A stretch of 64,000 nt of DNA, taken from NCBI GenBank assembly GCA_950295325.1, contig OX485809.1:18800144-18864143 (forward strand). Reading direction: 5' to 3'. This document shows positions 1 through 64,000 of the stretch, in pieces (positions within the stretch are counted from its first letter, which is position 1; the number at the start of each line of letters is the position of its first letter). The position numbers and the translations under genes are program-made. The stretch comes from Polytrichum commune. Lineage: Eukaryota > Streptophyta > Polytrichopsida > Polytrichales > Polytrichaceae. The notes below the pieces were generated by a model. The model saw only the letters and a program-made list of their open reading frames with translations. It made no database searches and was not told the DNA's origin.

Positions 1-308
1 CGGCCGGCCCACCCCTCCGTGATTCCCCTGGGAAACCCGTAGACCCTGTTCCACGTATCCGGAGTCCAATGTTCCGGATCCCTCCTCTTTGTGCCTAGCC
101 ACTGATTTCCCCTCTCGAATTTAAACTCGCGGAGGGTATCTTCCGCTCTGAGATTCCAGGGTTTGGAGAGCAATCCCGCACAACCCATGACCCTGAGATC
201 CTCCGCGAGCTCCTGCAGCTCTCTATCCTCCCTCGGAATTGCAGGGGTGAGGGCTTTCAGCGGAATCAGGATGGGTTCCCGCTGATCCTCTTCCCGTGCT
301 TCCGGCAT
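1..308 (-). CDS. Unidentified ORF, 3' part beyond the left edge
   Basis: An ATG at 308-306 opens a frame that runs without a stop for 102 codons off the left edge. The visible peptide is charged (it starts MPEAREEDQREP) and carries several tryptophans, with a short W-rich stretch near the edge (WNRVYGFPRG). I see no known domain, signal peptide or membrane segment. GC content is higher than in the surrounding DNA, which suits coding sequence. It may be an ORF of a retrotransposon or a host gene. The ATG choice is the first in this frame and is not supported by other evidence. Confidence 0.45.
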   Translation of the reverse strand, partial: MPEAREEDQREPILIPLKALTPAIPREDRELQELAEDLRVMGCAGLLSKPWNLRAEDTLREFKFERGNQWLGTKRRDPEHWTPDTWNRVYGFPRGITEGWAG

Positions 309-954
309 TTTCCTCTCCTCTCACCCTTTCTGGCTTGCAACCTCTCTCTCTCTCTTCCGGAGTCCTTCTCTTCCGTCTAAGTGCCACAAAGTCCCGGCAA
401 GCCCACTGTCGGTGACTGAAAAGTGCTGAGTCCCAGCAATCCAACTGCTGGCGGCTCGAAAGAAGGAACACCTCACCACTCGTTCTCTCAACAGGTTGCC
501 TTTTTCCAGAAAAGAGTGTGAGGGAGAAGGAAGGGACCCTTAAATATCCTTCCTCCCTCTTCCTTCCCTTGTTACCGTTCGGTTTAACGGAAAACGGTTA
601 CCAACCGTTTTCCGGCGGTTCCCACCAACGGTTTTACTAACATTTTCACCAACGGCTCTCTTTTCCCCCAACCGCCATAAGGCCCGTTGTAACCGCCACT
701 TCCGGGCCGTTGGGTAATCTTGGCGCGTCCGTCACTTGGTCCGGACCAAGGGTTTGGACCATGATTACATGGTCCGCCCATCCTATTTGACGGACCGGTC
801 ATAGTACTTATTTAGAGTCGTTTTACCGCACAAGGCGGGGTTAGACTACTCTATTTCCTAGTACCATTAATTTTGTCCTAATAGACCCTATTATCCTCAG
901 ATAAGCAAGGTAAAATACGGAAATTGAATCCGTATTTCCGTATTTCCGTCTTTC
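309..954. other. Upstream region of the edge ORF, no gene seen
   Basis: No supported coding region. A TATA-like GGATATTTAA on the minus strand (about 540-549) lies roughly 230 bases before the ATG of the edge ORF and could be its core promoter. This is inference from position only. A short direct repeat of TTTCCGT-like units occurs at about 931-958. Confidence 0.3.
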
Positions 955-1005
955 CGTCGAATTTGGACTCCCACAACCCGTCCAAACCCTCAGCAGAGGC
1001 TATCC

Positions 1006-1359
1006 ATGGGTTCTTCGGACTCCCTCAAAGCTCAACTCTGCTCGGTCACAATGATCCCTCACCCTGGCCATGGCTGCATCATTGCGCTAGACTCGATGAC
1101 GCCACCCGACGTGACACAATACCATATCACCATCAGTTCCCTCCCGGGTTGCACTTGCCCTGCATTCAAGAAGACAATGACCAATTTTCGAGGGCGGAGT
1201 CAATTCTCGTATTGCAAGCATGTTTACTATATTCTTTTAAAGGTCTGCCATTGCAATCCTGATGTAGACCTTTTCATCCACGCGCCAACCTTCAGCTTCA
1301 ACGAGGTCAAAGTAATTCTCGAAAGTGGAATTTTAACTCACCCTTTGGATCGGACCTAG
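1006..1359 (+). pseudogene. SWIM zinc-finger protein fragment
   Basis: The 117-codon frame from ATG 1006 contains CTCPAF, then about 17 residues later YCKHVYYILL. This is the C-x-C...C-x-H pattern of a SWIM zinc finger, followed by FIHAPTFSFNEV. SWIM fingers occur in plant MULE/FAR1-type transposases and in other nuclear proteins, where they bind DNA or protein. The frame is open upstream to about 955 without an ATG, and no transposase catalytic domain is visible on either side. It is therefore probably a fragment of a larger gene or an exon. Calling it a MULE remnant would be inference. Confidence 0.55.
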
Positions 1360-1559
1360 GATTTACTCTAGGAGTGTCCCTTTCTAAAATCAACATGATA
1401 GATGAAGTAGTGCCTATTCATCCATGTTTCTAATCGAGTGCGACATAGACTAAGTGATATAAGATTTTCATTGAATAATTTAAGATTGTCAGCTCAATAA
1501 TATAATAAATATAATCGCATGGGTTATTTTTATTCAGCTCAAAATGTTGTATTACAATA

Positions 1560-1912
1560 CTCAACTGTATCATGTGTCTCTATACATCTTGGGATCATCC
1601 TTGGTTTTCATCATCTACCACCCATATCTAAGTGTTGTACAAACATCCTCGCCAACCAACCAAGGAAACATGACTTGGTGACCACCAACATAACTAACCA
1701 TAACTTATACAAATAACACAGAAGTCACTAACTACTCACAACTATAATGAGTTACTCTTACTCACTCTTATGGTTACTATAGTGTACATCCTGGAAAGGG
1801 GAGAGTAGTATTGCCCCAATTTCCTTTTACTGGGTCATGGGGCAATACGAAAGGACACTTATTCACGCCGGTCCTTAAATAAGGACCGGAGTTACTATTT
1901 ATTTATTTATTT
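1560..1912 (+). mobile_element. 5'-truncated LINE 3' end
   Basis: The stretch matches the 3' UTR of the large LINE (about 58910-59198). Both carry CCAACCAACCAA, CATGACTTGG, then ACTATAGTGT, GAAAGGGGAGAGTAGTATTG, GGACACTT and ATTCACGCCGG in the same order. It ends in a perfect 9-bp stem (1868-1876 with 1881-1889, loop AAAT) and an (ATTT)n tail. Only non-coding sequence remains, so this is a short, 5'-truncated copy. The left border is approximate. Confidence 0.75.
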
Positions 1913-4060
1913 CATCATCTACTTATTTATTATATCACAATTTTACTATCATTTTAGCACTTCACGGTTCCCAAAACTAAATCAGACCATTTCAAATTCA
2001 GGGCATTTATTTTATTTAGTACCTATACATCCCACGGAAATAGGTCCAATTTTTTTCTATTTCTGACAAAATATGGAATATTCGGAGTATATCCATTACT
2101 ATTATTAGATATTTCTAAATTTAGTATAGAAAATGTCTTATTTTTACATCCTCTCCGCTCTCCGCTCTCCAAATCCCCGTTCTCCGCTCTCCGCTCACAT
2201 ATAAGTCTCGTCCCATCCCAGCATGGCCTTGTCGTCCACAAAGAAAACCTGCACATGGTTAATTTTGTGTTTAGAAGACTGCGAGTTCTGCATCCACCTC
2301 TCCAAGCAATACATTGCAAAAGCATGCCGCGACATAGTTTGGGTACATGCGATGCCAACGATGGCAGTATGTACGGCTCATTTGTGCATCGCGGCAAGGC
2401 TGCCATATTGGCAAGCCAAAACCCATGGGAATCCTAACGCAATCTTGGCTGTGCATTGGTGTGTTTCGCCACCCACGACACCACCATCAACACTATGTTC
2501 ATTCTCACATAATTCAACACCAATATGTCTTTGAGTATGCTGACCCTCACAAGGTCCACCACTTCGCCTTGCTCCGAGCAATTGTTGCCTTCTTTGGAAC
2601 CTTGTTGCTCGGCGACTCCACAATTGAACGTCGCATGTTCCTATGTGTGGAATGTGAAAAGGGAGTAGGCAACACGTGCGTTGTGGTTGTACGAGCGCAG
2701 TTGCAGGAATTGATAGCAAATGTATGCAATATCAGTGTGCACAGGCCTTGTGCACAACCTCCCACAATGTGGAAGCACACAATCGACAAGGGATTTTTGG
2801 TTTTTGGGATAGGATGTCGCAATATATTGCACAGCGGATGTGACTCCTAGCAATGCATGATTGTCAGGGTATTTGTGGAGCGTCAATGCACCAGCGAAGA
2901 ATGACCCCACATTGGAACACTTGAGGGGAAAATACGAATGATGTGGTGGACATAGAGATGTTGGGGGAGAAGATTGCAGGGAATGAAGTGAAGATTGTGG
3001 AATTCCTGCGACAAACGAAGGCTAATGGCATCCACATTGTTGGTGTGTTTCTGGTGCGCACTGGAGTGTCAGGGAGTATATGTTGATTGTTTTGCATGCC
3101 TTGCCACATCTCAGCGCAAATGGTGCACCCAGTGCTTTGTTTTGCACGCGTACGCCACGGTTTGGGGCCGAAGGTTGAACTTCAACCATGTCAAGGGAGT
3201 TCCGCCGGAATGCATTTTTCACAATGTGTGCATGGAAGAGCCAAACAAACAACCGAAGCAAAGCCCTGCTTGTCAACATGTTGCAGATGATTTTCTTGGC
3301 CAGTGCACTGCGGTGTACAATTTAGCGGCGTGACATGCAGTGCACGCAACACGGACGTTTGAGGGGATGTGAATGGCGGCCTTTGACCCTCAACGAAAAG
3401 AACGGTATAGGAAATTGTAGTTTTTGGTTCTCTTAATATACGATCCCCATTGTGCAGAAGCATGCAAACCAGTTGATGTCCCTCAATGGCCCAATACGCC
3501 CAGTCTGTTGAACATACACGGTATTCGTAGCGCGTCCAAAAAGTGCAAGCCTATTGAATACAATACTGGCAATATGAAATTGATTTTAAGTTGTAAGAGC
3601 AATGGCTTATTGAAAAATATTGGACATAACAACCTAAAGCCAAAATACGCAGTTGAACGAACACAATACAAAATGCAAAATACGCCGAGGAGGAGACATG
3701 ATAGAAAATTTTAAAAAAAAAAAAATGGCATGGGACGTATACACAGAGGGTATGTCTTTAACCATGGATGTGGATTTCTGCCTCGATATTGACAACAGTA
3801 TGTACGCCTGTAAATGCTTCCCGGTCCATTTTTGCATTCATTGATTGTATTTAATGCGCATGGTCAAGGCTGATTGCAAAACACCATACACACTTTCAAC
3901 AAACTGAAGACGCGAAAATACTTGCATACTTTGAACAGGTGTTTCAAAAAAATAGGGCAATTCTAGGATGACACAAAGTCCACATTGGCTGGGAACACCG
4001 GCCCAGTCTACAACATGTATGTTGCTCCCCCCTTACATCAGTGTGGTGTCACTTTGGTGT
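1913..4060. other. Unrecognised stretch with overlapping open frames
   Basis: From about 2220 to 3360 the DNA is richer in GC than its surroundings and is open in several overlapping frames on both strands (for example 2347-2850 and 2995-3333 on plus, 2378-2719 and 2547-2822 on minus). None shows a motif I know and none can be preferred. It may be a decayed coding region interrupted by frameshifts. A short GCTCTCC repeat occurs at about 2152-2198. From 3360 to 4060 I see nothing definite. Confidence 0.3.
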
Positions 4061-4484
4061 GGGTACTACTAGAAAAATAGGTCTTTTCCCACACTTTCAC
4101 AACACTAATCTAACACCCTTTTAGTGACCAACACACATGTCATGAAGGTTTGCAGCCAAAGTGGAGGTACTGTCAACCTTGACCAGTCCTATTTTTTAAC
4201 AAATGAGTGTCAGAATTGTGTGGTGGTTTAAGACCTTTGACTGCGACGGTAATTAATGATTTTGACGGCCGTGATAGGTAATTATTGATCTTGATCGCCG
4301 CGATAATTTATGATTATGGGGGAATTCCAGAGGTACATCAATTTAATCTCATATAATATATCTCTTTAAAAGAGATATCCATTAGTAAGTCCACTTCTCA
4401 CCTTCCGAACCTAGCCATCTATAAGCACCTAGTTCCAAGTGCCTAGCCACCCACCTACCAAGGTAGGCTAAGCCAAGGGTGGGG

Positions 4485-4556
4485 GCCAAGGGGGTTTGAT
4501 CCTTGAACCTCTTGGCTCCCGCGTAGAGGCCTTAACTACTAAGCCATCACTCCTCA
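4485..4556 (-). repeat. tRNA-like / SINE-head sequence
   Basis: Read on the minus strand, TGGCTTAGTAGTTAAGGCC resembles a pol III A box and GGTTCAAGGATCAAACC, about 30 bases on, a B box. The spacing fits a tRNA-derived SINE head. No cloverleaf could be completed, so it is not called a tRNA gene. It lies inside the CACTA-like element. Confidence 0.35.
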
Positions 4557-4599
4557 CATGATGTAAGAGGAGTATTTAAAACATTTGTATATAGAGGCC

Positions 4600-5010
4600 C
4601 CAAGTTATTCTTTATTTTCTATTTACTGTATACAATATAATATCTACTATATACGGTATAATATTTATTATGCATTGTTTACTGTCTTCTATCTACGACA
4701 TACTCTTTACTGGTTTTATTTATTATTTTTATTTATTGGTTTTCTTTACTGGTTTTATTTACTATTTCTCTTTACTATTTTTACTTACGGTTTGTATTAA
4801 CTATTTTTATTTACTGTTTTTATTTATTCTTTTTATTTATTCTTTATAGTCTATTATTACTCTTTACTGCTCATGTTTACCATTTTTTCTATTTTTTTAA
4901 AATTACTATTTACTATCCATTGTCTACTATTTATTGTTTACTGTCTATTTAATATTTACTATTTACTGTCCATTATCTACTGTGAAATATTTACCATTTG
5001 CCATTGACTA
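4600..5010. repeat. Degenerate (TTTAYT)n low-complexity tract
   Basis: About 400 bases built from imperfect TTTACTATT/TTTATTGTT-type units. It is internal to the CACTA-like element and non-coding. Confidence 0.7.
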
Positions 5011-5051
5011 TTTATTGGATGAATGTAATGTCTCTCTTCTACCTTAGTAGT

Positions 5052-5179
5052 TAATTAGGTAAGTGACTTCCTTCTAGGTCTAGATCTAGCTAGAAGATAT
5101 ACAAAAGTAAACAAATTTGTTTACTTTTGTAGATCTTCTAGCTAGATCTAGACCTAGAAGGTAGTCACCTACCTACTTA
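5052..5179. repeat. Palindrome with 64-bp arms and no loop
   Basis: The axis lies between 5115 and 5116 (AAACAAA|TTTGTTT). The arms match outward for about 64 bases with about three mismatches, including CTAGCTAGATCTAGACCTAG. It resembles a palindromic MITE nested in the CACTA-like element. No clear target duplication was seen. Confidence 0.7.
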
Positions 5180-5353
5180 AAGAGAGAACATTCTTTCACG
5201 GACTTCTTGCATGACATTAAAGTGACACAACTCTTATACATGTAAGAATTTTGTTGCGGAGCTCAAAAATCGAGTGAAAGCTTAAAACTCCCACACAAAA
5301 GTTTTTTGTGTCATGGCCTTGTGTCGAAGAGACCCCCTATCCTAGTAGTGGGG

Positions 5354-8016
5354 AAATGACCATGTTTCCTTCTAGTGACATTCCCGGGAATTTTCACTAT
5401 AGATTATGGCCAAACCTTTATGCCCCATTTGTTGACAAGACAATGGTCTTTCAACCATATAATGATGATCAAAGTTGAATTGTGATTTAAAACACAAAGT
5501 AGTTGTCACGCACCCTCCTTTATTGAGTAAAGTAATTGATTCAACTAAAGGCTTCAACTCGGACAACGTCATCTTGGCCTATTGCACCCATGCCGTCCTT
5601 GCACCATCCACTAGACACGCCGCCAACTATGGCCCTTTTTGAAACTTTTGAAGGGTCAACATTACGTTGTTGAATGTCATGGGTCTTTCATATTCAACAA
5701 TTGATCAAGATTTAAAGAAGATGTGACCATCCCACCAATCACATGAGTTTTTTTAAAATAAATTAAATTAAATGGCTAATGAAGTGTCAGTTTGGCACTA
5801 CATGAAAGACCCAACTCAGAGGCACGGACTTGGTGACCAAATTACACAGACTTAGGGTATGCAAGTGTTGTTCAATTTGTTTTTCTTGTTCTCCACCTTT
5901 ATATAAATAAAATTTATGCCTTCAAATTTGCGTTGCATTAGCAAATCTATGATGAAACATCAACATAACTAGATTGCCATTTGATCCACACCTAACTACA
6001 CACCAATTAAAAATAGCTATCCAATCAAGAAAAATAACCACATACCACCCACATACCTTAATATCTATGACCACCTTCATTGTCGGGCCATGGTCATTGG
6101 GTTTGTCTATTGTGTCTTCTAGAGGAATGAAATCCTCAACTATCATACGTTGACCCAAATTACTTGAGCAGAGAGTCTCAAAAGTGTAGGTAAGATTAGA
6201 GTAGAGGCACCCATAACCAATCACTTAGGAGATTTTGTGCCAGATTTGGAGAAGTATAAGGTGCAGCAATTTTTTCTGGAGGAAGATAGAATCACGAGGA
6301 CTGCAAATTTTTTGGTAATTTTATTCCTTAGGTTGAAATTACTATGAATTTTGAAGCCAAAAGTTGGCCCAAACATATTACCAATGTCTAGAGTTTGCCA
6401 TAACCGCTTATTTTAACTGCTCATTGAAAACACTCTAGTACTCAAAACCAAGACATGTGTTATGGCACTATTGGTTTCAATCTGATCAAAATTCTGGTAC
6501 CTTTTAGATTGCAAATGGGGTCTTGATCATGAATAGGCACCTCTACTATAGAAATCAAGCAGTGTGTGTGGTACTAATTCCCCAACCATGCACTACTCTG
6601 CCAAATTTCAAAATTAGTGAGGGTTGAAATTTTCATTGAGTGATATTAAATCCATGAGTACATGTTTGTTAGACATTTTTTTGGATAACTAGGATTTATT
6701 TCTGAAAGTTAGTATGTTTTAAGATCAGAAGTAAGGTTGGAACTCTACAATAGTGAAAAAAAGAATGTTTAGTACTTAAGGATGAAGCGGAAATGACTAT
6801 TTTCAGTTGACTTGACCATAGACTAGAGCCGAAGAGTCAGTTGTCTAAGACTATAGTCTTGGGATTGAAAAGATAGAACTTAGAAATCTGGCTATGAACA
6901 GATACAATTGGTGGGGAGGCGGTTACTTTTTGAAAAGCTGGCCATGACCATAGTCGAAAGAAGAGAGAGCATCATTATCTCTACCACTCGTAAAGAGGGT
7001 AGCTCTTCTTCTTCCTTGGGTGAACAGTAAGACTATAGTCCGTCAGATTCTCTGGGTGTAAAGCCCTTTTTGTTGTACGCCTCGAAGTGTCTCAAGAGTC
7101 CTATCCTAATTCATGATTGCAACTCATAAGTAGAATGTGAAATTCTAATGTGGGTAAATGCATAATTCAATCATGTGAACTCAATAAGAGAAGTTTTGTG
7201 AATCATTTTGTGAAGAGAGAGAAAGACCTGTCCACCCACTGAAGTGATTAACTCTTTAAGTTCCGTATTGATCGGGTGTGAAACCCTTTGACTTTCTTTT
7301 TAATTTCCATTCCAAATGTGAATGTAATCCAGCAATTTACTGGTCCTCCTCTTCGTCTTGAATTCCGGAATTAAGAGCACTGTTCCCAAGTGGTGAGGGA
7401 AACCTGTTTGATTGGAAGTCTCAAAGTGAGTCAGGCTACAATTGTTGGAGAAGGAGGATGTAATCCCCGTGACAGTAATTTGAGGTTGTAAATTCAACCT
7501 GTATTTCAGAAAGTTTCATCCCATGAGAGGAACGTCATGTGACGTGCAATATTCCCTGATGAATTGACAAATTGGATGGTGGGAAATCAAATTACTCCAA
7601 ATCTCATTTCAGTGCCTCGTTGATTGAAGTAGAAATCTTTCTCCTTCTGGGACTGGTATCGATTCGGACAAGTGAAGTTCATTCTCCGGAGGAAATCGTG
7701 ATTGTAGTCGGGTGGAAATTGGAGAGGAGTAGGTATTCAAAAGGAAAGAGCGATTTCAGGTGGGATTGATAAATTCCATTCGGAGCTCGTCTGTCACAAA
7801 ACTGGGATCTTGACAGTGGAAAGAAATCCTAGGTGTACGCAGAGGAGAAATCGATTACCTGATTGCCCTTAACCCAAATATCGAAGCTAAAGCAAACCAA
7901 GCTTTGGAAGAAGCAATCGAGGTGCGACTGGTGAAGGTGAAGGCTGTGCGAGTATAAGGGAGAAGCTGTACGTCTCTTTAACCCATAACGTTTGGAGGGA
8001 GCCTGAAGAGTCAGCA
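5354..8016. other. Intergenic, no supported gene
   Basis: AT-rich DNA with only short open frames and no recognisable domain. Between about 6810 and 7040 the motif GACTATAGTC or close variants recurs several times. It reappears at 8399-8945 as GACTATGGCC and GACTATGGTC. Confidence 0.5.
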
Positions 8017-8018
8017 TA

Positions 8019-8331
8019 AGGTAGAGGGGCCCTTTCCCTCTCGGGTCCTTAAACCGCTCACTAGACCTATCCAAACAAGAGGTACATTATAGCTTCCAAC
8101 CTCAAATTTCTATGTAATCATGGTGTACATTTTTGGGGTGAGTGGTTTTGGGTACCCCTATGAGTTCTCCTTCCAAAATTCATAACTAATTCAATATTAA
8201 TCCAAAATTAATTATTCCAATTGGTCCAATTTCCAATGTACTTTGCACATCTTCCAAGATTGATTCCCCCTTAATAACTCCCCAATGAACATGCCAATCT
8301 GAAATTTGAGCGGGAAAGGGCCCCTCTACCT
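8019..8331. mobile_element. MITE-like element, 313 bp
   Basis: Perfect 20-bp terminal inverted repeats (AGGTAGAGGGGCCCTTTCCC at the left end and its complement at the right end) are flanked by TA on both sides (8017-8018 and 8332-8333). TA duplication points to a Tc1/mariner (Stowaway-like) MITE. A PIF/Harbinger TAA duplication offset by one base is the alternative. No coding capacity. Confidence 0.6.
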
Positions 8332-8380
8332 TAAAAGGAGAAGGAGCCAACCTTAGGTTTGAAAACTTGATGTTGACTGT

Positions 8381-8545
8381 AACTTGTGATTGGTTACGAA
8401 GACTATGGCCCTATACGTAAGACTTGTTACTTGGAACTTGTGATTGGTTACGAAGACTATGGCCCTATACGTAAGACTTGTTACTTGGAACTTGTGATTG
8501 GTTACGAAGACTATGGCCCTATACGTAAGACTTGGAACTTGGAAT
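8381..8545 (+). repeat. Three-copy 54-bp tandem repeat
   Basis: Units start at 8381, 8435 and 8489 and are nearly identical; the third diverges at its end. Because 54 is a multiple of three, one frame stays open and would encode an 18-residue repeat (IGYEDYGPIRKTCYLELV), but nothing else supports it as a gene. Confidence 0.85.
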
Positions 8546-9838
8546 TGGTTACTAGTGACTACCTATTGAGATATGGTATGGTTACTCATACTATGGCCGA
8601 AGCTTAGACTATGGTCCTTAGGGACTAGACTCTTTGCTTAGCTCGTACACTAGGTTTGCGTCACTTGTAACTAGACTTTTGCAAATTATAAGAACTTAAT
8701 TTAGAAAATACTAAGCTAAAGGTTGTTTTGCCAATTCTCAAGTAATAAGAGGGAACATGATAACACTGATTTTAATCAATTTAGCTTGCAATTACAGGAA
8801 TGTAATAGTGATAAAGTGGCAGTGTCATCTAACGTGTGGTGTGGCCTATGGTCCCTGGACATTTAATTGAAGAGACTATGGTCCAAATCAAGGTGCTTTG
8901 GCCTTGGAGTTATGAGACTATGGTGTACTCAAATGACTATTGTTGAGTTGTGATTCTCTGCATTGCTAAATCACCATAAGAGTGATTTTACTGACGAGAG
9001 TGGGTTGTAAGGGAGTGACTGAGCAATTGCATGTATTGCTGTGAGTGACCTTCAACCTTAATTATACAAGTCCTAAAATTCATTTTAGAAGTCATTTTCC
9101 CTGGGTTTGTTGTCCTAACTTCATCTTAATTCCTTTGTGATCTATCAATTAACTTAGTGGTGATCCCTAGATGTAACACATGACACTCATTTGGTCTTCC
9201 CTCTGTGGTTTTCTTAATTGAAACCCAATCTAAAAAACTATCTACAATGCTCATTTACCATACCTTTCTAGAAAATTAGTGCATGTTCTAAGGTGTTTGT
9301 AGAGTGAGAAATGCGTTTTGGTGAGCTCATAGAGGTTTCTTCTTCTTCTTTTTCAGTTGGCGCCACTCACTCCCGAGACATCTCCTAACACTTAGAGACT
9401 AAAACAAGCTTGTATTGAGACTTTCCAACACTTCAACACTTTGAACTCCCGAATACCTTAATCTTGTGGTGGCACTAGTTTCATAGCGTAAAGAAATTTA
9501 GTGTCACCTTCACTCATTGCCCATGTGCACTATTAGCCCACCCTCGCTAAATGGGATAATCAGTGTAGCTCAGGATTCTGCATTGAAGAAATTTGCTTGG
9601 TTGGAGCTCAAGTTGAGCTGGTTTTCAGAGAGGTGTAGAAATGTTGGTGACAAGGCCTTCAAGCTCGTAATTTATTTGGAGCATGCTAACCTGATCAATT
9701 ATTCATTGTAGTTCTGCAGAAGTAGGATTGTTGGTGGGAGAAGTTTCCCACATTTTGTATCTGCTTCGATCGTCTGCTCAACTAAATAAGTTGGGTCAGA
9801 ATATTGGAGTTGACTAGAAATTCAGTTCTAATGAGGAA
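8546..9838. other. Intergenic, no supported gene
   Basis: No domain or RNA gene recognised. Further copies of the GACTATGGTC motif occur up to about 8945. Confidence 0.5.
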
Positions 9839-10307
9839 CACTAGAATATTCGGTGCAAGTGTCCGCACTAGTGTAATCATTCAATGTTTAAAGAATTTGT
9901 GGGTACTTTGTGGCGAGAATGGATTTGGACTTCAGAGGCCGGGTCGGATCTCAGTCCACAGATGAGACAGTACACGAGCCCTAGGCAGTTGACCTACATC
10001 ACTGAACACTTCTCTTACGCAACTGGAAAGTTTGCAAATCTAGCACTGTGGTAGCTTTGTTTTGTTCTTTCATAAACATTGAATGATTATACTAGTGCGG
10101 ATACTTGCACTGATATTCTAGGAAAGAACAAAACAAAGCTACCACAGTGCTAGATTTGCAAACTTTCCAGTTGCGTAAGAGAAGTGTTCAGTGATGTAGG
10201 TCAACTGCCTAGGGCTCGTGTACTTTCTCATCTGTGGACTGAGATCCGACCCGGCCTCTGAAGTCCAAATCCATTCTCGCCACAAAGTACCCACAAATTC
10301 TTTACAA
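9839..10307. repeat. Near-perfect inverted repeat with nested second inverted repeat
   Basis: A segment B (about 9890-10072, ending GTTTTGTTCTTTC) recurs in inverted form at about 10124-10307. I found one mismatch in about 183 bp (GAGACAGTAC against GAGAAAGTAC). The roughly 51-base loop (10073-10123) is itself an inverted copy, about 90 percent identical, of the sequence just left of B (9839-9889). The order is therefore A-B-A'-B'. A/A' look like the terminal repeats of a MITE enclosing B. A transcript would fold into a very long hairpin, a potential small-RNA source. Confidence 0.85.
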
Positions 10308-11040
10308 TGTATAAAAGTTGGTATAATGTATACAAGTTAGATGAGCTGTATTGCTCCTATGAGAAACTTTGAGGGACCTTTTAAGTCTTGGGAGGGGGGC
10401 ACTCAATATAGCCTGTACGGTACCGGGTGGATATACAAAAGGGTACCTAATTAAATCTGGCTTACAAAGTATACTTATGGGAGGGGAATTGTTTCACCTA
10501 CTTTTGTACAAATAAATAGGGTAAAATGAGGTTCGTTGTGGGAGGTAACCATAACCTAAGGCCCCCTTGAGATTTCTCACAAGGAGAGTTTATTTTCTCC
10601 AAGTATATCTTTTACCCCCTAAAAGTTCATATGTGTTAATCCACGAAGAAATGATTGTCATCCCACATATCATACTTCAATTATTATCAATAAGAAGTAA
10701 TTTATAAGCATGCCTCCAAAGAATGTCAATTATTTTCACAATAGCTTATATTTTTTATACATACTTGAGACAATTTACTCTTGCAGTTCAAACTTTCTAT
10801 ATACATATATGAGATTGTTTTATAGTCTATGATTCGTATATATAGTCTATTTTTTTGGTCATAAAATTTCTTGTGTGCATGGGCTTTTAATAAGGGGCCC
10901 ACACGCAAGTGGCTCCAACTCTCAAAGTAGAGTCCCCCCGTACTTGGCGTGGTTATCCATCTTTGGAATGGTTGTTCATGCTCATGTGGCATACGATGAT
11001 GCAATTTTCATCCAAATATTATGAAGCATGGGTGCAAAAC
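10308..11040. other. Intergenic, no supported gene
   Basis: AT-rich, with only short frames on either strand. Nothing recognised. Confidence 0.5.
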
Positions 11041-11043
11041 TAA

Positions 11044-11563
11044 TGCCCCCTTCCCACCTGACTTTACCAAATAACCAAAGTATTTCCTAAAACCGGGTAA
11101 AGCTCCCTTGGTTATAGCGGAGGCATCCAACTATCCCAATGCACTTACTAGAACTTGCTCCGGAGATTTTCAAGTAGGTTTTAGTTTAGTAGCTTTCACA
11201 CATGTTCATTGTTTTATCTACCAAGCAATGAATGTTGGGTAGTTTTTGTCCCATCCCCAAATGCCTTACTACTCACCTATCTTACCATCGGTTTTTGTTA
11301 ATGCAGCTCCTCGTGCCCTCGTAGCTAAGACTAAAAAGCAACCAATCACAAGGGCTGGAGGCGAAACTTTTAAAGGCCCGATATTCTTGCTTCATGTTTA
11401 GGTACCAATGGGAGGGTTGGTGCTTAAGGCTTAAAATCTCCACTTTTAAGCCATGCCGCATCATTTGCCAACTAAGCTCGGCACTAGATAATGTCGATGG
11501 TATGAAGGCCGGAATGCTAGAACCAACTTTTAGTCTTAGCTAAAGTCAGGTGGAAAGGGGCCA
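11044..11563. mobile_element. PIF/Harbinger-like MITE, 520 bp
   Basis: Inverted ends TGCCCCCTTCCCACCTGACT and (opposite strand) TGGCCCCTTTCCACCTGACT agree over about 24 bases with two mismatches. TAA flanks both ends directly (11041-11043 and 11564-11566), the target duplication usual for PIF/Harbinger/Tourist elements. No transposase ORF inside, so non-autonomous. Confidence 0.65.
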
Positions 11564-11566
11564 TAA

Positions 11567-13839
11567 GCCTACTCGATATAAATCCTAAGGTCCTTATCTT
11601 GAACCCCTATATTATTAATAAATAAAATAAAATGGTCCACATTTAAACTTTATCAACCTTACTTGTAATGAAATTGTACACTTTTGACAATCCCTAATTT
11701 GTGTGGAAGTCTTTTATAAATTTTATATCAAGTGAATTTATTCCTCCCTACATAAGGCCACACATAGTTTCCACAATGCACTATGTGACCCGCCTGGGAA
11801 ATCCAAAGCCAACAAGGATAATGATCGCATTTGGTTGCTTCTCATGCCCAAGACCTAAACCAATGATAAATTGCAATTCAAGAGACCAACCCAGCCATTA
11901 ACCACAACCACAAGGATTCGTACATGACAAATATGATTGAACAAAAATCGTATAGTCATGGTTGTTTGGGGTTATTAACGAGAATGGGAGCACAAGTACC
12001 ATCATGACCATGACCTTTTAATGGGTTTTTGCACTCCTTCCTTGCTCCATTTAGTAATTGACAAAATTACTAAATGCCTAAACTCCTCCCATGCTAGTGC
12101 TTCATGCCTAGAACATTCCTTCAATGTATACTAAGGAAGCTATATATTGGTTTAAGGAAGCTAGTGGTTTTGACTTTGAATATTCATCAAATATTAAAGT
12201 GAGGCTAAAAATATGTTTTCTTACTTTAAACCTATGTTTAGAACAAAGGCTATTACTAATTATTAGTTTTATATCAACCATGTAGCCATATGTATGTGCA
12301 ATAGCTTAAAGTGTTGGCTTAAGCACCCTCTACCTTACCTAAACTTCCCGTTTAGGGCCCGGATCATGCTATGAACCCTACCTACCGGCTCACATTTTTG
12401 CCCAATCGGCTAGCTTCCCGAGGTTGTTTCCACAAACTAAGCTTGGGTCTAGTGTCTCTAACCTTCCACCAACCTATGATAGAGTTTTTGGGTCATTTTG
12501 ACCACTTTCATATTGCCAATCAAGTAACTTTTTTGGTTAGATTTTGCCAACTTCTGAAGGTGGTTTTCGCAAACCGTGTTGAGATCTAGTTTCTCTAATC
12601 TCCTACTAGCCTAGGGTAATGTTTGTAGGTGATTCCGACCACTTGCATGAGGCATTGTGCCATGCGCATCATGTTCATGCACACACCCTGCTTACTATCT
12701 AATGCGTTTCTAGGTGATACATCACAAATTATTTGAGCGCACTTCCACTAACACATTCAAATCCTTAGCCTTGTCAAACCTAAGGAACATGTTAGCTTAT
12801 AAGAAGATCAACAATAAGAGAATACCAACAATTAGTTTAATCTTTAAATCCTTTTCTTGACACCTTACTACTTGTTTTTGAAGGACTGTTGTTTGTCCGT
12901 ATTGCCACATAGTTTTAGACCGCTTAACATCTAGATCTAAAATTTACAAGTTTACACACACTCTCTAAGTTGTCTTTGCACATATGAACTAAGATAGCCA
13001 GAATGCTCTAAGAATATCCTTATATACTTCAAAACAAATACCTACTAAACAATTGAACTTGGTGGCTTGACACCTTGACGAAATGTTGTAACTAGTTGTT
13101 TTGACGCATTTTTGCCCCATGTCCAATTCATGACCAACTAGCACATAAGGACATAAAAGTAATCTACTAGTAAAATTTTCTCAATGTCATTATAATGACT
13201 TCGGATCTATAGTAGTTTCATGGCCGGTTAAATTACTAAGGCCACACATTTACTACTACCAAACATAGTGTTCAATAGTAGAATAGTTATCAAAATTAAC
13301 TAGAACCAACTCTAACACTAGTTGTACAAATCTATATTTGACGTCAACCACTAAAATGCCATTTTTGGCCATTCTCATAATCTATGGCCAATAGTCTAGC
13401 TTTAATAGGTTGGTTTACCAAGGTCATGTCCTTAAAATATAGCACTAAATGCTACCTCAACATGACCACGACCACCTTTGCAGTGTACGCAACCCTTAAA
13501 TCGACATCAAATCCACCCCAATTTACTAATTTTTTATACAATTCCAATTGACCATGCCCGTTTGCCCAATTTGTCCTCTTATGTCTAGACCATGTCTATA
13601 GACATTCGACACCAGATTTGGCCAATGCATCCTTAGATGTCTTCAAAAGCTCAAGGACAATGTGTGTCAGAAAACAACGTGGCACACTACTCCCAAAGTA
13701 TGGGAGGCCTCAAGGGTCATTTACACTAGGGGTGGTTGTATTGTGATAGTGATAGTGGTTTACTTTCTTTGATTGTATTTCCATGGAAAAGGCATAATAA
13801 ATTATGACCACCCCTTACCCCATCAACAACCTTACTATG
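11567..13839. other. Intergenic, no supported gene
   Basis: AT-rich sequence with short frames only. A weak 9-bp inverted pair (AGGGGTGGT, 13728-13736 and 13807-13815) could delimit a tiny element but lacks a convincing duplication. Confidence 0.5.
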
Positions 13840-13854
13840 TGTGTTTAACCACCC
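13840..13854. repeat. LINE target-site duplication, 5' copy
   Basis: TGTGTTTAACCACCC is repeated exactly at 59199-59213, directly after the LINE tail. A 15-bp duplication is typical for target-primed reverse transcription and fixes both ends of the LINE. Confidence 0.9.
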
Positions 13855-14311
13855 GATCTTCAAAAGTGTGGGTCAAAGAGAATGGGAGGATAGTTCCGTA
13901 GTTTGCGGTTAGAGAGAGGAAAGCTGTGCGCCGGTGTTTTTTGAGTTGTGCTCTGCTAGTGTAGTATTGCTGGGAGCACTAGCGGGGAAATGTGCACAAG
14001 CGCTGACTGTGGAAGGAAGGTGTTGTGGTGATCTGCACACACTGCATTGTACATTTTCATGTGTTGGTCGGAAACTCCGAATCTGAGCGAGCTACGGAAT
14101 CCGAAACGAACTGTAGAAGCGAATATGCAGGTATCGCAGACCTTCTGTTAAGCGCTTCTGCATCCCAAGGAGCACACCTCAAACACCGGCGCCACAACCC
14201 TTGATCGACCCGCCCAGCCCAACCGACACCCAACTGATCCAGATCGGCTAAGTCCCCGCCTGACATACACAACTCACAATAGATCCAGCCCCGGTTTCAA
14301 CAACGATTTAG
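13855..14311 (+). promoter_or_regulatory. LINE 5' UTR
   Basis: About 460 bases between the target duplication and the opening of the ORF1 frame (a stop at 14309-14311 closes it upstream). It should hold the internal promoter that LINEs carry. No specific element could be identified. Confidence 0.5.
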
Positions 14312-16234
14312 AGCGCAAACTGCACCAGCTTGACCACAGTCCTCAACACAAATCCCGCCCCGCTTCAACGACCTGACCTTGAAATCTACACCAAGCCCGC
14401 AGTTAGAGACAACATCCAGACTAGCCTCAACAACTTGTACAAGCAGCTACACCAACTTGGAGATCAAACCCAACACTCATCATTGACCCTCTCCGCAGCC
14501 GGAAAGAAGTGCAACACACCCAGGGTACCGAATTACAGTAAGATCTCAAATTCGCACTCATCAACCAGATCCACAACCGACATGGCAAGATCCGCCAGAC
14601 CCAGCACCAGACTTCCCGACTCTCCTCCGCCATCTGAAGAAATGGTAATGGCAGACACATCACCTACCAACAAACGGAACACTCCAGACCACGGCAAATC
14701 AGTACAGAAAAAAACTAAGGGCTACCCCACACCAATCTCAATCCAGCGTGACCATACTCTTTTGGAATTATGGTATGGCTTTCCAGTCATGGAAAACCTG
14801 GCATATGAAGCCAATTTGCCCCCCCCCCTCACCCGAGCATCAGTGCAAGAACTAGTTACCTTGGGATACGTTGCTAGCGAAGCAGAAGAACGTCGCACCG
14901 CTAAAATGTCATTCCCAAGAGTAATGCAGAAATTGTGGCCAACTAGCCGCCCGGACACCGCAGCAGGCCAACACGTCAACCTTACTCAATTGCCTTCCGA
15001 CATTGAGGTACACCCTGTAACACACCTCTCTCTTGATTATCAGGTTCTCCTTCACTTCGAAAAACCTTCCACCCCATTCACCCAAAACCAGATCATGCAG
15101 AAAGTCATCCTACGACTTTCCAATATGAACATCCTGTTAGGTGACCAAATCGGAGAACCAGTAGCCATTCTATGTCATGGACCAAAAATTGCCCGGGTAT
15201 GGTCGGGTATGGTGAAAATTGCACCTCAAGCACCCAGAACAGGACGGGCTAGCCTTACTCCATGGAACTAGAGTCTTTGTCATTACCCTAGACAATGACA
15301 AACCCTACATTGCCAAGGTTGCAAAGTCCTATGACCCGTTGGCTTCAAGCAGCCTCTTATCAGTAAAAATCAACAGTGAGACCATTCGAGACCTTGACGC
15401 ACAGCAGCTCCTCAAAATGGTGGTCGAAACCAGCTTCTGCAGGGGCCACAACTACGAGATCACGCAAGCACAGAAAATGGCAGGAGAGACATACGGGTGG
15501 TTGGTTACCGCATCCCAGTTTTGGGCGAGCTTCTACAACCAATCACCAACAGAGGCGACCAACTCTCCCGAGAAGATGTAGTCAAGAGGAATTGCCTAGT
15601 GCTCATCGCCAAAGGACTCAACCTTACCAAACCCATGGACTCCACAACCGAGGTACTGAAAACTCATCTAGGCCCAAAAAACGTTGCTTCAATTTTTTAC
15701 CCACGATAGAAAGGCTCTACCCACAGTGGAATCGCCAATGTAGAATGTTTGAATTCTGCCGTTTACAAACAGAACCTCCGCAAATCATTTAGACTACATG
15801 GCAAATGGGTGGAGTTCCAACCACATCCGAATAGCTTGGACGGCAACGCCAAACCTGACAACGAAACCCTACGCAAATATGGTTTCCTGGATGTCAACAA
15901 CACAATCGCCAACACCGTCGAGGCACTTCAAAACGCTCCCGGACCCAACAAAAAACAATTGACCAAAGAAGACATCACCATCCTCGTGAAGGATGTAGTT
16001 TCAGACGAAAACGGGAAGCTCCGCTCCGAATTCCAAGCAGACATGACCACATTGAAGACTACAATCAGCTCGGAAGCTCAAATCTACGCTGATCGCATCA
16101 ATTTTGAATTGAGGAATGCCCTGACCAACCTGGAACAAGTCCTGGTACAAAGCATGCAGGTAGTCAAGAATCTCACAAGGCCCACTCTCCCTGCACTAGA
16201 AGACCATAGCTCGCCGCAGCCAAAATTGCTGTGA
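14312..16234 (+). pseudogene. LINE ORF1 protein with RRM, broken
   Basis: ORF1 proteins of this type bind the element RNA and form particles with it. The frame is open from 14312 with no ATG (the apparent start at 14330 is TTG). It shifts near 15196-15215, where GTATGGTCGG is followed at once by GTATGGTG, a 10-bp duplication that moves the frame by one. It shifts back between about 15500 and 15560 and meets a stop at 15707-15709. The C-terminal half has an RRM-like fold signature: CLVLIAKGLNL (strand 1, about 15591) and THSGIANVEC (RNP1-like, about 15720). A helical, coiled-coil-like tail follows to the TGA at 16232-16234. The N-terminal 250 residues are low-complexity and unrecognised. Confidence 0.7.
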
Positions 16235-16957
16235 CACACAACTCCACTGCAGTTCCACCCCAAGCCGCTCTGATCCCTACATCAAACTACCGGCACCACC
16301 TGCAACACCCAAAAACAGGAAAATCTTCGAAACTCTCGCTACACCAAACTGATAGGATAGACTGCACCACAAACTACGACAACGCAGACCCAAAAGCAAA
16401 GCCGCCACAGACACATCCCCAGGCCATGCAATACGAACAGCAATCCAGACACCAACATGCTAGAAAGAAAACCAGAGACCCTCCTCACCGCAACCAACAG
16501 TTGAAGACCCAGTTACACTCACAGATAGATAGTTACTATCTTCTGTACTCGTCACTACTATGTTCTAATAAAACACTCATATTCCACAATACACCGCCTT
16601 TTCTGCCTAATACTCCATTTTTTTGAATGTACCCACTTAAACTAATCCTATACATCTCTACACAAGCAACAGTGAAATCTAGATTTTTAAAACCAAACTA
16701 TGTAAAAATAAAACACAAAACCACCAAACAGACAGGGTCAAATAATCAAATTCAAAAGCCTCTACAAATAATTAGATATAATGTAATACCAAAACCGCTT
16801 AATTACCGAAACACAAAAAACATACGAATCACAAACCCACACATCAAAACAAATTAAAAACCCATATGATAAGCCCCACCTCTATGTAGAAAACATACTA
16901 GTAACTCCCCCAGTAAGTTCTCTACCCACCCCTCTACTTCAAACCACGTTCAAAATC
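16235..16957 (+). other. LINE spacer or decayed ORF2 start
   Basis: Two open frames (16231-16626 and 16627-16857) abut each other. Both are very rich in K, N, Q, T and P, like the adjacent ORF2 N-terminus. They may be the decayed beginning of ORF2 or an untranslated spacer. No motif seen. Confidence 0.35.
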
Positions 16958-17431
16958 TTGAACTACAATAACAAAATAAGAAACACTAACCAAACCATAC
17001 TAACATCCAAAATAAAACCAATAAACCAAAGAAAACAACAAAAATGGACTCAGCCTACCGGCCTTGTCCAAAGAAACAACAATAACAACACCCAAAAGAA
17101 CAAAAGAACACGCAAAAAACCATTGTCAAAAAGGAAAAGAAAATACACACAAATACTATCCTGCATAATCCTCAAAGCCACCAAACCCAAGTTTATAATC
17201 GGGCCACTTGATAATCTAAATACTTATAGCACAAATTTCAAAACAAAAACTCACCTACTTAGAAACAATACACTTTCTATACACCACCGACTTTTACCTA
17301 GAAAATATATCAAAACTAACCCAATACAGGTTCCCAACATCCCACAACACAAAAAACACAAAATTCATAAAACAACAAGAAAAAAAATCAAAAAACTAAA
17401 AAATAAACACCCCAACAAACAAACTAAAAGA

Positions 17432-17600
17432 ACTCAACATAACGGCCTCATCCAAAATAAACGCCAACAACAACGGACTCGGCCTCCCGGCCTCGTCCAA
17501 AATAAGCATCACCAACAACGGACTCGGCCTCCTGGCCTCGTCCAAAATAAACACCACAAACAATGGACTCGACCTCCCGGCCTCACCCAAAATAAACAAA
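17432..17600 (+). repeat. 45-bp in-frame tandem repeat in LINE ORF2
   Basis: Four units of 45 bp encode 15-residue repeats around T(R/Q)xxGL(V/I/T)QNK. The units are basic, and the copies differ mainly at synonymous or polar positions. Confidence 0.8.
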
Positions 17601-17680
17601 GAAAAAAGAAAAAGGAAAAAATAGCCCAAAAAAACCCTCTAAAAAGAAACTTTCTCCACCAAATACTAATATTAGGGGGA

Positions 17681-17704
17681 GACATAGAAACCAACCCCGG
17701 ACCC
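17681..17704 (+). promoter_or_regulatory. 2A-like ribosome-skipping motif DIETNPGP
   Basis: The codons give D-I-E-T-N-P-G-P, matching the D-(V/I)-E-x-N-P-G-P consensus; skipping would occur before the final P. The preceding seven residues are mostly hydrophobic, as usual for 2A. Activity is inferred, not shown. Confidence 0.75.
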
Positions 17705-18339
17705 ATGCCTGACTTATTAAAAACATTCCCACCCATACACCGAAGAAGATCCAAAACATTCTTTATACCAAGTACAATTAAATTACACCCAGAGTACCAA
17801 CATTTAGCAAAACAATTTTCATCCATTCTAAAGATAACACATCCAAATCACGCGGAAACCCGTAACAACTATCCACACCTATCAAACTACATCTATCAAA
17901 ACCAACATCACCCACCACCAAGAATCCTCTACGCGCTTATCATAACAATTAGCCCAATCAAAGAAACATGTAACCTACTCCTAACACAAACTCCAACCCT
18001 AACTGGACAACTTTACTACTAGAAAAAATGTCCTTACTACAAAACCCACCCGAAAGGCACATCTTAACTAAACACCCATACACAGAATTCACAGAAAATA
18101 ACCAAAACCTAATAAACCCACCACAAACCATACACAAGGCAATCCATGATTTCATTCATTAACACAGGGATACTATAACCCTCCAAAACATGCTTGATAA
18201 ATTCCCATTTTTACCCATCAATCTATTAGAAGAAACTTTAAAAATATATGAGCCACTACATGAATAGAATCATCCCCCACCACTCCCAATTATACCCACA
18301 ATACAACCACACGAAGCACAAACTACAAATTACAATACA

Positions 18340-18616
18340 AGATTTATTACATGGAATGCCTCATCACTAAATACGGCCCTCCCAAACTTACATGAACTAA
18401 TTACTAACACACCAGATGAACCCGCCATCATAACAATACAAGAAACTAAAATATCCGCTACAAAAGCTACCAAATACATGCAAAACCTATTCCCAAAATA
18501 CAAATTGATTTTCAATAACACACATGCTCTAACGAGATGCATACAACAAAGAATACCATACACACCCGCAAGAGGAGGTCTCCTTACACTAATACATAAA
18601 AAATATGCATACCCCG
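18340..18616 (+). pseudogene. LINE APE endonuclease, first part
   Basis: The frame around 18346 reads ITWNASSLN, then IITIQETKI (catalytic Glu of the APE fold) and RGGLLTLIHKKY. It is cut after the codons for YAYP by the solo LTR and resumes at 20151. The endonuclease nicks the target DNA to prime reverse transcription. Stops between 18022 and this point separate it from the 2A part. Confidence 0.75.
18612..18616. repeat. 5-bp target duplication of solo LTR A (left)
   Basis: CCCCG here and again at 20151-20155 bracket the solo LTR. Confidence 0.9.
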
Positions 18617-20150
18617 TGTGAGGCCAAACCCACCACCCTTAAGCGTCCTAGTCCGGGTGATGGTTTTGAGAATCACATGTATTGTTTGTGTATTGAAAAT
18701 GCTCCCTTCACATCCCAAGGCATTCATGTCATTTTGAATCACTTTGTTTATTAATGGTAGCCTCTTGACTTGTGGCCGAATTGGCCTTCTCAAGGGTCCA
18801 ACCGGCGGCCTTGGCAACACAAGCTCTCAAAGATATTCCCCTTTGGCCTTTGATTATCCTCTCCTTCACTTTTCCATTGCTAGAGTCTTCTACTTTCTCC
18901 ATCGGCCTAACCTCCTTTGTCTCGCCACCGCGGATGTCCTCCACCTTCTCCATTAGTAATCCAAGTGATTTATTTTGACCAATAGGTTCAAGTGTTGAAA
19001 AACACTTTTCTCAATGATTCAAGCACCAATACATTCAAAAGTCACACATGCCCTACCTAGCCTAATGAATCCAATACTTACCTAAGGCCTAAGATATTCT
19101 AAAATAATCTATTGTGATCCAAGGTTAATTTGTGGTGAGGCAACTAAGGTTACTATGTATTGATTCGTTAAGTGAAGGCCTAACAAGGCTTAGCCCGGGC
19201 TTAATCCAAGATTTGCCTCGGCCCAGTAGAGTTAGCTAGCTGCCCCAGTTGGCTTCGGCCAGTAGAGTTGTATTTGGCAGCAGAGTCAACTAGTTGCCCC
19301 AGAGTGGGCTTCGGCCAGTAGAGTTGTATTTGGCAGCAGAGTCAGCTAGCTGCCCCAGAGTGGGCTTCAGCCAGCAGAGTTGTATTTGGCAGCAGAGTCA
19401 GCTAGCTGCCCCAGAGTGGGCTTCGGCCAGCAGAGTTGTATTTGGCAGCAGAGTCAGCTAGCTGCCCCATAGTGGGCTTTGGCCAGCAGAGTTGTATTTG
19501 GCAGCAGAGTCAGCTAGCTGCCCCCCTTAAATGATACAACCTTAGGTGCTAATCAAACATCCACTAATTCCTTCTTCTTTGCACTTTGGCTAAATGAGCT
19601 AACCTACACCGCTAATGAACTAAACTAATCTAACACACAACTACTCTAAGAGCTACTTACTTCACACACCTTGTCTCAAGCTCTAAGAGCTCACCCCCTT
19701 GAAAGACAATGAGAGAGAGAGAGAGAGGAAAATGAGAGAAAAACACCTTAAGTAGCGAAGAGGGAGAGAGGGAGAGAGGGAGAGAGAGGTGAGGATAGGG
19801 TGAGAGGATTAGCACCTCCAATCACAACCTCTTAATCTTCCCCTTCTAAGTAGGGACTCCTCCCATCCACAAAGCTTTTCCTTCTTTAACCAACAAGGTG
19901 GATCCTAATGTGGGCATTTACCCCGCGGAGCTCACCTTGCCTCACCTTCCTCCATATTCACCTAGTCAAGGCTTTTCCTCATTGAGCTAAAACACCAAAA
20001 CAACCACACAACACTTTCTAATGTCTAACTTAAATCCACACCACTCTTCATTCTTTTTATATTTTGTGAATAATCATAACACATCAAAGTCTAACTAAAA
20101 ATGGTTTCGAAGAGTTAATCACCACATGTGGGCACCATTTTGGGCTCACA
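18617..20150 (-). mobile_element. Solo LTR A, gypsy-1-related
   Basis: The 1534-bp unit reads TGTGAGGCCAAACCC at the left end and GGGCTCACA at the right, the reverse of the gypsy-1 LTR ends (TGTGAGCCC...GGCCTCACA). It is flanked by CCCCG duplications. Near its own 5' end it shares a CAAAATATAAAAAG-like block with gypsy-1 and solo LTR B. There is no internal region, so it arose by LTR-LTR recombination. It interrupts the LINE endonuclease. Confidence 0.9.
19222..19525. repeat. 56-bp tandem repeat in solo LTR A
   Basis: TATTTGGCAGCAGAG recurs at 19271, 19327, 19383, 19439 and 19495, giving an exact 56-bp period over a little more than five copies. It is G/C-richer than the rest of the LTR. Confidence 0.9.
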
Positions 20151-20155
20151 CCCCG

Positions 20156-20385
20156 GCAATATCACTAAAATCCCAACCCCTAGAGAAATATCACCATATC
20201 TACAAATAATAAGAATAGACAACAAACCATTACAAACATGGCTAATTATCCACATATATATGCCGTCACATGTAGAAGACATACAACATATACCTATAAT
20301 CCAACAAAACATAACACAACAAATCACTACACATCCGAATGCCACACACATATTGTGTGGTGATTTCAACAGAGACATAGCACTC
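20156..20385 (+). pseudogene. LINE APE endonuclease, middle part
   Basis: Continues the endonuclease with HIYMPSH and ILCGDFNRD; GDFN is a hallmark catalytic motif of APE-type endonucleases. It is cut two codons later by gypsy-1. Confidence 0.8.
20381..20385. repeat. 5-bp target duplication of gypsy-1 (left)
   Basis: CACTC precedes the 5' LTR and follows the 3' LTR at 31114-31118. Confidence 0.95.
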
Positions 20386-21085
20386 TGTGAGCCCAAAAGG
20401 GTGCCCACATTTAGTCTTAGACCCTTGAAACGTTAGTTGATGCACTTTGAAGTAGCATGTTACTTCACAAAAATATAAAAAGAGTGAAATGTTAGTCTTA
20501 GAAGTACCATGTTGTAAGAGGCTAGGATGTGAGTTGTTATTGTGTTTTTACCTTCGGAAGGATTTGAGTGAATGAGGATAGGTAAGGAGAACTTGGATTG
20601 AGTAGTTAGTGAGTAGGCTAGTACAAATGGATGGAGACAACCAAAGTGACTCAAGAGGCAAGTGCATTCGAATTGGGATGAATGGAGGATCACATGGAGC
20701 GCACAAGTGGACCACCTCATCATGGCCACTTAATGGGGAAGGCCCAAGGAAGAATGCAAGGTGGAGGATAAGCAAATTCTCAAAGCACCAATCAAATCAC
20801 GAGTTAAGCATCGTGGTTTGAATTAAGTGGTGAGCGACGATTTGGGAAAGTAAGGGGAGAAAGTTATGGCGGCGGAAAGCGAAGGAGGCTAAGTTTGGGT
20901 TGAAGCATCCCAAGTTTGGTAAAGTGTGGTAGGTAGAAAGCCAAGGCTAGTTAAATGTTCGAATTAGGATCCTTGTTGATCATTTGAGGGAGGAAGGCTT
21001 AGAAGATAGGATTGGCGCCTACTAAGTAGGAGGAAATCTCAAGGGCTTATCGTGAGCCTTGAGGGTGCTCACCCCCTCAAGCTTA

Positions 21086-21094
21086 CTATATAAT
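21086..21094 (+). promoter_or_regulatory. TATA box in gypsy-1 5' LTR
   Basis: CTATATAAT lies about 700 bases into the LTR, followed by a pyrimidine-rich stretch (TCTTCCCTCACTCATCC) suited to a transcription start. This sets a U3 of roughly 730 bases. The 3' LTR carries the same box at 30046-30054. Confidence 0.65.
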
Positions 21095-21606
21095 CCCTCA
21101 TTCTTCCCTCACTCATCCTCTCTTTCCTTTGTGCTCCAAGGCACCCCACGAGTTATAAGTGTGGGTGTGGGAAGCCATATTGGAGCACATGTGTGTGCTT
21201 AGTTTTTAGTTTGAGAGCCAAGGCTTGTTAGCCTTGAAGAGGGCTTGACCTCTTGGTAGAATTAGTGTTGACGTGAAGGATTTCAAAAGTTAATTCATGA
21301 TTCCAATTTGTGGTACTTTAAGTTCATGTTTTGAATACACGTGGTTGCAAGTTCCATGTTTAAGAGTTGAGCACTGGATGTTGTGATGAGTGCAAAAATA
21401 TACTTGTGTGGATTAGTTAGTCTTAGTGAAGTTAGGAAATTCTCTCTCCCCCTCTCCTCTCTAGGATTTTAGGATTTTAGGATTAGAGAAGAATTGTGTG
21501 ATTAGAAAGGGGTTGTTAGTAGAATTAGGGAAATTAGGTAGGAAGATTAGTTAAGGGCTTGAATAATTAGTGAGGTAGTTGGGGATTACAACTACAAAGT
21601 TGTGGG

Positions 21607-21790
21607 TTCATGAAGGAGCTGGGTTTATGAAGGAGCTGGGTTTGTTTAGTTAGAAAGTAAAGAGCTGGGTTTATGAAGGACCTGGGTTTGTTTAGTTAGA
21701 AGCTAAGGAGCTGGGTTCATGAAGGAGCTGGGTTTATGAAGGAGCTAGGTTTATGTAATTAGAAAGTAAAGAGATGGGTTCATGAAGTAG
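21607..21790. repeat. Minisatellite in gypsy-1 LTR
   Basis: Repeats of GAGCTGGGTTTATGAAG (about 17 bp) are grouped into larger units with TTTAGTTAGAAAGTAAA. They are repeated at the same place in the 3' LTR (30567-30750). Confidence 0.8.
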
Positions 21791-22157
21791 CTTAGTAGAT
21801 AGCCTACCTAATTAGCTCATAGACAAGTAGTTAGTTACATTATGCTAGTTAGTGTTATGTGTGGCTTTCACAAGTAAATGTATTTGAGATTGACTATAGA
21901 GAATAGTGTTTTTTTTAACACTTGCATCCTCTCTTTAAAAATAAACCACGTGCACAACTTAATGGAGAATGTGGAGCACTCTCGCGATGGCAAGACAAAG
22001 GAAGCAAAGACCAAAGTTAAATCCAAGACCACTTGAAGGGTGAACCTTGCACTATGGACTCATCCAAGTCCAAATCCAATACCGCGGAGGAATGTGAGCC
22101 CAAACCCACTACTCGGACTACGGACGCTTAAGGGTGGGGGGTTTGGCCTCACATAAT

Positions 22158-22175
22158 TGGTGCGTCCGCCGGGAG
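22158..22175 (+). promoter_or_regulatory. Gypsy-1 primer-binding site (putative)
   Basis: TGGTGCGTCCGCCGGGAG starts four bases after the 5' LTR, where a tRNA primer should bind to start minus-strand synthesis. It begins with the expected TGG complement of CCA. I do not assign the tRNA. Confidence 0.5.
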
Positions 22176-23044
22176 CGAAGCGGAAGGTAGTTACAAGACT
22201 TGGAGGCAACTAGGAAAAATTGGAGACACAAACTTGAGAGAAGGGAAGGAGCACCCGAAACTCGGTAAGTATTCTCTCTTTGGGTTACATTTGAATTCAT
22301 TGTATTTCAACTATTCCTTGGAATGAATTGCATTGTCAATTACGCAAATTCATTTTTGAGGAAGGAGCGCGGCGAAGGTACGTCCTCAACCTTTTTGGGG
22401 ATTTGCTAAGAACTTAAAACGAACCTATAACCGAGTAGCTCATTAAAACATTAGAGGGTAAATTCACCTTAGGACATTGAACTTTGACACTCACCTCGGG
22501 GTGAGTCTCAAAGTTTTGGGAGTTGTCATTTCATGCTCTAGATTAAATTAATATTTCACAAAGTTTATGGTGTTGTTACATTGAGTCACGATTGAGGGGA
22601 GTGCTAACTCACAGGGGGATGCGATTGCTCAAGGTATGTTTATTTCTTCAAAGTGAACTCATTAACTAATTAAGGAATGCCTTTTGTACTCGTGATTGTT
22701 GTTATCCGTTGTAGAGGGTAATTCCCGAATTGTGGATGGTGTGAGAAGTTGAAGGGTGAAGCCTCGAATTTTAACATAATCTACTCGGAAGGTCACCCCC
22801 TCACAATCGGTATTGTGGTGAGTGTTAATTTGCGGGAAGGTGCGGAGGTGATGCTCCGACTTAACCAAAAAATTAACATGAACATGCCTATCCCCTATTG
22901 GGATTCTTTCACCTAAGTGGGCTTGCAGGTTCTTTTCCTCACCTCCTAAAAAAAATTATAACCACACCAAGACAAGTGAAAATATTAAGAGGGGAATTGC
23001 TAGGATTATGTGTGGTCAAGTGAGGGTCGATCGATTCTTATGGA
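22176..23044 (+). other. Gypsy-1 untranslated leader
   Basis: About 870 bases between the PBS and the gag ATG, without a supported ORF. It would hold the packaging signal. No element identified. Confidence 0.5.
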
Positions 23045-26000
23045 ATGCAAGGTAGGACTCGCTCACAAAAACCAAGTTTGATAGTAGGACTAGAGAAATC
23101 TACTCGAAAGAGGCGGTCCTCTAAAATCAGTGATAGATTAGAACAAGATAATGTTAGAATAGAGAGTTGTTTGAACGTCGAACCTAGGACTAGGTCAATT
23201 CTAGACACCTTAGAACTTGGAGCTCAACTTGAAGAGGAGATCACTCCCTCCAAATTGAGTGGTGAAACTTCTTCGGAAAATTACACACTTAGAGAAGAAT
23301 TCCCGGTAGAAGTTGATAGGGGATTGTTGAATAGTTCACCGGTCACCATGGCCGAGGAACGGGGGATGGATCCACCACCCATACCCCCAATTCCGCCCAT
23401 ACCTCCTATACCTCCAATAGACCCATTGGTTAGGCCAAGAGGCCTACCAATTGTGGTTCCACAAAATTTAGCGGCGATGGATATGCCATCTCATCTCCCT
23501 AAATTTTATGGGACCAAGGATGAGGACCCCTCTCGGCACATGGAACGGTATATCGAACGGTTGGCTAGCTTCCTCATAACCGACCCGGGTTATTGGTTAG
23601 TGTGGTTTCCTACCACTCTAGAGGGGGAAGCCTATGAATGGTATCGGGATCATGCCGAGGGACATTTTAGGGGATGGGAACAATTACAAAGGGAGTTTCT
23701 TAACGAATTTAGGCCGGAAGTGGGTCAAAGTACCGCATTAAGGGCATTGTCGTCATTGAAGCAAGGAAGGGAGGAAGAAATTTCGGCTTACATTAGGAGG
23801 TTTGATTTAGTGTGCACTAGATTTGTGGGTACCATGCTCAACGACGACACGCTAAAGCAATTTTTCATTCAAGGGTTTTTTAAGTCCGGAACTATTAGGG
23901 GTGTTCTAGAAAGGAATCCCTTGACCTTGGCGGATGCCAAGCGTGCGGCTAGAGATATTGAAAACTTGGATAAAGATCACGAAAGGCTATGGAGAAGGGA
24001 GGATGAATTGATCCCACAATTCATCCCCATACGCCCTAGGGTAGTAGCGGTAGAACCCGCTAAGTATGAGAACCAAATTCCATATGCCATTGTGGACACC
24101 GGTCCCCGACCTTTAGCGGTTAGGGAACCGGCACCTCTTTTGGCACTACCGGCCCCTAGAACGGATCCACACTTGGAGGAGGTTGAGAGAAGACTAGGTG
24201 CTAGCCAACTAGGATTCCAAGAGGCTATGATAAAACAAATGCAAAGCCTCACGGATCAAATGTCATTAATGATCCGGAGTCAACAACCGGGGCCTCCACC
24301 CCCGGTTGAGTCGGGTAGGCATTCTTCCGGATTATGGTGTGTCCAATGTGGCCAACCGGGCCACACGCGTCAATTTTGTAGAAGTGGACAAAACCGTGAC
24401 CAAAGAGGAAACGGTAACCCACCTCAACAAAATCAACGAGGTCAAGCGCCACCTCACTATGGAAATGGAAGCAATAGAGGACCACAACCTAGAGGGCAAG
24501 GTGGCCAAAATTTAGAGAAGAAGGAATTTCATCCCTTTTGTGGAAGGTGGCACGCTCAAGGACAATGTTGGTCCGAAGGTCAAGAGTTTAATTGTAGCAA
24601 TTGTGGAGGAAGTCATCCCTCGGATACGTGTCGCCAACCGGACAAAATAATTAATGTCCCTTACCCGGTGGCTAATCCACAACAACAAGCAAGGGATAAT
24701 ATGCGAGGTGCTAGGCCACAAGGAGTACCGGCCAATGAACTTAGGCCACCTAACTTATACTATGACCATAGTAATGCTAGGCAAACTTTTCATCCACCGG
24801 CGGGCTTGCAAACTACAACCGGTTACATTCCAATACAAAATAGACAAGGAGTTCCACCTAATGGTAGTAACGGGAGACAAGCGCCTCCAACGGATCCGGG
24901 ACCATCTAACTCCCAAGATGTTAGGTTCATGGATGGAGTGTTGGAGGCCACATGTGATGACATGCTTCCTCTCCCAACGAGAATTGGAGAGGAGCAAAGT
25001 CAATGGCCTCCTCACACCAATGCTATTACATATGAGTTAGTGAAGGGTAAGGGTGTGGTTGAAGAAGCACCTGCACTAGCGGTAACTACTAGGGCTAGGA
25101 GAGGGGATGCCCCGTTGGAGGTAGGAATAGGAGAGCAAGGAAATTACTCTTCGGATGAAGAGATTAATCTCTCCGAGTTGGATAGGGTAGCTAGAAGAGC
25201 TACTAAGGATGTGGAGAGGGAAAATATAATTTTACAAGATAGGGAGAGGACTAATGCGGTACATGACTTGGATAATAGCGATGTGGGTGAATGGGAAGGA
25301 CCGGGGGTTCCCGTAGACGAATTCGACGTAGTGGGTAATTCTAAGGTGGAAAGATCTACCGGGTACGACTTGTGGGCGGACCTTAGTACACTCAAGGCGG
25401 ATATTACTTTCGGCCAACTATTGGAAATTTCACCCACGGCAAGGAAAACATTAAAGGAGGGAATGCCGGTACACAAGAGGATGAGGAAGGTGAAAGCTAA
25501 AATAGCCGCTAGGATCCAATCACAAGGTGGAAGAGACGTGAAAGCTATAGAAATAGAAGTTGTTATAGTAGATAAGGTGGTTCCTAATGTGCTAGTCGAC
25601 GGAGGGAGTAGTCTAAATATACTACCGGAGGATACTATGAAAAAATTGGGACTTGGACTCACGGGGCCTTCACCTTTGGTCATAAATATGGCAAATCAAA
25701 GTTCGACTACGCCTTTGGGGATGATCAAGGATTGTAGAATGACTACGGGAGGTGAGGAGTACTTGGTCACCTTCCATGTCATTAAAATGCACTCCAACAA
25801 GGACACCTTCCCCATTTTGCTAGGTAGGCCTTGGTTGCGGATGGCGAATGCTATGGTCAATTGGGGTGGACCTAAACCATCCATCACTTATGGTCCGGAG
25901 GGTAATAGGGTCATAGTGTCCATTGGTTCATTAGAAGGATGGATGAAGAAGGAGATGTATTTGCCATTGGAGAAGGAAATTGATGACTTAAACGAGAATG

Positions 26001-29000
26001 AGATTGGCAAGGCATTGGTGGGAGTCGTCCATCCCGAAGGTCAAAGGGTTGTTATAGATTCGGGCTCGGGAAGTCTAGGTCCTAATTTTTACAATTATGG
26101 GGATAATGGGGATTATGCCCAATGGCTAAGGGAGTACCCCGAGTCCGAGGTTGATGTAATGGTTACATTTCACCAAGTAGGCTTAGGGAGTGAATTTCCT
26201 AGTGTTAGTTTAGGAGAGGGCTCATTGTTGGAGCCATGTGAGGTGCTCACCGAGGAAGAGTGGGTTAGCGGTGGGTTAACACCTTGGGTAGATGACGTGG
26301 AAGAGGGTGAGGTTAGTTTAATTCATGTAGATGGGACTCAAGAGGAGGATGTGATTATTGAGTCATCGAAATTGGAGGAGCCTTTACATTTCAAGACCAC
26401 GTCTACGGGGATAGTTGTAGGTCAAGATGTGAAAGATTACCCCAATGTGCCTTCCGATTGGTATCGGAACAAAGAGGAACAAGCACATGTGTCGGAAGCG
26501 GATTGGCGGTACGTGGATGTGAAATTAAAGAATGGAAAAACCCGACAAATGAAGATGGGCTCCAAATTGGGGGAGAAAGAGGTTAGGGAGTATAGCAATT
26601 TGGTGGATGAGTTTAGTGATACTTTTGCATGGTCCTACGATGAGCTTAAGGGAATTCCTAGGGAAATGGTAGAGCACCGGATTCCTTTAATTCCGGGGGC
26701 GAGGCCAATTAGACAAAAGGAGAGGAGGATGAATCCTCAATTGCAATTGTTGGTGAAAGCGGAATTGGAAAGGTTATTGAAGGCCGGGTTTATCAAGCCG
26801 GTGGAAATCACGGATTGGGTTTCTCCTATGGTCTTAGTAAAGAAAAAAAATGGGAAATTAAGGGTTTGTGTCGACTATAGGAAATTGAATTCGTGCACAC
26901 AAAATGATCACTTCCCCTTACCTTTTATCACCTTGTTGCTTGAGGAGGTTGGAGGTCATTCGCGATATACCTTTATGGATGGGTATGCGGGTTATAATCA
27001 AATTTCCATAGCCCTCCAAGATATCCATAAAACGGCTTTTATTACACCTTGGGGTACTTTTGTGTGGGTAGTGATGCCATTTGGGTTATGTAATGCCCCG
27101 GCTACTTTCCAACGATTAGTAATGTATATCTTCACCGACTTGTTGTTCAAATCCATGACCGTCTTTGTGGACGATTTTAGCACACAAAGTAATGTGGATG
27201 ATCACCTACATTGTGTTAGGGAGGCATTGGTTAGGTGTAGGAAGATGAGGTTAGCATTGAACCCGGATAAGACATTTTTGGGAGTGAATAAGGGAGTGTT
27301 GTTGGGTTATGTTGTTAGTGAGAAAGGTAGAGAACCCGATCCGGATAAGATTGCGGCCATAAGCGACTTGGCAACTCCAACCAATTCCAAGGGGATCTCT
27401 AAGTTGTTAGGACATGTGGGATGGTACCGGGAACTTATTCCTAATTTTTCAAAGATAGCGGTGCCCATTACCCATTTGCTCAAAAAGGATGTCAAATTCG
27501 AGTGGACGGATGCTTGTCAAAAAGCCTTTGAGGAATTGCGGGATAGGTTGAGCACCTATCCGGTGTTGATACCACCCAATTGGGGTAAACCTTTTCACGT
27601 CTATTGTGATGCTAGTAATGTGGCAATAGGGAGTGCGCTTTGTCAAGCAACGGGAGAAAAAGAGAAGGATCAACCTATAGCTTATGCGAGTAAGCAATTG
27701 ACCCCCGCCGAAAGAAACTACTCTACAACGGAGAGGGAGTGCCTAGCCATGGTGTTTTCCGTTAAAAAGTTTAGGCATTACCTCATGTGCAACCCGGTTG
27801 TGTTTTTTGTTCACCACATGGCTATCAAGTATCTAATTAACAAGGCGGAGTTAAGTGGTAGATTAGCTAGGTGGGTTTTGTTATTAGAAGAATTCGACTA
27901 CACGGTGGAATATAAACCGGGTCGTATGCATTTACAAGCGGACCACTTGTCTAGGTTGTCGGAGGAGATAGGAAAAAATCCGGTAAATGATATGTTAGTA
28001 GATGATAGCCTCTTTGTGGTCACTTCTACACCGGCGTGGTATGCGGGCATAGTGGAATTTCTAACAACCCACAAGTTGCCCAAAGAGTGGACAAAAGAAG
28101 AGAGAAGGAAGGTGAGGGTAAATAGTAGGCAATTTGTTGTAGTGGGCCATAGGTTGTTTAGAAGGGGGTCCGATGGTATTTTACGACGATGCGTGTCAAA
28201 AACGGAGGTTGAAGCGATTTTAATCGCTTGCCACGATAGCGCTTGCGGCGGTCACTTCTCGGGTCAACTCACCGGGCAAAAAATACTTAGAGCGGGCTAC
28301 TTTTGGCCTACACTATTTAAGGACGCCCATGACTATGTAAGGAAATGCGACGTTTGCCAACGGTATGCCCGAAACGACCTTAGAATGGAGATGCCTTTAC
28401 ATGTATCATTACCCTTAATTCCTTTCGAAAAATGGGGCATCGACTATGTGGGTGAGGTCCATCCCCAATCTTCAAAAGGAATGAAATATATTGTGGTGGC
28501 AACCGAATACCTCACCAAGTGGGCGGAAGCCAAAGCGGTGAAGACCGACACGGCGGAACACGCGGCAACATTTATGGACGAAAACATAATTTCGCGGTTC
28601 GGGGTGCCGAAGATCCTAGTAAGCGATAGGGGTACTCACTTTTTGAATGACTTGATTCGAGAGATGACAGAGAAATTTAAAATTGATCACCGGAAGACTA
28701 CTCCCTACCACCCACAAACCAATGGACAAACGGAAAGGGTTAACGGAATTTTGGTGAGTATACTACGCAAGACGGTTATAGACTCGAAGCGGGATTGGGA
28801 TACGAAACTAACGGCGGCACTTTGGGCATACCGTACAACCTATAAGGTAACTACGCGTGCTACACCATTTTCCTTAGTCTATGGTCTTGAAGCGACACTA
28901 CCAATCGAATATGAAGTCGAGTCACTTAGGGTGGCCGTGAGTACGAGACTTACCGAAAGTCAATCCTTACGAAATCGACTAACCGATTTGGAAGCACTTG

Positions 29001-29284
29001 ACGAAGGGAGGAGAATGGCGGCTCAACATATTGAGGCAATCCAAAGAAGGAGAAAGATTACTTTCGACAAACGACATAAGAGAAGGGCCCTAACACCGGG
29101 AATGATGGTCATGATTCAAAACGCACGAAAGCTTGAATTTCCGGCGAAATTCAATGCGGTATGGTTAGGACCTTACCTTGTCTATGAGGTCTTTCCTAAT
29201 AATTCAATTCAATTGGAAACGTTGAATGGTGAGCTCTTTCCTACCCGTACATCGGGAAGTAGATGTAAGGAGTACCGAGCTTGA
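23045..29284 (+). CDS. gag-pol: Gypsy-1 Gag-Pol polyprotein
   Basis: One uninterrupted frame of 2079 codons from ATG 23045. Order: basic N-terminus; proline-rich run near residue 115; Gag capsid-like region with FYGTKDEDPSRHMERY and EAYEWYR (about 150-310); zinc knuckle CVQCGQPGHTRQFC (about 432); protease with VDGGSS (about 852; DGGS replaces the common DTG/DSG); RT with CVDYRKLN, MPFGLCNAP and FVDDF (about 1374); RNase H with YCDASN (about 1522) and ADHLSRL; integrase with HHCC (CHDSACGGHFS ... CDVCQR, about 1730), then D about 1800 (GIDYVGE), D 1861 and E 1897 with the D-35-E spacing, and a WLGPYLVYEV end (about 2042). Gag and Pol share one frame without a shift. Everything needed for autonomy appears present. 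Confidence 0.95.
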   Translation: MQGRTRSQKPSLIVGLEKSTRKRRSSKISDRLEQDNVRIESCLNVEPRTRSILDTLELGAQLEEEITPSKLSGETSSENYTLREEFPVEVDRGLLNSSPVTMAEERGMDPPPIPPIPPIPPIPPIDPLVRPRGLPIVVPQNLAAMDMPSHLPKFYGTKDEDPSRHMERYIERLASFLITDPGYWLVWFPTTLEGEAYEWYRDHAEGHFRGWEQLQREFLNEFRPEVGQSTALRALSSLKQGREEEISAYIRRFDLVCTRFVGTMLNDDTLKQFFIQGFFKSGTIRGVLERNPLTLADAKRAARDIENLDKDHERLWRREDELIPQFIPIRPRVVAVEPAKYENQIPYAIVDTGPRPLAVREPAPLLALPAPRTDPHLEEVERRLGASQLGFQEAMIKQMQSLTDQMSLMIRSQQPGPPPPVESGRHSSGLWCVQCGQPGHTRQFCRSGQNRDQRGNGNPPQQNQRGQAPPHYGNGSNRGPQPRGQGGQNLEKKEFHPFCGRWHAQGQCWSEGQEFNCSNCGGSHPSDTCRQPDKIINVPYPVANPQQQARDNMRGARPQGVPANELRPPNLYYDHSNARQTFHPPAGLQTTTGYIPIQNRQGVPPNGSNGRQAPPTDPGPSNSQDVRFMDGVLEATCDDMLPLPTRIGEEQSQWPPHTNAITYELVKGKGVVEEAPALAVTTRARRGDAPLEVGIGEQGNYSSDEEINLSELDRVARRATKDVERENIILQDRERTNAVHDLDNSDVGEWEGPGVPVDEFDVVGNSKVERSTGYDLWADLSTLKADITFGQLLEISPTARKTLKEGMPVHKRMRKVKAKIAARIQSQGGRDVKAIEIEVVIVDKVVPNVLVDGGSSLNILPEDTMKKLGLGLTGPSPLVINMANQSSTTPLGMIKDCRMTTGGEEYLVTFHVIKMHSNKDTFPILLGRPWLRMANAMVNWGGPKPSITYGPEGNRVIVSIGSLEGWMKKEMYLPLEKEIDDLNENEIGKALVGVVHPEGQRVVIDSGSGSLGPNFYNYGDNGDYAQWLREYPESEVDVMVTFHQVGLGSEFPSVSLGEGSLLEPCEVLTEEEWVSGGLTPWVDDVEEGEVSLIHVDGTQEEDVIIESSKLEEPLHFKTTSTGIVVGQDVKDYPNVPSDWYRNKEEQAHVSEADWRYVDVKLKNGKTRQMKMGSKLGEKEVREYSNLVDEFSDTFAWSYDELKGIPREMVEHRIPLIPGARPIRQKERRMNPQLQLLVKAELERLLKAGFIKPVEITDWVSPMVLVKKKNGKLRVCVDYRKLNSCTQNDHFPLPFITLLLEEVGGHSRYTFMDGYAGYNQISIALQDIHKTAFITPWGTFVWVVMPFGLCNAPATFQRLVMYIFTDLLFKSMTVFVDDFSTQSNVDDHLHCVREALVRCRKMRLALNPDKTFLGVNKGVLLGYVVSEKGREPDPDKIAAISDLATPTNSKGISKLLGHVGWYRELIPNFSKIAVPITHLLKKDVKFEWTDACQKAFEELRDRLSTYPVLIPPNWGKPFHVYCDASNVAIGSALCQATGEKEKDQPIAYASKQLTPAERNYSTTERECLAMVFSVKKFRHYLMCNPVVFFVHHMAIKYLINKAELSGRLARWVLLLEEFDYTVEYKPGRMHLQADHLSRLSEEIGKNPVNDMLVDDSLFVVTSTPAWYAGIVEFLTTHKLPKEWTKEERRKVRVNSRQFVVVGHRLFRRGSDGILRRCVSKTEVEAILIACHDSACGGHFSGQLTGQKILRAGYFWPTLFKDAHDYVRKCDVCQRYARNDLRMEMPLHVSLPLIPFEKWGIDYVGEVHPQSSKGMKYIVVATEYLTKWAEAKAVKTDTAEHAATFMDENIISRFGVPKILVSDRGTHFLNDLIREMTEKFKIDHRKTTPYHPQTNGQTERVNGILVSILRKTVIDSKRDWDTKLTAALWAYRTTYKVTTRATPFSLVYGLEATLPIEYEVESLRVAVSTRLTESQSLRNRLTDLEALDEGRRMAAQHIEAIQRRRKITFDKRHKRRALTPGMMVMIQNARKLEFPAKFNAVWLGPYLVYEVFPNNSIQLETLNGELFPTRTSGSRCKEYRA

Positions 29285-29322
29285 CTAGGCAACTTACCCT
29301 TGGAGCAAGAGATGTTTGGATT

Positions 29323-29345
29323 CATCCCCCGATGGTCGCCAATTA
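29323..29345 (-). promoter_or_regulatory. PBS-like sequence in inverted orientation at 3' internal end
   Basis: Read on the minus strand, the bases next to the 3' LTR are CTCACA|TAATTGGCGACCATCGGGG. TGGCGACCAT...GGGG is almost the PBS of gypsy-2. On the plus strand this position should hold a polypurine tract, which I cannot see. The element therefore has TAATTGG at both inner LTR borders in opposite orientations. Confidence 0.5.
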
Positions 29346-31113
29346 TGTGAGCCCAAAAGGGTGCCCACATTTAGTCTTAGACCCTTGAAACGTTAGTTGA
29401 TGCACTTTGAAGTAGCATGTTACTTCACAAAAATATAAAAAGAGTGAAATGTTAGTCTTAGAAGTACCATGTTGTAAGAGGCTAGGATGTGAGTTGTTAT
29501 TGTGTTTTTACCTTCGGAAGGATTTGAGTGAATGAGGATAGGTAAGGAGAACTTGGATTGAGTAGTTAGTGAGTAGGCTAGTACAAATGGATGGAGACAA
29601 CCAAAGTGACTCAAGAGGCAAGTGCATTCGAATTGGGATGAATGGAGGATCACATGGAGCGCACAAGTGGACCACCTCATCATGGCCACTTAATGGGGAA
29701 GGCCCAAGGAAGAATGCAAGGTGGAGGATAAGCAAATTCTCAAAGCACCAATCAAATCACGAGTTAAGCATCGTGGTTTGAATTAAGTGGTGAGCGACGA
29801 TTTGGGAAAGTAAGGGGAGAAAGTTATGGCGGCGGAAAGCGAAGGAGGCTAAGTTTGGGTTGAAGCATCCCAAGTTTGGTAAAGTGTGGTAGGTAGAAAG
29901 CCAAGGCTAGTTAAATGTTCGAATTAGGATCCTTGTTGATCATTTGAGGGAGGAAGGCTTAGAAGATAGGATTGGCGCCTACTAAGTAGGAGGAAATCTC
30001 AAGGGCTTATCGTGAGCCTTGAGGGTGCTCACCCCCTCAAGCTTACTATATAATCCCTCATTCTTCCCTCACTCATCCTCTCTTTCCTTTGTGCTCCAAG
30101 GCACCCCACGAGTTATAAGTGTGGGTGTGGGAAGCCATATTGGAGCACATGTGTGTGCTTAGTTTTTAGTTTGAGAGCCAAGGCTTGTTAGCCTTGAAGA
30201 GGGCTTGACCTCTTGGTAGAATTAGTGTTGACGTGAAGGATTTCAAAAGTTAATTCATGATTCCAATTTGTGGTACTTTAAGTTCATGTTTTGAATACAC
30301 GTGGTTGCAAGTTCCATGTTTAAGAGTTGAGCACTGGATGTTGTGATGAGTGCAAAAATATACTTGTGTGGATTAGTTAGTCTTAGTGAAGTTAGGAAAT
30401 TCTCTCTCCCCCTCTCCTCTCTAGGATTTTAGGATTTTAGGATTAGAGAAGAATTGTGTGATTAGAAAGGGGTTGTTAGTAGAATTAGGGAAATTAGGTA
30501 GGAAGATTAGTTAAGGGCTTGAATAATTAGTGAGGTAGTTGGGGATTACAACTACAAAGTTGTGGGTTCATGAAGGAGCTGGGTTTATGAAGGAGCTGGG
30601 TTTGTTTAGTTAGAAAGTAAAGAGCTGGGTTTATGAAGGACCTGGGTTTGTTTAGTTAGAAGCTAAGGAGCTGGGTTCATGAAGGAGCTGGGTTTATGAA
30701 GGAGCTAGGTTTATGTAATTAGAAAGTAAAGAGATGGGTTCATGAAGTAGCTTAGTAGATAGCCTACCTAATTAGCTCATAGACAAGTAGTTAGTTACAT
30801 TATGCTAGTTAGTGTTATGTGTGGCTTTCACAAGTAAATGTATTTGAGATTGACTATAGAGAATAGTGTTTTTTTTAACACTTGCATCCTCTCTTTAAAA
30901 ATAAACCACGTGCACAACTTAATGGAGAATGTGGAGCACTCTCGCGATGGCAAGACAAAGGAAGCAAAGACCAAAGTTAAATCCAAGACCACTTGAAGGG
31001 TGAACCTTGCACTATGGACTCATCCAAGTCCAAATCCAATACCGCGGAGGAATGTGAGCCCAAACCCACTACTCGGACTACGGACGCTTAAGGGTGGGGG
31101 GTTTGGCCTCACA
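29346..31113 (+). repeat. Gypsy-1 3' LTR
   Basis: Same sequence as the 5' LTR at a constant offset of 8960, followed by the CACTC duplication. Confidence 0.95.
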
Positions 31114-31118
31114 CACTC

Positions 31119-31493
31119 ATCGGACGACAAAATGAAAATGACATAACCCCACCACAACCAGAAGACATAGAATGGAGAACATTCACAAATAACCTTCAAC
31201 TAGAATACATCCCAACTAATTGCCCATACTCAAGACAAGGGAGACAAAACTATAACCAAACCAGCTTAATTGATGGATATTACATCAAAACATCAAATAA
31301 TACACTATACACATCAACTACAGACACTGACCACAACCTCAACTCTGACCACTCACCAGTAATATTACACATACCAACAAACACCTTACTAGCGCGACCC
31401 ATACCAATAACAAACAAAACAACAAGAATAATAAACCCCATACCACAAGAAAACATTGAAAATTTTAAAATAGAATTTATCGAAGAACAATAA
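31119..31493 (+). pseudogene. LINE APE endonuclease, C-terminal part
   Basis: After gypsy-1 the LINE resumes. TDTDHNLNSDHSPVILHIP carries the SDH motif (catalytic Asp-His pair) that ends the APE domain. A TAA at 31491-31493 interrupts the frame soon after. Confidence 0.75.
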
Positions 31494-31917
31494 ACAAACT
31501 CATTATAATATTATCAAAGGACCAACTAACAGATGACCAATGGCAAACTTCATGCTCAAAACTAGACCACGTAATACAACAAATCTCAGACAAAATACAA
31601 GAAACTTGTAGTGCACCACCACTCCCGATACTAACAAATCGGACATCTCAACAAGGAGGTTTCCTTCCAAGAAAACTATAAAAAGCACGGAAAAAACATC
31701 TCTCTACATACCATCTAATTATAAAAACAATATACATAGCATAAAATATACAAAATTGGCCAACGCACCCAATAATTGAAGAACTAAGAACTTATACGAA
31801 CGTAACCATACCAACACTCCCAACTGAAGAACAGGACCAACAAGAATGGATACAATCACTAGTAGAAATAGCCAAGACAGCAAAAACACAAGCTCGTAAA
31901 ATCACCACAAAATATAC
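31494..31917 (+). pseudogene. LINE ORF2 linker between endonuclease and RT
   Basis: Decayed coding sequence of the same A/C-rich composition, with several stops. It has no motif of its own and corresponds to the linker before the RT palm. It is cut by gypsy-2 within AATATAC. Confidence 0.5.
31913..31917. repeat. 5-bp target duplication of gypsy-2 (left)
   Basis: TATAC here and at 52068-52072. Confidence 0.95.
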
Positions 31918-33544
31918 TGTGGAGGCACCTTCAACCTTCCAGCCTAAGACGGTGTAACCCGCTGCTGAACCGGTTTACATGGAAGTTACTCCCACCAAAA
32001 TTAGAACTCCTTTTCTCTAAGTCTCGTGAAGGTGTTTGCATTCCTCTGTGTCTCAATTTGGTAACATGTAGCTCCAATGTCCTTATAAACTTTCTAAGAG
32101 TAGTTGGTATAAGATTCCAAGATTATGTTACCGTGAATGTAATGTCAAGGTTTGGTGTTCCTAAACCTTTATATAGATTTAGTATACAATACTTCTTTTG
32201 ATCTAGAATGTGGCGATTGAGACCCTTTCATAAGTCCTTGGGGATATAGTGTCCGAGGTATCAAGTTTATGTTCCCTTAAAGTACTTTCAACGAGAACTA
32301 CTTTTACAATCTTTCTCAGTATGTAGTTCCTTTTAAATAATCTCTTAAATGGATAGGTACCTTAGATCTTAAGATAATGTTCCCTACATCTCTAATGTCA
32401 AGGTTAAGTGTTGTGAAGGGAAATCATTCCTTAAGTCTAATATCTTGTAGATTCACTCCAACTCCTTCATGGTTTGAATGATTAGCGAGTCGTTCGCAAA
32501 CCAAGTATCAATGAAGAAAATGTTTGCAAGCATATTCCCTCACTAAATTATATTTCCCGGCTTTGTATTAAACCCACGGACATGAAAACATTCTTCGTAC
32601 ACTCTCTCCCTTGGTAGCCTTATTCTCAAAAGGGACGGATAAGATCTATCAAATTCCCGAAGATATCCCTCAAAGATAGAGCTTAATTAAGCCTCTCATT
32701 TATCTCTTTAATTCCCTACTCATTTCTCCTCTATCACCTTGGATCGATTTGATAGGTATGATGAGAGAGGATGTTTTGATATGCCCACTTGGCGGACCCT
32801 CAATTGGTAGTAATCATACCCTCATGTGGTGGCGGTGATGTAATTCCAGTAAATCAAATCCGAGGGGTTGCCAAACGTGGAGGCACATAATTCAATTCCC
32901 ACTTTATACTCAAGTATGTGGTACATCCACTTCTAGCCATTAAGTTAGCTTTCATGAGAATCCCAAAACCTAATTCATTCGTAGTCCGTTTTAAGTAAAT
33001 CCCCTTAGGTAAATCTCACATGTAATTCCTAAGTCCTTATCGGATTCTCAACTCAATTCGTACTTCGGGCTCACATAAGTTTTTAATTCTTTTTCTAAAT
33101 CTTTACTCTCTCAAGTTGCTCGGAATTCCTTAATTCTCTTCCGTCGAATGGTAGCATGTTGTGGTAGTGTTCCGATTGCATGCGGGAGCATATGTGGAAA
33201 TCTAATGCCTTGCGGTGCCTATCCTAATGCCATGGATAACACACCTTAGTCCAACAATTGCTCAAGTAGTCGGATAGCAACTTAAAATCCTTTTTAAGCT
33301 CAAGTGTTACTTGTACAAAAATCTTGTGATTGTTCTTCAAAAGATCGCCCTCTTGGGCTTCTTACAAATGTTGTCTCGCGACAAGTTCTTCCTTAGGTAT
33401 TTCACCTAAAGTTTTTGAGCCCTTTAAAATTCCAACCTTAGTCGTTTTCCTTAAGTTAGAAGGAATTTTATCTTCTTTCTAAGTCTTCAATGTATCGTCC
33501 GATTTGTCAATCCTTTCGGTGCAAGAATGGTAACACAATATGGA

Positions 33545-33640
33545 AAGGTATCACATTATCGAACGGTAGCACTTTTATCGAAAGGTAGCACATATAAATC
33601 GAAAGGTAGCACATTTATCGAAAGGTAGCACGCTTGAGGT
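33545..33640. repeat. Short tandem repeat in gypsy-2 LTR
   Basis: Five imperfect copies of ATCGAAAGGTAGCACATTT. It lies downstream of the TATA box in LTR orientation and is present in both LTRs (again at about 51314-51409). Confidence 0.8.
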
Positions 33641-34003
33641 CTCTTGACACTCATGTAAAATTTGCTTGAGCGAATGAAGTGTATTAGGGCCTTCAAGTAG
33701 GCCTCCTTATATAGTCTTCCACATCTAGTTTTAGGTAAGATTAAATAAATGTTATCCTCGGCTAATTTTAGGACTGTATCTATTAATAGCCTGGATCAAA
33801 CGTCTTAAGTCTATAACCCTAAATCTATCCTCCCTAATATGTTTCTAATGACTACATAACTCTTGGGATCCCGTGGTTACATTTTCATCCCAAGTTCATC
33901 CGTCCTTAATCATTTCCCCCACATGTCCTATAACCACGGCGTTGCCACCTCGGCTCATTGCCATTAGCCTGGACCTCTTTAACCGCCACCTTGCCCGTCT
34001 CTG

Positions 34004-34230
34004 TGGCGCTCCCGAGTATGTTCCCGAACGGTTCTTCGCTCCCCAACGTCTTTGGTGTCCCCGACTGCGTTCCCAGCGGCTCTTCGTTCCCAAACATCAT
34101 CTGTGTTCCCGGCTGCGTTCCCGGGCTGGCTTCTTCGCTTTCCAGCCACCTCTGTGTTCCCGACTGCGTTCCCGGCGGCTCTTTGTTCCCAAACATCATA
34201 TGTGTTCCCGGCTGCGTTCCCGGGCGCCTC
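34004..34230. repeat. About 50-bp U3 tandem repeat in gypsy-2 LTR
   Basis: TGTGTTCCCGGCTGCGTTCC-type units start at about 34053, 34102, 34153 and 34201. They sit 70-300 bases into the LTR on the minus strand and upstream of the TATA box, the place of a U3 enhancer. Open frames across this repeat on both strands are by-products of the repeat. The other LTR has it at 51773-51999. Confidence 0.8.
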
Positions 34231-34298
34231 GGGGTTCTCTCCACACCGCCTTGAGCTTCTTGTTCTCCGAGCTGCTGTCGAGGGATGTGAGCTCACCA

Positions 34299-34314
34299 TT
34301 TACCCCCTCCCCTC
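34299..34314 (-). promoter_or_regulatory. Gypsy-2 polypurine tract
   Basis: On the minus strand GAGGGGAGGGGGTAAA abuts the LTR start TGGTGAGC. It primes plus-strand synthesis. The stop codon of the 992-codon ORF overlaps its beginning. Confidence 0.85.
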
Positions 34315-37291
34315 AGAGAAAGCATGTCCCCATGCTTTTTGGGCTCATTTGTTGGTTGCTAATGTGATAACGTGGCTGAAACAGCAATGTACCGCTGTTG
34401 AGAGCTCCGAAGTACTTGTGGGAGATCGCTGTTTGTTGAGCTTCGAGGGTGGCATTCACAAAGTCTTTTACTTGGCTCAGATTTGGCTGTATGGTAGGGT
34501 GTTGGATGGGGACCGCCTGATGCTGCTGCACTGCTTCGAAGCAAATTGCGGTATCCTCCGCCGCTAAGGTTAATAGGGCTTGATTGAATTCTTTGGTGTA
34601 ATCTCGTTGCATCCTCCTGATGAGATGGAACTGGCCATGTGAGTATGATTTGAGAATGGGGAGTGATTCCCTGGGTACTCTGGTTATATTGCGGTGTTGT
34701 GCCCACAGCTTGACACATCGCAAAATGTATCTCTTGACGTAGAAGGGGGGAGAAGCTGTAAGCATTTCTATCACCCCTAAAGGCGTCTTGATTTCTCCTA
34801 GGCACCACATAAACACTAATGTATCACGGGCTGCAGCATTTGCTTGGCTCCATATTTCCTTCATTTGGGCAAATTCCAGCTTGCACCCTGTTTTCAATAA
34901 AGGAATGTTACTGAGCAACAAGTTTAATCCGCCATACACACGGTGGTACTGCATTAATGAGTCCAAAGGTTCAGTGTGCTTGAGGAATTGTTGCACGATC
35001 TCTGTTCTGGGGTGTATGGCTGTGTGAGGGATGGTGCTTTCCCCGGATTCATCCTGCTGCTTGTGGAGTCTTTGAGCGAGATCGGCGTTTTCCTGTTGAG
35101 TTCTGGTCAGATCTCTTCTGAGTTCATTCAGAAGTTTGCTCGCAACCCCAGAGGCCAAGGTATGTTTTTCTTTGTTCATGATCGGGTGAGGCGAACTGCG
35201 CTCGTGTTCAAGGTTACTTCTGGTTGAGAGCAGGTGTGTCTTCCCTTCCCCTGCTGAGATCTGTGCTATCAATTTGTGCTTGTCTTTGTTGAGCTGTTGT
35301 ATCTCCTGCTGGTAATCCGCCACCTTGGACTCGAGCCTGGTGATGTCACTCTTCCTGCGATCGTCCAATCCATCGCTTCTCTTCAACATGTCTCTCATCT
35401 CAGCAATGTAGTCGTTCAAGCGGCTAATTTCGGCGTCTTTACCCTGCAATTGTTGTGCTTGGTCATCGATCACCTGCTGGAGTTTTGTGAATTTCCCCAG
35501 GGTCTCGGCATTCTGGCCTCTCAAACCCCGGGTTTCTTCCTCGGCGAATTCCAGTTTGTCTCGCAATGTGGTCAGTTCTTGCTGATTCTGATGCGTGCCA
35601 GTGTGGATTTCTGCTCTTAACCCTGCCACTTCCTCCTCCTGATCTGCTAACAGGGTTTCAAAGGAGTGTTCCACATACAGGTCAATTAATTCCTCTGCAT
35701 TGGTTAGTTTTGCCTCTAATTCTGCATGTTTTTCAGTCGTGGTTTGGAGCTTGCTTAGCTGTTCGAGGGCTTCGTCCTTCTGTCCTTTTAAGGACACGAT
35801 TTCCTCCTTAGCCTGCTCCCATTTGGTTCTGAATGTGGCTAATTCCTCTTCCAGGCGGAAGATGGTCTCGGTGTTAATATCGTTCAGGCTGTCTGTATTG
35901 TCCAGCCGTTGTGCTAAGTGCTGAAGTTGCACCTTCTGGGATTTAAGTAACACTTCTGACCCAGTATCAGTAGCCTTTCCCAGGCTTTCTTTTAGGATGC
36001 TCTCCCTTTGTATCTTAAAGAACTCGTCATTCATTCGGTTTATCAGTCCTTGTGGGGCCTTGCTGGTAAAAGAAGAAAGTAAATTTTCTAACCTGCGATG
36101 TGCTTGGCCTATTTGCTCTACCATGGCAGGTAGAGGGTTTGGGAGTTGGCGTCTCTCTGTTGTCTCCAGGATGACCTTCTTCTCTGGAGCTTTCGATGAG
36201 GTGTCTGCAGGTTGCACTGCGACCGAGTACACTTGGGCAGCCTTCCTTGGTTCTCTTTTTGTGGTAGCTTCTTTCTGCCAAGCTGGTCGCTGTCGAATCA
36301 CGGTTTGTGTTTCTGGTGACTCCTTGGCATCCACAGTCTTGGGCTTCTTTGGGACAGGTCGTTGCTCCTCCAAGGTGAGAGCTCTTTCACTCCTGTACCC
36401 AACCTCCAATTCTTCCCTGATGTTGAGCACACCTCCTGCCTTGAGGATCAGAGTTAAATGAGGCCCTACAGAAGTTTTCTCCACCTTTACCCTAGTAGCC
36501 AGGTGCTTGTTGTGTAATGTTGTGAGTTCTTCTGTGATCTCGTGATAGAACTCTTGCGGCCAATCTGCTCCTTGGCCATTTAGTGCCGCGACAACCATTT
36601 CCACAAAGGCCAGGGTTATGGAATTTTGGTGTGTTGGATTGAGACAGAAGATTGAGCTTAACAGCCTCAAAGGTCTCCTCGCACCAGGGTGCTGGCAATC
36701 TGATATGTGCACCGTGTCCTTTTCCGGATTCTCTTTCAATGTGGGAAACAGTTTTGTGACTTTCCATTGCCTTGTCACTGGTTGTGCTTCCTTCTTAGTT
36801 AATTGGAATGTATGTTTGAACTGCTCCCTCCAATCCTCGGCAATGAGCCTGACCTTTTCCCCTTTCACAGTAGTCCAGAAGGTGTCCGGCTCCAATGCTG
36901 CGATTGCCTCAGTGACTAATGGAGAGTGCAATACTCCCCAAGAGTTTGAGGTAAGGAAGTCCTCAAGGTTGAGTTTCTTCAGGAATTCTCTCTCTCCTGG
37001 GGTTAACTGGTATTTGAGAGCTGGATCAATACTGAATGCATACAAGACATCTTGTCTGTCTTCTGGTCCTCTCTTCATGGTGTCTGTGAGCTCAAGAATT
37101 CCTTCTTCTCTGGATAATGCCTCCCTAAGAACTGCCTGAAATGTATGGAGCTTGCAAGTCGGGGAGTACCATTGTGACTTACCCGAGTGCCAATGGACTT
37201 GAGAGAATGCTTGAAGGCAGGTGAGCTGCACCCCCTTCCAGAATCTGCCGTTCGCATCCAGTTTAGGTTGATAAACATTCGGACACTCCAT
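34313..37291 (-). CDS. Gypsy-2 third ORF, long coiled-coil protein
   Basis: A 992-codon frame from ATG 37291 to a TGA in the polypurine tract. It lies downstream of pol in the same orientation, the position of env in retroviruses, but I see no signal peptide, membrane segment or furin-like site. Residues about 1-320 look globular, with W-rich patches (FWKGVQLTCLQAF, HWHSGKSQWYSPTCKL) and VEKTSVGPHLTLILKAGGVL. About 400-740 is a long coiled coil rich in E, K, Q and L. About 770-990 is helical, with LWAQHRNITRVPRESLPIL. There is no enzyme motif. It could be a structural or trafficking protein, or a captured host gene. The frame is intact, which suggests recent function. Confidence 0.8.
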   Translation of the reverse strand: MECPNVYQPKLDANGRFWKGVQLTCLQAFSQVHWHSGKSQWYSPTCKLHTFQAVLREALSREEGILELTDTMKRGPEDRQDVLYAFSIDPALKYQLTPGEREFLKKLNLEDFLTSNSWGVLHSPLVTEAIAALEPDTFWTTVKGEKVRLIAEDWREQFKHTFQLTKKEAQPVTRQWKVTKLFPTLKENPEKDTVHISDCQHPGARRPLRLLSSIFCLNPTHQNSITLAFVEMVVAALNGQGADWPQEFYHEITEELTTLHNKHLATRVKVEKTSVGPHLTLILKAGGVLNIREELEVGYRSERALTLEEQRPVPKKPKTVDAKESPETQTVIRQRPAWQKEATTKREPRKAAQVYSVAVQPADTSSKAPEKKVILETTERRQLPNPLPAMVEQIGQAHRRLENLLSSFTSKAPQGLINRMNDEFFKIQRESILKESLGKATDTGSEVLLKSQKVQLQHLAQRLDNTDSLNDINTETIFRLEEELATFRTKWEQAKEEIVSLKGQKDEALEQLSKLQTTTEKHAELEAKLTNAEELIDLYVEHSFETLLADQEEEVAGLRAEIHTGTHQNQQELTTLRDKLEFAEEETRGLRGQNAETLGKFTKLQQVIDDQAQQLQGKDAEISRLNDYIAEMRDMLKRSDGLDDRRKSDITRLESKVADYQQEIQQLNKDKHKLIAQISAGEGKTHLLSTRSNLEHERSSPHPIMNKEKHTLASGVASKLLNELRRDLTRTQQENADLAQRLHKQQDESGESTIPHTAIHPRTEIVQQFLKHTEPLDSLMQYHRVYGGLNLLLSNIPLLKTGCKLEFAQMKEIWSQANAAARDTLVFMWCLGEIKTPLGVIEMLTASPPFYVKRYILRCVKLWAQHRNITRVPRESLPILKSYSHGQFHLIRRMQRDYTKEFNQALLTLAAEDTAICFEAVQQHQAVPIQHPTIQPNLSQVKDFVNATLEAQQTAISHKYFGALNSGTLLFQPRYHISNQQMSPKSMGTCFL

Positions 37292-39081
37292 GGTTTACTT
37301 TGCTGCAGCTCCTTAACCTTCAACTGAATCCCGTGCAACTTCCTCCCAATTTGTTGGTGTTACAACTATTGATTGTCGGGTTCAAACGCTGCGAGATAAG
37401 CTGGGTTGTTTCTCTTGGCTGCTGAAGAGTTCAGCTGACACAAGGTGGTTAGGCATTCTTGTTTGTGGCGGTTGGAGAAGAAGGGTCAGTTGGACACCCT
37501 GTCCCGACTGGTCACCGCGCACAGCTGGTGGGGCCCAGATAATTTGAATTTGCACGGTAAGCTCTTACGTTTCCTTTTCCCTTTCTTCTGAAGTTATTTC
37601 CAGAAGTTCTTACTAACCATGTGCAAGTGGGTTGGCACAGGGTTTACTGGTTACTTCTGTGGGATTCCCCACTTCGGTGGGTTGAATCCCCAAATTTTCT
37701 TGGGGTCCACTTGTTGGACCCCTCCAATAAAAACAAATTGGAGTTACTCTTTTGTAACAGTTTCCTTACATAAGGTTGACAGAGTTTTTGGCATGCTCAG
37801 ATCAGATTTTTGTCAAAGTTGAATGTTTCTTGTGAATGAGCTGGTGTGGCTAATAAGACTGACGTATTCGAATTCTCTTCCGCCGTAGGTTGCCTGATGT
37901 GTTTGCCAAACCCTGTTTCATTTGTTTATTTGGTATGCACCGCAAAGTCTAATTCCGATTTTAATTTCTCCAGTTGAATTTCACGAAACTGTAATGTCGT
38001 TTTAGTTTAATGCTTCATCCATCCAATACTTGTGACAGAGTTTTGTTTTACTGTGGTACATGGGAATCCTTCGCAGGCTGCTTTATACTTCCACTTTCCC
38101 TCTTTCGGTTGCTTTGAAACTATTAACGGCTGGTATAAGCTCTGTAAAACTCCCGGTGTTTTATTTCAAAAACTTCATCCAATTGAAGCTTCATTTAGTT
38201 GAAACGCCTCTCAGCTGTCATTTCATCCATGTCTGCTCGTGACAATCCTTCATCCACTGCTACATCCAACCTTTAGGTACCTGTTGCAAAAGTAAGGAAA
38301 TTTCTAGCCAGCTAGCTTCTCATCCAGCTGCAGTGTTTGCCATCCTTTGTTTATTTTGGCATCCAATAAGTTAAACGTATTTCGTACATGGCTGCTCTCA
38401 GCCACTAGTCCTTCATCGTTGATTTTCTCCCGAAGTCGATATTTTCCTCCTGACGTGATTTTTTTTTTACTCGAATCTCCAAAATCTTCCCCAATTTCTC
38501 AACCCTGTTGCATCATGTAAAAATTCCATAATCCTTCGTGCTCGGTTGCTCTCCTGATATAAATGGAATAATCTCTTTTCATAATTGACTAATTGAAATC
38601 CCAGTAGTCAGTGCATTAACTGCCGCTGCATCTAACATAACTCCAATAACCTTCCGTGCCTGCTTGTTAAAAAATATGAAAATTCTCTTCTTTCATCGTT
38701 TTTACTCGTATTTCCTCCATTGGCTGGCTTTGATGGTTACGTATGTTGGCCTGTAAGTTTGCTATCCCTCTTTCCAATGTCTAAATTCCTAAAAGGCATT
38801 ATTTGAAACATGCATGGGTTAACTTCATGTAATCTAGTGACATCTTCCTATGATGACCTAAAATCAAAAGTAGAGTAAAATCTCATTATCCTTTTGACCA
38901 TCTTCTAATGTTTGGATCATTCCCTTGTTCTAAATCTATTCATGTTTTAATTCCCCTTTTAAATTGTAAGTTTTTCTATCACTACTTCCCGTACCTATTT
39001 AGGTGAAAACGCTCTTACTGGTTTACTTGACCAGTGGGCGGTCCTAGGTGAGCCTTTACCTAGTCCGTAATTCCATATTGG
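37292..39081 (-). other. Gypsy-2 spacer between pol and third ORF
   Basis: 1.8 kb without a supported ORF. It would carry a splice acceptor or internal promoter if the third ORF is made from a subgenomic RNA. I could not identify either. Confidence 0.5.
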
Positions 39082-42000
39082 TTACTTGGGAAAATGATCC
39101 GTCCTACCCGCCCTTAAGCCTAGTGGGGTAGGGTAAGTGGGGTTAGCATCCTTCTTAGGGGTTTCTACCGTGATAAGTTTGGATTTCCTAAGGATGTCTC
39201 CTAGGTGGTTTATGGGGGTATTATTTCCCTTTAAGGGGTTGGTTAGATCATGACACATGGGTTGGGGGTTGTTGCCCTCCAGTGGTGTAGGTTGTGTCCA
39301 ATAAACTTCTAACATGACTCGATGGACCTCTAAGTCCTCTGCATCTAAGGTTGCCTGATCCGGATATTTGGTAGATCCGGTGTGTGGGGTGATCTTTTCC
39401 TTAGATGGGGTAGTGGGGAATTGGGTTATGCTATCCCTTTTGGGTGAATGGTTTTGTTTATTTTTAATCTCAGCTTCTAAAATATGACATGCTAATATTT
39501 GTAAGGCATAAGCTTGGGTAGTCTCCGGCTCTTGATATGGTTTGAGTTTGTTCATGTTAACGCGGCCTAAACTTTCTCCTTGCAGGGTGGTAACGTCCAC
39601 TGATCCGTTATCATAGACTTGTTCAACTAGATATGGTCCTGCCCAACGTATTTTGAACTTGCCCGGTCCGGGTATTTTATGGCGTAAGTGCCACAAGATT
39701 CTTTGGCCGGGGTGAAATCGTGTTTTGGTTACGGCCGGTAGCTCGGCCTCTTCACTCCTTGGGGAGTGCTTGGATTTCTTCGTGTCTTGCATAATTCCTT
39801 CCTCCAAAGTATCATGCCGTTTGGCTTTCTTCTGGGAAATTTTACTTGTTCCGTGGTGACACTGCTTACAATGTGTCCGTTTCCGAGGTCGGTCATGCCT
39901 ATCTTTGCGCAATAATTGCATGTGCCTCATGTTTCTTTCTGCTTCATGTCGAGTTAAATCGATGATTTGGAGTTGCTCCATCCTTTTCTTAAGAATGGGA
40001 TGTATATCCTGGCTCCTTTGTTGGTGAACGTCAGGATGTAGGTAGGCCATAGGTAACAAAGCTTCTGTCCCAAATACTAAAGAGAATGGGGTGTGCTTTG
40101 TTGTCACCTTATAGGCTGTCCTATATGCCCAAAGTGCTGCATGCAACTTGGTGTCCCAATCTGTTCGGTTGGCGTTGACCATTTTGGTTAGGGCGATCTT
40201 GATCACTTTGTTGGTGCTCTCAGCTTGCCCGTTAGCTTGTGGGTAATAGGTTGTTGACTTTCGATGTAAAATCATAAATTCTTGAGTGAGCACTTTGATG
40301 GTGTCGTTAATAAAATGACTTCCTTGATCGCTTACAAACTCCAATGGGCATCCGAATTTTGTGATTATTTCCTCAAAGAGGAATTTGGCTGTTGATTTAG
40401 CCGTGTTGTCTTTTAGGGCTCTTGATTCCACCCACTTGGTGGTGTAGTCAGTTGCTGTAATAATGTACCGATTATTGGTACCTTTAGCTGGCGGGTTGAC
40501 TGGTCCAATGAAATCCAAACCCCATTTCTGAAAGACCTCAGTAGGCATTGTGGGATGTAAGGGTTGGAGATTGGTTGAAGTCTTGGGGCCAACTCTTTGA
40601 CAAATATCGCATTGGGTGCAATATAAATAAACATCTCTTTTCATGGTGGGCCACCAATACAAGGCAGTCAATACCTTGTGTAGGGTAATGTTGGCTGAGA
40701 AATGCCCTCCGGCAATTCCCTCATGAGCCTCCGCAATAATGGCAGTAGTTATTGGCCCGTTCACACATATTCTCCGTAAGCCATCAGGGCCTTCTTTGAT
40801 CAAGGTCCCATCGTGGGTTAACCAATACGGCCTACTGCGTATTGCTATTTGTTGTCGTTGGGTGGTCGATGCCTCCGTGGTCAATCGACCATGCTTCAAA
40901 TAGTCAATGAAAGGAGCTCTCCAATCAAGTTCCTCCTTGTCTTTGCTTGTGACCGTTTGGCAGTCGATCACATGTTTTGGGGTTTCTCGAGGCTGACACT
41001 GCACACAGTTCTTACAGAGATGATCGATGTCTGGCGGTATTGTGGGCCACCAGTAAGGTCCTGAAGCGACCCGCGAGATCATCTCATCCATTGAGAGATG
41101 TGGGGATCTCTGTTTATGTATGTTTGTTAGCCATTCGATCCCCTCATCTTGGGAGATACACAATTTGATGTCTCCATTTAACCTTCGGCTCAATATATCT
41201 TCTTCCAAGAAATAATCGGATATTTCTTCCTTCAATATCCCTAACTCTTCTTGGAATACCAGTTCGCTTAATTCCATCGGTTGCTTGAGGTGTTGTATGA
41301 TTGGTTCTCGCCAATCCTGTGCCTTACCTCTTCTAAACGGGATGGCTCCATACTTCCCAATTTGGGAGCTTAACGTTGTCCCAAGTGGACATATCCGACA
41401 TTCGTCAATCAAATGTTTCACGTCTGGAGAGATAGTCGGCCACCAATACGGGCCTTCGTGCACTTGAGCAATTGTTTCTTCTGCAGACAAGTGTGGTATT
41501 TGATTTTCATGGACCCGTCTTACCCAATCGATGGCGTCTCCTTTTGTGATACACATTTTCACCTCTCCACCAGGTAATTGATATTTCAACCCGTCCTTGG
41601 TTTTGAAATACATTTCAGCATTCGGGTCAAGTAATCCCGTATCCTCCGGGGTGTCAACAAAGTTCCAATCTTCAAAACTCTCCAGTCGTTGTATAACTGA
41701 GCGCCTCCAATCCTGCTTGGATGTTGTTTCTGGGAGCGTCGCGCTTTGACTCCCTTCAGTGTGGTTTTCTAGGGTCTCTGTTCCTGTACAACTTTCGCAA
41801 TGTTTTAGGTAGTTGCACACGTCCTGTCCCCACGTTGGCCACCAATATGCCCCGGTGGCTACGGCCTTCCAGGTTTCTATGGCTGCCAAATGGGGCATGC
41901 TTTGCCCATGAATCTTAGCTAAGTACGCGGGTACTTGAGTCTCTGGTATACACATCTGGTTACTCCTTCCTCCTCTGCGTATCCGTTGCAAAGTACCGTT

Positions 42001-44343
42001 GGTGAACACGAAATGCTTATGGCTTTGCTCCACCGCTTTTCTTACCTCTTGTGGTAAGGCTTGGTCGAAGATTTTTCCGCATGTTAGGTACTCCAAATAT
42101 GGACGTCTCCAATCTAGGCTCTTCTCACCTAGAAGTGTTTGTGTTTCCTTTTCTGTTGCAAGCCCGACTTGGTAGCTGCATACTGGGCATTTCCCGTTGC
42201 ATAAGTTCTTGATGTCGGACCCGCACGTGGGCCACCAATATGGCCCAAACATGGACAAGTGCCATGTGGTCTCCATGCTAGGATGCTCTCCTGTGTCCGT
42301 GATATGTAATTCTTGTAGGTATTTGTTTACCTCATGACCGGCAATGCATATCTTGACTTCCCCGTTTGATAGTATTCTTTTCAATTTGCCTTCTTCAATA
42401 AAGTATTCCCGGCTCTGGCGGGCAATCCTCTTCTGTTGTCCTTTCGAAATGTGGGGCCCCTTAAGGTACCCGTAGGTGAGGTACTCAATCAATAATTTCC
42501 TCCAATCCTTGGTTTTCTGGGGCTGTGCCACAATGGACCCACATATTATGTTATGGTATGGGCCTATAAATCGCTCTCGACAGGCTCGGCAATCATACTC
42601 AATGTATAATTGTACATCACTTAGCCCCATCGTGGGCCACCACCGGTTCCCGTTCAAACATCGGAGCCAAGTGTATTGATCGTTGATGTGCACATTTCGA
42701 TAGACATGCATTCGTGCTATATAATGCTTTATTTGATAGTCCGCAATGCATATCTTTGCCCGTCCATTCTTTTCTAACTTCCGGAGTTTCCCTTTCTCCA
42801 CTGTGAAGAACTCACTCTCTCGTATAAGCTCTTGTTGCCTTCTTTGAGTCTCCATGTCCATTTTGAATATTCCCCGTGTCTTGTATTCAACCAGGGGTGT
42901 TCTCCAATCATTGAAGGTTTCTTTGTAGGGTATTATTTCCGTCTCCGGACTAGGTTGGGAAGAGCTTGCTTCTGTTGGCAATTCTTCTCCCTGCCCTTTG
43001 CATCCAGTGCACAGCGTGATGAGTAGTGAAACATCCTCCGCTATGGTTGGCCACCAATAAGGGCCTTGCAGTACCAGTTGCCTGGTGGCATTTATCGAGA
43101 AATGCCGGTTTTCATTTACATGGAGGGTCTTGATGTAACTCCTCACATATCTTCCCGGTATACATTTCTTTATGATGCTGTTGTGAAACATGCGATGTAG
43201 TTCCCCTTCTTTGAGTATGAAGAATCGACTGCGGTAAACAAGCAGTTTCCTTTCTTCCAGGGGTAGGGAACTCACCCACGGGGTCCCGTAGGTTTGACAG
43301 GTTAGATATTGGACGTAAGGTGTTGTCCAATCCGGTTCCGCTTTCCCATCCATGTCTTCTTGTGCCTCCAACGGTTTGATGGGAAGTGGGTCGTCGTCGT
43401 CTTCGGAGTCATGTGGGGTGGGTTCCCCAATTAAGTCAGCTTGGTCTGACATTTTGCATACTGGGCATTCATTACAGTATCCCACTACGTCTCTTCGCCG
43501 TGTAGGCCACCAATAAGGTGCGCGTAATACATATTGCCACGTCGTAGACAGAGTGTAGTGCACTCCGTCTTGTTCATGAGCTTCACTTATAATTTCTTCG
43601 ATGATGTCCCCGGCTATGCATTCATGTATTTTGCCGGAGATACTAATTCGCACGAGCTTTCCTTCCTCCAACATGAATGGTTCACTAAGCTGTCGAATTC
43701 TCTTCTGTGCTTCCGGGGTAGTGAGTACGGACAATAGTTTTCCGTGTGTAAGATACTCAATAAAAGGTGCTCGCCAGTCTTGAAAAGGCTGCACACGTAC
43801 CATGAACAAACTCGTATCTGGGAATTGATCCTGCACCCCTGAGGGTTCTTCTCCACTTTCAATTCTCGATAAGTGATCCGCCATGACATGACTTCTACCA
43901 GGCTTGTAGACCACTTCAAAGTCGTATTCCTGAAGCAAAAGCATCCATCTTGCAATACGCCCGGATACTACTGGTCTATTGACCAAGTATATCAACGCTT
44001 GATGGTCCACGTAGAAGACAAAATGGTTGGCTAGTAGGTAGTGCCTAAATTTGCCCACCGAATAAATCATTGCTAGAGCTTCGCGCTCCGTTGTGCTGTA
44101 GTTCTTCTCAGCACTGTTCAAAAGTCGGCTTGCATAATGAATTGGAGAATCTCTATCTCCATGTATGTTCTGGGCCAAAACGGCTCCAATAGCTATGTTG
44201 GACGCATCACAGTGCACGTGGAAGTCCATTGTCCAATTGGGAGTTATGAGAATGGGTGTCAAAGGCCTCCTGACAAGACTTGGTCCAAATGTACTTTTCT
44301 CCTTTCTTAAGCAATAAGTACAAGGGCCGAGTGATATCCGCAT
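39082..44343 (-). CDS. pol: Gypsy-2 Pol C-terminal part: RNase H and integrase with eight HHCC modules
   Basis: Open for 1753 codons. RNase H starts at HCDASN (about residue 46) and ends ADHLSRI. Then, instead of one integrase zinc domain, eight modules follow. Each has D-W-R-x-P near its start, a G-x-L/I-x-R strand, (M/I)CI or equivalent, H-x5/6-H, (Y/R)WWPT and C-x2-C. The WWPT boxes lie at 43501, 43045, 42631, 42226, 41833, 41434, 41041 and 40645 (152, 138, 135, 131, 133, 131 and 132 codons apart). All eight keep both His and both Cys. The last is canonical (HEGIAGGHFS ... CTQCDICQR) and joins the catalytic core: D about 1277 (WGLDFIG), D 1339, E 1375, D-35-E. A GPYLVEQVY end follows at about 1568, then about 180 unassigned residues. 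The true pol start lies in the upstream frame. Confidence 0.9.
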   Translation of the reverse strand: MRISLGPCTYCLRKEKSTFGPSLVRRPLTPILITPNWTMDFHVHCDASNIAIGAVLAQNIHGDRDSPIHYASRLLNSAEKNYSTTEREALAMIYSVGKFRHYLLANHFVFYVDHQALIYLVNRPVVSGRIARWMLLLQEYDFEVVYKPGRSHVMADHLSRIESGEEPSGVQDQFPDTSLFMVRVQPFQDWRAPFIEYLTHGKLLSVLTTPEAQKRIRQLSEPFMLEEGKLVRISISGKIHECIAGDIIEEIISEAHEQDGVHYTLSTTWQYVLRAPYWWPTRRRDVVGYCNECPVCKMSDQADLIGEPTPHDSEDDDDPLPIKPLEAQEDMDGKAEPDWTTPYVQYLTCQTYGTPWVSSLPLEERKLLVYRSRFFILKEGELHRMFHNSIIKKCIPGRYVRSYIKTLHVNENRHFSINATRQLVLQGPYWWPTIAEDVSLLITLCTGCKGQGEELPTEASSSQPSPETEIIPYKETFNDWRTPLVEYKTRGIFKMDMETQRRQQELIRESEFFTVEKGKLRKLEKNGRAKICIADYQIKHYIARMHVYRNVHINDQYTWLRCLNGNRWWPTMGLSDVQLYIEYDCRACRERFIGPYHNIICGSIVAQPQKTKDWRKLLIEYLTYGYLKGPHISKGQQKRIARQSREYFIEEGKLKRILSNGEVKICIAGHEVNKYLQELHITDTGEHPSMETTWHLSMFGPYWWPTCGSDIKNLCNGKCPVCSYQVGLATEKETQTLLGEKSLDWRRPYLEYLTCGKIFDQALPQEVRKAVEQSHKHFVFTNGTLQRIRRGGRSNQMCIPETQVPAYLAKIHGQSMPHLAAIETWKAVATGAYWWPTWGQDVCNYLKHCESCTGTETLENHTEGSQSATLPETTSKQDWRRSVIQRLESFEDWNFVDTPEDTGLLDPNAEMYFKTKDGLKYQLPGGEVKMCITKGDAIDWVRRVHENQIPHLSAEETIAQVHEGPYWWPTISPDVKHLIDECRICPLGTTLSSQIGKYGAIPFRRGKAQDWREPIIQHLKQPMELSELVFQEELGILKEEISDYFLEEDILSRRLNGDIKLCISQDEGIEWLTNIHKQRSPHLSMDEMISRVASGPYWWPTIPPDIDHLCKNCVQCQPRETPKHVIDCQTVTSKDKEELDWRAPFIDYLKHGRLTTEASTTQRQQIAIRSRPYWLTHDGTLIKEGPDGLRRICVNGPITTAIIAEAHEGIAGGHFSANITLHKVLTALYWWPTMKRDVYLYCTQCDICQRVGPKTSTNLQPLHPTMPTEVFQKWGLDFIGPVNPPAKGTNNRYIITATDYTTKWVESRALKDNTAKSTAKFLFEEIITKFGCPLEFVSDQGSHFINDTIKVLTQEFMILHRKSTTYYPQANGQAESTNKVIKIALTKMVNANRTDWDTKLHAALWAYRTAYKVTTKHTPFSLVFGTEALLPMAYLHPDVHQQRSQDIHPILKKRMEQLQIIDLTRHEAERNMRHMQLLRKDRHDRPRKRTHCKQCHHGTSKISQKKAKRHDTLEEGIMQDTKKSKHSPRSEEAELPAVTKTRFHPGQRILWHLRHKIPGPGKFKIRWAGPYLVEQVYDNGSVDVTTLQGESLGRVNMNKLKPYQEPETTQAYALQILACHILEAEIKNKQNHSPKRDSITQFPTTPSKEKITPHTGSTKYPDQATLDAEDLEVHRVMLEVYWTQPTPLEGNNPQPMCHDLTNPLKGNNTPINHLGDILRKSKLITVETPKKDANPTYPTPLGLRAGRTDHFPK
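40587..43782 (-). repeat. Array of eight integrase-type zinc-binding modules
   Basis: Protein-level tandem repeat of about 131-152 residues spanning some 1065 residues. At DNA level the modules are strongly diverged; only the boxes around WWPT (GGCCACCAATA on plus) are obviously alike. The array is therefore old and has been kept in frame. Confidence 0.9.
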
Positions 44344-47300
44344 ACATCCATATAAACTTACGGTGATAAGTGGCTTGGCCTAGGAAGCTCCGGATTCCCC
44401 GTACTGTGGTTGGTGGGGGTAGCTCTTTGATGACTCCCACCTTTTTAGGGTCCACCAGCAATCCTTCCTGGCATACCACATGTCCAAGGAGTCTCCCGGA
44501 GTTTACGCAGAAATAACATTTCTCCGGGTTCAGGCTGACCCCATTTTCGCGGCATTTGACGAGACACTTCTCCAAGTGCTCAATATGGTCTCCCTTGGTC
44601 CCATATACGGTAAAGTCATCCAGAAAAACCTTCATGAATTTGTCGAGATAATCGGCAAAGATTTTCATCATACCCCTTTGGAATGTGGCTGGTGCACACA
44701 TCAATCCGAAGGGCATCACTCGGTATGCGAATGCTCCATACTCGGTGATGAAAGAGGTCTTCAGCTGGTCTTCTAGCGCGATCATGATTTGGTTGTACCC
44801 GCTGTACCCGTCCATCAACGTGTACATTTCGTGTCCTGCAACCGCTTCCAAGATTGATTCTGTAAAAGGTAGAGGAAAAGGGTCTACCTTGGTGACTGCG
44901 TTGAGTTTGCGGTAGTCGACGCATACTCGTAATTTCCCATTCTTCTTGGGCACAATCACAATTGGTGATAACCATTCCGTTTTGTCAACGGGGTATATGA
45001 ATCCTGCCTCCAAGTATTTGTCGATTTCTTCTTTGACCTTGGCGGCGTAATTGGGATTCATTCTATAGCGCATTTGCCTTACAGGCTTGGCCTCAGGCTG
45101 CAACTCGATCTTATGCTCGCATATATATGGAGGTATTCCCTTCATGTCTTTGTATGTAAAGGCGAACACGTCCTTAAATTTCAATAGCAATTCTTTTACT
45201 TGTGCTTCATAGTCACCTAAATCCTTGGCTATCTTGACCAACTTAGGATCCTCCGGAGTACCTAAGTTCAAGTTTTTGACCAAGTCTTCATCCTCAACCG
45301 TCCATCCGGCTATCTTTTTCCCCTTGACAGCTTCTGAAGCAGGGGTACGGTCTACTATTATGTCTCCTTCTTTTGCTTTGTAAAACTGGGAGGGGTATAC
45401 AGGCTTTTCCTCCATAGCCTCTTGTTCTTTCTTGGTCGCTTTCCTCGACCGAGGTTTCTCGGATTTACCTCCCTGTGGTGTAGGTGTTCCGATAGTATCA
45501 ATCTCCATTGTATTGCAACTTGGCTCTTGTAGCTTCCTCAAGCTTTTCAAGTCGAAATCTCCCATGGGGAGTAGTTCGGGGAAGGCCTCATAAACTATGG
45601 CTTCTTCTTCATCCGATAGTCCCATCTCCCAGTCGTAATCCTCCCAATGCAAAGGTCTCTTTGCAGGTGATAGGGCTGGTGTTCTCCGGGTACTTACTTC
45701 CACCTTGTTCCCTCCTTGGGTCAAGGTCAGTTTGTTAAGGGGCCAGTCATGTTGAGCTTGTGCCTCCTTCAACCAAGGTCTTCCCAATAATAGAGAGTAA
45801 CTGTCTTCAGTATTCACCATGTCTATAACAGTGAGTGTTGTCTGGATTATAATCCCGCCAACATCAAGGCGTACGTCCCGGATAATTCCTTTGGGCATGA
45901 CTTTTCTTTGGTCAGCCATTTTTATGGTAAATGGTGCGGGCTCTATTTTCTTGAGTCCTAATTGCTTCCTTAACGTGTCCGTGATGATGTTCACTCCTGA
46001 TCCACCATCAATTAAGGCATTCGGTACCTGCCTGTTCTTTACAATTACGGATATCATGGGCATCTCTTCATCAAATGCCTTCGCCGTAACTTGATATGTT
46101 TGAGTCGGTTCCTTCGACTTCTCTTCATGTGCCAACGCCGCCATTATTCGCTTCTTGCAATAAGGGGCTATCTCAAGTAATTGTCCGACTGATATGTTTG
46201 CTTTCGTGTGATTCATCACACTTTCCAAGATCTTATCTACCCGTGCCTGGGTAGTTACTGGGACGCCTCCTTTCTCGGGGCTCCGTTCTGTGGGCTTCTC
46301 TGCCTCTTCCTTTTCTGGGTACCAAGGTGCGAACTCCTCTGGCGTGGGTAGAGCTTCGCCCTCTTCCTCCTGTATCTCCTGGATGGTCTTGCTCACCTCC
46401 CGGTGGACTTCCCTATCCGCTTTCCATTCTTCACTGTTGGCCCCTATCGGCCGTTCTTCAATCACTTCGTTGCGTCCGTTATCCTCGAACGCGTCATCCC
46501 TTTCATCTTCAGAGTTCTCCTCTCTCTTTTGGTGGTCTTCTTGCTCCTCCGAGCTGCCACTGCTCGATTCATCATCCTCATCATCATTGTCGTCACTCTC
46601 ACTATCTTCCTTGCCTTCCTCGGCTGCAGCCCGTTGGGCTCTTGTCATTACACAAACCGCAGGGGACACCACATTGGCTCCTACTGCCGGTTTCGTGTTT
46701 CTAAATCCACTGAACTCCTGTTGGTGTTTAATAAAGTGCGGACAATCCGGCTTCCGGTGCCCCTTCTGATGACAATAAAAACACTCGTCGGGGTTGCCAT
46801 CTCGTTGTGGTCCGCCAGTGAACCCAGTTCTCGGCGCTGCCTTGGTGTTGTTATTATCCATCAGGCTTCTGGTATATTCATACCTGTCATGGTTGATAGG
46901 TCCTCTGGGGCCTCCTCGGTAGGGGTATCCATCTTCCCTCCGGAAATCTTGGGTTTTGTAAGGGAAATAACCTTCCCTTCTGAAATCATCCTTGTAGCTA
47001 TCATTGGGCCTGTAATAAGGCCGATCATCTCTGCGATATTCATTTCCCCGGTAGGGGCCTCCCGCCTCCCGCCGGTAATCGCCTTCCCTATAAGGGGATC
47101 TCTCTTCTCTTCTATATTCCATTCTTGGTTCAAACCGAACTCTCTTTTCATTCATTTCCCGCCTAGGAGTTATCGCTCCTGGCCTTCGATTAGTTTGGGG
47201 TTGCACTTGATTTACCCCATATCTCCTATCTCGGGGTCTCCGAGATTCGTGCCGTTCATAGACACATTCACTTGTGTTATGCGTTAGGCTGTTGCAGTTG

Positions 47301-48814
47301 GTGCACTGCTTCATCTGACACTCCTGCACGTAGTGTCCTTCATTTCGGCATCTCCGGCAGATGATGCCTGTTCGAAATTTCCTGCTCCCTAGAGCCAGTC
47401 CTTCAATCTCTTCCCTGAGGGTCTTTATGTCATCTTTGGTAGAGTCGTTTCTCTTACCCTTTGACTTCCTCTTCTTTTTCTTGCGTTCTTCTTCCGAGTC
47501 ATCGCTCGAGTCGTCGCTGTCACTCTCATCGAGGAATCTTCCTTTCCTCATTTGACCTAGCTCCAATTTCCGAGCTGAGGCCTTGGCTTCGTCTAAGTCA
47601 TCGGTCGGCATGAGATCAATGTGTTTGGCATACTCCTTCTTAAGGCCATTAAGAAACCATGCCTTCTTGAATTGATTGCTGGGTTGGGGATTTATCTTCG
47701 ATGATTCCACCATAACCCTTTCGTAAAATTCTTCAATTGTTTCATCTTTCTTCTGCTTCAGGGATCCTAGACTCTCAATCACTTCTCCCTCCGATTTCTT
47801 GGATCTAAATCTCATAAGAAAGGCAGCTCCCAAGGAGGGCCAATCCGGAAAATGATGTGGGCCGAATTGAGAATACCATTCTAGTGCTCGCTTCTTCAAA
47901 GTAACTGGAAATAATTGTAGCTTGATTGCGTCGGTGTCTTCCTGGTTGGCAAGACAAACATTGTTAAATTCTTGCATGTACGTATCATGATCAGTCTTAC
48001 CTTTATAGGTCGGTAAAGGAACCTTCGTTCTTCGTGGTTGAGCGGCCATGTTGGCCGGGTTAGATGGGTTGTTTCCAAAACTTGGTACGTTGTTGTTGTT
48101 GGCTAGTGGTGGGCTGACTCCGGGGTTATTTCCAAGGTTTTGGAATTGCTTGAGTCTCTCCTCAAATTTTCTCCTCAATTCGTCAACTTCCTCTTGACTG
48201 ATAGGTTTCTTCACTTCTTGGTCCGTGTTGTTTTGCGTGCTTCCTCCAGAAAAGCCGCAGTCTTCGTAACTAAATTGGTTCTCAAAATTCCTCTTCAATT
48301 CCTCCCAATTCCTTTGGGTGAAAAGGTCTTCCTTGGTCGTGTTACCTTGAGGGGTTTTACCCTTATCCTGCGCCCCACTTACCGGGTTATGTGTGCCGGT
48401 GTTTTCGCTGGTTCCTTTCGTTCTCAAAACATAGGTCCCAAGAGGGGTTCCTATTATCGAGTCATCTTCGTCCTCACTTCCTCCGTGAAGTGAGTTGTAT
48501 TCATTTCTGTATTTATCTTCTTTGTATGTCCTGTCGTTATCTCCTCCTTCACTCTGACTTCTTTGGTGGATGGGTTTGGTGGTGTGGGAACCTACTGCCG
48601 GTGGCTCAGAAGCATTTCTGTTTTCTTCTTCTCTTGTGGTTCTTTGACGCGTACGCCTCGCGTACCTCTCTTCTCTTTCTCTCTTCTGCTGTTCGTTCCG
48701 TCTCACGGAATTATCTCCGAAATGCATGCGCTCCACATGCCTCCGTTCGGCTTCTCGTTCCCTTGGGGTTGGTGATGTGCTTCTTGTGCTAGATGTATCC
48801 TCATGGTCAACCAT
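44207..48814 (-). CDS. gag-pol: Gypsy-2 Gag-protease-RT
   Basis: A frame of 1535 codons from ATG 48814. Residues about 1-230 are charged and low-complexity. A Gag domain follows (LPTYKGKTDHDTYMQEF, ALEWYSQF, FYERVMVESSK; about 260-420). Zinc knuckle 1, CRRCRNEGHYVQEC, is at about 485; an arginine/proline/tyrosine-rich stretch with RRE and PYR repeats (about 540-640); zinc knuckle 2, CFYCHQKGHRKPDC, about 677; an acidic stretch; protease with IDGGSG (about 936); RT with CVDYRKLN, MPFGLMCAP and FLDDF (about 1397). The frame leaves pol just after CQEAFD (about 44265) and ends in 17 unrelated codons. Compared with gypsy-1, about eight residues between the RT connection and RNase H are missing, so a small deletion has put RNase H-integrase in another frame. 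Confidence 0.9.
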   Translation of the reverse strand: MVDHEDTSSTRSTSPTPREREAERRHVERMHFGDNSVRRNEQQKREREERYARRTRQRTTREEENRNASEPPAVGSHTTKPIHQRSQSEGGDNDRTYKEDKYRNEYNSLHGGSEDEDDSIIGTPLGTYVLRTKGTSENTGTHNPVSGAQDKGKTPQGNTTKEDLFTQRNWEELKRNFENQFSYEDCGFSGGSTQNNTDQEVKKPISQEEVDELRRKFEERLKQFQNLGNNPGVSPPLANNNNVPSFGNNPSNPANMAAQPRRTKVPLPTYKGKTDHDTYMQEFNNVCLANQEDTDAIKLQLFPVTLKKRALEWYSQFGPHHFPDWPSLGAAFLMRFRSKKSEGEVIESLGSLKQKKDETIEEFYERVMVESSKINPQPSNQFKKAWFLNGLKKEYAKHIDLMPTDDLDEAKASARKLELGQMRKGRFLDESDSDDSSDDSEEERKKKKRKSKGKRNDSTKDDIKTLREEIEGLALGSRKFRTGIICRRCRNEGHYVQECQMKQCTNCNSLTHNTSECVYERHESRRPRDRRYGVNQVQPQTNRRPGAITPRREMNEKRVRFEPRMEYRREERSPYREGDYRREAGGPYRGNEYRRDDRPYYRPNDSYKDDFRREGYFPYKTQDFRREDGYPYRGGPRGPINHDRYEYTRSLMDNNNTKAAPRTGFTGGPQRDGNPDECFYCHQKGHRKPDCPHFIKHQQEFSGFRNTKPAVGANVVSPAVCVMTRAQRAAAEEGKEDSESDDNDDEDDESSSGSSEEQEDHQKREENSEDERDDAFEDNGRNEVIEERPIGANSEEWKADREVHREVSKTIQEIQEEEGEALPTPEEFAPWYPEKEEAEKPTERSPEKGGVPVTTQARVDKILESVMNHTKANISVGQLLEIAPYCKKRIMAALAHEEKSKEPTQTYQVTAKAFDEEMPMISVIVKNRQVPNALIDGGSGVNIITDTLRKQLGLKKIEPAPFTIKMADQRKVMPKGIIRDVRLDVGGIIIQTTLTVIDMVNTEDSYSLLLGRPWLKEAQAQHDWPLNKLTLTQGGNKVEVSTRRTPALSPAKRPLHWEDYDWEMGLSDEEEAIVYEAFPELLPMGDFDLKSLRKLQEPSCNTMEIDTIGTPTPQGGKSEKPRSRKATKKEQEAMEEKPVYPSQFYKAKEGDIIVDRTPASEAVKGKKIAGWTVEDEDLVKNLNLGTPEDPKLVKIAKDLGDYEAQVKELLLKFKDVFAFTYKDMKGIPPYICEHKIELQPEAKPVRQMRYRMNPNYAAKVKEEIDKYLEAGFIYPVDKTEWLSPIVIVPKKNGKLRVCVDYRKLNAVTKVDPFPLPFTESILEAVAGHEMYTLMDGYSGYNQIMIALEDQLKTSFITEYGAFAYRVMPFGLMCAPATFQRGMMKIFADYLDKFMKVFLDDFTVYGTKGDHIEHLEKCLVKCRENGVSLNPEKCYFCVNSGRLLGHVVCQEGLLVDPKKVGVIKELPPPTTVRGIRSFLGQATYHRKFIWMYADITRPLYLLLKKGEKYIWTKSCQEAFDTHSHNSQLDNGLPRAL
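44255..44268 (-). other. Frame break between RT and RNase H in gypsy-2
   Basis: CQEAFD in one frame is followed almost at once by TPILITPNW in the other. In gypsy-1 the matching motifs (CQKAFE and PVLIPPNW) are separated by about nine residues. A deletion of roughly 23-26 bases is the simplest cause. A programmed shift is less likely because residues are lost. Confidence 0.7.
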
Positions 48815-48958
48815 GTACGCTACTGAGAGTGTTTCGGGATCATGTCTTGGCCGGCCTCCAGCACTGTCGCCTCAATGCATCCGTACTTCACCTGTTTGCC
48901 TATGGATGATTCACTTGGAGTTAAGTTCTCCTTGCCTTGTTTCTTTTTCGTATTGCTT
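48815..48958 (-). other. Gap between pre-gag ORF and gag
   Basis: 144 bases without an ORF. Confidence 0.5.
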
Positions 48959-49651
48959 CTAGTCGGACTCCTGTTTTCCCACCCTACCGTTCAAACCACC
49001 ATACAGAGGTAAAAATATTCTCTTAACATACAAATCGTACAACAATCCTTCTTGCTTGTAATGATAACCTCGATGTCGAGTTGTTCCTAGTACATAGGCG
49101 CTAATTCCCTCTCTTCCGTCATTCCATACCTTGGAAATGATCAATGCTTGTAGTTCTTCAGGTAACTCATTAAGACTTTTCTCAAATTGGGATCGGTATG
49201 TAAAACCTATCTCTCTTTCCTTATATAGTTGCCATGTTTTATCTTCGTAGATCTTCTGCATATCCCACATTAAATCGTGAAATTTCTTGGTTCCTTCCCA
49301 TCTCCTCAACGCTGGCTTGCTTGTATCATATTTTGGATACTCCCACGGCCATCTTCCTAAGGCCAAGGTTCCTTGCTGTTTCAATTCTTCTTCTTCAATT
49401 TCTTCTTCACGTCCTTGCAAAATGAATCCTCGTAGATTGAACTGTTCGAGTCTCCGCTGCACAGCTCTTTCTATCCGGTCTTGTTTCCTCGGTCCAAATG
49501 TTTCCGCCCACTTACGTTGCTCATTCGCCTCTCGTTGGCGTCTCCCGTTATATAGGTAATACAAATTCTCCATTGTTGCCTGCCATCCAGCTCTTTTCCC
49601 AAAACATAATATGTTTGTAAATTCTATCTCTAATCTAGGTAAGTGTAACAT
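48959..49651 (-). CDS. Gypsy-2 pre-gag ORF, unknown protein
   Basis: A 230-codon frame from ATG 49651, only 34 bases from the 5' LTR and on the same strand as gag. The protein is rich in charged and aromatic residues (MENLYYLYNGRRQREANEQ, GRWPWEYPKYDTSKPALRRW, DLMWDMQKIYEDKTWQLY) and appears mostly helical, with an E-rich segment near residue 85. No domain recognised. Ogre-type elements also carry an ORF before gag; I infer analogy from position, not from sequence. The intact frame in a young element suggests it is expressed. Confidence 0.75.
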   Translation of the reverse strand: MLHLPRLEIEFTNILCFGKRAGWQATMENLYYLYNGRRQREANEQRKWAETFGPRKQDRIERAVQRRLEQFNLRGFILQGREEEIEEEELKQQGTLALGRWPWEYPKYDTSKPALRRWEGTKKFHDLMWDMQKIYEDKTWQLYKEREIGFTYRSQFEKSLNELPEELQALIISKVWNDGREGISAYVLGTTRHRGYHYKQEGLLYDLYVKRIFLPLYGGLNGRVGKQESD

Positions 49652-49665
49652 CCATGCGGCGCAAT

Positions 49666-49682
49666 CCCCAGCATGGTCGCCA
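49666..49682 (-). promoter_or_regulatory. Gypsy-2 primer-binding site
   Basis: On the minus strand the LTR end CCTCCACA is followed by TTT and TGGCGACCATGCTGGGG. This starts with TGG and resembles the tRNA-Arg-type PBS that I recall for Ogre elements. Confidence 0.75.
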
Positions 49683-49685
49683 AAA

Positions 49686-52067
49686 TGTGGAGGCCACCTT
49701 CAACCTTCCAGCCTAAGACGGTGTAACCCGCTGCTGAACCGGTTTACATGGAAGTTACTCCCACCAAAATTAGAACTCCTTTTCTCTAAGTCTCGTGAAG
49801 GTGTTTGCATTCCTCTGTGTCTCAATTTGGTAACATGTAGCTCCAATGTCCTTATAAACTTTCTAAGAGTAGTTGGTATAAGATTCCAAGATTATGTTAC
49901 CGTGAATGTAATGTCAAGGTTTGGTGTTCCTAAACCTTTATATAGATTTAGTATACAATACTTCTTTTGATCTAGAATGTGGCGATTGAGACCCTTTCAT
50001 AAGTCCTTGGGGATATAGTGTCCGAGGTATCAAGTTTATGTTCCCTTAAAGTACTTTCAACGAGAACTACTTTTACAATCTTTCTCAGTATGTAGTTCCT
50101 TTTAAATAATCTCTTAAATGGATAGGTACCTTAGATCTTAAGATAATGTTCCCTACATCTCTAATGTCAAGGTTAAGTGTTGTGAAGGGAAATCATTCCT
50201 TAAGTCTAATATCTTGTAGATTCACTCCAACTCCTTCATGGTTTGAATGATTAGCGAGTCGTTCGCAAACCAAGTATCAATGAAGAAAATGTTTGCAAGC
50301 ATATTCCCTCACTAAATTATATTTCCCGGCTTTGTATTAAACCCACGGACATGAAAACATTCTTCGTACACTCTCTCCCTTGGTAGCCTTATTCTCAAAA
50401 GGGACGGATAAGATCTATCAAATTCCCGAAGATATCCCTCAAAGATAGAGCTTAATTAAGCCTCTCATTTATCTCTTTAATTCCCTACTCATTTCTCCTC
50501 TATCACCTTGGATCGATTTGATAGGTATGATGAGAGAGGATGTTTTGATATGCCCACTTGGCGGACCCTCAATTGGTAGTAATCATACCCTCATGTGGTG
50601 GCGGTGATGTAATTCCAGTAAATCAAATCCGAGGGGTTGCCAAACGTGGAGGCACATAATTCAATTCCCACTTTATACTCAAGTATGTGGTACATCCACT
50701 TCTAGCCATTAAGTTAGCTTTCATGAGAATCCCAAAACCTAATTCATTCGTAGTCCGTTTTAAGTAAATCCCCTTAGGTAAATCTCACATGTAATTCCTA
50801 AGTCCTTATCGGATTCTCAACTCAATTCGTACTTCGGGCTCACATAAGTTTTTAATTCTTTTTCTAAATCTTTACTCTCTCAAGTTGCTCGGAATTCCTT
50901 AATTCTCTTCCGTCGAATGGTAGCATGTTGTGGTAGTGTTCCGATTGCATGCGGGAGCATATGTGGAAATCTAATGCCTTGCGGTGCCTATCCTAATGCC
51001 ATGGATAACACACCTTAGTCCAACAATTGCTCAAGTAGTCGGATAGCAACTTAAAATCCTTTTTAAGCTCAAGTGTTACTTGTACAAAAATCTTGTGATT
51101 GTTCTTCAAAAGATCGCCCTCTTGGGCTTCTTACAAATGTTGTCTCGCGACAAGTTCTTCCTTAGGTATTTCACCTAAAGTTTTTGAGCCCTTTAAAATT
51201 CCAACCTTAGTCGTTTTCCTTAAGTTAGAAGGAATTTTATCTTCTTTCTAAGTCTTCAATGTATCGTCCGATTTGTCAATCCTTTCGGTGCAAGAATGGT
51301 AACACAATATGGAAAGGTATCACATTATCGAACGGTAGCACTTTTATCGAAAGGTAGCACATATAAATCGAAAGGTAGCACATTTATCGAAAGGTAGCAC
51401 GCTTGAGGTCTCTTGACACTCATGTAAAATTTGCTTGAGCGAATGAAGTGTATTAGGGCCTTCAAGTAGGCCTCCTTATATAGTCTTCCACATCTAGTTT
51501 TAGGTAAGATTAAATAAATGTTATCCTCGGCTAATTTTAGGACTGTATCTATTAATAGCCTGGATCAAACGTCTTAAGTCTATAACCCTAAATCTATCCT
51601 CCCTAATATGTTTCTAATGACTACATAACTCTTGGGATCCCGTGGTTACATTTTCATCCCAAGTTCATCCGTCCTTAATCATTTCCCCCACATGTCCTAT
51701 AACCACGGCGTTGCCACCTCGGCTCATTGCCATTAGCCTGGACCTCTTTAACCGCCACCTTGCCCGTCTCTGTGGCGCTCCCGAGTATGTTCCCGAACGG
51801 TTCTTCGCTCCCCAACGTCTTTGGTGTCCCCGACTGCGTTCCCAGCGGCTCTTCGTTCCCAAACATCATCTGTGTTCCCGGCTGCGTTCCCGGGCTGGCT
51901 TCTTCGCTTTCCAGCCACCTCTGTGTTCCCGACTGCGTTCCCGGCGGCTCTTTGTTCCCAAACATCATATGTGTTCCCGGCTGCGTTCCCGGGCGCCTCG
52001 GGGTTCTCTCCACACCGCCTCGAGCTTCTTGTTCTCCGAGCTGCTGTCGAGGGATGTGAGCTCACCA
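49686..52067 (-). repeat. Gypsy-2 5' LTR
   Basis: 2382 bp, one base longer than the other LTR (GGCCACC against GGCACC at its inner end). Confidence 0.95.
51474..51483 (-). promoter_or_regulatory. TATA box in gypsy-2 5' LTR
   Basis: CTATATAAGG on the minus strand, about 585 bases into the LTR and downstream of the U3 repeats. It is the likely promoter of the element. Confidence 0.7.
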
Positions 52068-53524
52068 TATACCCAAAGCTGTATAAAAAAAACAATACTA
52101 AAATATAGGCAAATATACGACAAAAGCCCAAAGAGAATAAACAAAAGAGTTTTCAAGAACCAAGAGACACCACCATTAGATTGTATATTAGATAGAAACA
52201 ACAACATACTTACAAGCCCAGAAGACATAGCAAACGAAATCCATATACAACAATCAATTAGCAATAGACCTACAGTACCTACTTGCTACTACCAACCAGA
52301 ACATCCACCACAATGCACTTGTGCAGTTAAACAATACCCATGGCACGACCTTAATGGATTCGTAATAGAAAAAAGAGGAAACCCACAAATACCACTACAC
52401 AAACACTTCGACAAAGCAACATACGAAAATGTACCTCAAACACTTATCTAACAACAAAACACCGGGCCACGACAAAATTCCCAACTCTATACTAAAAAAT
52501 ATGCCTGAAAATTTCCACAAACTACTCTTATTGTTTTATTACACATTGTTACAAACAAAACCAAATCCCAGCCTCATGGAAAATAAATCTAACCATATTA
52601 CTTTATAAAAAAAAACTCATGTACAACTGACAAACCATAGACCAATAGCACTTGCAAACACAATATACAAATTTTTCACCAACACACTAACATACATATT
52701 GTCAACATACGGTGAAGAATACCAAATATTACACGACAGTCAAGAAGGGTTCATGGCAGAAAGAAGTACAGCAAGACAGCTGCAACTCCTTATAGCAGCA
52801 CTAGAAGACGTAAAATTTACAAACCAAGACATATATATATACTATATATAGATTTCAAAAATGCATTCGGATCGTTCGACCATGCAAGACTCCTAACTAT
52901 AATGAAACACCTTGGATACCCAACAGATGCAATAATGCTAGTCGGAAACATCTACTCCATTCAAACACTATATTTACTGGAGAACACTTCGGTAAAACAA
53001 AACCAATACCGATTCAAAGAGGAACCATACAAGGAGACACACTTAGCCCCTATCTCTTCTTAATTTTCCTAGAACGACTATTGCGATGGCTACAAAGAGG
53101 AGAAAATGGATATACATTTGGTACATCAGAAATTAAAATCAGCTCTGCAGCATACGCAGATGATCTAGCAGCAATATCAAATAATACAAAATCACTACAA
53201 ATACAACTAAACAAAATTGACAAATTCTGCGAATGGGCAGGCATGGACTTGGGAGTCACAAAATGTGCCGTCACCGGTTGCCCAAATAGGTCCAAAATGC
53301 AACCAAACAAATTCAAAAACTACATGACCAACTAAAAAATCAGCTACAGAGATCAAATATTACCAATACTACATCAAAACGAACCCTATGTCTACCTAGG
53401 CATACAATTAGTCCCATCACTAAAATGGAAACTCCAAACACATATCACCACTACTAAAATAATAGACCAATGTAAACAACTATCAAAATGCCCTGCCACT
53501 ATCAAAGCAAAGAATTAGTATGGT
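52068..53524 (+). pseudogene. LINE reverse transcriptase, main part
   Basis: After gypsy-2 the LINE resumes. Motifs in order: KTPGHDKIP (about 52461), NHRPIAL (about 52632), FMAERSTARQ (about 52754), IDFKNAFGS (about 52848), GDTLSPYLF (about 53034) and YADDLA (53153-53170, the two catalytic Asp). Several frameshifts and stops separate them (for example after TLI at 52449). The enzyme would copy the LINE RNA at the nicked target. The solo LTR at 53525 cuts the thumb region. Confidence 0.85.
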
Positions 53525-55092
53525 TGTGAGCCCAAAATGGTGCCCACATGTGTTATTAACCCTTTGAAACCATTAGGAGTTACATTTTGATGTTTTATGA
53601 TTATTTTCAAAAATATAAAAAGAATGAGGCTTAGTGTGAAGTTATGTTTAGGCCTTAGGCTTATGTGGTGTAGTTAATTAGAAGCTTAGCGGCATGAAGG
53701 AAGTTCTTTGGTTAGGTGAGTGTAGCATGTGGTGGACCAAGGGGAGCTCCTTGAGTTTAAATATTTGAATTGGGATCCATCTTGTTGGTTTAGGAATTGA
53801 AGGCTTAGCGGATAGGATAAGAGCCTACGAAGTAGGAAAGGATCGAGGGGCTTATCTTGAGCTTTGAGGGGTGCTCACCCCTTCCCTTCGTTTATATATT
53901 CATTTCTCTCACCTTCTTCACTCACTTGTGTTCCTATTCACTCTCTCTTCCTTCGCGCTCTTCCATCTTGCACGTGTGGGTGCACACGTGTGTATGGGCA
54001 TATGAACATGTTGTATTAAAAGGGGAGTGTGGGTAAAGGGGAGAGGTTCATACAAGGCCTCCTTACCCTCTCCCTTCCCCTCTCCTTCTCTCTCTCTCCC
54101 TCTTGTTGTTCCTCTCATAGAATTGAGTTTTAGAGTTAGAGTTGTGTGAGAATTAGTAGAAGGTTTGTGAAATTAATAGAATTCATAGAGACTTGTATGG
54201 GACTTAGTAAGGTTAAGTGTAGTAGTTGGTCGAATTAGTTGATAGGCAGCTGAATTATACTTAAGTTGTGGCTAGGCAGACGTAGTGATAGGCAGCTGGA
54301 TTATATTTAAGCTGCAGGCTAGGCAACTGATTTGATACTTAAGCCGTGGGCTAGGCAGACTTAGGCTAGGCAACTGGATTATACTTAAGTTGTGGCTAGG
54401 CATAATTAGTTGATAGGCAGCTGGATTATATTTAAGTTGCAGGCTAGGCAACTGATTTGATACTTAAGCCGTGGGCTAGGCAGACTTGGGCTAGGCAGCT
54501 GGATTATACTTAAGCTGTGACTAGGCAGACTTAGTGATAGACAACTGGATTATATTTAAGCTGCAGGCTAGGCAGCTGATTTGATACTTAAGCCGTGGGC
54601 TAAGGCATAATTGATAGTTAGGTTAGGCTAGTGGAGTTAGGCTAGTTGGATTAGGCTAGTTGGGTTAGGAGCCGCATTAAGGAGTGAACTTGGAAAGGGT
54701 TGTGAGGGACTTGTGGAAAAGGAGGCGATGATAAGTGATATAAGTGTTTTTTAACACTTGTGTTAGAGACTTATGTGCCTCATGGAGCCGACAAGCCATG
54801 GCCTCAACGAGATCACGAGCACTAATGAGAAAACATTGGCCAAGACCAAGGTTTCAAGAGGAAAATCCTCAAGGGCATGTGTAGCCAAGGCTGCGGGGTG
54901 GACCCTTGAGAAGACCAATGCTCTACCTATTCAAGAGACTAGCATTAATAAAGCATCATGATTTCAAGTGAGTTGGGAGCTTGTTGAGATGGAAGTACAT
55001 TCCATATTACCACGAGCTTTGGTATGACACATATGATTCTCAAAACCATCACCCGGACTAGGACGCTTAAGGATGGTGGGTTTGGCCTCACA
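53525..55092 (+). mobile_element. Solo LTR B, gypsy-1-related
   Basis: 1568 bp, TGTGAGCCCAAAATGG...GGTTTGGCCTCACA, flanked by ATGGT (53520-53524 and 55093-55097). Its ends match gypsy-1 and solo LTR A; the middle does not. TATATAT at 53893-53899 is a likely TATA box. The apparent ORF at 54773-54961 lies inside the LTR and is not supported. Confidence 0.9.
54240..54605. repeat. Complex tandem repeat in solo LTR B
   Basis: Imperfect repeats of GGCAGCTGGATTATACTTAAGC and GGCAACTGATTTGATACTTAAGC in alternating order, several copies each. Confidence 0.8.
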
Positions 55093-55097
55093 ATGGT

Positions 55098-56975
55098 GGA
55101 CACTGTAATCAGAGCAGGCATAGACTACAACTTCTTTGCAGTCCCGTACTCATTACCAACTATTAAAAATTTTGATAAGAAAATTATTGCAATCCAAAAA
55201 AAATATGCGGACTACCTAAAAGTAATGCAAACATAATAACACAGCTACCGCACGAATTATTTGGACTAGAAGCCTTCTCCCTAAAAAATGCCTACCTCAG
55301 ATGCATTGGGGAACAACTCCGCAATGCACTCAATGACAAAGGGAGACTAGGAATAATATATAAAGGACTAATACAACACATACTTGTCAAAGCCAGCGGT
55401 GCATAAGACATCCCACGAATCAAACGTCAAGATTGCATCACATCACTTACAACACGTACATTATTCCTCTTGAAAAAATCAGCCGATATACACCTAAAAA
55501 GCACAGAAGAAAACTTCCAACTCCATATGACTGAACTAAAAAAAGAATGGAGATTTACAGTTATAAATGAACTCCCGCATTTAGACCCAAAACTCTCCAC
55601 CAAATTATTATACAAACTAATGGCACACAAAATTTACAGTATAAAGCAAATCACCCTCCCCAATGGTACAAAATTAATGTCACCAGAAGAATTCAAAATG
55701 TACTATCGGAACCCAACTAAACTTGACAAAAATGCACTAAACATAGCAGAACAACTCTTTTGCGAACCAAAATGTACCCTAGACTGCCCAAACTCATGCC
55801 GAAGACACCTACCACCCCGCACACTAAAAGACAAATATAAAATATATAATCACATAATAATACCAAGAACACCAAGAAACCCTGTGCCACTCCCTCAACC
55901 ACCCCAACCACAACATCCGGCCCCACCACAAAAAATAAAAAATGACCCCGTAAGATTCCCCATTAACGCAATACTAAACCACAAAACAATTACAACAAAA
56001 GACAAGTATAAAATATTTAAAAAATACAACACCTATTTATACCAATGGATAGACTCAAACCACATAACATACAATAAATGATACAACAACGTGAACTATT
56101 CCCGATAAACCTGCCAGCGCTTATACATCATAATCTAAAACTACTCACACAATACTACACAGATTATAAAAACAAACAATATCAAATTATCATACAAACA
56201 CAAACCACACCCGAACAAAATAAAGACACAAGATACATCCCACGTCCACCAATAATCCCCTACATTAAAACATCCATAATTGAATGCAACCCAGATCGAG
56301 ACATCGACACAAACAAATGCACCATTGAAACACAAAATGATAAAACCCATATATATAACGACACCAGTAAATATATCACCACTATTCCGACTACAAGAAT
56401 GAAATGGCTATGGCAACAATATAACAACAACAAATACAACATCCACAAACTAATACCTGCTATACAACCATTTGAAACAGAAATATTATGGCTATACCAA
56501 AGATACGAACACAAAAACCACAAAAAAAAATACAGTAAGAACACTACACCACACCATCCCATCCACCATTCTAGACACACTAATAACAACATTTAATATA
56601 ACACACTCATATTTTTCATCACCAATAACATGTTCAATGGAATCTACCCAATTCTACTCAACATTCGCCAGAGATAATATTTTTGGATCACTAGGGACAA
56701 CCTTCCAATACAAATGGAAAGGTATCGGATATGCACACCCAAATGACGTCGAAATAACACAACAAACAATACATTGGGCAAGGTTAGCAGCAAAACAAGA
56801 CCCATAAACTGTCACCTTCCTAGCAATCCCAGACACCAACTGGTACCAAAATCTATCACCTTACACCGGACCCTTCCCGGATGCGCACGCCATTATACAC
56901 TTTGCTGCGGACACCATTACATATGACGAACCAACAATACCACTAGAACCCAACAAAACTCGTAATGAAACACGT
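55098..56975 (+). pseudogene. LINE ORF2 region between RT and RNase H
   Basis: Open pieces (55470-56081 and 56078-56596 among others) in different frames carry the region after the RT palm. A CEPKCTLDCPNSC cysteine cluster (about 55760-55800) and a proline-rich stretch (about 55885-55930) stand out. The rest has no named domain. Interrupting stops include one at about 55404. Confidence 0.6.
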
Positions 56976-56978
56976 GCA

Positions 56979-58451
56979 ATGCACATACTATGCATTCATC
57001 ACCAAAACAACAACATTGGTACAACAAATCAAATAAACACCATAAATACAACAATAGAAAATCTGCAAATCTCACAATACCATACACACACAGCCCCACC
57101 CACACCACCAAACACAAAAGTTAACAAAAATACAAAATGGAACAAACTCACATATCCACCCTATAACAACTTACAAAACATATGGGTAGACCCCCTCCCA
57201 AATTTCGAAATTAACACCACACTAAAAATTTTACCACAATACAGCTATTACACAGATGGATCATTTCTACCACCTAAAGAAGCAGAGGACGGCCACTGGA
57301 AAAAAGAAAAATCTGGATATGGAATTTATAACCCATCTAAACCAGATGTACAAATATCCAAAAGACTGCCTGGACTACAAACATGCTTCAGAGCGGAACT
57401 AATGGCCATACATCAAACACTCTCAATAATCACCACCAAATACACAAACGAACCTGCACATATTTTTACTGACTGTGTCAACTGTATACATGTTCTAAAC
57501 ACACAACTAAAACACCCAACCCAACAAAACAACCACACAGATAAAATCATACTAGAAGAAATGCTAAAAATGCTAAAAAAACGAACACAACCAACCACAA
57601 TATACAAAGTTAAATCACACGCTAAAATTAACGGAAATGAACACGCAGACCAACTCGCAAAAGAAGGAACCAGAAAAAGAGGATACCAATTTGCAGCACA
57701 CCCACACGAATTTGCACACACCTCACCTTATTACTTCCAAAAAGACATATGGCCCGGTCGTACTAAAAGACCAGACAAAGGACCAGTTAGATGTTTAGAA
57801 GAATACATAAAGAAACATGACCGTGAAAATAACCTAGCAATACTAGCAGAAGACTTCCCCAACATCAACAAATGGACAACAAACTCCATCATAGACAACG
57901 AAATGTCCAATGACTTTTGGAATAACCCAGAAATAACAGATGCACAAAAAACAAGCATCGTAAAATTTAGAACCGGTCAATACATGGGTAATGCCAGAAA
58001 GCAACTAATTTTTGGTATACAAAGATTCCCCTCAAAAACATGCCCCATCTGCAACTCACAAGATGCAGACACTTGGCTACATGTACTTTTATTGTGCCAA
58101 CAACATCATATACACGCACTAAGAACCAAACGACACAATAAAGCGGTATGGGAACTAAGAAAATTAATATTGTCCACAAATAAATCAAGATGCTACACTC
58201 TCATGAATGTGGGCACATTCAATAATAACCCACAAGAAAACACAGTTCCTCCATGGCTATTACCATGTACATGTAATCAACAAAGATGTCACTGTAATGC
58301 CAAATTCAAACCTGATATATTTTGCATCAAAGGCCTCCCATACCAAAGCCCACCCCCTCTAAATCCCGATGACAACCTAACTATACAATTCATAGAATTC
58401 ACATACACAAATGACAGATTTTTGCCAGAAACAATTGACAAAAAACTTTAA
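56979..58451 (+). pseudogene. LINE RNase H and CCHC-like region
   Basis: A 490-codon open stretch. YTDGSF (about 57249), AELMAI (about 57393), FTDCVN (about 57463) and HAKINGNEHAD (about 57620) give the D-E-D-D residues of RNase H, which removes RNA from the RNA-DNA hybrid. Farther on, CPICNSQDADTWLHVLLLC (58041-58097) is a CCHC-like zinc motif common at LINE C-termini. The TAA at 58449-58451 is premature: the minus-strand copy at the right edge reads straight through this place. Confidence 0.85.
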
Positions 58452-58712
58452 AAATACCAACCTCTAATCAATAACATCATACAACAAGGTTGGAAAGTAG
58501 ACCCTCTCATAGTCATCACAGCTGGAGCTAGAGGAACCACACACGTCCCCTCAATGAAACAACTAGAAACAAAATTCAACATATGTGAATCGTCAATAAA
58601 ACACACATTTAAAGCAACAAATACCATTGCCATACAACATGCCGGGTCTATCCTACTACACAAAAGACGTATAGAAAACAACCAAACAATACCAACGGAC
58701 ACAGGACATTAA
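58452..58712 (+). pseudogene. LINE ORF2 C-terminal end after a premature stop
   Basis: The same frame continues for 86 codons to a TAA at 58710-58712, including GWKVDPLIVITAGARGTTH. It aligns with the C-terminus of the second copy (62680-62940, minus strand), showing that it is coding. Confidence 0.75.
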
Positions 58713-59198
58713 AAGTGGGGAGGTAGTGGTACAAACCATTGCTAGCCATTCGTGTCAAACAACTAGCTCATCTAGCTCAAGGATAGGTAGGGCCGGCTGG
58801 TTGGCACAACTTTCCTGCCATGACAAATCACTAGCAGTACCAAGCCATGTGTACCACATCACTGCTCAAACGAGTCCCACAGGTTTCAAACCCGGACCAC
58901 ATAAATGTGATACAACGCCCTACACCAACCAACCAAAGAACTCATGACTTGGCGATAATAACTAAACCAAAACATACCTTTATACTAGTCTACAACCAAC
59001 CAACAATAATCTACTAATTTCATTACCATTAATATTACTTTCCTTGGTGTTTGTTACTATAGTGTCTATCCTCGAAAGGGGAGAGTAGTATTGTCCCAAT
59101 GTCCCTTTGTCCAGTGGGCATCGGGTCATTGACATTACGAACGGACACTTCATTCACGCCGGCCCTCCTTATAGGGTCGGTGTTTCTATCTATCTATT
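58713..59198 (+). other. LINE 3' UTR and tail
   Basis: Non-coding, ending in a hairpin (59159-59180) and a short TATC-type tail (about 59184-59198). The last 150 bases match the ends of the other two LINE copies in the window. Confidence 0.8.
59159..59180 (+). promoter_or_regulatory. LINE 3' terminal hairpin
   Basis: CCGGCCCT pairs with AGGGTCGG (one G-U) around a 6-base loop. Equivalent hairpins: 1868-1889 (plus) and 62419-62439 (minus). Such 3' stem-loops are known RT recognition sites in stringent-type LINEs; that role is inferred here. Confidence 0.7.
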
Positions 59199-59213
59199 TG
59201 TGTTTAACCACCC
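59199..59213. repeat. LINE target-site duplication, 3' copy
   Basis: Exact repeat of 13840-13854. Confidence 0.9.
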
Positions 59214-60981
59214 TTGAGGTGGTTGTTTGTGGTTGAAGCTAGGTTTATGCTTGCTTCCAAAATAAAACAAAACCTAGGGTACAAACCCTCAAGGAGGGCT
59301 TAACTACTTGTCACGTGGCATGGTGTCGAACACCAAGCCACGTCTTGGTTAGTTAGCTTAAAGGCTAATTAATCACATTGCTTAGTTTATATACTAAGCA
59401 TTATGTTAGTACGCCCTCGGGGTAGTTACTCGAGTTAAAATGTTGTTTAGGAGTTACTTTTGCCTAGTGGGACCTTGCCACCTTGTGGAAGGTTCTCACC
59501 CTCTTCCCATAGGACTCTTCCCATGGGCCCTTGCCACACGAGAGGCATGGGATGTTTCACAACTTCCTCCAACATGGCACCTTGTCCAAGAAAAGTCTCC
59601 TTTTCCTTGTTTTTCTCCTTATATTGTGGGCTTCCGGGCACTAGTGCCCGGTAGTTGTGAACTACATTTATTGTGTCATGTCACTCTACTTTATTGCTAA
59701 GTAGATCCCGAAGCAAGATCCAAAGCAAGATCCGAAGCTAAAAAGTCATTGTTGCCACTCCCCATACTTCCTCTCATGTGGCAACCACTTGCTCATTTGA
59801 ACCAGTGCTATTCATCCAACTCACTACCGTTCATGCAAGTTTCCTCTCGTGTGGCTTAGGGTCGGGCTTGGAGGGGTCAAGGCACGGTGGCTCCCTCGGC
59901 TTGGCATTGAGAGTGTGTTAATAACACACATACTGTTGGTTTATTGCATGTTTTTCTAGTTACGTTTTTTGCATGATGTGTTATGTGTAATGATGTGTAT
60001 TTACACGACATACTATCTCATACAAGCATTTGTCATATAATAGTTCATCGATTCGACAAAGGATAGCTATTTTGCTTTGGAAATGCAATGGACATGCCTT
60101 GCATTCTTCCTTCTCTCCACATTTTATCACGGAATCTTAATTTCAATGTCTCCTTCTATTTTCTTTTTTGGTCGTGGTTTGTAAGTTTTCATTTCCTAAT
60201 TTTAAAGTAAAATCATAGTCTTTGGTAACAATGATCTTGAGTGTTACAATTGTCTTTGCAACCATTGGCCAATGTGTCTTCAAATCACATCAAGTTCCTT
60301 CATTAATTGGTCAATGTTAATTCCAATCCAAGAAATATTGTTTTTTTATTAATTCCTAACATTTGATTATGACTTACAAATCATGTAATAAACGTCTAGT
60401 GCCTAGATCAAACTAGAGCCTTCATCAAACTAGAGCCTTCATTGCCATGCAACAACCTGTGTCATCAACCAAAAACAGGGTAGCACAAACAAAATCATGG
60501 TTATCTTGATTATTTCATAATAACTCCAACATATGATCATTCTCAGACTAGGTATCCATTTGAGAATGGTCTATATGTAGGAGTTATTGTGAAATACCTT
60601 AAGATGCTTATTCCTTTCACAAGCATGAACACTCTTTAAGTAGATTCTTTCTTAGTCCAACACTTAGTAAATTTCTCAAGTTAACGATCCCTCTCACAGG
60701 GTAATTTTCTATCTCAACTGGACTCTTTCCTCGTAATTTATTTAATTTGAACTTGTATCTCAACTGTGTCCTAACTTCTTAAAGACCTCAATTTCTAAGT
60801 GTTAGAGCGTCCCCACTGGACACCCCAATGTACTAGGCAAAATAATTGTTTTTAATGCCCGAAAGCGTGGGTGCTGATGGTGCCGACTTTGGGTTTAGGG
60901 TTGATACCCAACAATTGGCTGGTACAAGCCTCGGGCTGGCCCATTATGTTTAGCAAACCTCATCTATTGAACAATAAATCA
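59214..60981. other. Intergenic, no supported gene
   Basis: No domain recognised. It includes an 18-bp perfect palindrome CCGGGCACTAGTGCCCGG (59634-59651) shortly after TTATATTG, and a GTGTTAATAACAC palindrome near 59914. A fragment of another LTR is possible but unproven. Confidence 0.45.
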
Positions 60982-61842
60982 TAAATTTTAGTTTCATTTT
61001 AGAATGACAAAGTCCCTTTGAATTGTAAGTGACAAAAATTATAACCTGAGTGCTAATGAGGATTTTGTAATATTTTTGACTTCCAAGTTAATTACATGCT
61101 TTATTGGCGGTTTCACTTTGAAAATGAAATCTAGTCAATTGCTTATTTACTCAATGGAAGTGAACATACATATTGGATTTGAGACCTTGAAAATGAAGTG
61201 CACTCAATATGGGATTTGTGGACAAGTAGCCTTAAAAAACCCAAGTACAATTTTTTTTGAAAATCGGGCGGGCGGGCAACAGTTTTCGGGCAGGTGTAGG
61301 AAAAATGTCGAAACCTTGCCCCTGACAGAATATTCCCCCCCCAAAAGTTCGTGGGGGGGTATTTAACGTCCTCCATCTTCAACCATGCGTTGACCCTTTC
61401 TTCATGGCTACCTTACCTGGCCGAAGCCATGCCCGGCGGGGGACGTTAAATACCCCCCCACGAACTTTTCAAGGTGTCAAATCCGGGCTGGGGCAGCCGC
61501 CTGTCCAGAAAATCTGGATTTTTTGGACCCAACCGAAAACTGCTGCCCGCCTGCCCGATTTCGAAAAAACCATTGCCCTTGCATTCTTGAAGGCCACTTA
61601 CTCACAAATCCCATATTGAGTGCACTTCACCTTCAAGGGCCAAAATCCAATATATATGTTCACTTCCATTGAGTAAATAAGCAATTGACTGGGGTTTCAT
61701 TATCAAAGTGAAACCGTCAATAAAATATGTAATTAACTTGGAAGTAAAAAATATTACAAAACCCTCACTAGCATTGAGGTTATAATTTTTGTAACTCACA
61801 ATTTGAAATTGTCTTTGTCATTCTAAAATGACACTTAAATTT
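60982..61842. repeat. 860-bp foldback element
   Basis: Two arms of about 400 bp (60982-61371 and 61441-61842) are inverted copies with scattered mismatches. The innermost 29 bp (61343-61371 and 61441-61469) are perfect and enclose a 69-base loop. The arms include a GC-rich inner part (GGGCGGGCGGGCAACAG) and AT-rich outer parts. Short frames inside (61076-61366, 61404-61619) are mirror products of the arms. Confidence 0.85.
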
Positions 61843-62390
61843 AGTGTGTTGATTTAGTATGTGTATTTTATAATATTTTAGGTAATGCCGTCTACTTTCA
61901 CAAGTATTCATACGCATTCAAATGAATCAAGTGTGATTAAATATAATTAAGTCTAATTAATCTTCATTAATCCCAAATAAATCAGAAACTATGCTTACCA
62001 AATTAAGTAAACCTAATTGATTATAAAATGTACTTACTATAATTAATTAATTATTGGAATTAATTCCAGTGAGTTAATTCTAATAAATATTTTCTGGAAT
62101 CAATTCCAGTGAGATAATTATAATAATTAATATCTGGAATTTAATTTCAGTGAATTAATTATAATAATTAATTTCTGGAATCAATTCCAGTGAATTAATT
62201 ATAATAACTAATTTCTGGAATTTAATTCCAGTGAATTAATTCTAATAATTAATTCCAGTGAAATAGTTCTAATAATTAAGTCCAATGAATTAATTCTAAT
62301 AATTGATTAATGAATGCGTATGAATACTTGTGAAAGTAGACAGCATTACCTAAAATATTATAAAATACACATACTAAATCAGCACACTAA
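61841..62390. mobile_element. 550-bp foldback/MITE with 80-bp arms
   Basis: TTAGTGTGTTGATTTAGTAT... (61841-61920) and its inverted copy (62311-62390) differ at about two positions. Between them lies an AT-rich core with a tandem repeat. It shares its left border with the right arm of the preceding foldback. No clear target duplication. Confidence 0.8.
62040..62300. repeat. About 41-bp AT-rich tandem repeat
   Basis: Six or seven degenerate units built around CTGGAATTAATTCCAGTGA followed by ATTAATTATAATAATTAAT. Each unit holds a small palindrome (CTGGAATTAATTCCAG). Confidence 0.8.
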
Positions 62391-62418
62391 AAAAAAAGAA
62401 AAAAAAAGAAGAAAAACT

Positions 62419-62439
62419 TCGGTCTCCGGAAGAGACCGA
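62419..62439 (-). promoter_or_regulatory. 3' terminal hairpin of second LINE copy
   Basis: TCGGTCTC pairs with GAGACCGA across a 5-base loop, in the same position relative to the tail as in the other copies. Confidence 0.7.
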
Positions 62440-62679
62440 TGTGAATGGAGTGTCTGTTCGATCCTCCTCCAATCCAATGCCCACAGGATAGAGGTATGGA
62501 GGTGAAGATCTACTCCTCCCTTTCGAGAGTAGACACTATAGTCACCAGTCACTAGTAACAAGAACCAAAATGGTTAGTTATTAGGGGAGGTTGTTAGTAT
62601 GATTTGGGTCGCCAGGTCTCTAGTGCATTGTTAGTGGATGGGGGGAGTGGCTTAGTTGTTTAAGGTTTTATGGCTTTAT

Positions 62680-64000
62680 CTATGGGGGATCTAGTGTTTG
62701 GGGCAGTGGTTGGTGGTTTTCTATTCTTCTTTTGTGTAGGAGGATAGCCATGGCATATTTTATAGCGATAGTATTGATGTTTTTAAAGGTATTTTTAATG
62801 GTAGGCATGGGTATTTTAAATTTATTTTCGAGTGATTTCATTGAAGGAGTGTGTGTAGTGGCTCTAGCTCCAGCGGTGATTATAATAAGGGGGTCAACTT
62901 TCCATCCTCTAGCAGCAATACTATCGATTAATGGTTTGTATTTGTTATTTTTTGCTTCGAGTGTTTCTGGGGAGAATCTATCATTACAGTATGTAAATTC
63001 GATGAATTGTATGGTGAGGTTGGGGTCCAAGTCTGTGGGGGGGTCATTTTGGTATGGTAATCCTCTAACACAGAGGATGTCAGGTCTGAATCTGGAGTTA
63101 CAATGGCATCTTTGTGTACCGCATGTGCAAGGGAGTAGCCAATTGGGAACGGTGTTTTCCTGGGGTATATTATTGAAGGTGCCCGCGTTCATGAGAATAT
63201 AACATCGGGATTTTTCAGATGAGATTAGTAGTTTCCTAATTTCCCATACTGCTTTGTTGTGTCTTTTGACGTGGAGTGAGTGTATATGTTGTTGTTTGCA
63301 TGTAAGTAGTACATGTAACCATGTATCCGGTCGTATAAGGTGCAAATGGGGCATGTAATAGAGGGATATGTTTGTCTACTGAAGAACAGTTGTTTTCGAG
63401 CATTGCCCATATAGGTTCCTATTCGGAATTTGATGAGGCATGATTTTTGTTTATCCGTGATTTCCGGGTTTTCCCAAAATTTGTTAGAAAGTTCTTTATC
63501 TATATCTGCATTTCCTGTCCACTTGTAAGTGTTGGGGGTTTGTGTGGCCATGTTTTCCAAGTTGTTTTCCCTATCGTATTTAATAATTTATTTTTCTAGG
63601 AATCCGACGGGGCCTTTATCAGGAACGTCCGTCATTGAGGCCCATACGTCTTTTTGGTAGTAGTATGGGGTGGCATGGGCATGCTCATATGGGTGAATGG
63701 CAATTCTGTGCTCTAGTTCTAGCCCTTCTTTTGCCAATTTGTCTGCTTGTTCATTGCTGTCAATGTTGACGTGTGCTCTAACTTTGTATAGTGTGATTGG
63801 TTGTGTCCGGTTTTGAAATAGTTGTACCATGGTGGCGAGGGTAATTTGGTCGGGGTGGCTATTGTGAAGTGTGGGGTGTTTAATTTGTGTGTTGAGTAAG
63901 TATAATACGTTGAGACTATCGGTAAATATGTATGCGGGTTCGTTTGGATATAGTGTATTAATGGTTGTTAGTGTTTCATGTATTGCTATCATTTCTGCTC
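62680..64000 (-). pseudogene. LINE ORF2 C-terminal part (RNase H onward), broken
   Basis: Read leftward from the edge: MIAIHETL and FTDSLNVLYLL (RNase H Glu and Asp), VRAHVNIDSNEQADKLAKEG (His and last Asp), then a TAA in FLEK*IIKYDREN (about 63588), where the first copy has sense codons. A frameshift follows near 63340, between CPICTLYD and RPDTWLHVLLTC. The final frame (62680-63354) runs to the natural C-terminus with GWKVDPLIIITAGARATTH. It is therefore less decayed than the large copy but also dead. Confidence 0.85.

What the first reader, a model, noticed from the sequence alone, without database searches (positions are those of the whole stretch)
40587..43782. Integrase with eight tandem HHCC zinc-binding modules
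Normal gypsy integrases, including gypsy-1 in this window, have one HHCC domain before the catalytic core. Gypsy-2 has eight in a row, 131-152 residues apart, each with H-x5/6-H, a WWPT box and C-x2-C, in an uninterrupted frame of 1753 codons. Sequence between modules has diverged strongly while all 32 zinc ligands are kept. This points to long-term selection rather than a recent duplication or an assembly artefact. The repeated unit also includes the DWRxP linker before the HHCC domain, so a whole RNase H-integrase linker module was amplified. Possible roles are extended binding of LTR ends or target DNA, chromatin tethering, or intasome architecture. I know of no described retroelement of this kind.
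Basis: partly seen in the sequence, partly recalled or inferred. Interest (0 to 1): 0.92.

Follow-up and report, generated by a model that had tools for sequence, protein, structure and literature searches.

The report
Retrotransposon integrase with eight stacked N-termini
A young plant-type jumping gene carries an integrase whose front part has been copied into a chain of eight units, or eleven in sister copies, and natural selection has kept the units, an arrangement for which we found no description.

The parts
31913..31917 (.). target-site duplication, left copy (TATAC)
   Evidence: read; same 5 bases at 52068-52072
31918..34298 (-). 3' LTR (TG...CA ends)
   Evidence: one substitution and one indel against the 5' LTR within these limits
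34303..34314 (-). polypurine tract next to 3' LTR (approximate limits)
   Evidence: read
34313..37291 (-). 992-aa extra ORF downstream of pol, coiled-coil-like, function unknown
   Evidence: HAP1_N E 6e-5 but below Pfam's cut-off
39529..39726 (-). integrase C-terminal domain with GPY/F motif (about aa 1540-1605, limits by eye)
   Evidence: motif seen; the name GPY/F is recalled
40240..40542 (-). integrase catalytic core (rve), D1277, D1339, E1375 (DX35E)
40558..40926 (-). module 8 (aa 1140-1262), next to the core; groups with single NTDs of other elements
40927..41316 (-). module 7 (aa 1010-1139)
41317..41712 (-). module 6 (aa 878-1009); both zinc His lost in one sister clade
41713..42114 (-). 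module 5 (aa 744-877)
42115..42507 (-). module 4 (aa 613-743), modelled
42508..42909 (-). module 3 (aa 479-612); HHCC present, no Integrase_H2C2 hit alone
42910..43332 (-). module 2 (aa 338-478)
43333..43779 (-). module 1 (aa 189-337) with acidic linker at its end
43924..44232 (-). RNase H (RT_RNaseH, aa 38-140)
39082..44343 (-). 1753-codon frame: RNase H, 8 x NED-NTD, core, CTD, tail
44207..48814 (-). gag, protease and RT frame (1535 aa; three CCHC knuckles, DGGSG, FLDDF)
48959..49651 (-). 230-aa ORF upstream of gag, no family over its cut-off
49665..49682 (-). primer-binding-site-like stretch 3 nt after the 5' LTR
   Evidence: read; no tRNA was matched to it
49686..52067 (-). 5' LTR
52068..52072 (.). 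target-site duplication, right copy (TATAC)
   Evidence: read

Best explanation
It is a Ty3/gypsy LTR retrotransposon whose integrase carries an array of 8 (sister copies: 8 or 11) complete integrase N-terminal units (NED plus HHCC zinc domain) ahead of one catalytic core and one C-terminal domain. SHOWN: the array, its age, its position-by-position orthology, purifying selection, changes of array length by a three-module block, and mosaic ancestry of the array. INFERRED: module 8 keeps the ordinary NED-NTD job in the intasome (LTR-end holding and synapsis). Modules 1-7 keep the zinc-held fold but have specialised surfaces, and act as a flexible chain of binding modules that tethers integrase to a partner by many weak contacts. 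The partner may be a host chromatin or transcription factor, Gag, or integrase itself. The precedent is the Ty3 NED, said to stabilise LTR contact and reported to interact with TFIIIC.
Against: No binding partner, expression or transposition was tested. The doublet model rests on four rows, so a flexible linker is weakly supported. Positional orthology over large dS could equally reflect a fixed architecture. Modules 2-5 are neutral to basic in all eight loci tabulated, so nucleic-acid binding by some modules is not excluded.
Confidence: 0.4

Rival explanations
1. Intasome architecture: the extra NED-NTD units replace, within one chain, the N-terminal domains that outer integrase subunits supply in other intasomes, so that each module packs at a fixed place.
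For: Each position is conserved across lineages; the modelled module is the NED-NTD unit of PFV and Ty3 integrase, and Ty3 and PFV intasomes are tetramers (passages).
Against: Array length is 8 or 11 in close relatives, one module lost both zinc His in a clade, and blocks of modules were swapped between lineages.
Confidence: 0.22
2. Extended nucleic-acid binding: the array clamps long stretches of LTR, target DNA or genomic RNA in the particle.
For: The Ty3 NED is said to stabilise LTR contacts (passages); modules 2-5 are neutral to basic in all eight loci tabulated, module 3 at +4 to +9.
Against: Modules 1-7 of the window are net acidic (pI 6.1, charge -16); modules 1 and 6 are acidic in all eight loci tabulated and module 7 in seven.
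Confidence: 0.15
3. The array is a tolerated by-product: tandem duplication during reverse transcription, kept passively, with selection only against misfolding or frameshift of the polyprotein.
For: Modules 1-7 have several times the dN/dS of RT and core; one clade lost a zinc site and still spread.
Against: Eight positions survive across lineages with large dS, core columns (D, W, L, C, WWP, HHCC) are near invariant, and no usable pair has dN/dS of 1 or more. About 950 extra codons would be easy to lose by deletion.
Confidence: 0.15
4. The array is cut off by the element's protease and works as a separate protein.
For: Linkers between modules vary; polyprotein context.
Against: No cleavage site was identified; in the 23 loci with clean arrays all modules share one frame, and where printed that frame is shared with RNase H and most cores.
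Confidence: 0.08

Closest known systems
Ty3 integrase (PDB 7q5b)
   Different: one NED-NTD
Prototype foamy virus integrase (PDB 3l2q, 3oyi)
   Different: one NED-NTD; retrovirus
Two-module gypsy proteins P0006, P0011, P0021 (unnamed public sequences)
   Same: two adjacent NED-NTD-like units before the core, HHCC read by eye in both
   Different: only two; own clade (SH-aLRT 100), so probably an independent duplication
Gypsy polyproteins of Riccia sorocarpa, and gypsy-1 in this window
   Same: nearest named relatives of module 8 plus core (41-45% identity); gypsy-1 has the same pol order
   Different: one module in 7 of 8 Riccia rows and none found in the eighth, P0040; one in gypsy-1
Tat lineage with a second RNase H (aRH)
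   Same: a plant gypsy lineage that gained an extra domain, in Ogre and Retand between RH and INT (PMC6317226, passages)
   Different: the gain is an RNase H, not repeated integrase N-termini

Membership tests
Ty3/gypsy LTR retrotransposon | LTRs, TSD, and gag-PR-RT-RNaseH-INT order | tested here: met
   (protease matches are below Pfam's cut-off; DGGSG seen)
Ty3/gypsy LTR retrotransposon | integrase with HHCC domain, DDE core and CTD | tested here: met
   (CTD by motif only)
Ty3/gypsy LTR retrotransposon | single N-terminal zinc unit in the integrase (usual architecture, not a formal criterion) | tested here: not met
   eight in the window, 8 or 11 in sister copies
PFV/Ty3-type NED-NTD fold (modules) | NED plus HHCC fold | tested here: met
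   module 4 alone was modelled singly; the profile of all eight hits PFV over profile positions 32-114 of 132
Tat lineage | additional (archaeal-type) RNase H | tested here: not met
   no second RNase H among Pfam hits at E <= 0.01 of the two pol frames
Chromovirus | C-terminal chromodomain | tested here: not met
   no chromodomain among Pfam hits at E <= 0.01
Phygy | short element, NCGN target preference | tested here: not met
   20.15 kb; TSD TATAC, one insertion only; features from PMC6317226 passages
Athila | placement in RT-RH-INT phylogeny with reference elements | not tested
   no classified reference set was at hand

The most novel reading that the evidence does not exclude
The retrotransposon turned its own integrase N-terminus into an evolvable, position-specific binding array. 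Modules are duplicated in three-module blocks, specialised by position and reshuffled between lineages by template switching, giving combinatorial choice of host partner or target, in the way that tandem zinc-finger or TALE arrays do, but made from NED-NTD units.
Probability: 0.12. Interest if true: 0.93.

Novelty: new variant of a known kind. Interest (0 to 1): 0.8.

Why it matters
Integrase domain order is treated as nearly fixed across retroviruses and LTR retrotransposons (general knowledge). An old, selected and recently mobile family with up to eleven N-terminal units on one catalytic core breaks that rule. It also gives a natural experiment on what the NED-NTD can do apart from the core. 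A graded series exists: one module in other gypsy families of the same genome, two in a separate clade, eight and eleven here.

Tried and rejected
Assembly artefact or recent tandem duplication: rejected; modules are 27-38% identical to module 4 and many loci share them. Positive selection: leaving out the near-identical L014, the array is 62-86% identical in the full-length matches while RT is 96-98%, which first looked like diversifying selection; dS is high as well, and dN/dS stays below 1 in every usable pair. Pairs with dS under 0.1 were not used; between L013 and L014 three modules have a few amino-acid changes and no synonymous one, too few to judge.

Not done: RNase H-only and core-only searches of the own genome, meant to look for gypsy-2 copies with one module, did not complete.

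Full report
WHAT IS THERE. The frame 39082-44343 on the minus strand codes for 1753 residues without a stop. Pfam finds RNase H (aa 38-140), seven Integrase_H2C2 stretches and the rve core. Eight modules run from residue 189 to 1262 (lengths 123-149), each opening with DWR or DWT and each with H-x5/6-H, WWPT and C-x2-C. Scanned singly, seven pass Pfam's cut-off (26.0-56.4 bits against 25.5); module 3 has no H2C2 hit although its ligands are present. The other modules are 27-38% identical to module 4. The core has D1277, D1339 and E1375 with 35 residues between the last two, and a GPY/F-type C-terminal motif follows.

THE ELEMENT. The array belongs to a structurally complete insertion, 31918-52067. 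Its TG...CA LTRs of 2381 and 2382 bp differ by one substitution and one indel within their limits, and it has a 5-bp target-site duplication TATAC, a PBS-like stretch and a polypurine tract (limits read by eye). Gag, protease and RT lie in the neighbouring frame 44207-48814. A 230-aa ORF precedes gag and a 992-aa coiled-coil-like ORF follows pol; neither has a family over its cut-off. So the insertion is recent. This copy's pol frame is broken: against L014, 26 nt are missing between RT and RNase H; the other 25 loci or upstream pieces measured have 86-87 nt there and the window copy 61. Of the 30 loci cut out, 5 (L022, L026, L028, L031, L032) lie in open frames of 3264-3716 residues with no stop in the match.

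OTHER COPIES. A search of the host genome (407.8 Mb, unnamed) with modules 1-7 gave 50 matches; 48 of 1040 candidates were scored, so counts are lower bounds. Thirty were cut out. With a profile built from the window's modules, 23 of 30 have 8 (16 loci) or 11 (7 loci) module hits in one frame; the first module of L016 is partial. The remaining seven (L023, L035, L038-L042) are split over frames or incomplete. In the loci and upstream pieces printed, RT and RNase H lie directly upstream of the array. Not every copy is whole: the stretch taken as RNase H does not align in L016 and L019 (17-20% identity), and the core breaks frame in L014 and L029. As controls, 12 of 12 loci of other gypsy families (L001-L012) have one module. 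In the search with the two-module protein P0006, the RT-RNase H match and the last-module-core match lie within 24 nt of each other or overlap at 41 of 41 scored loci, leaving no room for an array. No gypsy-2 relative with one module was seen, but the array was the query, and the unbiased searches did not complete.

AGE AND SELECTION. In a tree of 100 modules from 11 loci, positions 1-5 counted from the core are each one clade (support 0.91-1.0). The extra modules 9 and 10 of the eleven-module loci fall with positions 6 and 7 (0.98 and 1.0), and 11 beside position 8, so 9-11 are a copy of the block 6-8. In L036, which has eight, modules 6 and 7 group with 9 and 10; its module 8 groups with 11 but with the other eights. 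So L036 probably reached eight by losing the other block. Eight and eleven are scattered over the RT and core trees. RT is 96-98% identical to the window's in all but L014, with dS about 1 or more in all but L014 and L015 (RT was not obtained for every locus), so most lineages are old. Median dN/dS over pairs with dS 0.1-1: RT 0.021, RNase H 0.05, modules 1 to 7 0.117, 0.159, 0.185, 0.18, 0.218, 0.23 and 0.166, module 8 0.055, core 0.03; no pair reached 1 (L014, L027 and L032 dropped as redundant or broken, and regions with dN of 0.5 or more left out). Neighbouring regions often differ greatly in dS within one pair (L028-L034, L019-L034, L020-L037), which indicates recombination with breaks between modules.

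LIGANDS. Of 205 modules from 23 loci, 188 match the full HHCC/WWPT-like pattern. Of 17 misses, 11 are the third-from-last module. Ten of these (L022, L024, L025, L027, L028, L030-L034) replace the two His by Tyr and Pro, and one (L016) has unread codons at the WW pair. The other six are single cases; at least one (the last module of L037) keeps all four ligands and failed on a flanking letter. Counting distinct sequences, each ligand is 88-100% conserved at every other position, against means of 80-95% for other columns. So the zinc site is held, with one clade-wide exception.

BEYOND THIS GENOME. The 65 proteins most like module 8 plus core (E <= 0.001) have one module hit in 59, none in one, and two in five; in three of those five (P0006, P0011, P0021) the two are adjacent. 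These three form a clade away from gypsy-2 (SH-aLRT 100), and their first modules form their own clade. Searching with modules 2-5 gave 22 unnamed public proteins; 18 have three or more module hits, end pieces counted. Fifteen match the window's positions in the same order; six (P0080, P0085, P0086, P0088, P0090, P0091) have inner modules only distantly like any position; P0092 has one. The HHCC pattern was matched in 45 of the 75 module hits; many of the rest are end pieces, and this was not examined further. These sequences could come from the same or a close species. The nearest named relatives are of the liverwort Riccia sorocarpa, then seed plants and Chara, so a bryophyte host is likely (inference).

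MECHANISM. Module 8 behaves like the canonical NTD: basic, slow, and grouped with single NTDs. Modules 1-7 keep the fold's core residues but diverge; their charges are typical of each position (in all eight loci tabulated module 1 acidic, 3 basic, 6 acidic), and together those of the window are acidic. Variable length, a lost zinc site and swapped blocks argue against a rigid machine. I therefore favour a flexible chain of binding modules. [quoted passage not shown] Partner and function are unknown.

LITERATURE. Seven answered searches on repeated integrase zinc domains or related lineages (listings only) showed no such element. In PMC6317226, a plant-wide survey, the passages read mention aRH and chromodomains as extra domains and no repeated integrase N-terminus. 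Most subscription papers and preprints are outside the library searched.

Noticed in passing
20386-31113: Gypsy-1: a second very young gypsy element (LTRs of 1768 bp, 100% identical; TSD CACTC read) with one 2079-aa gag-pol frame and a single module.
   Followed up: partly
34313-37291 (-): A 992-aa coiled-coil-like ORF between pol and the 3' LTR of gypsy-2; no Pfam family over its cut-off.
   Followed up: partly
48959-49651 (-): A 230-aa ORF between the 5' LTR and gag with no family over its cut-off.
   Followed up: no
44207-44343: The gag-RT and RNase H-integrase frames overlap because this copy lacks 26 nt present in sister copies; it is therefore probably not autonomous.
   Followed up: yes
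L028, L034, L019, L020, L037: Mosaic ancestry: dS jumps between neighbouring modules within one pair of loci, suggesting block exchange by recombination.
   Followed up: partly
56979-58451 (+): 490-aa ORF with an RNase H domain (Pfam E 6e-15), possibly the end of a non-LTR element.
   Followed up: no
54286-54659: Tandem repeats of about 125 nt, three copies, outside gypsy-2.
   Followed up: no
34032-34225 and 51801-51994: A 95-nt stretch repeated at 99-nt spacing inside each LTR of gypsy-2.
   Followed up: no
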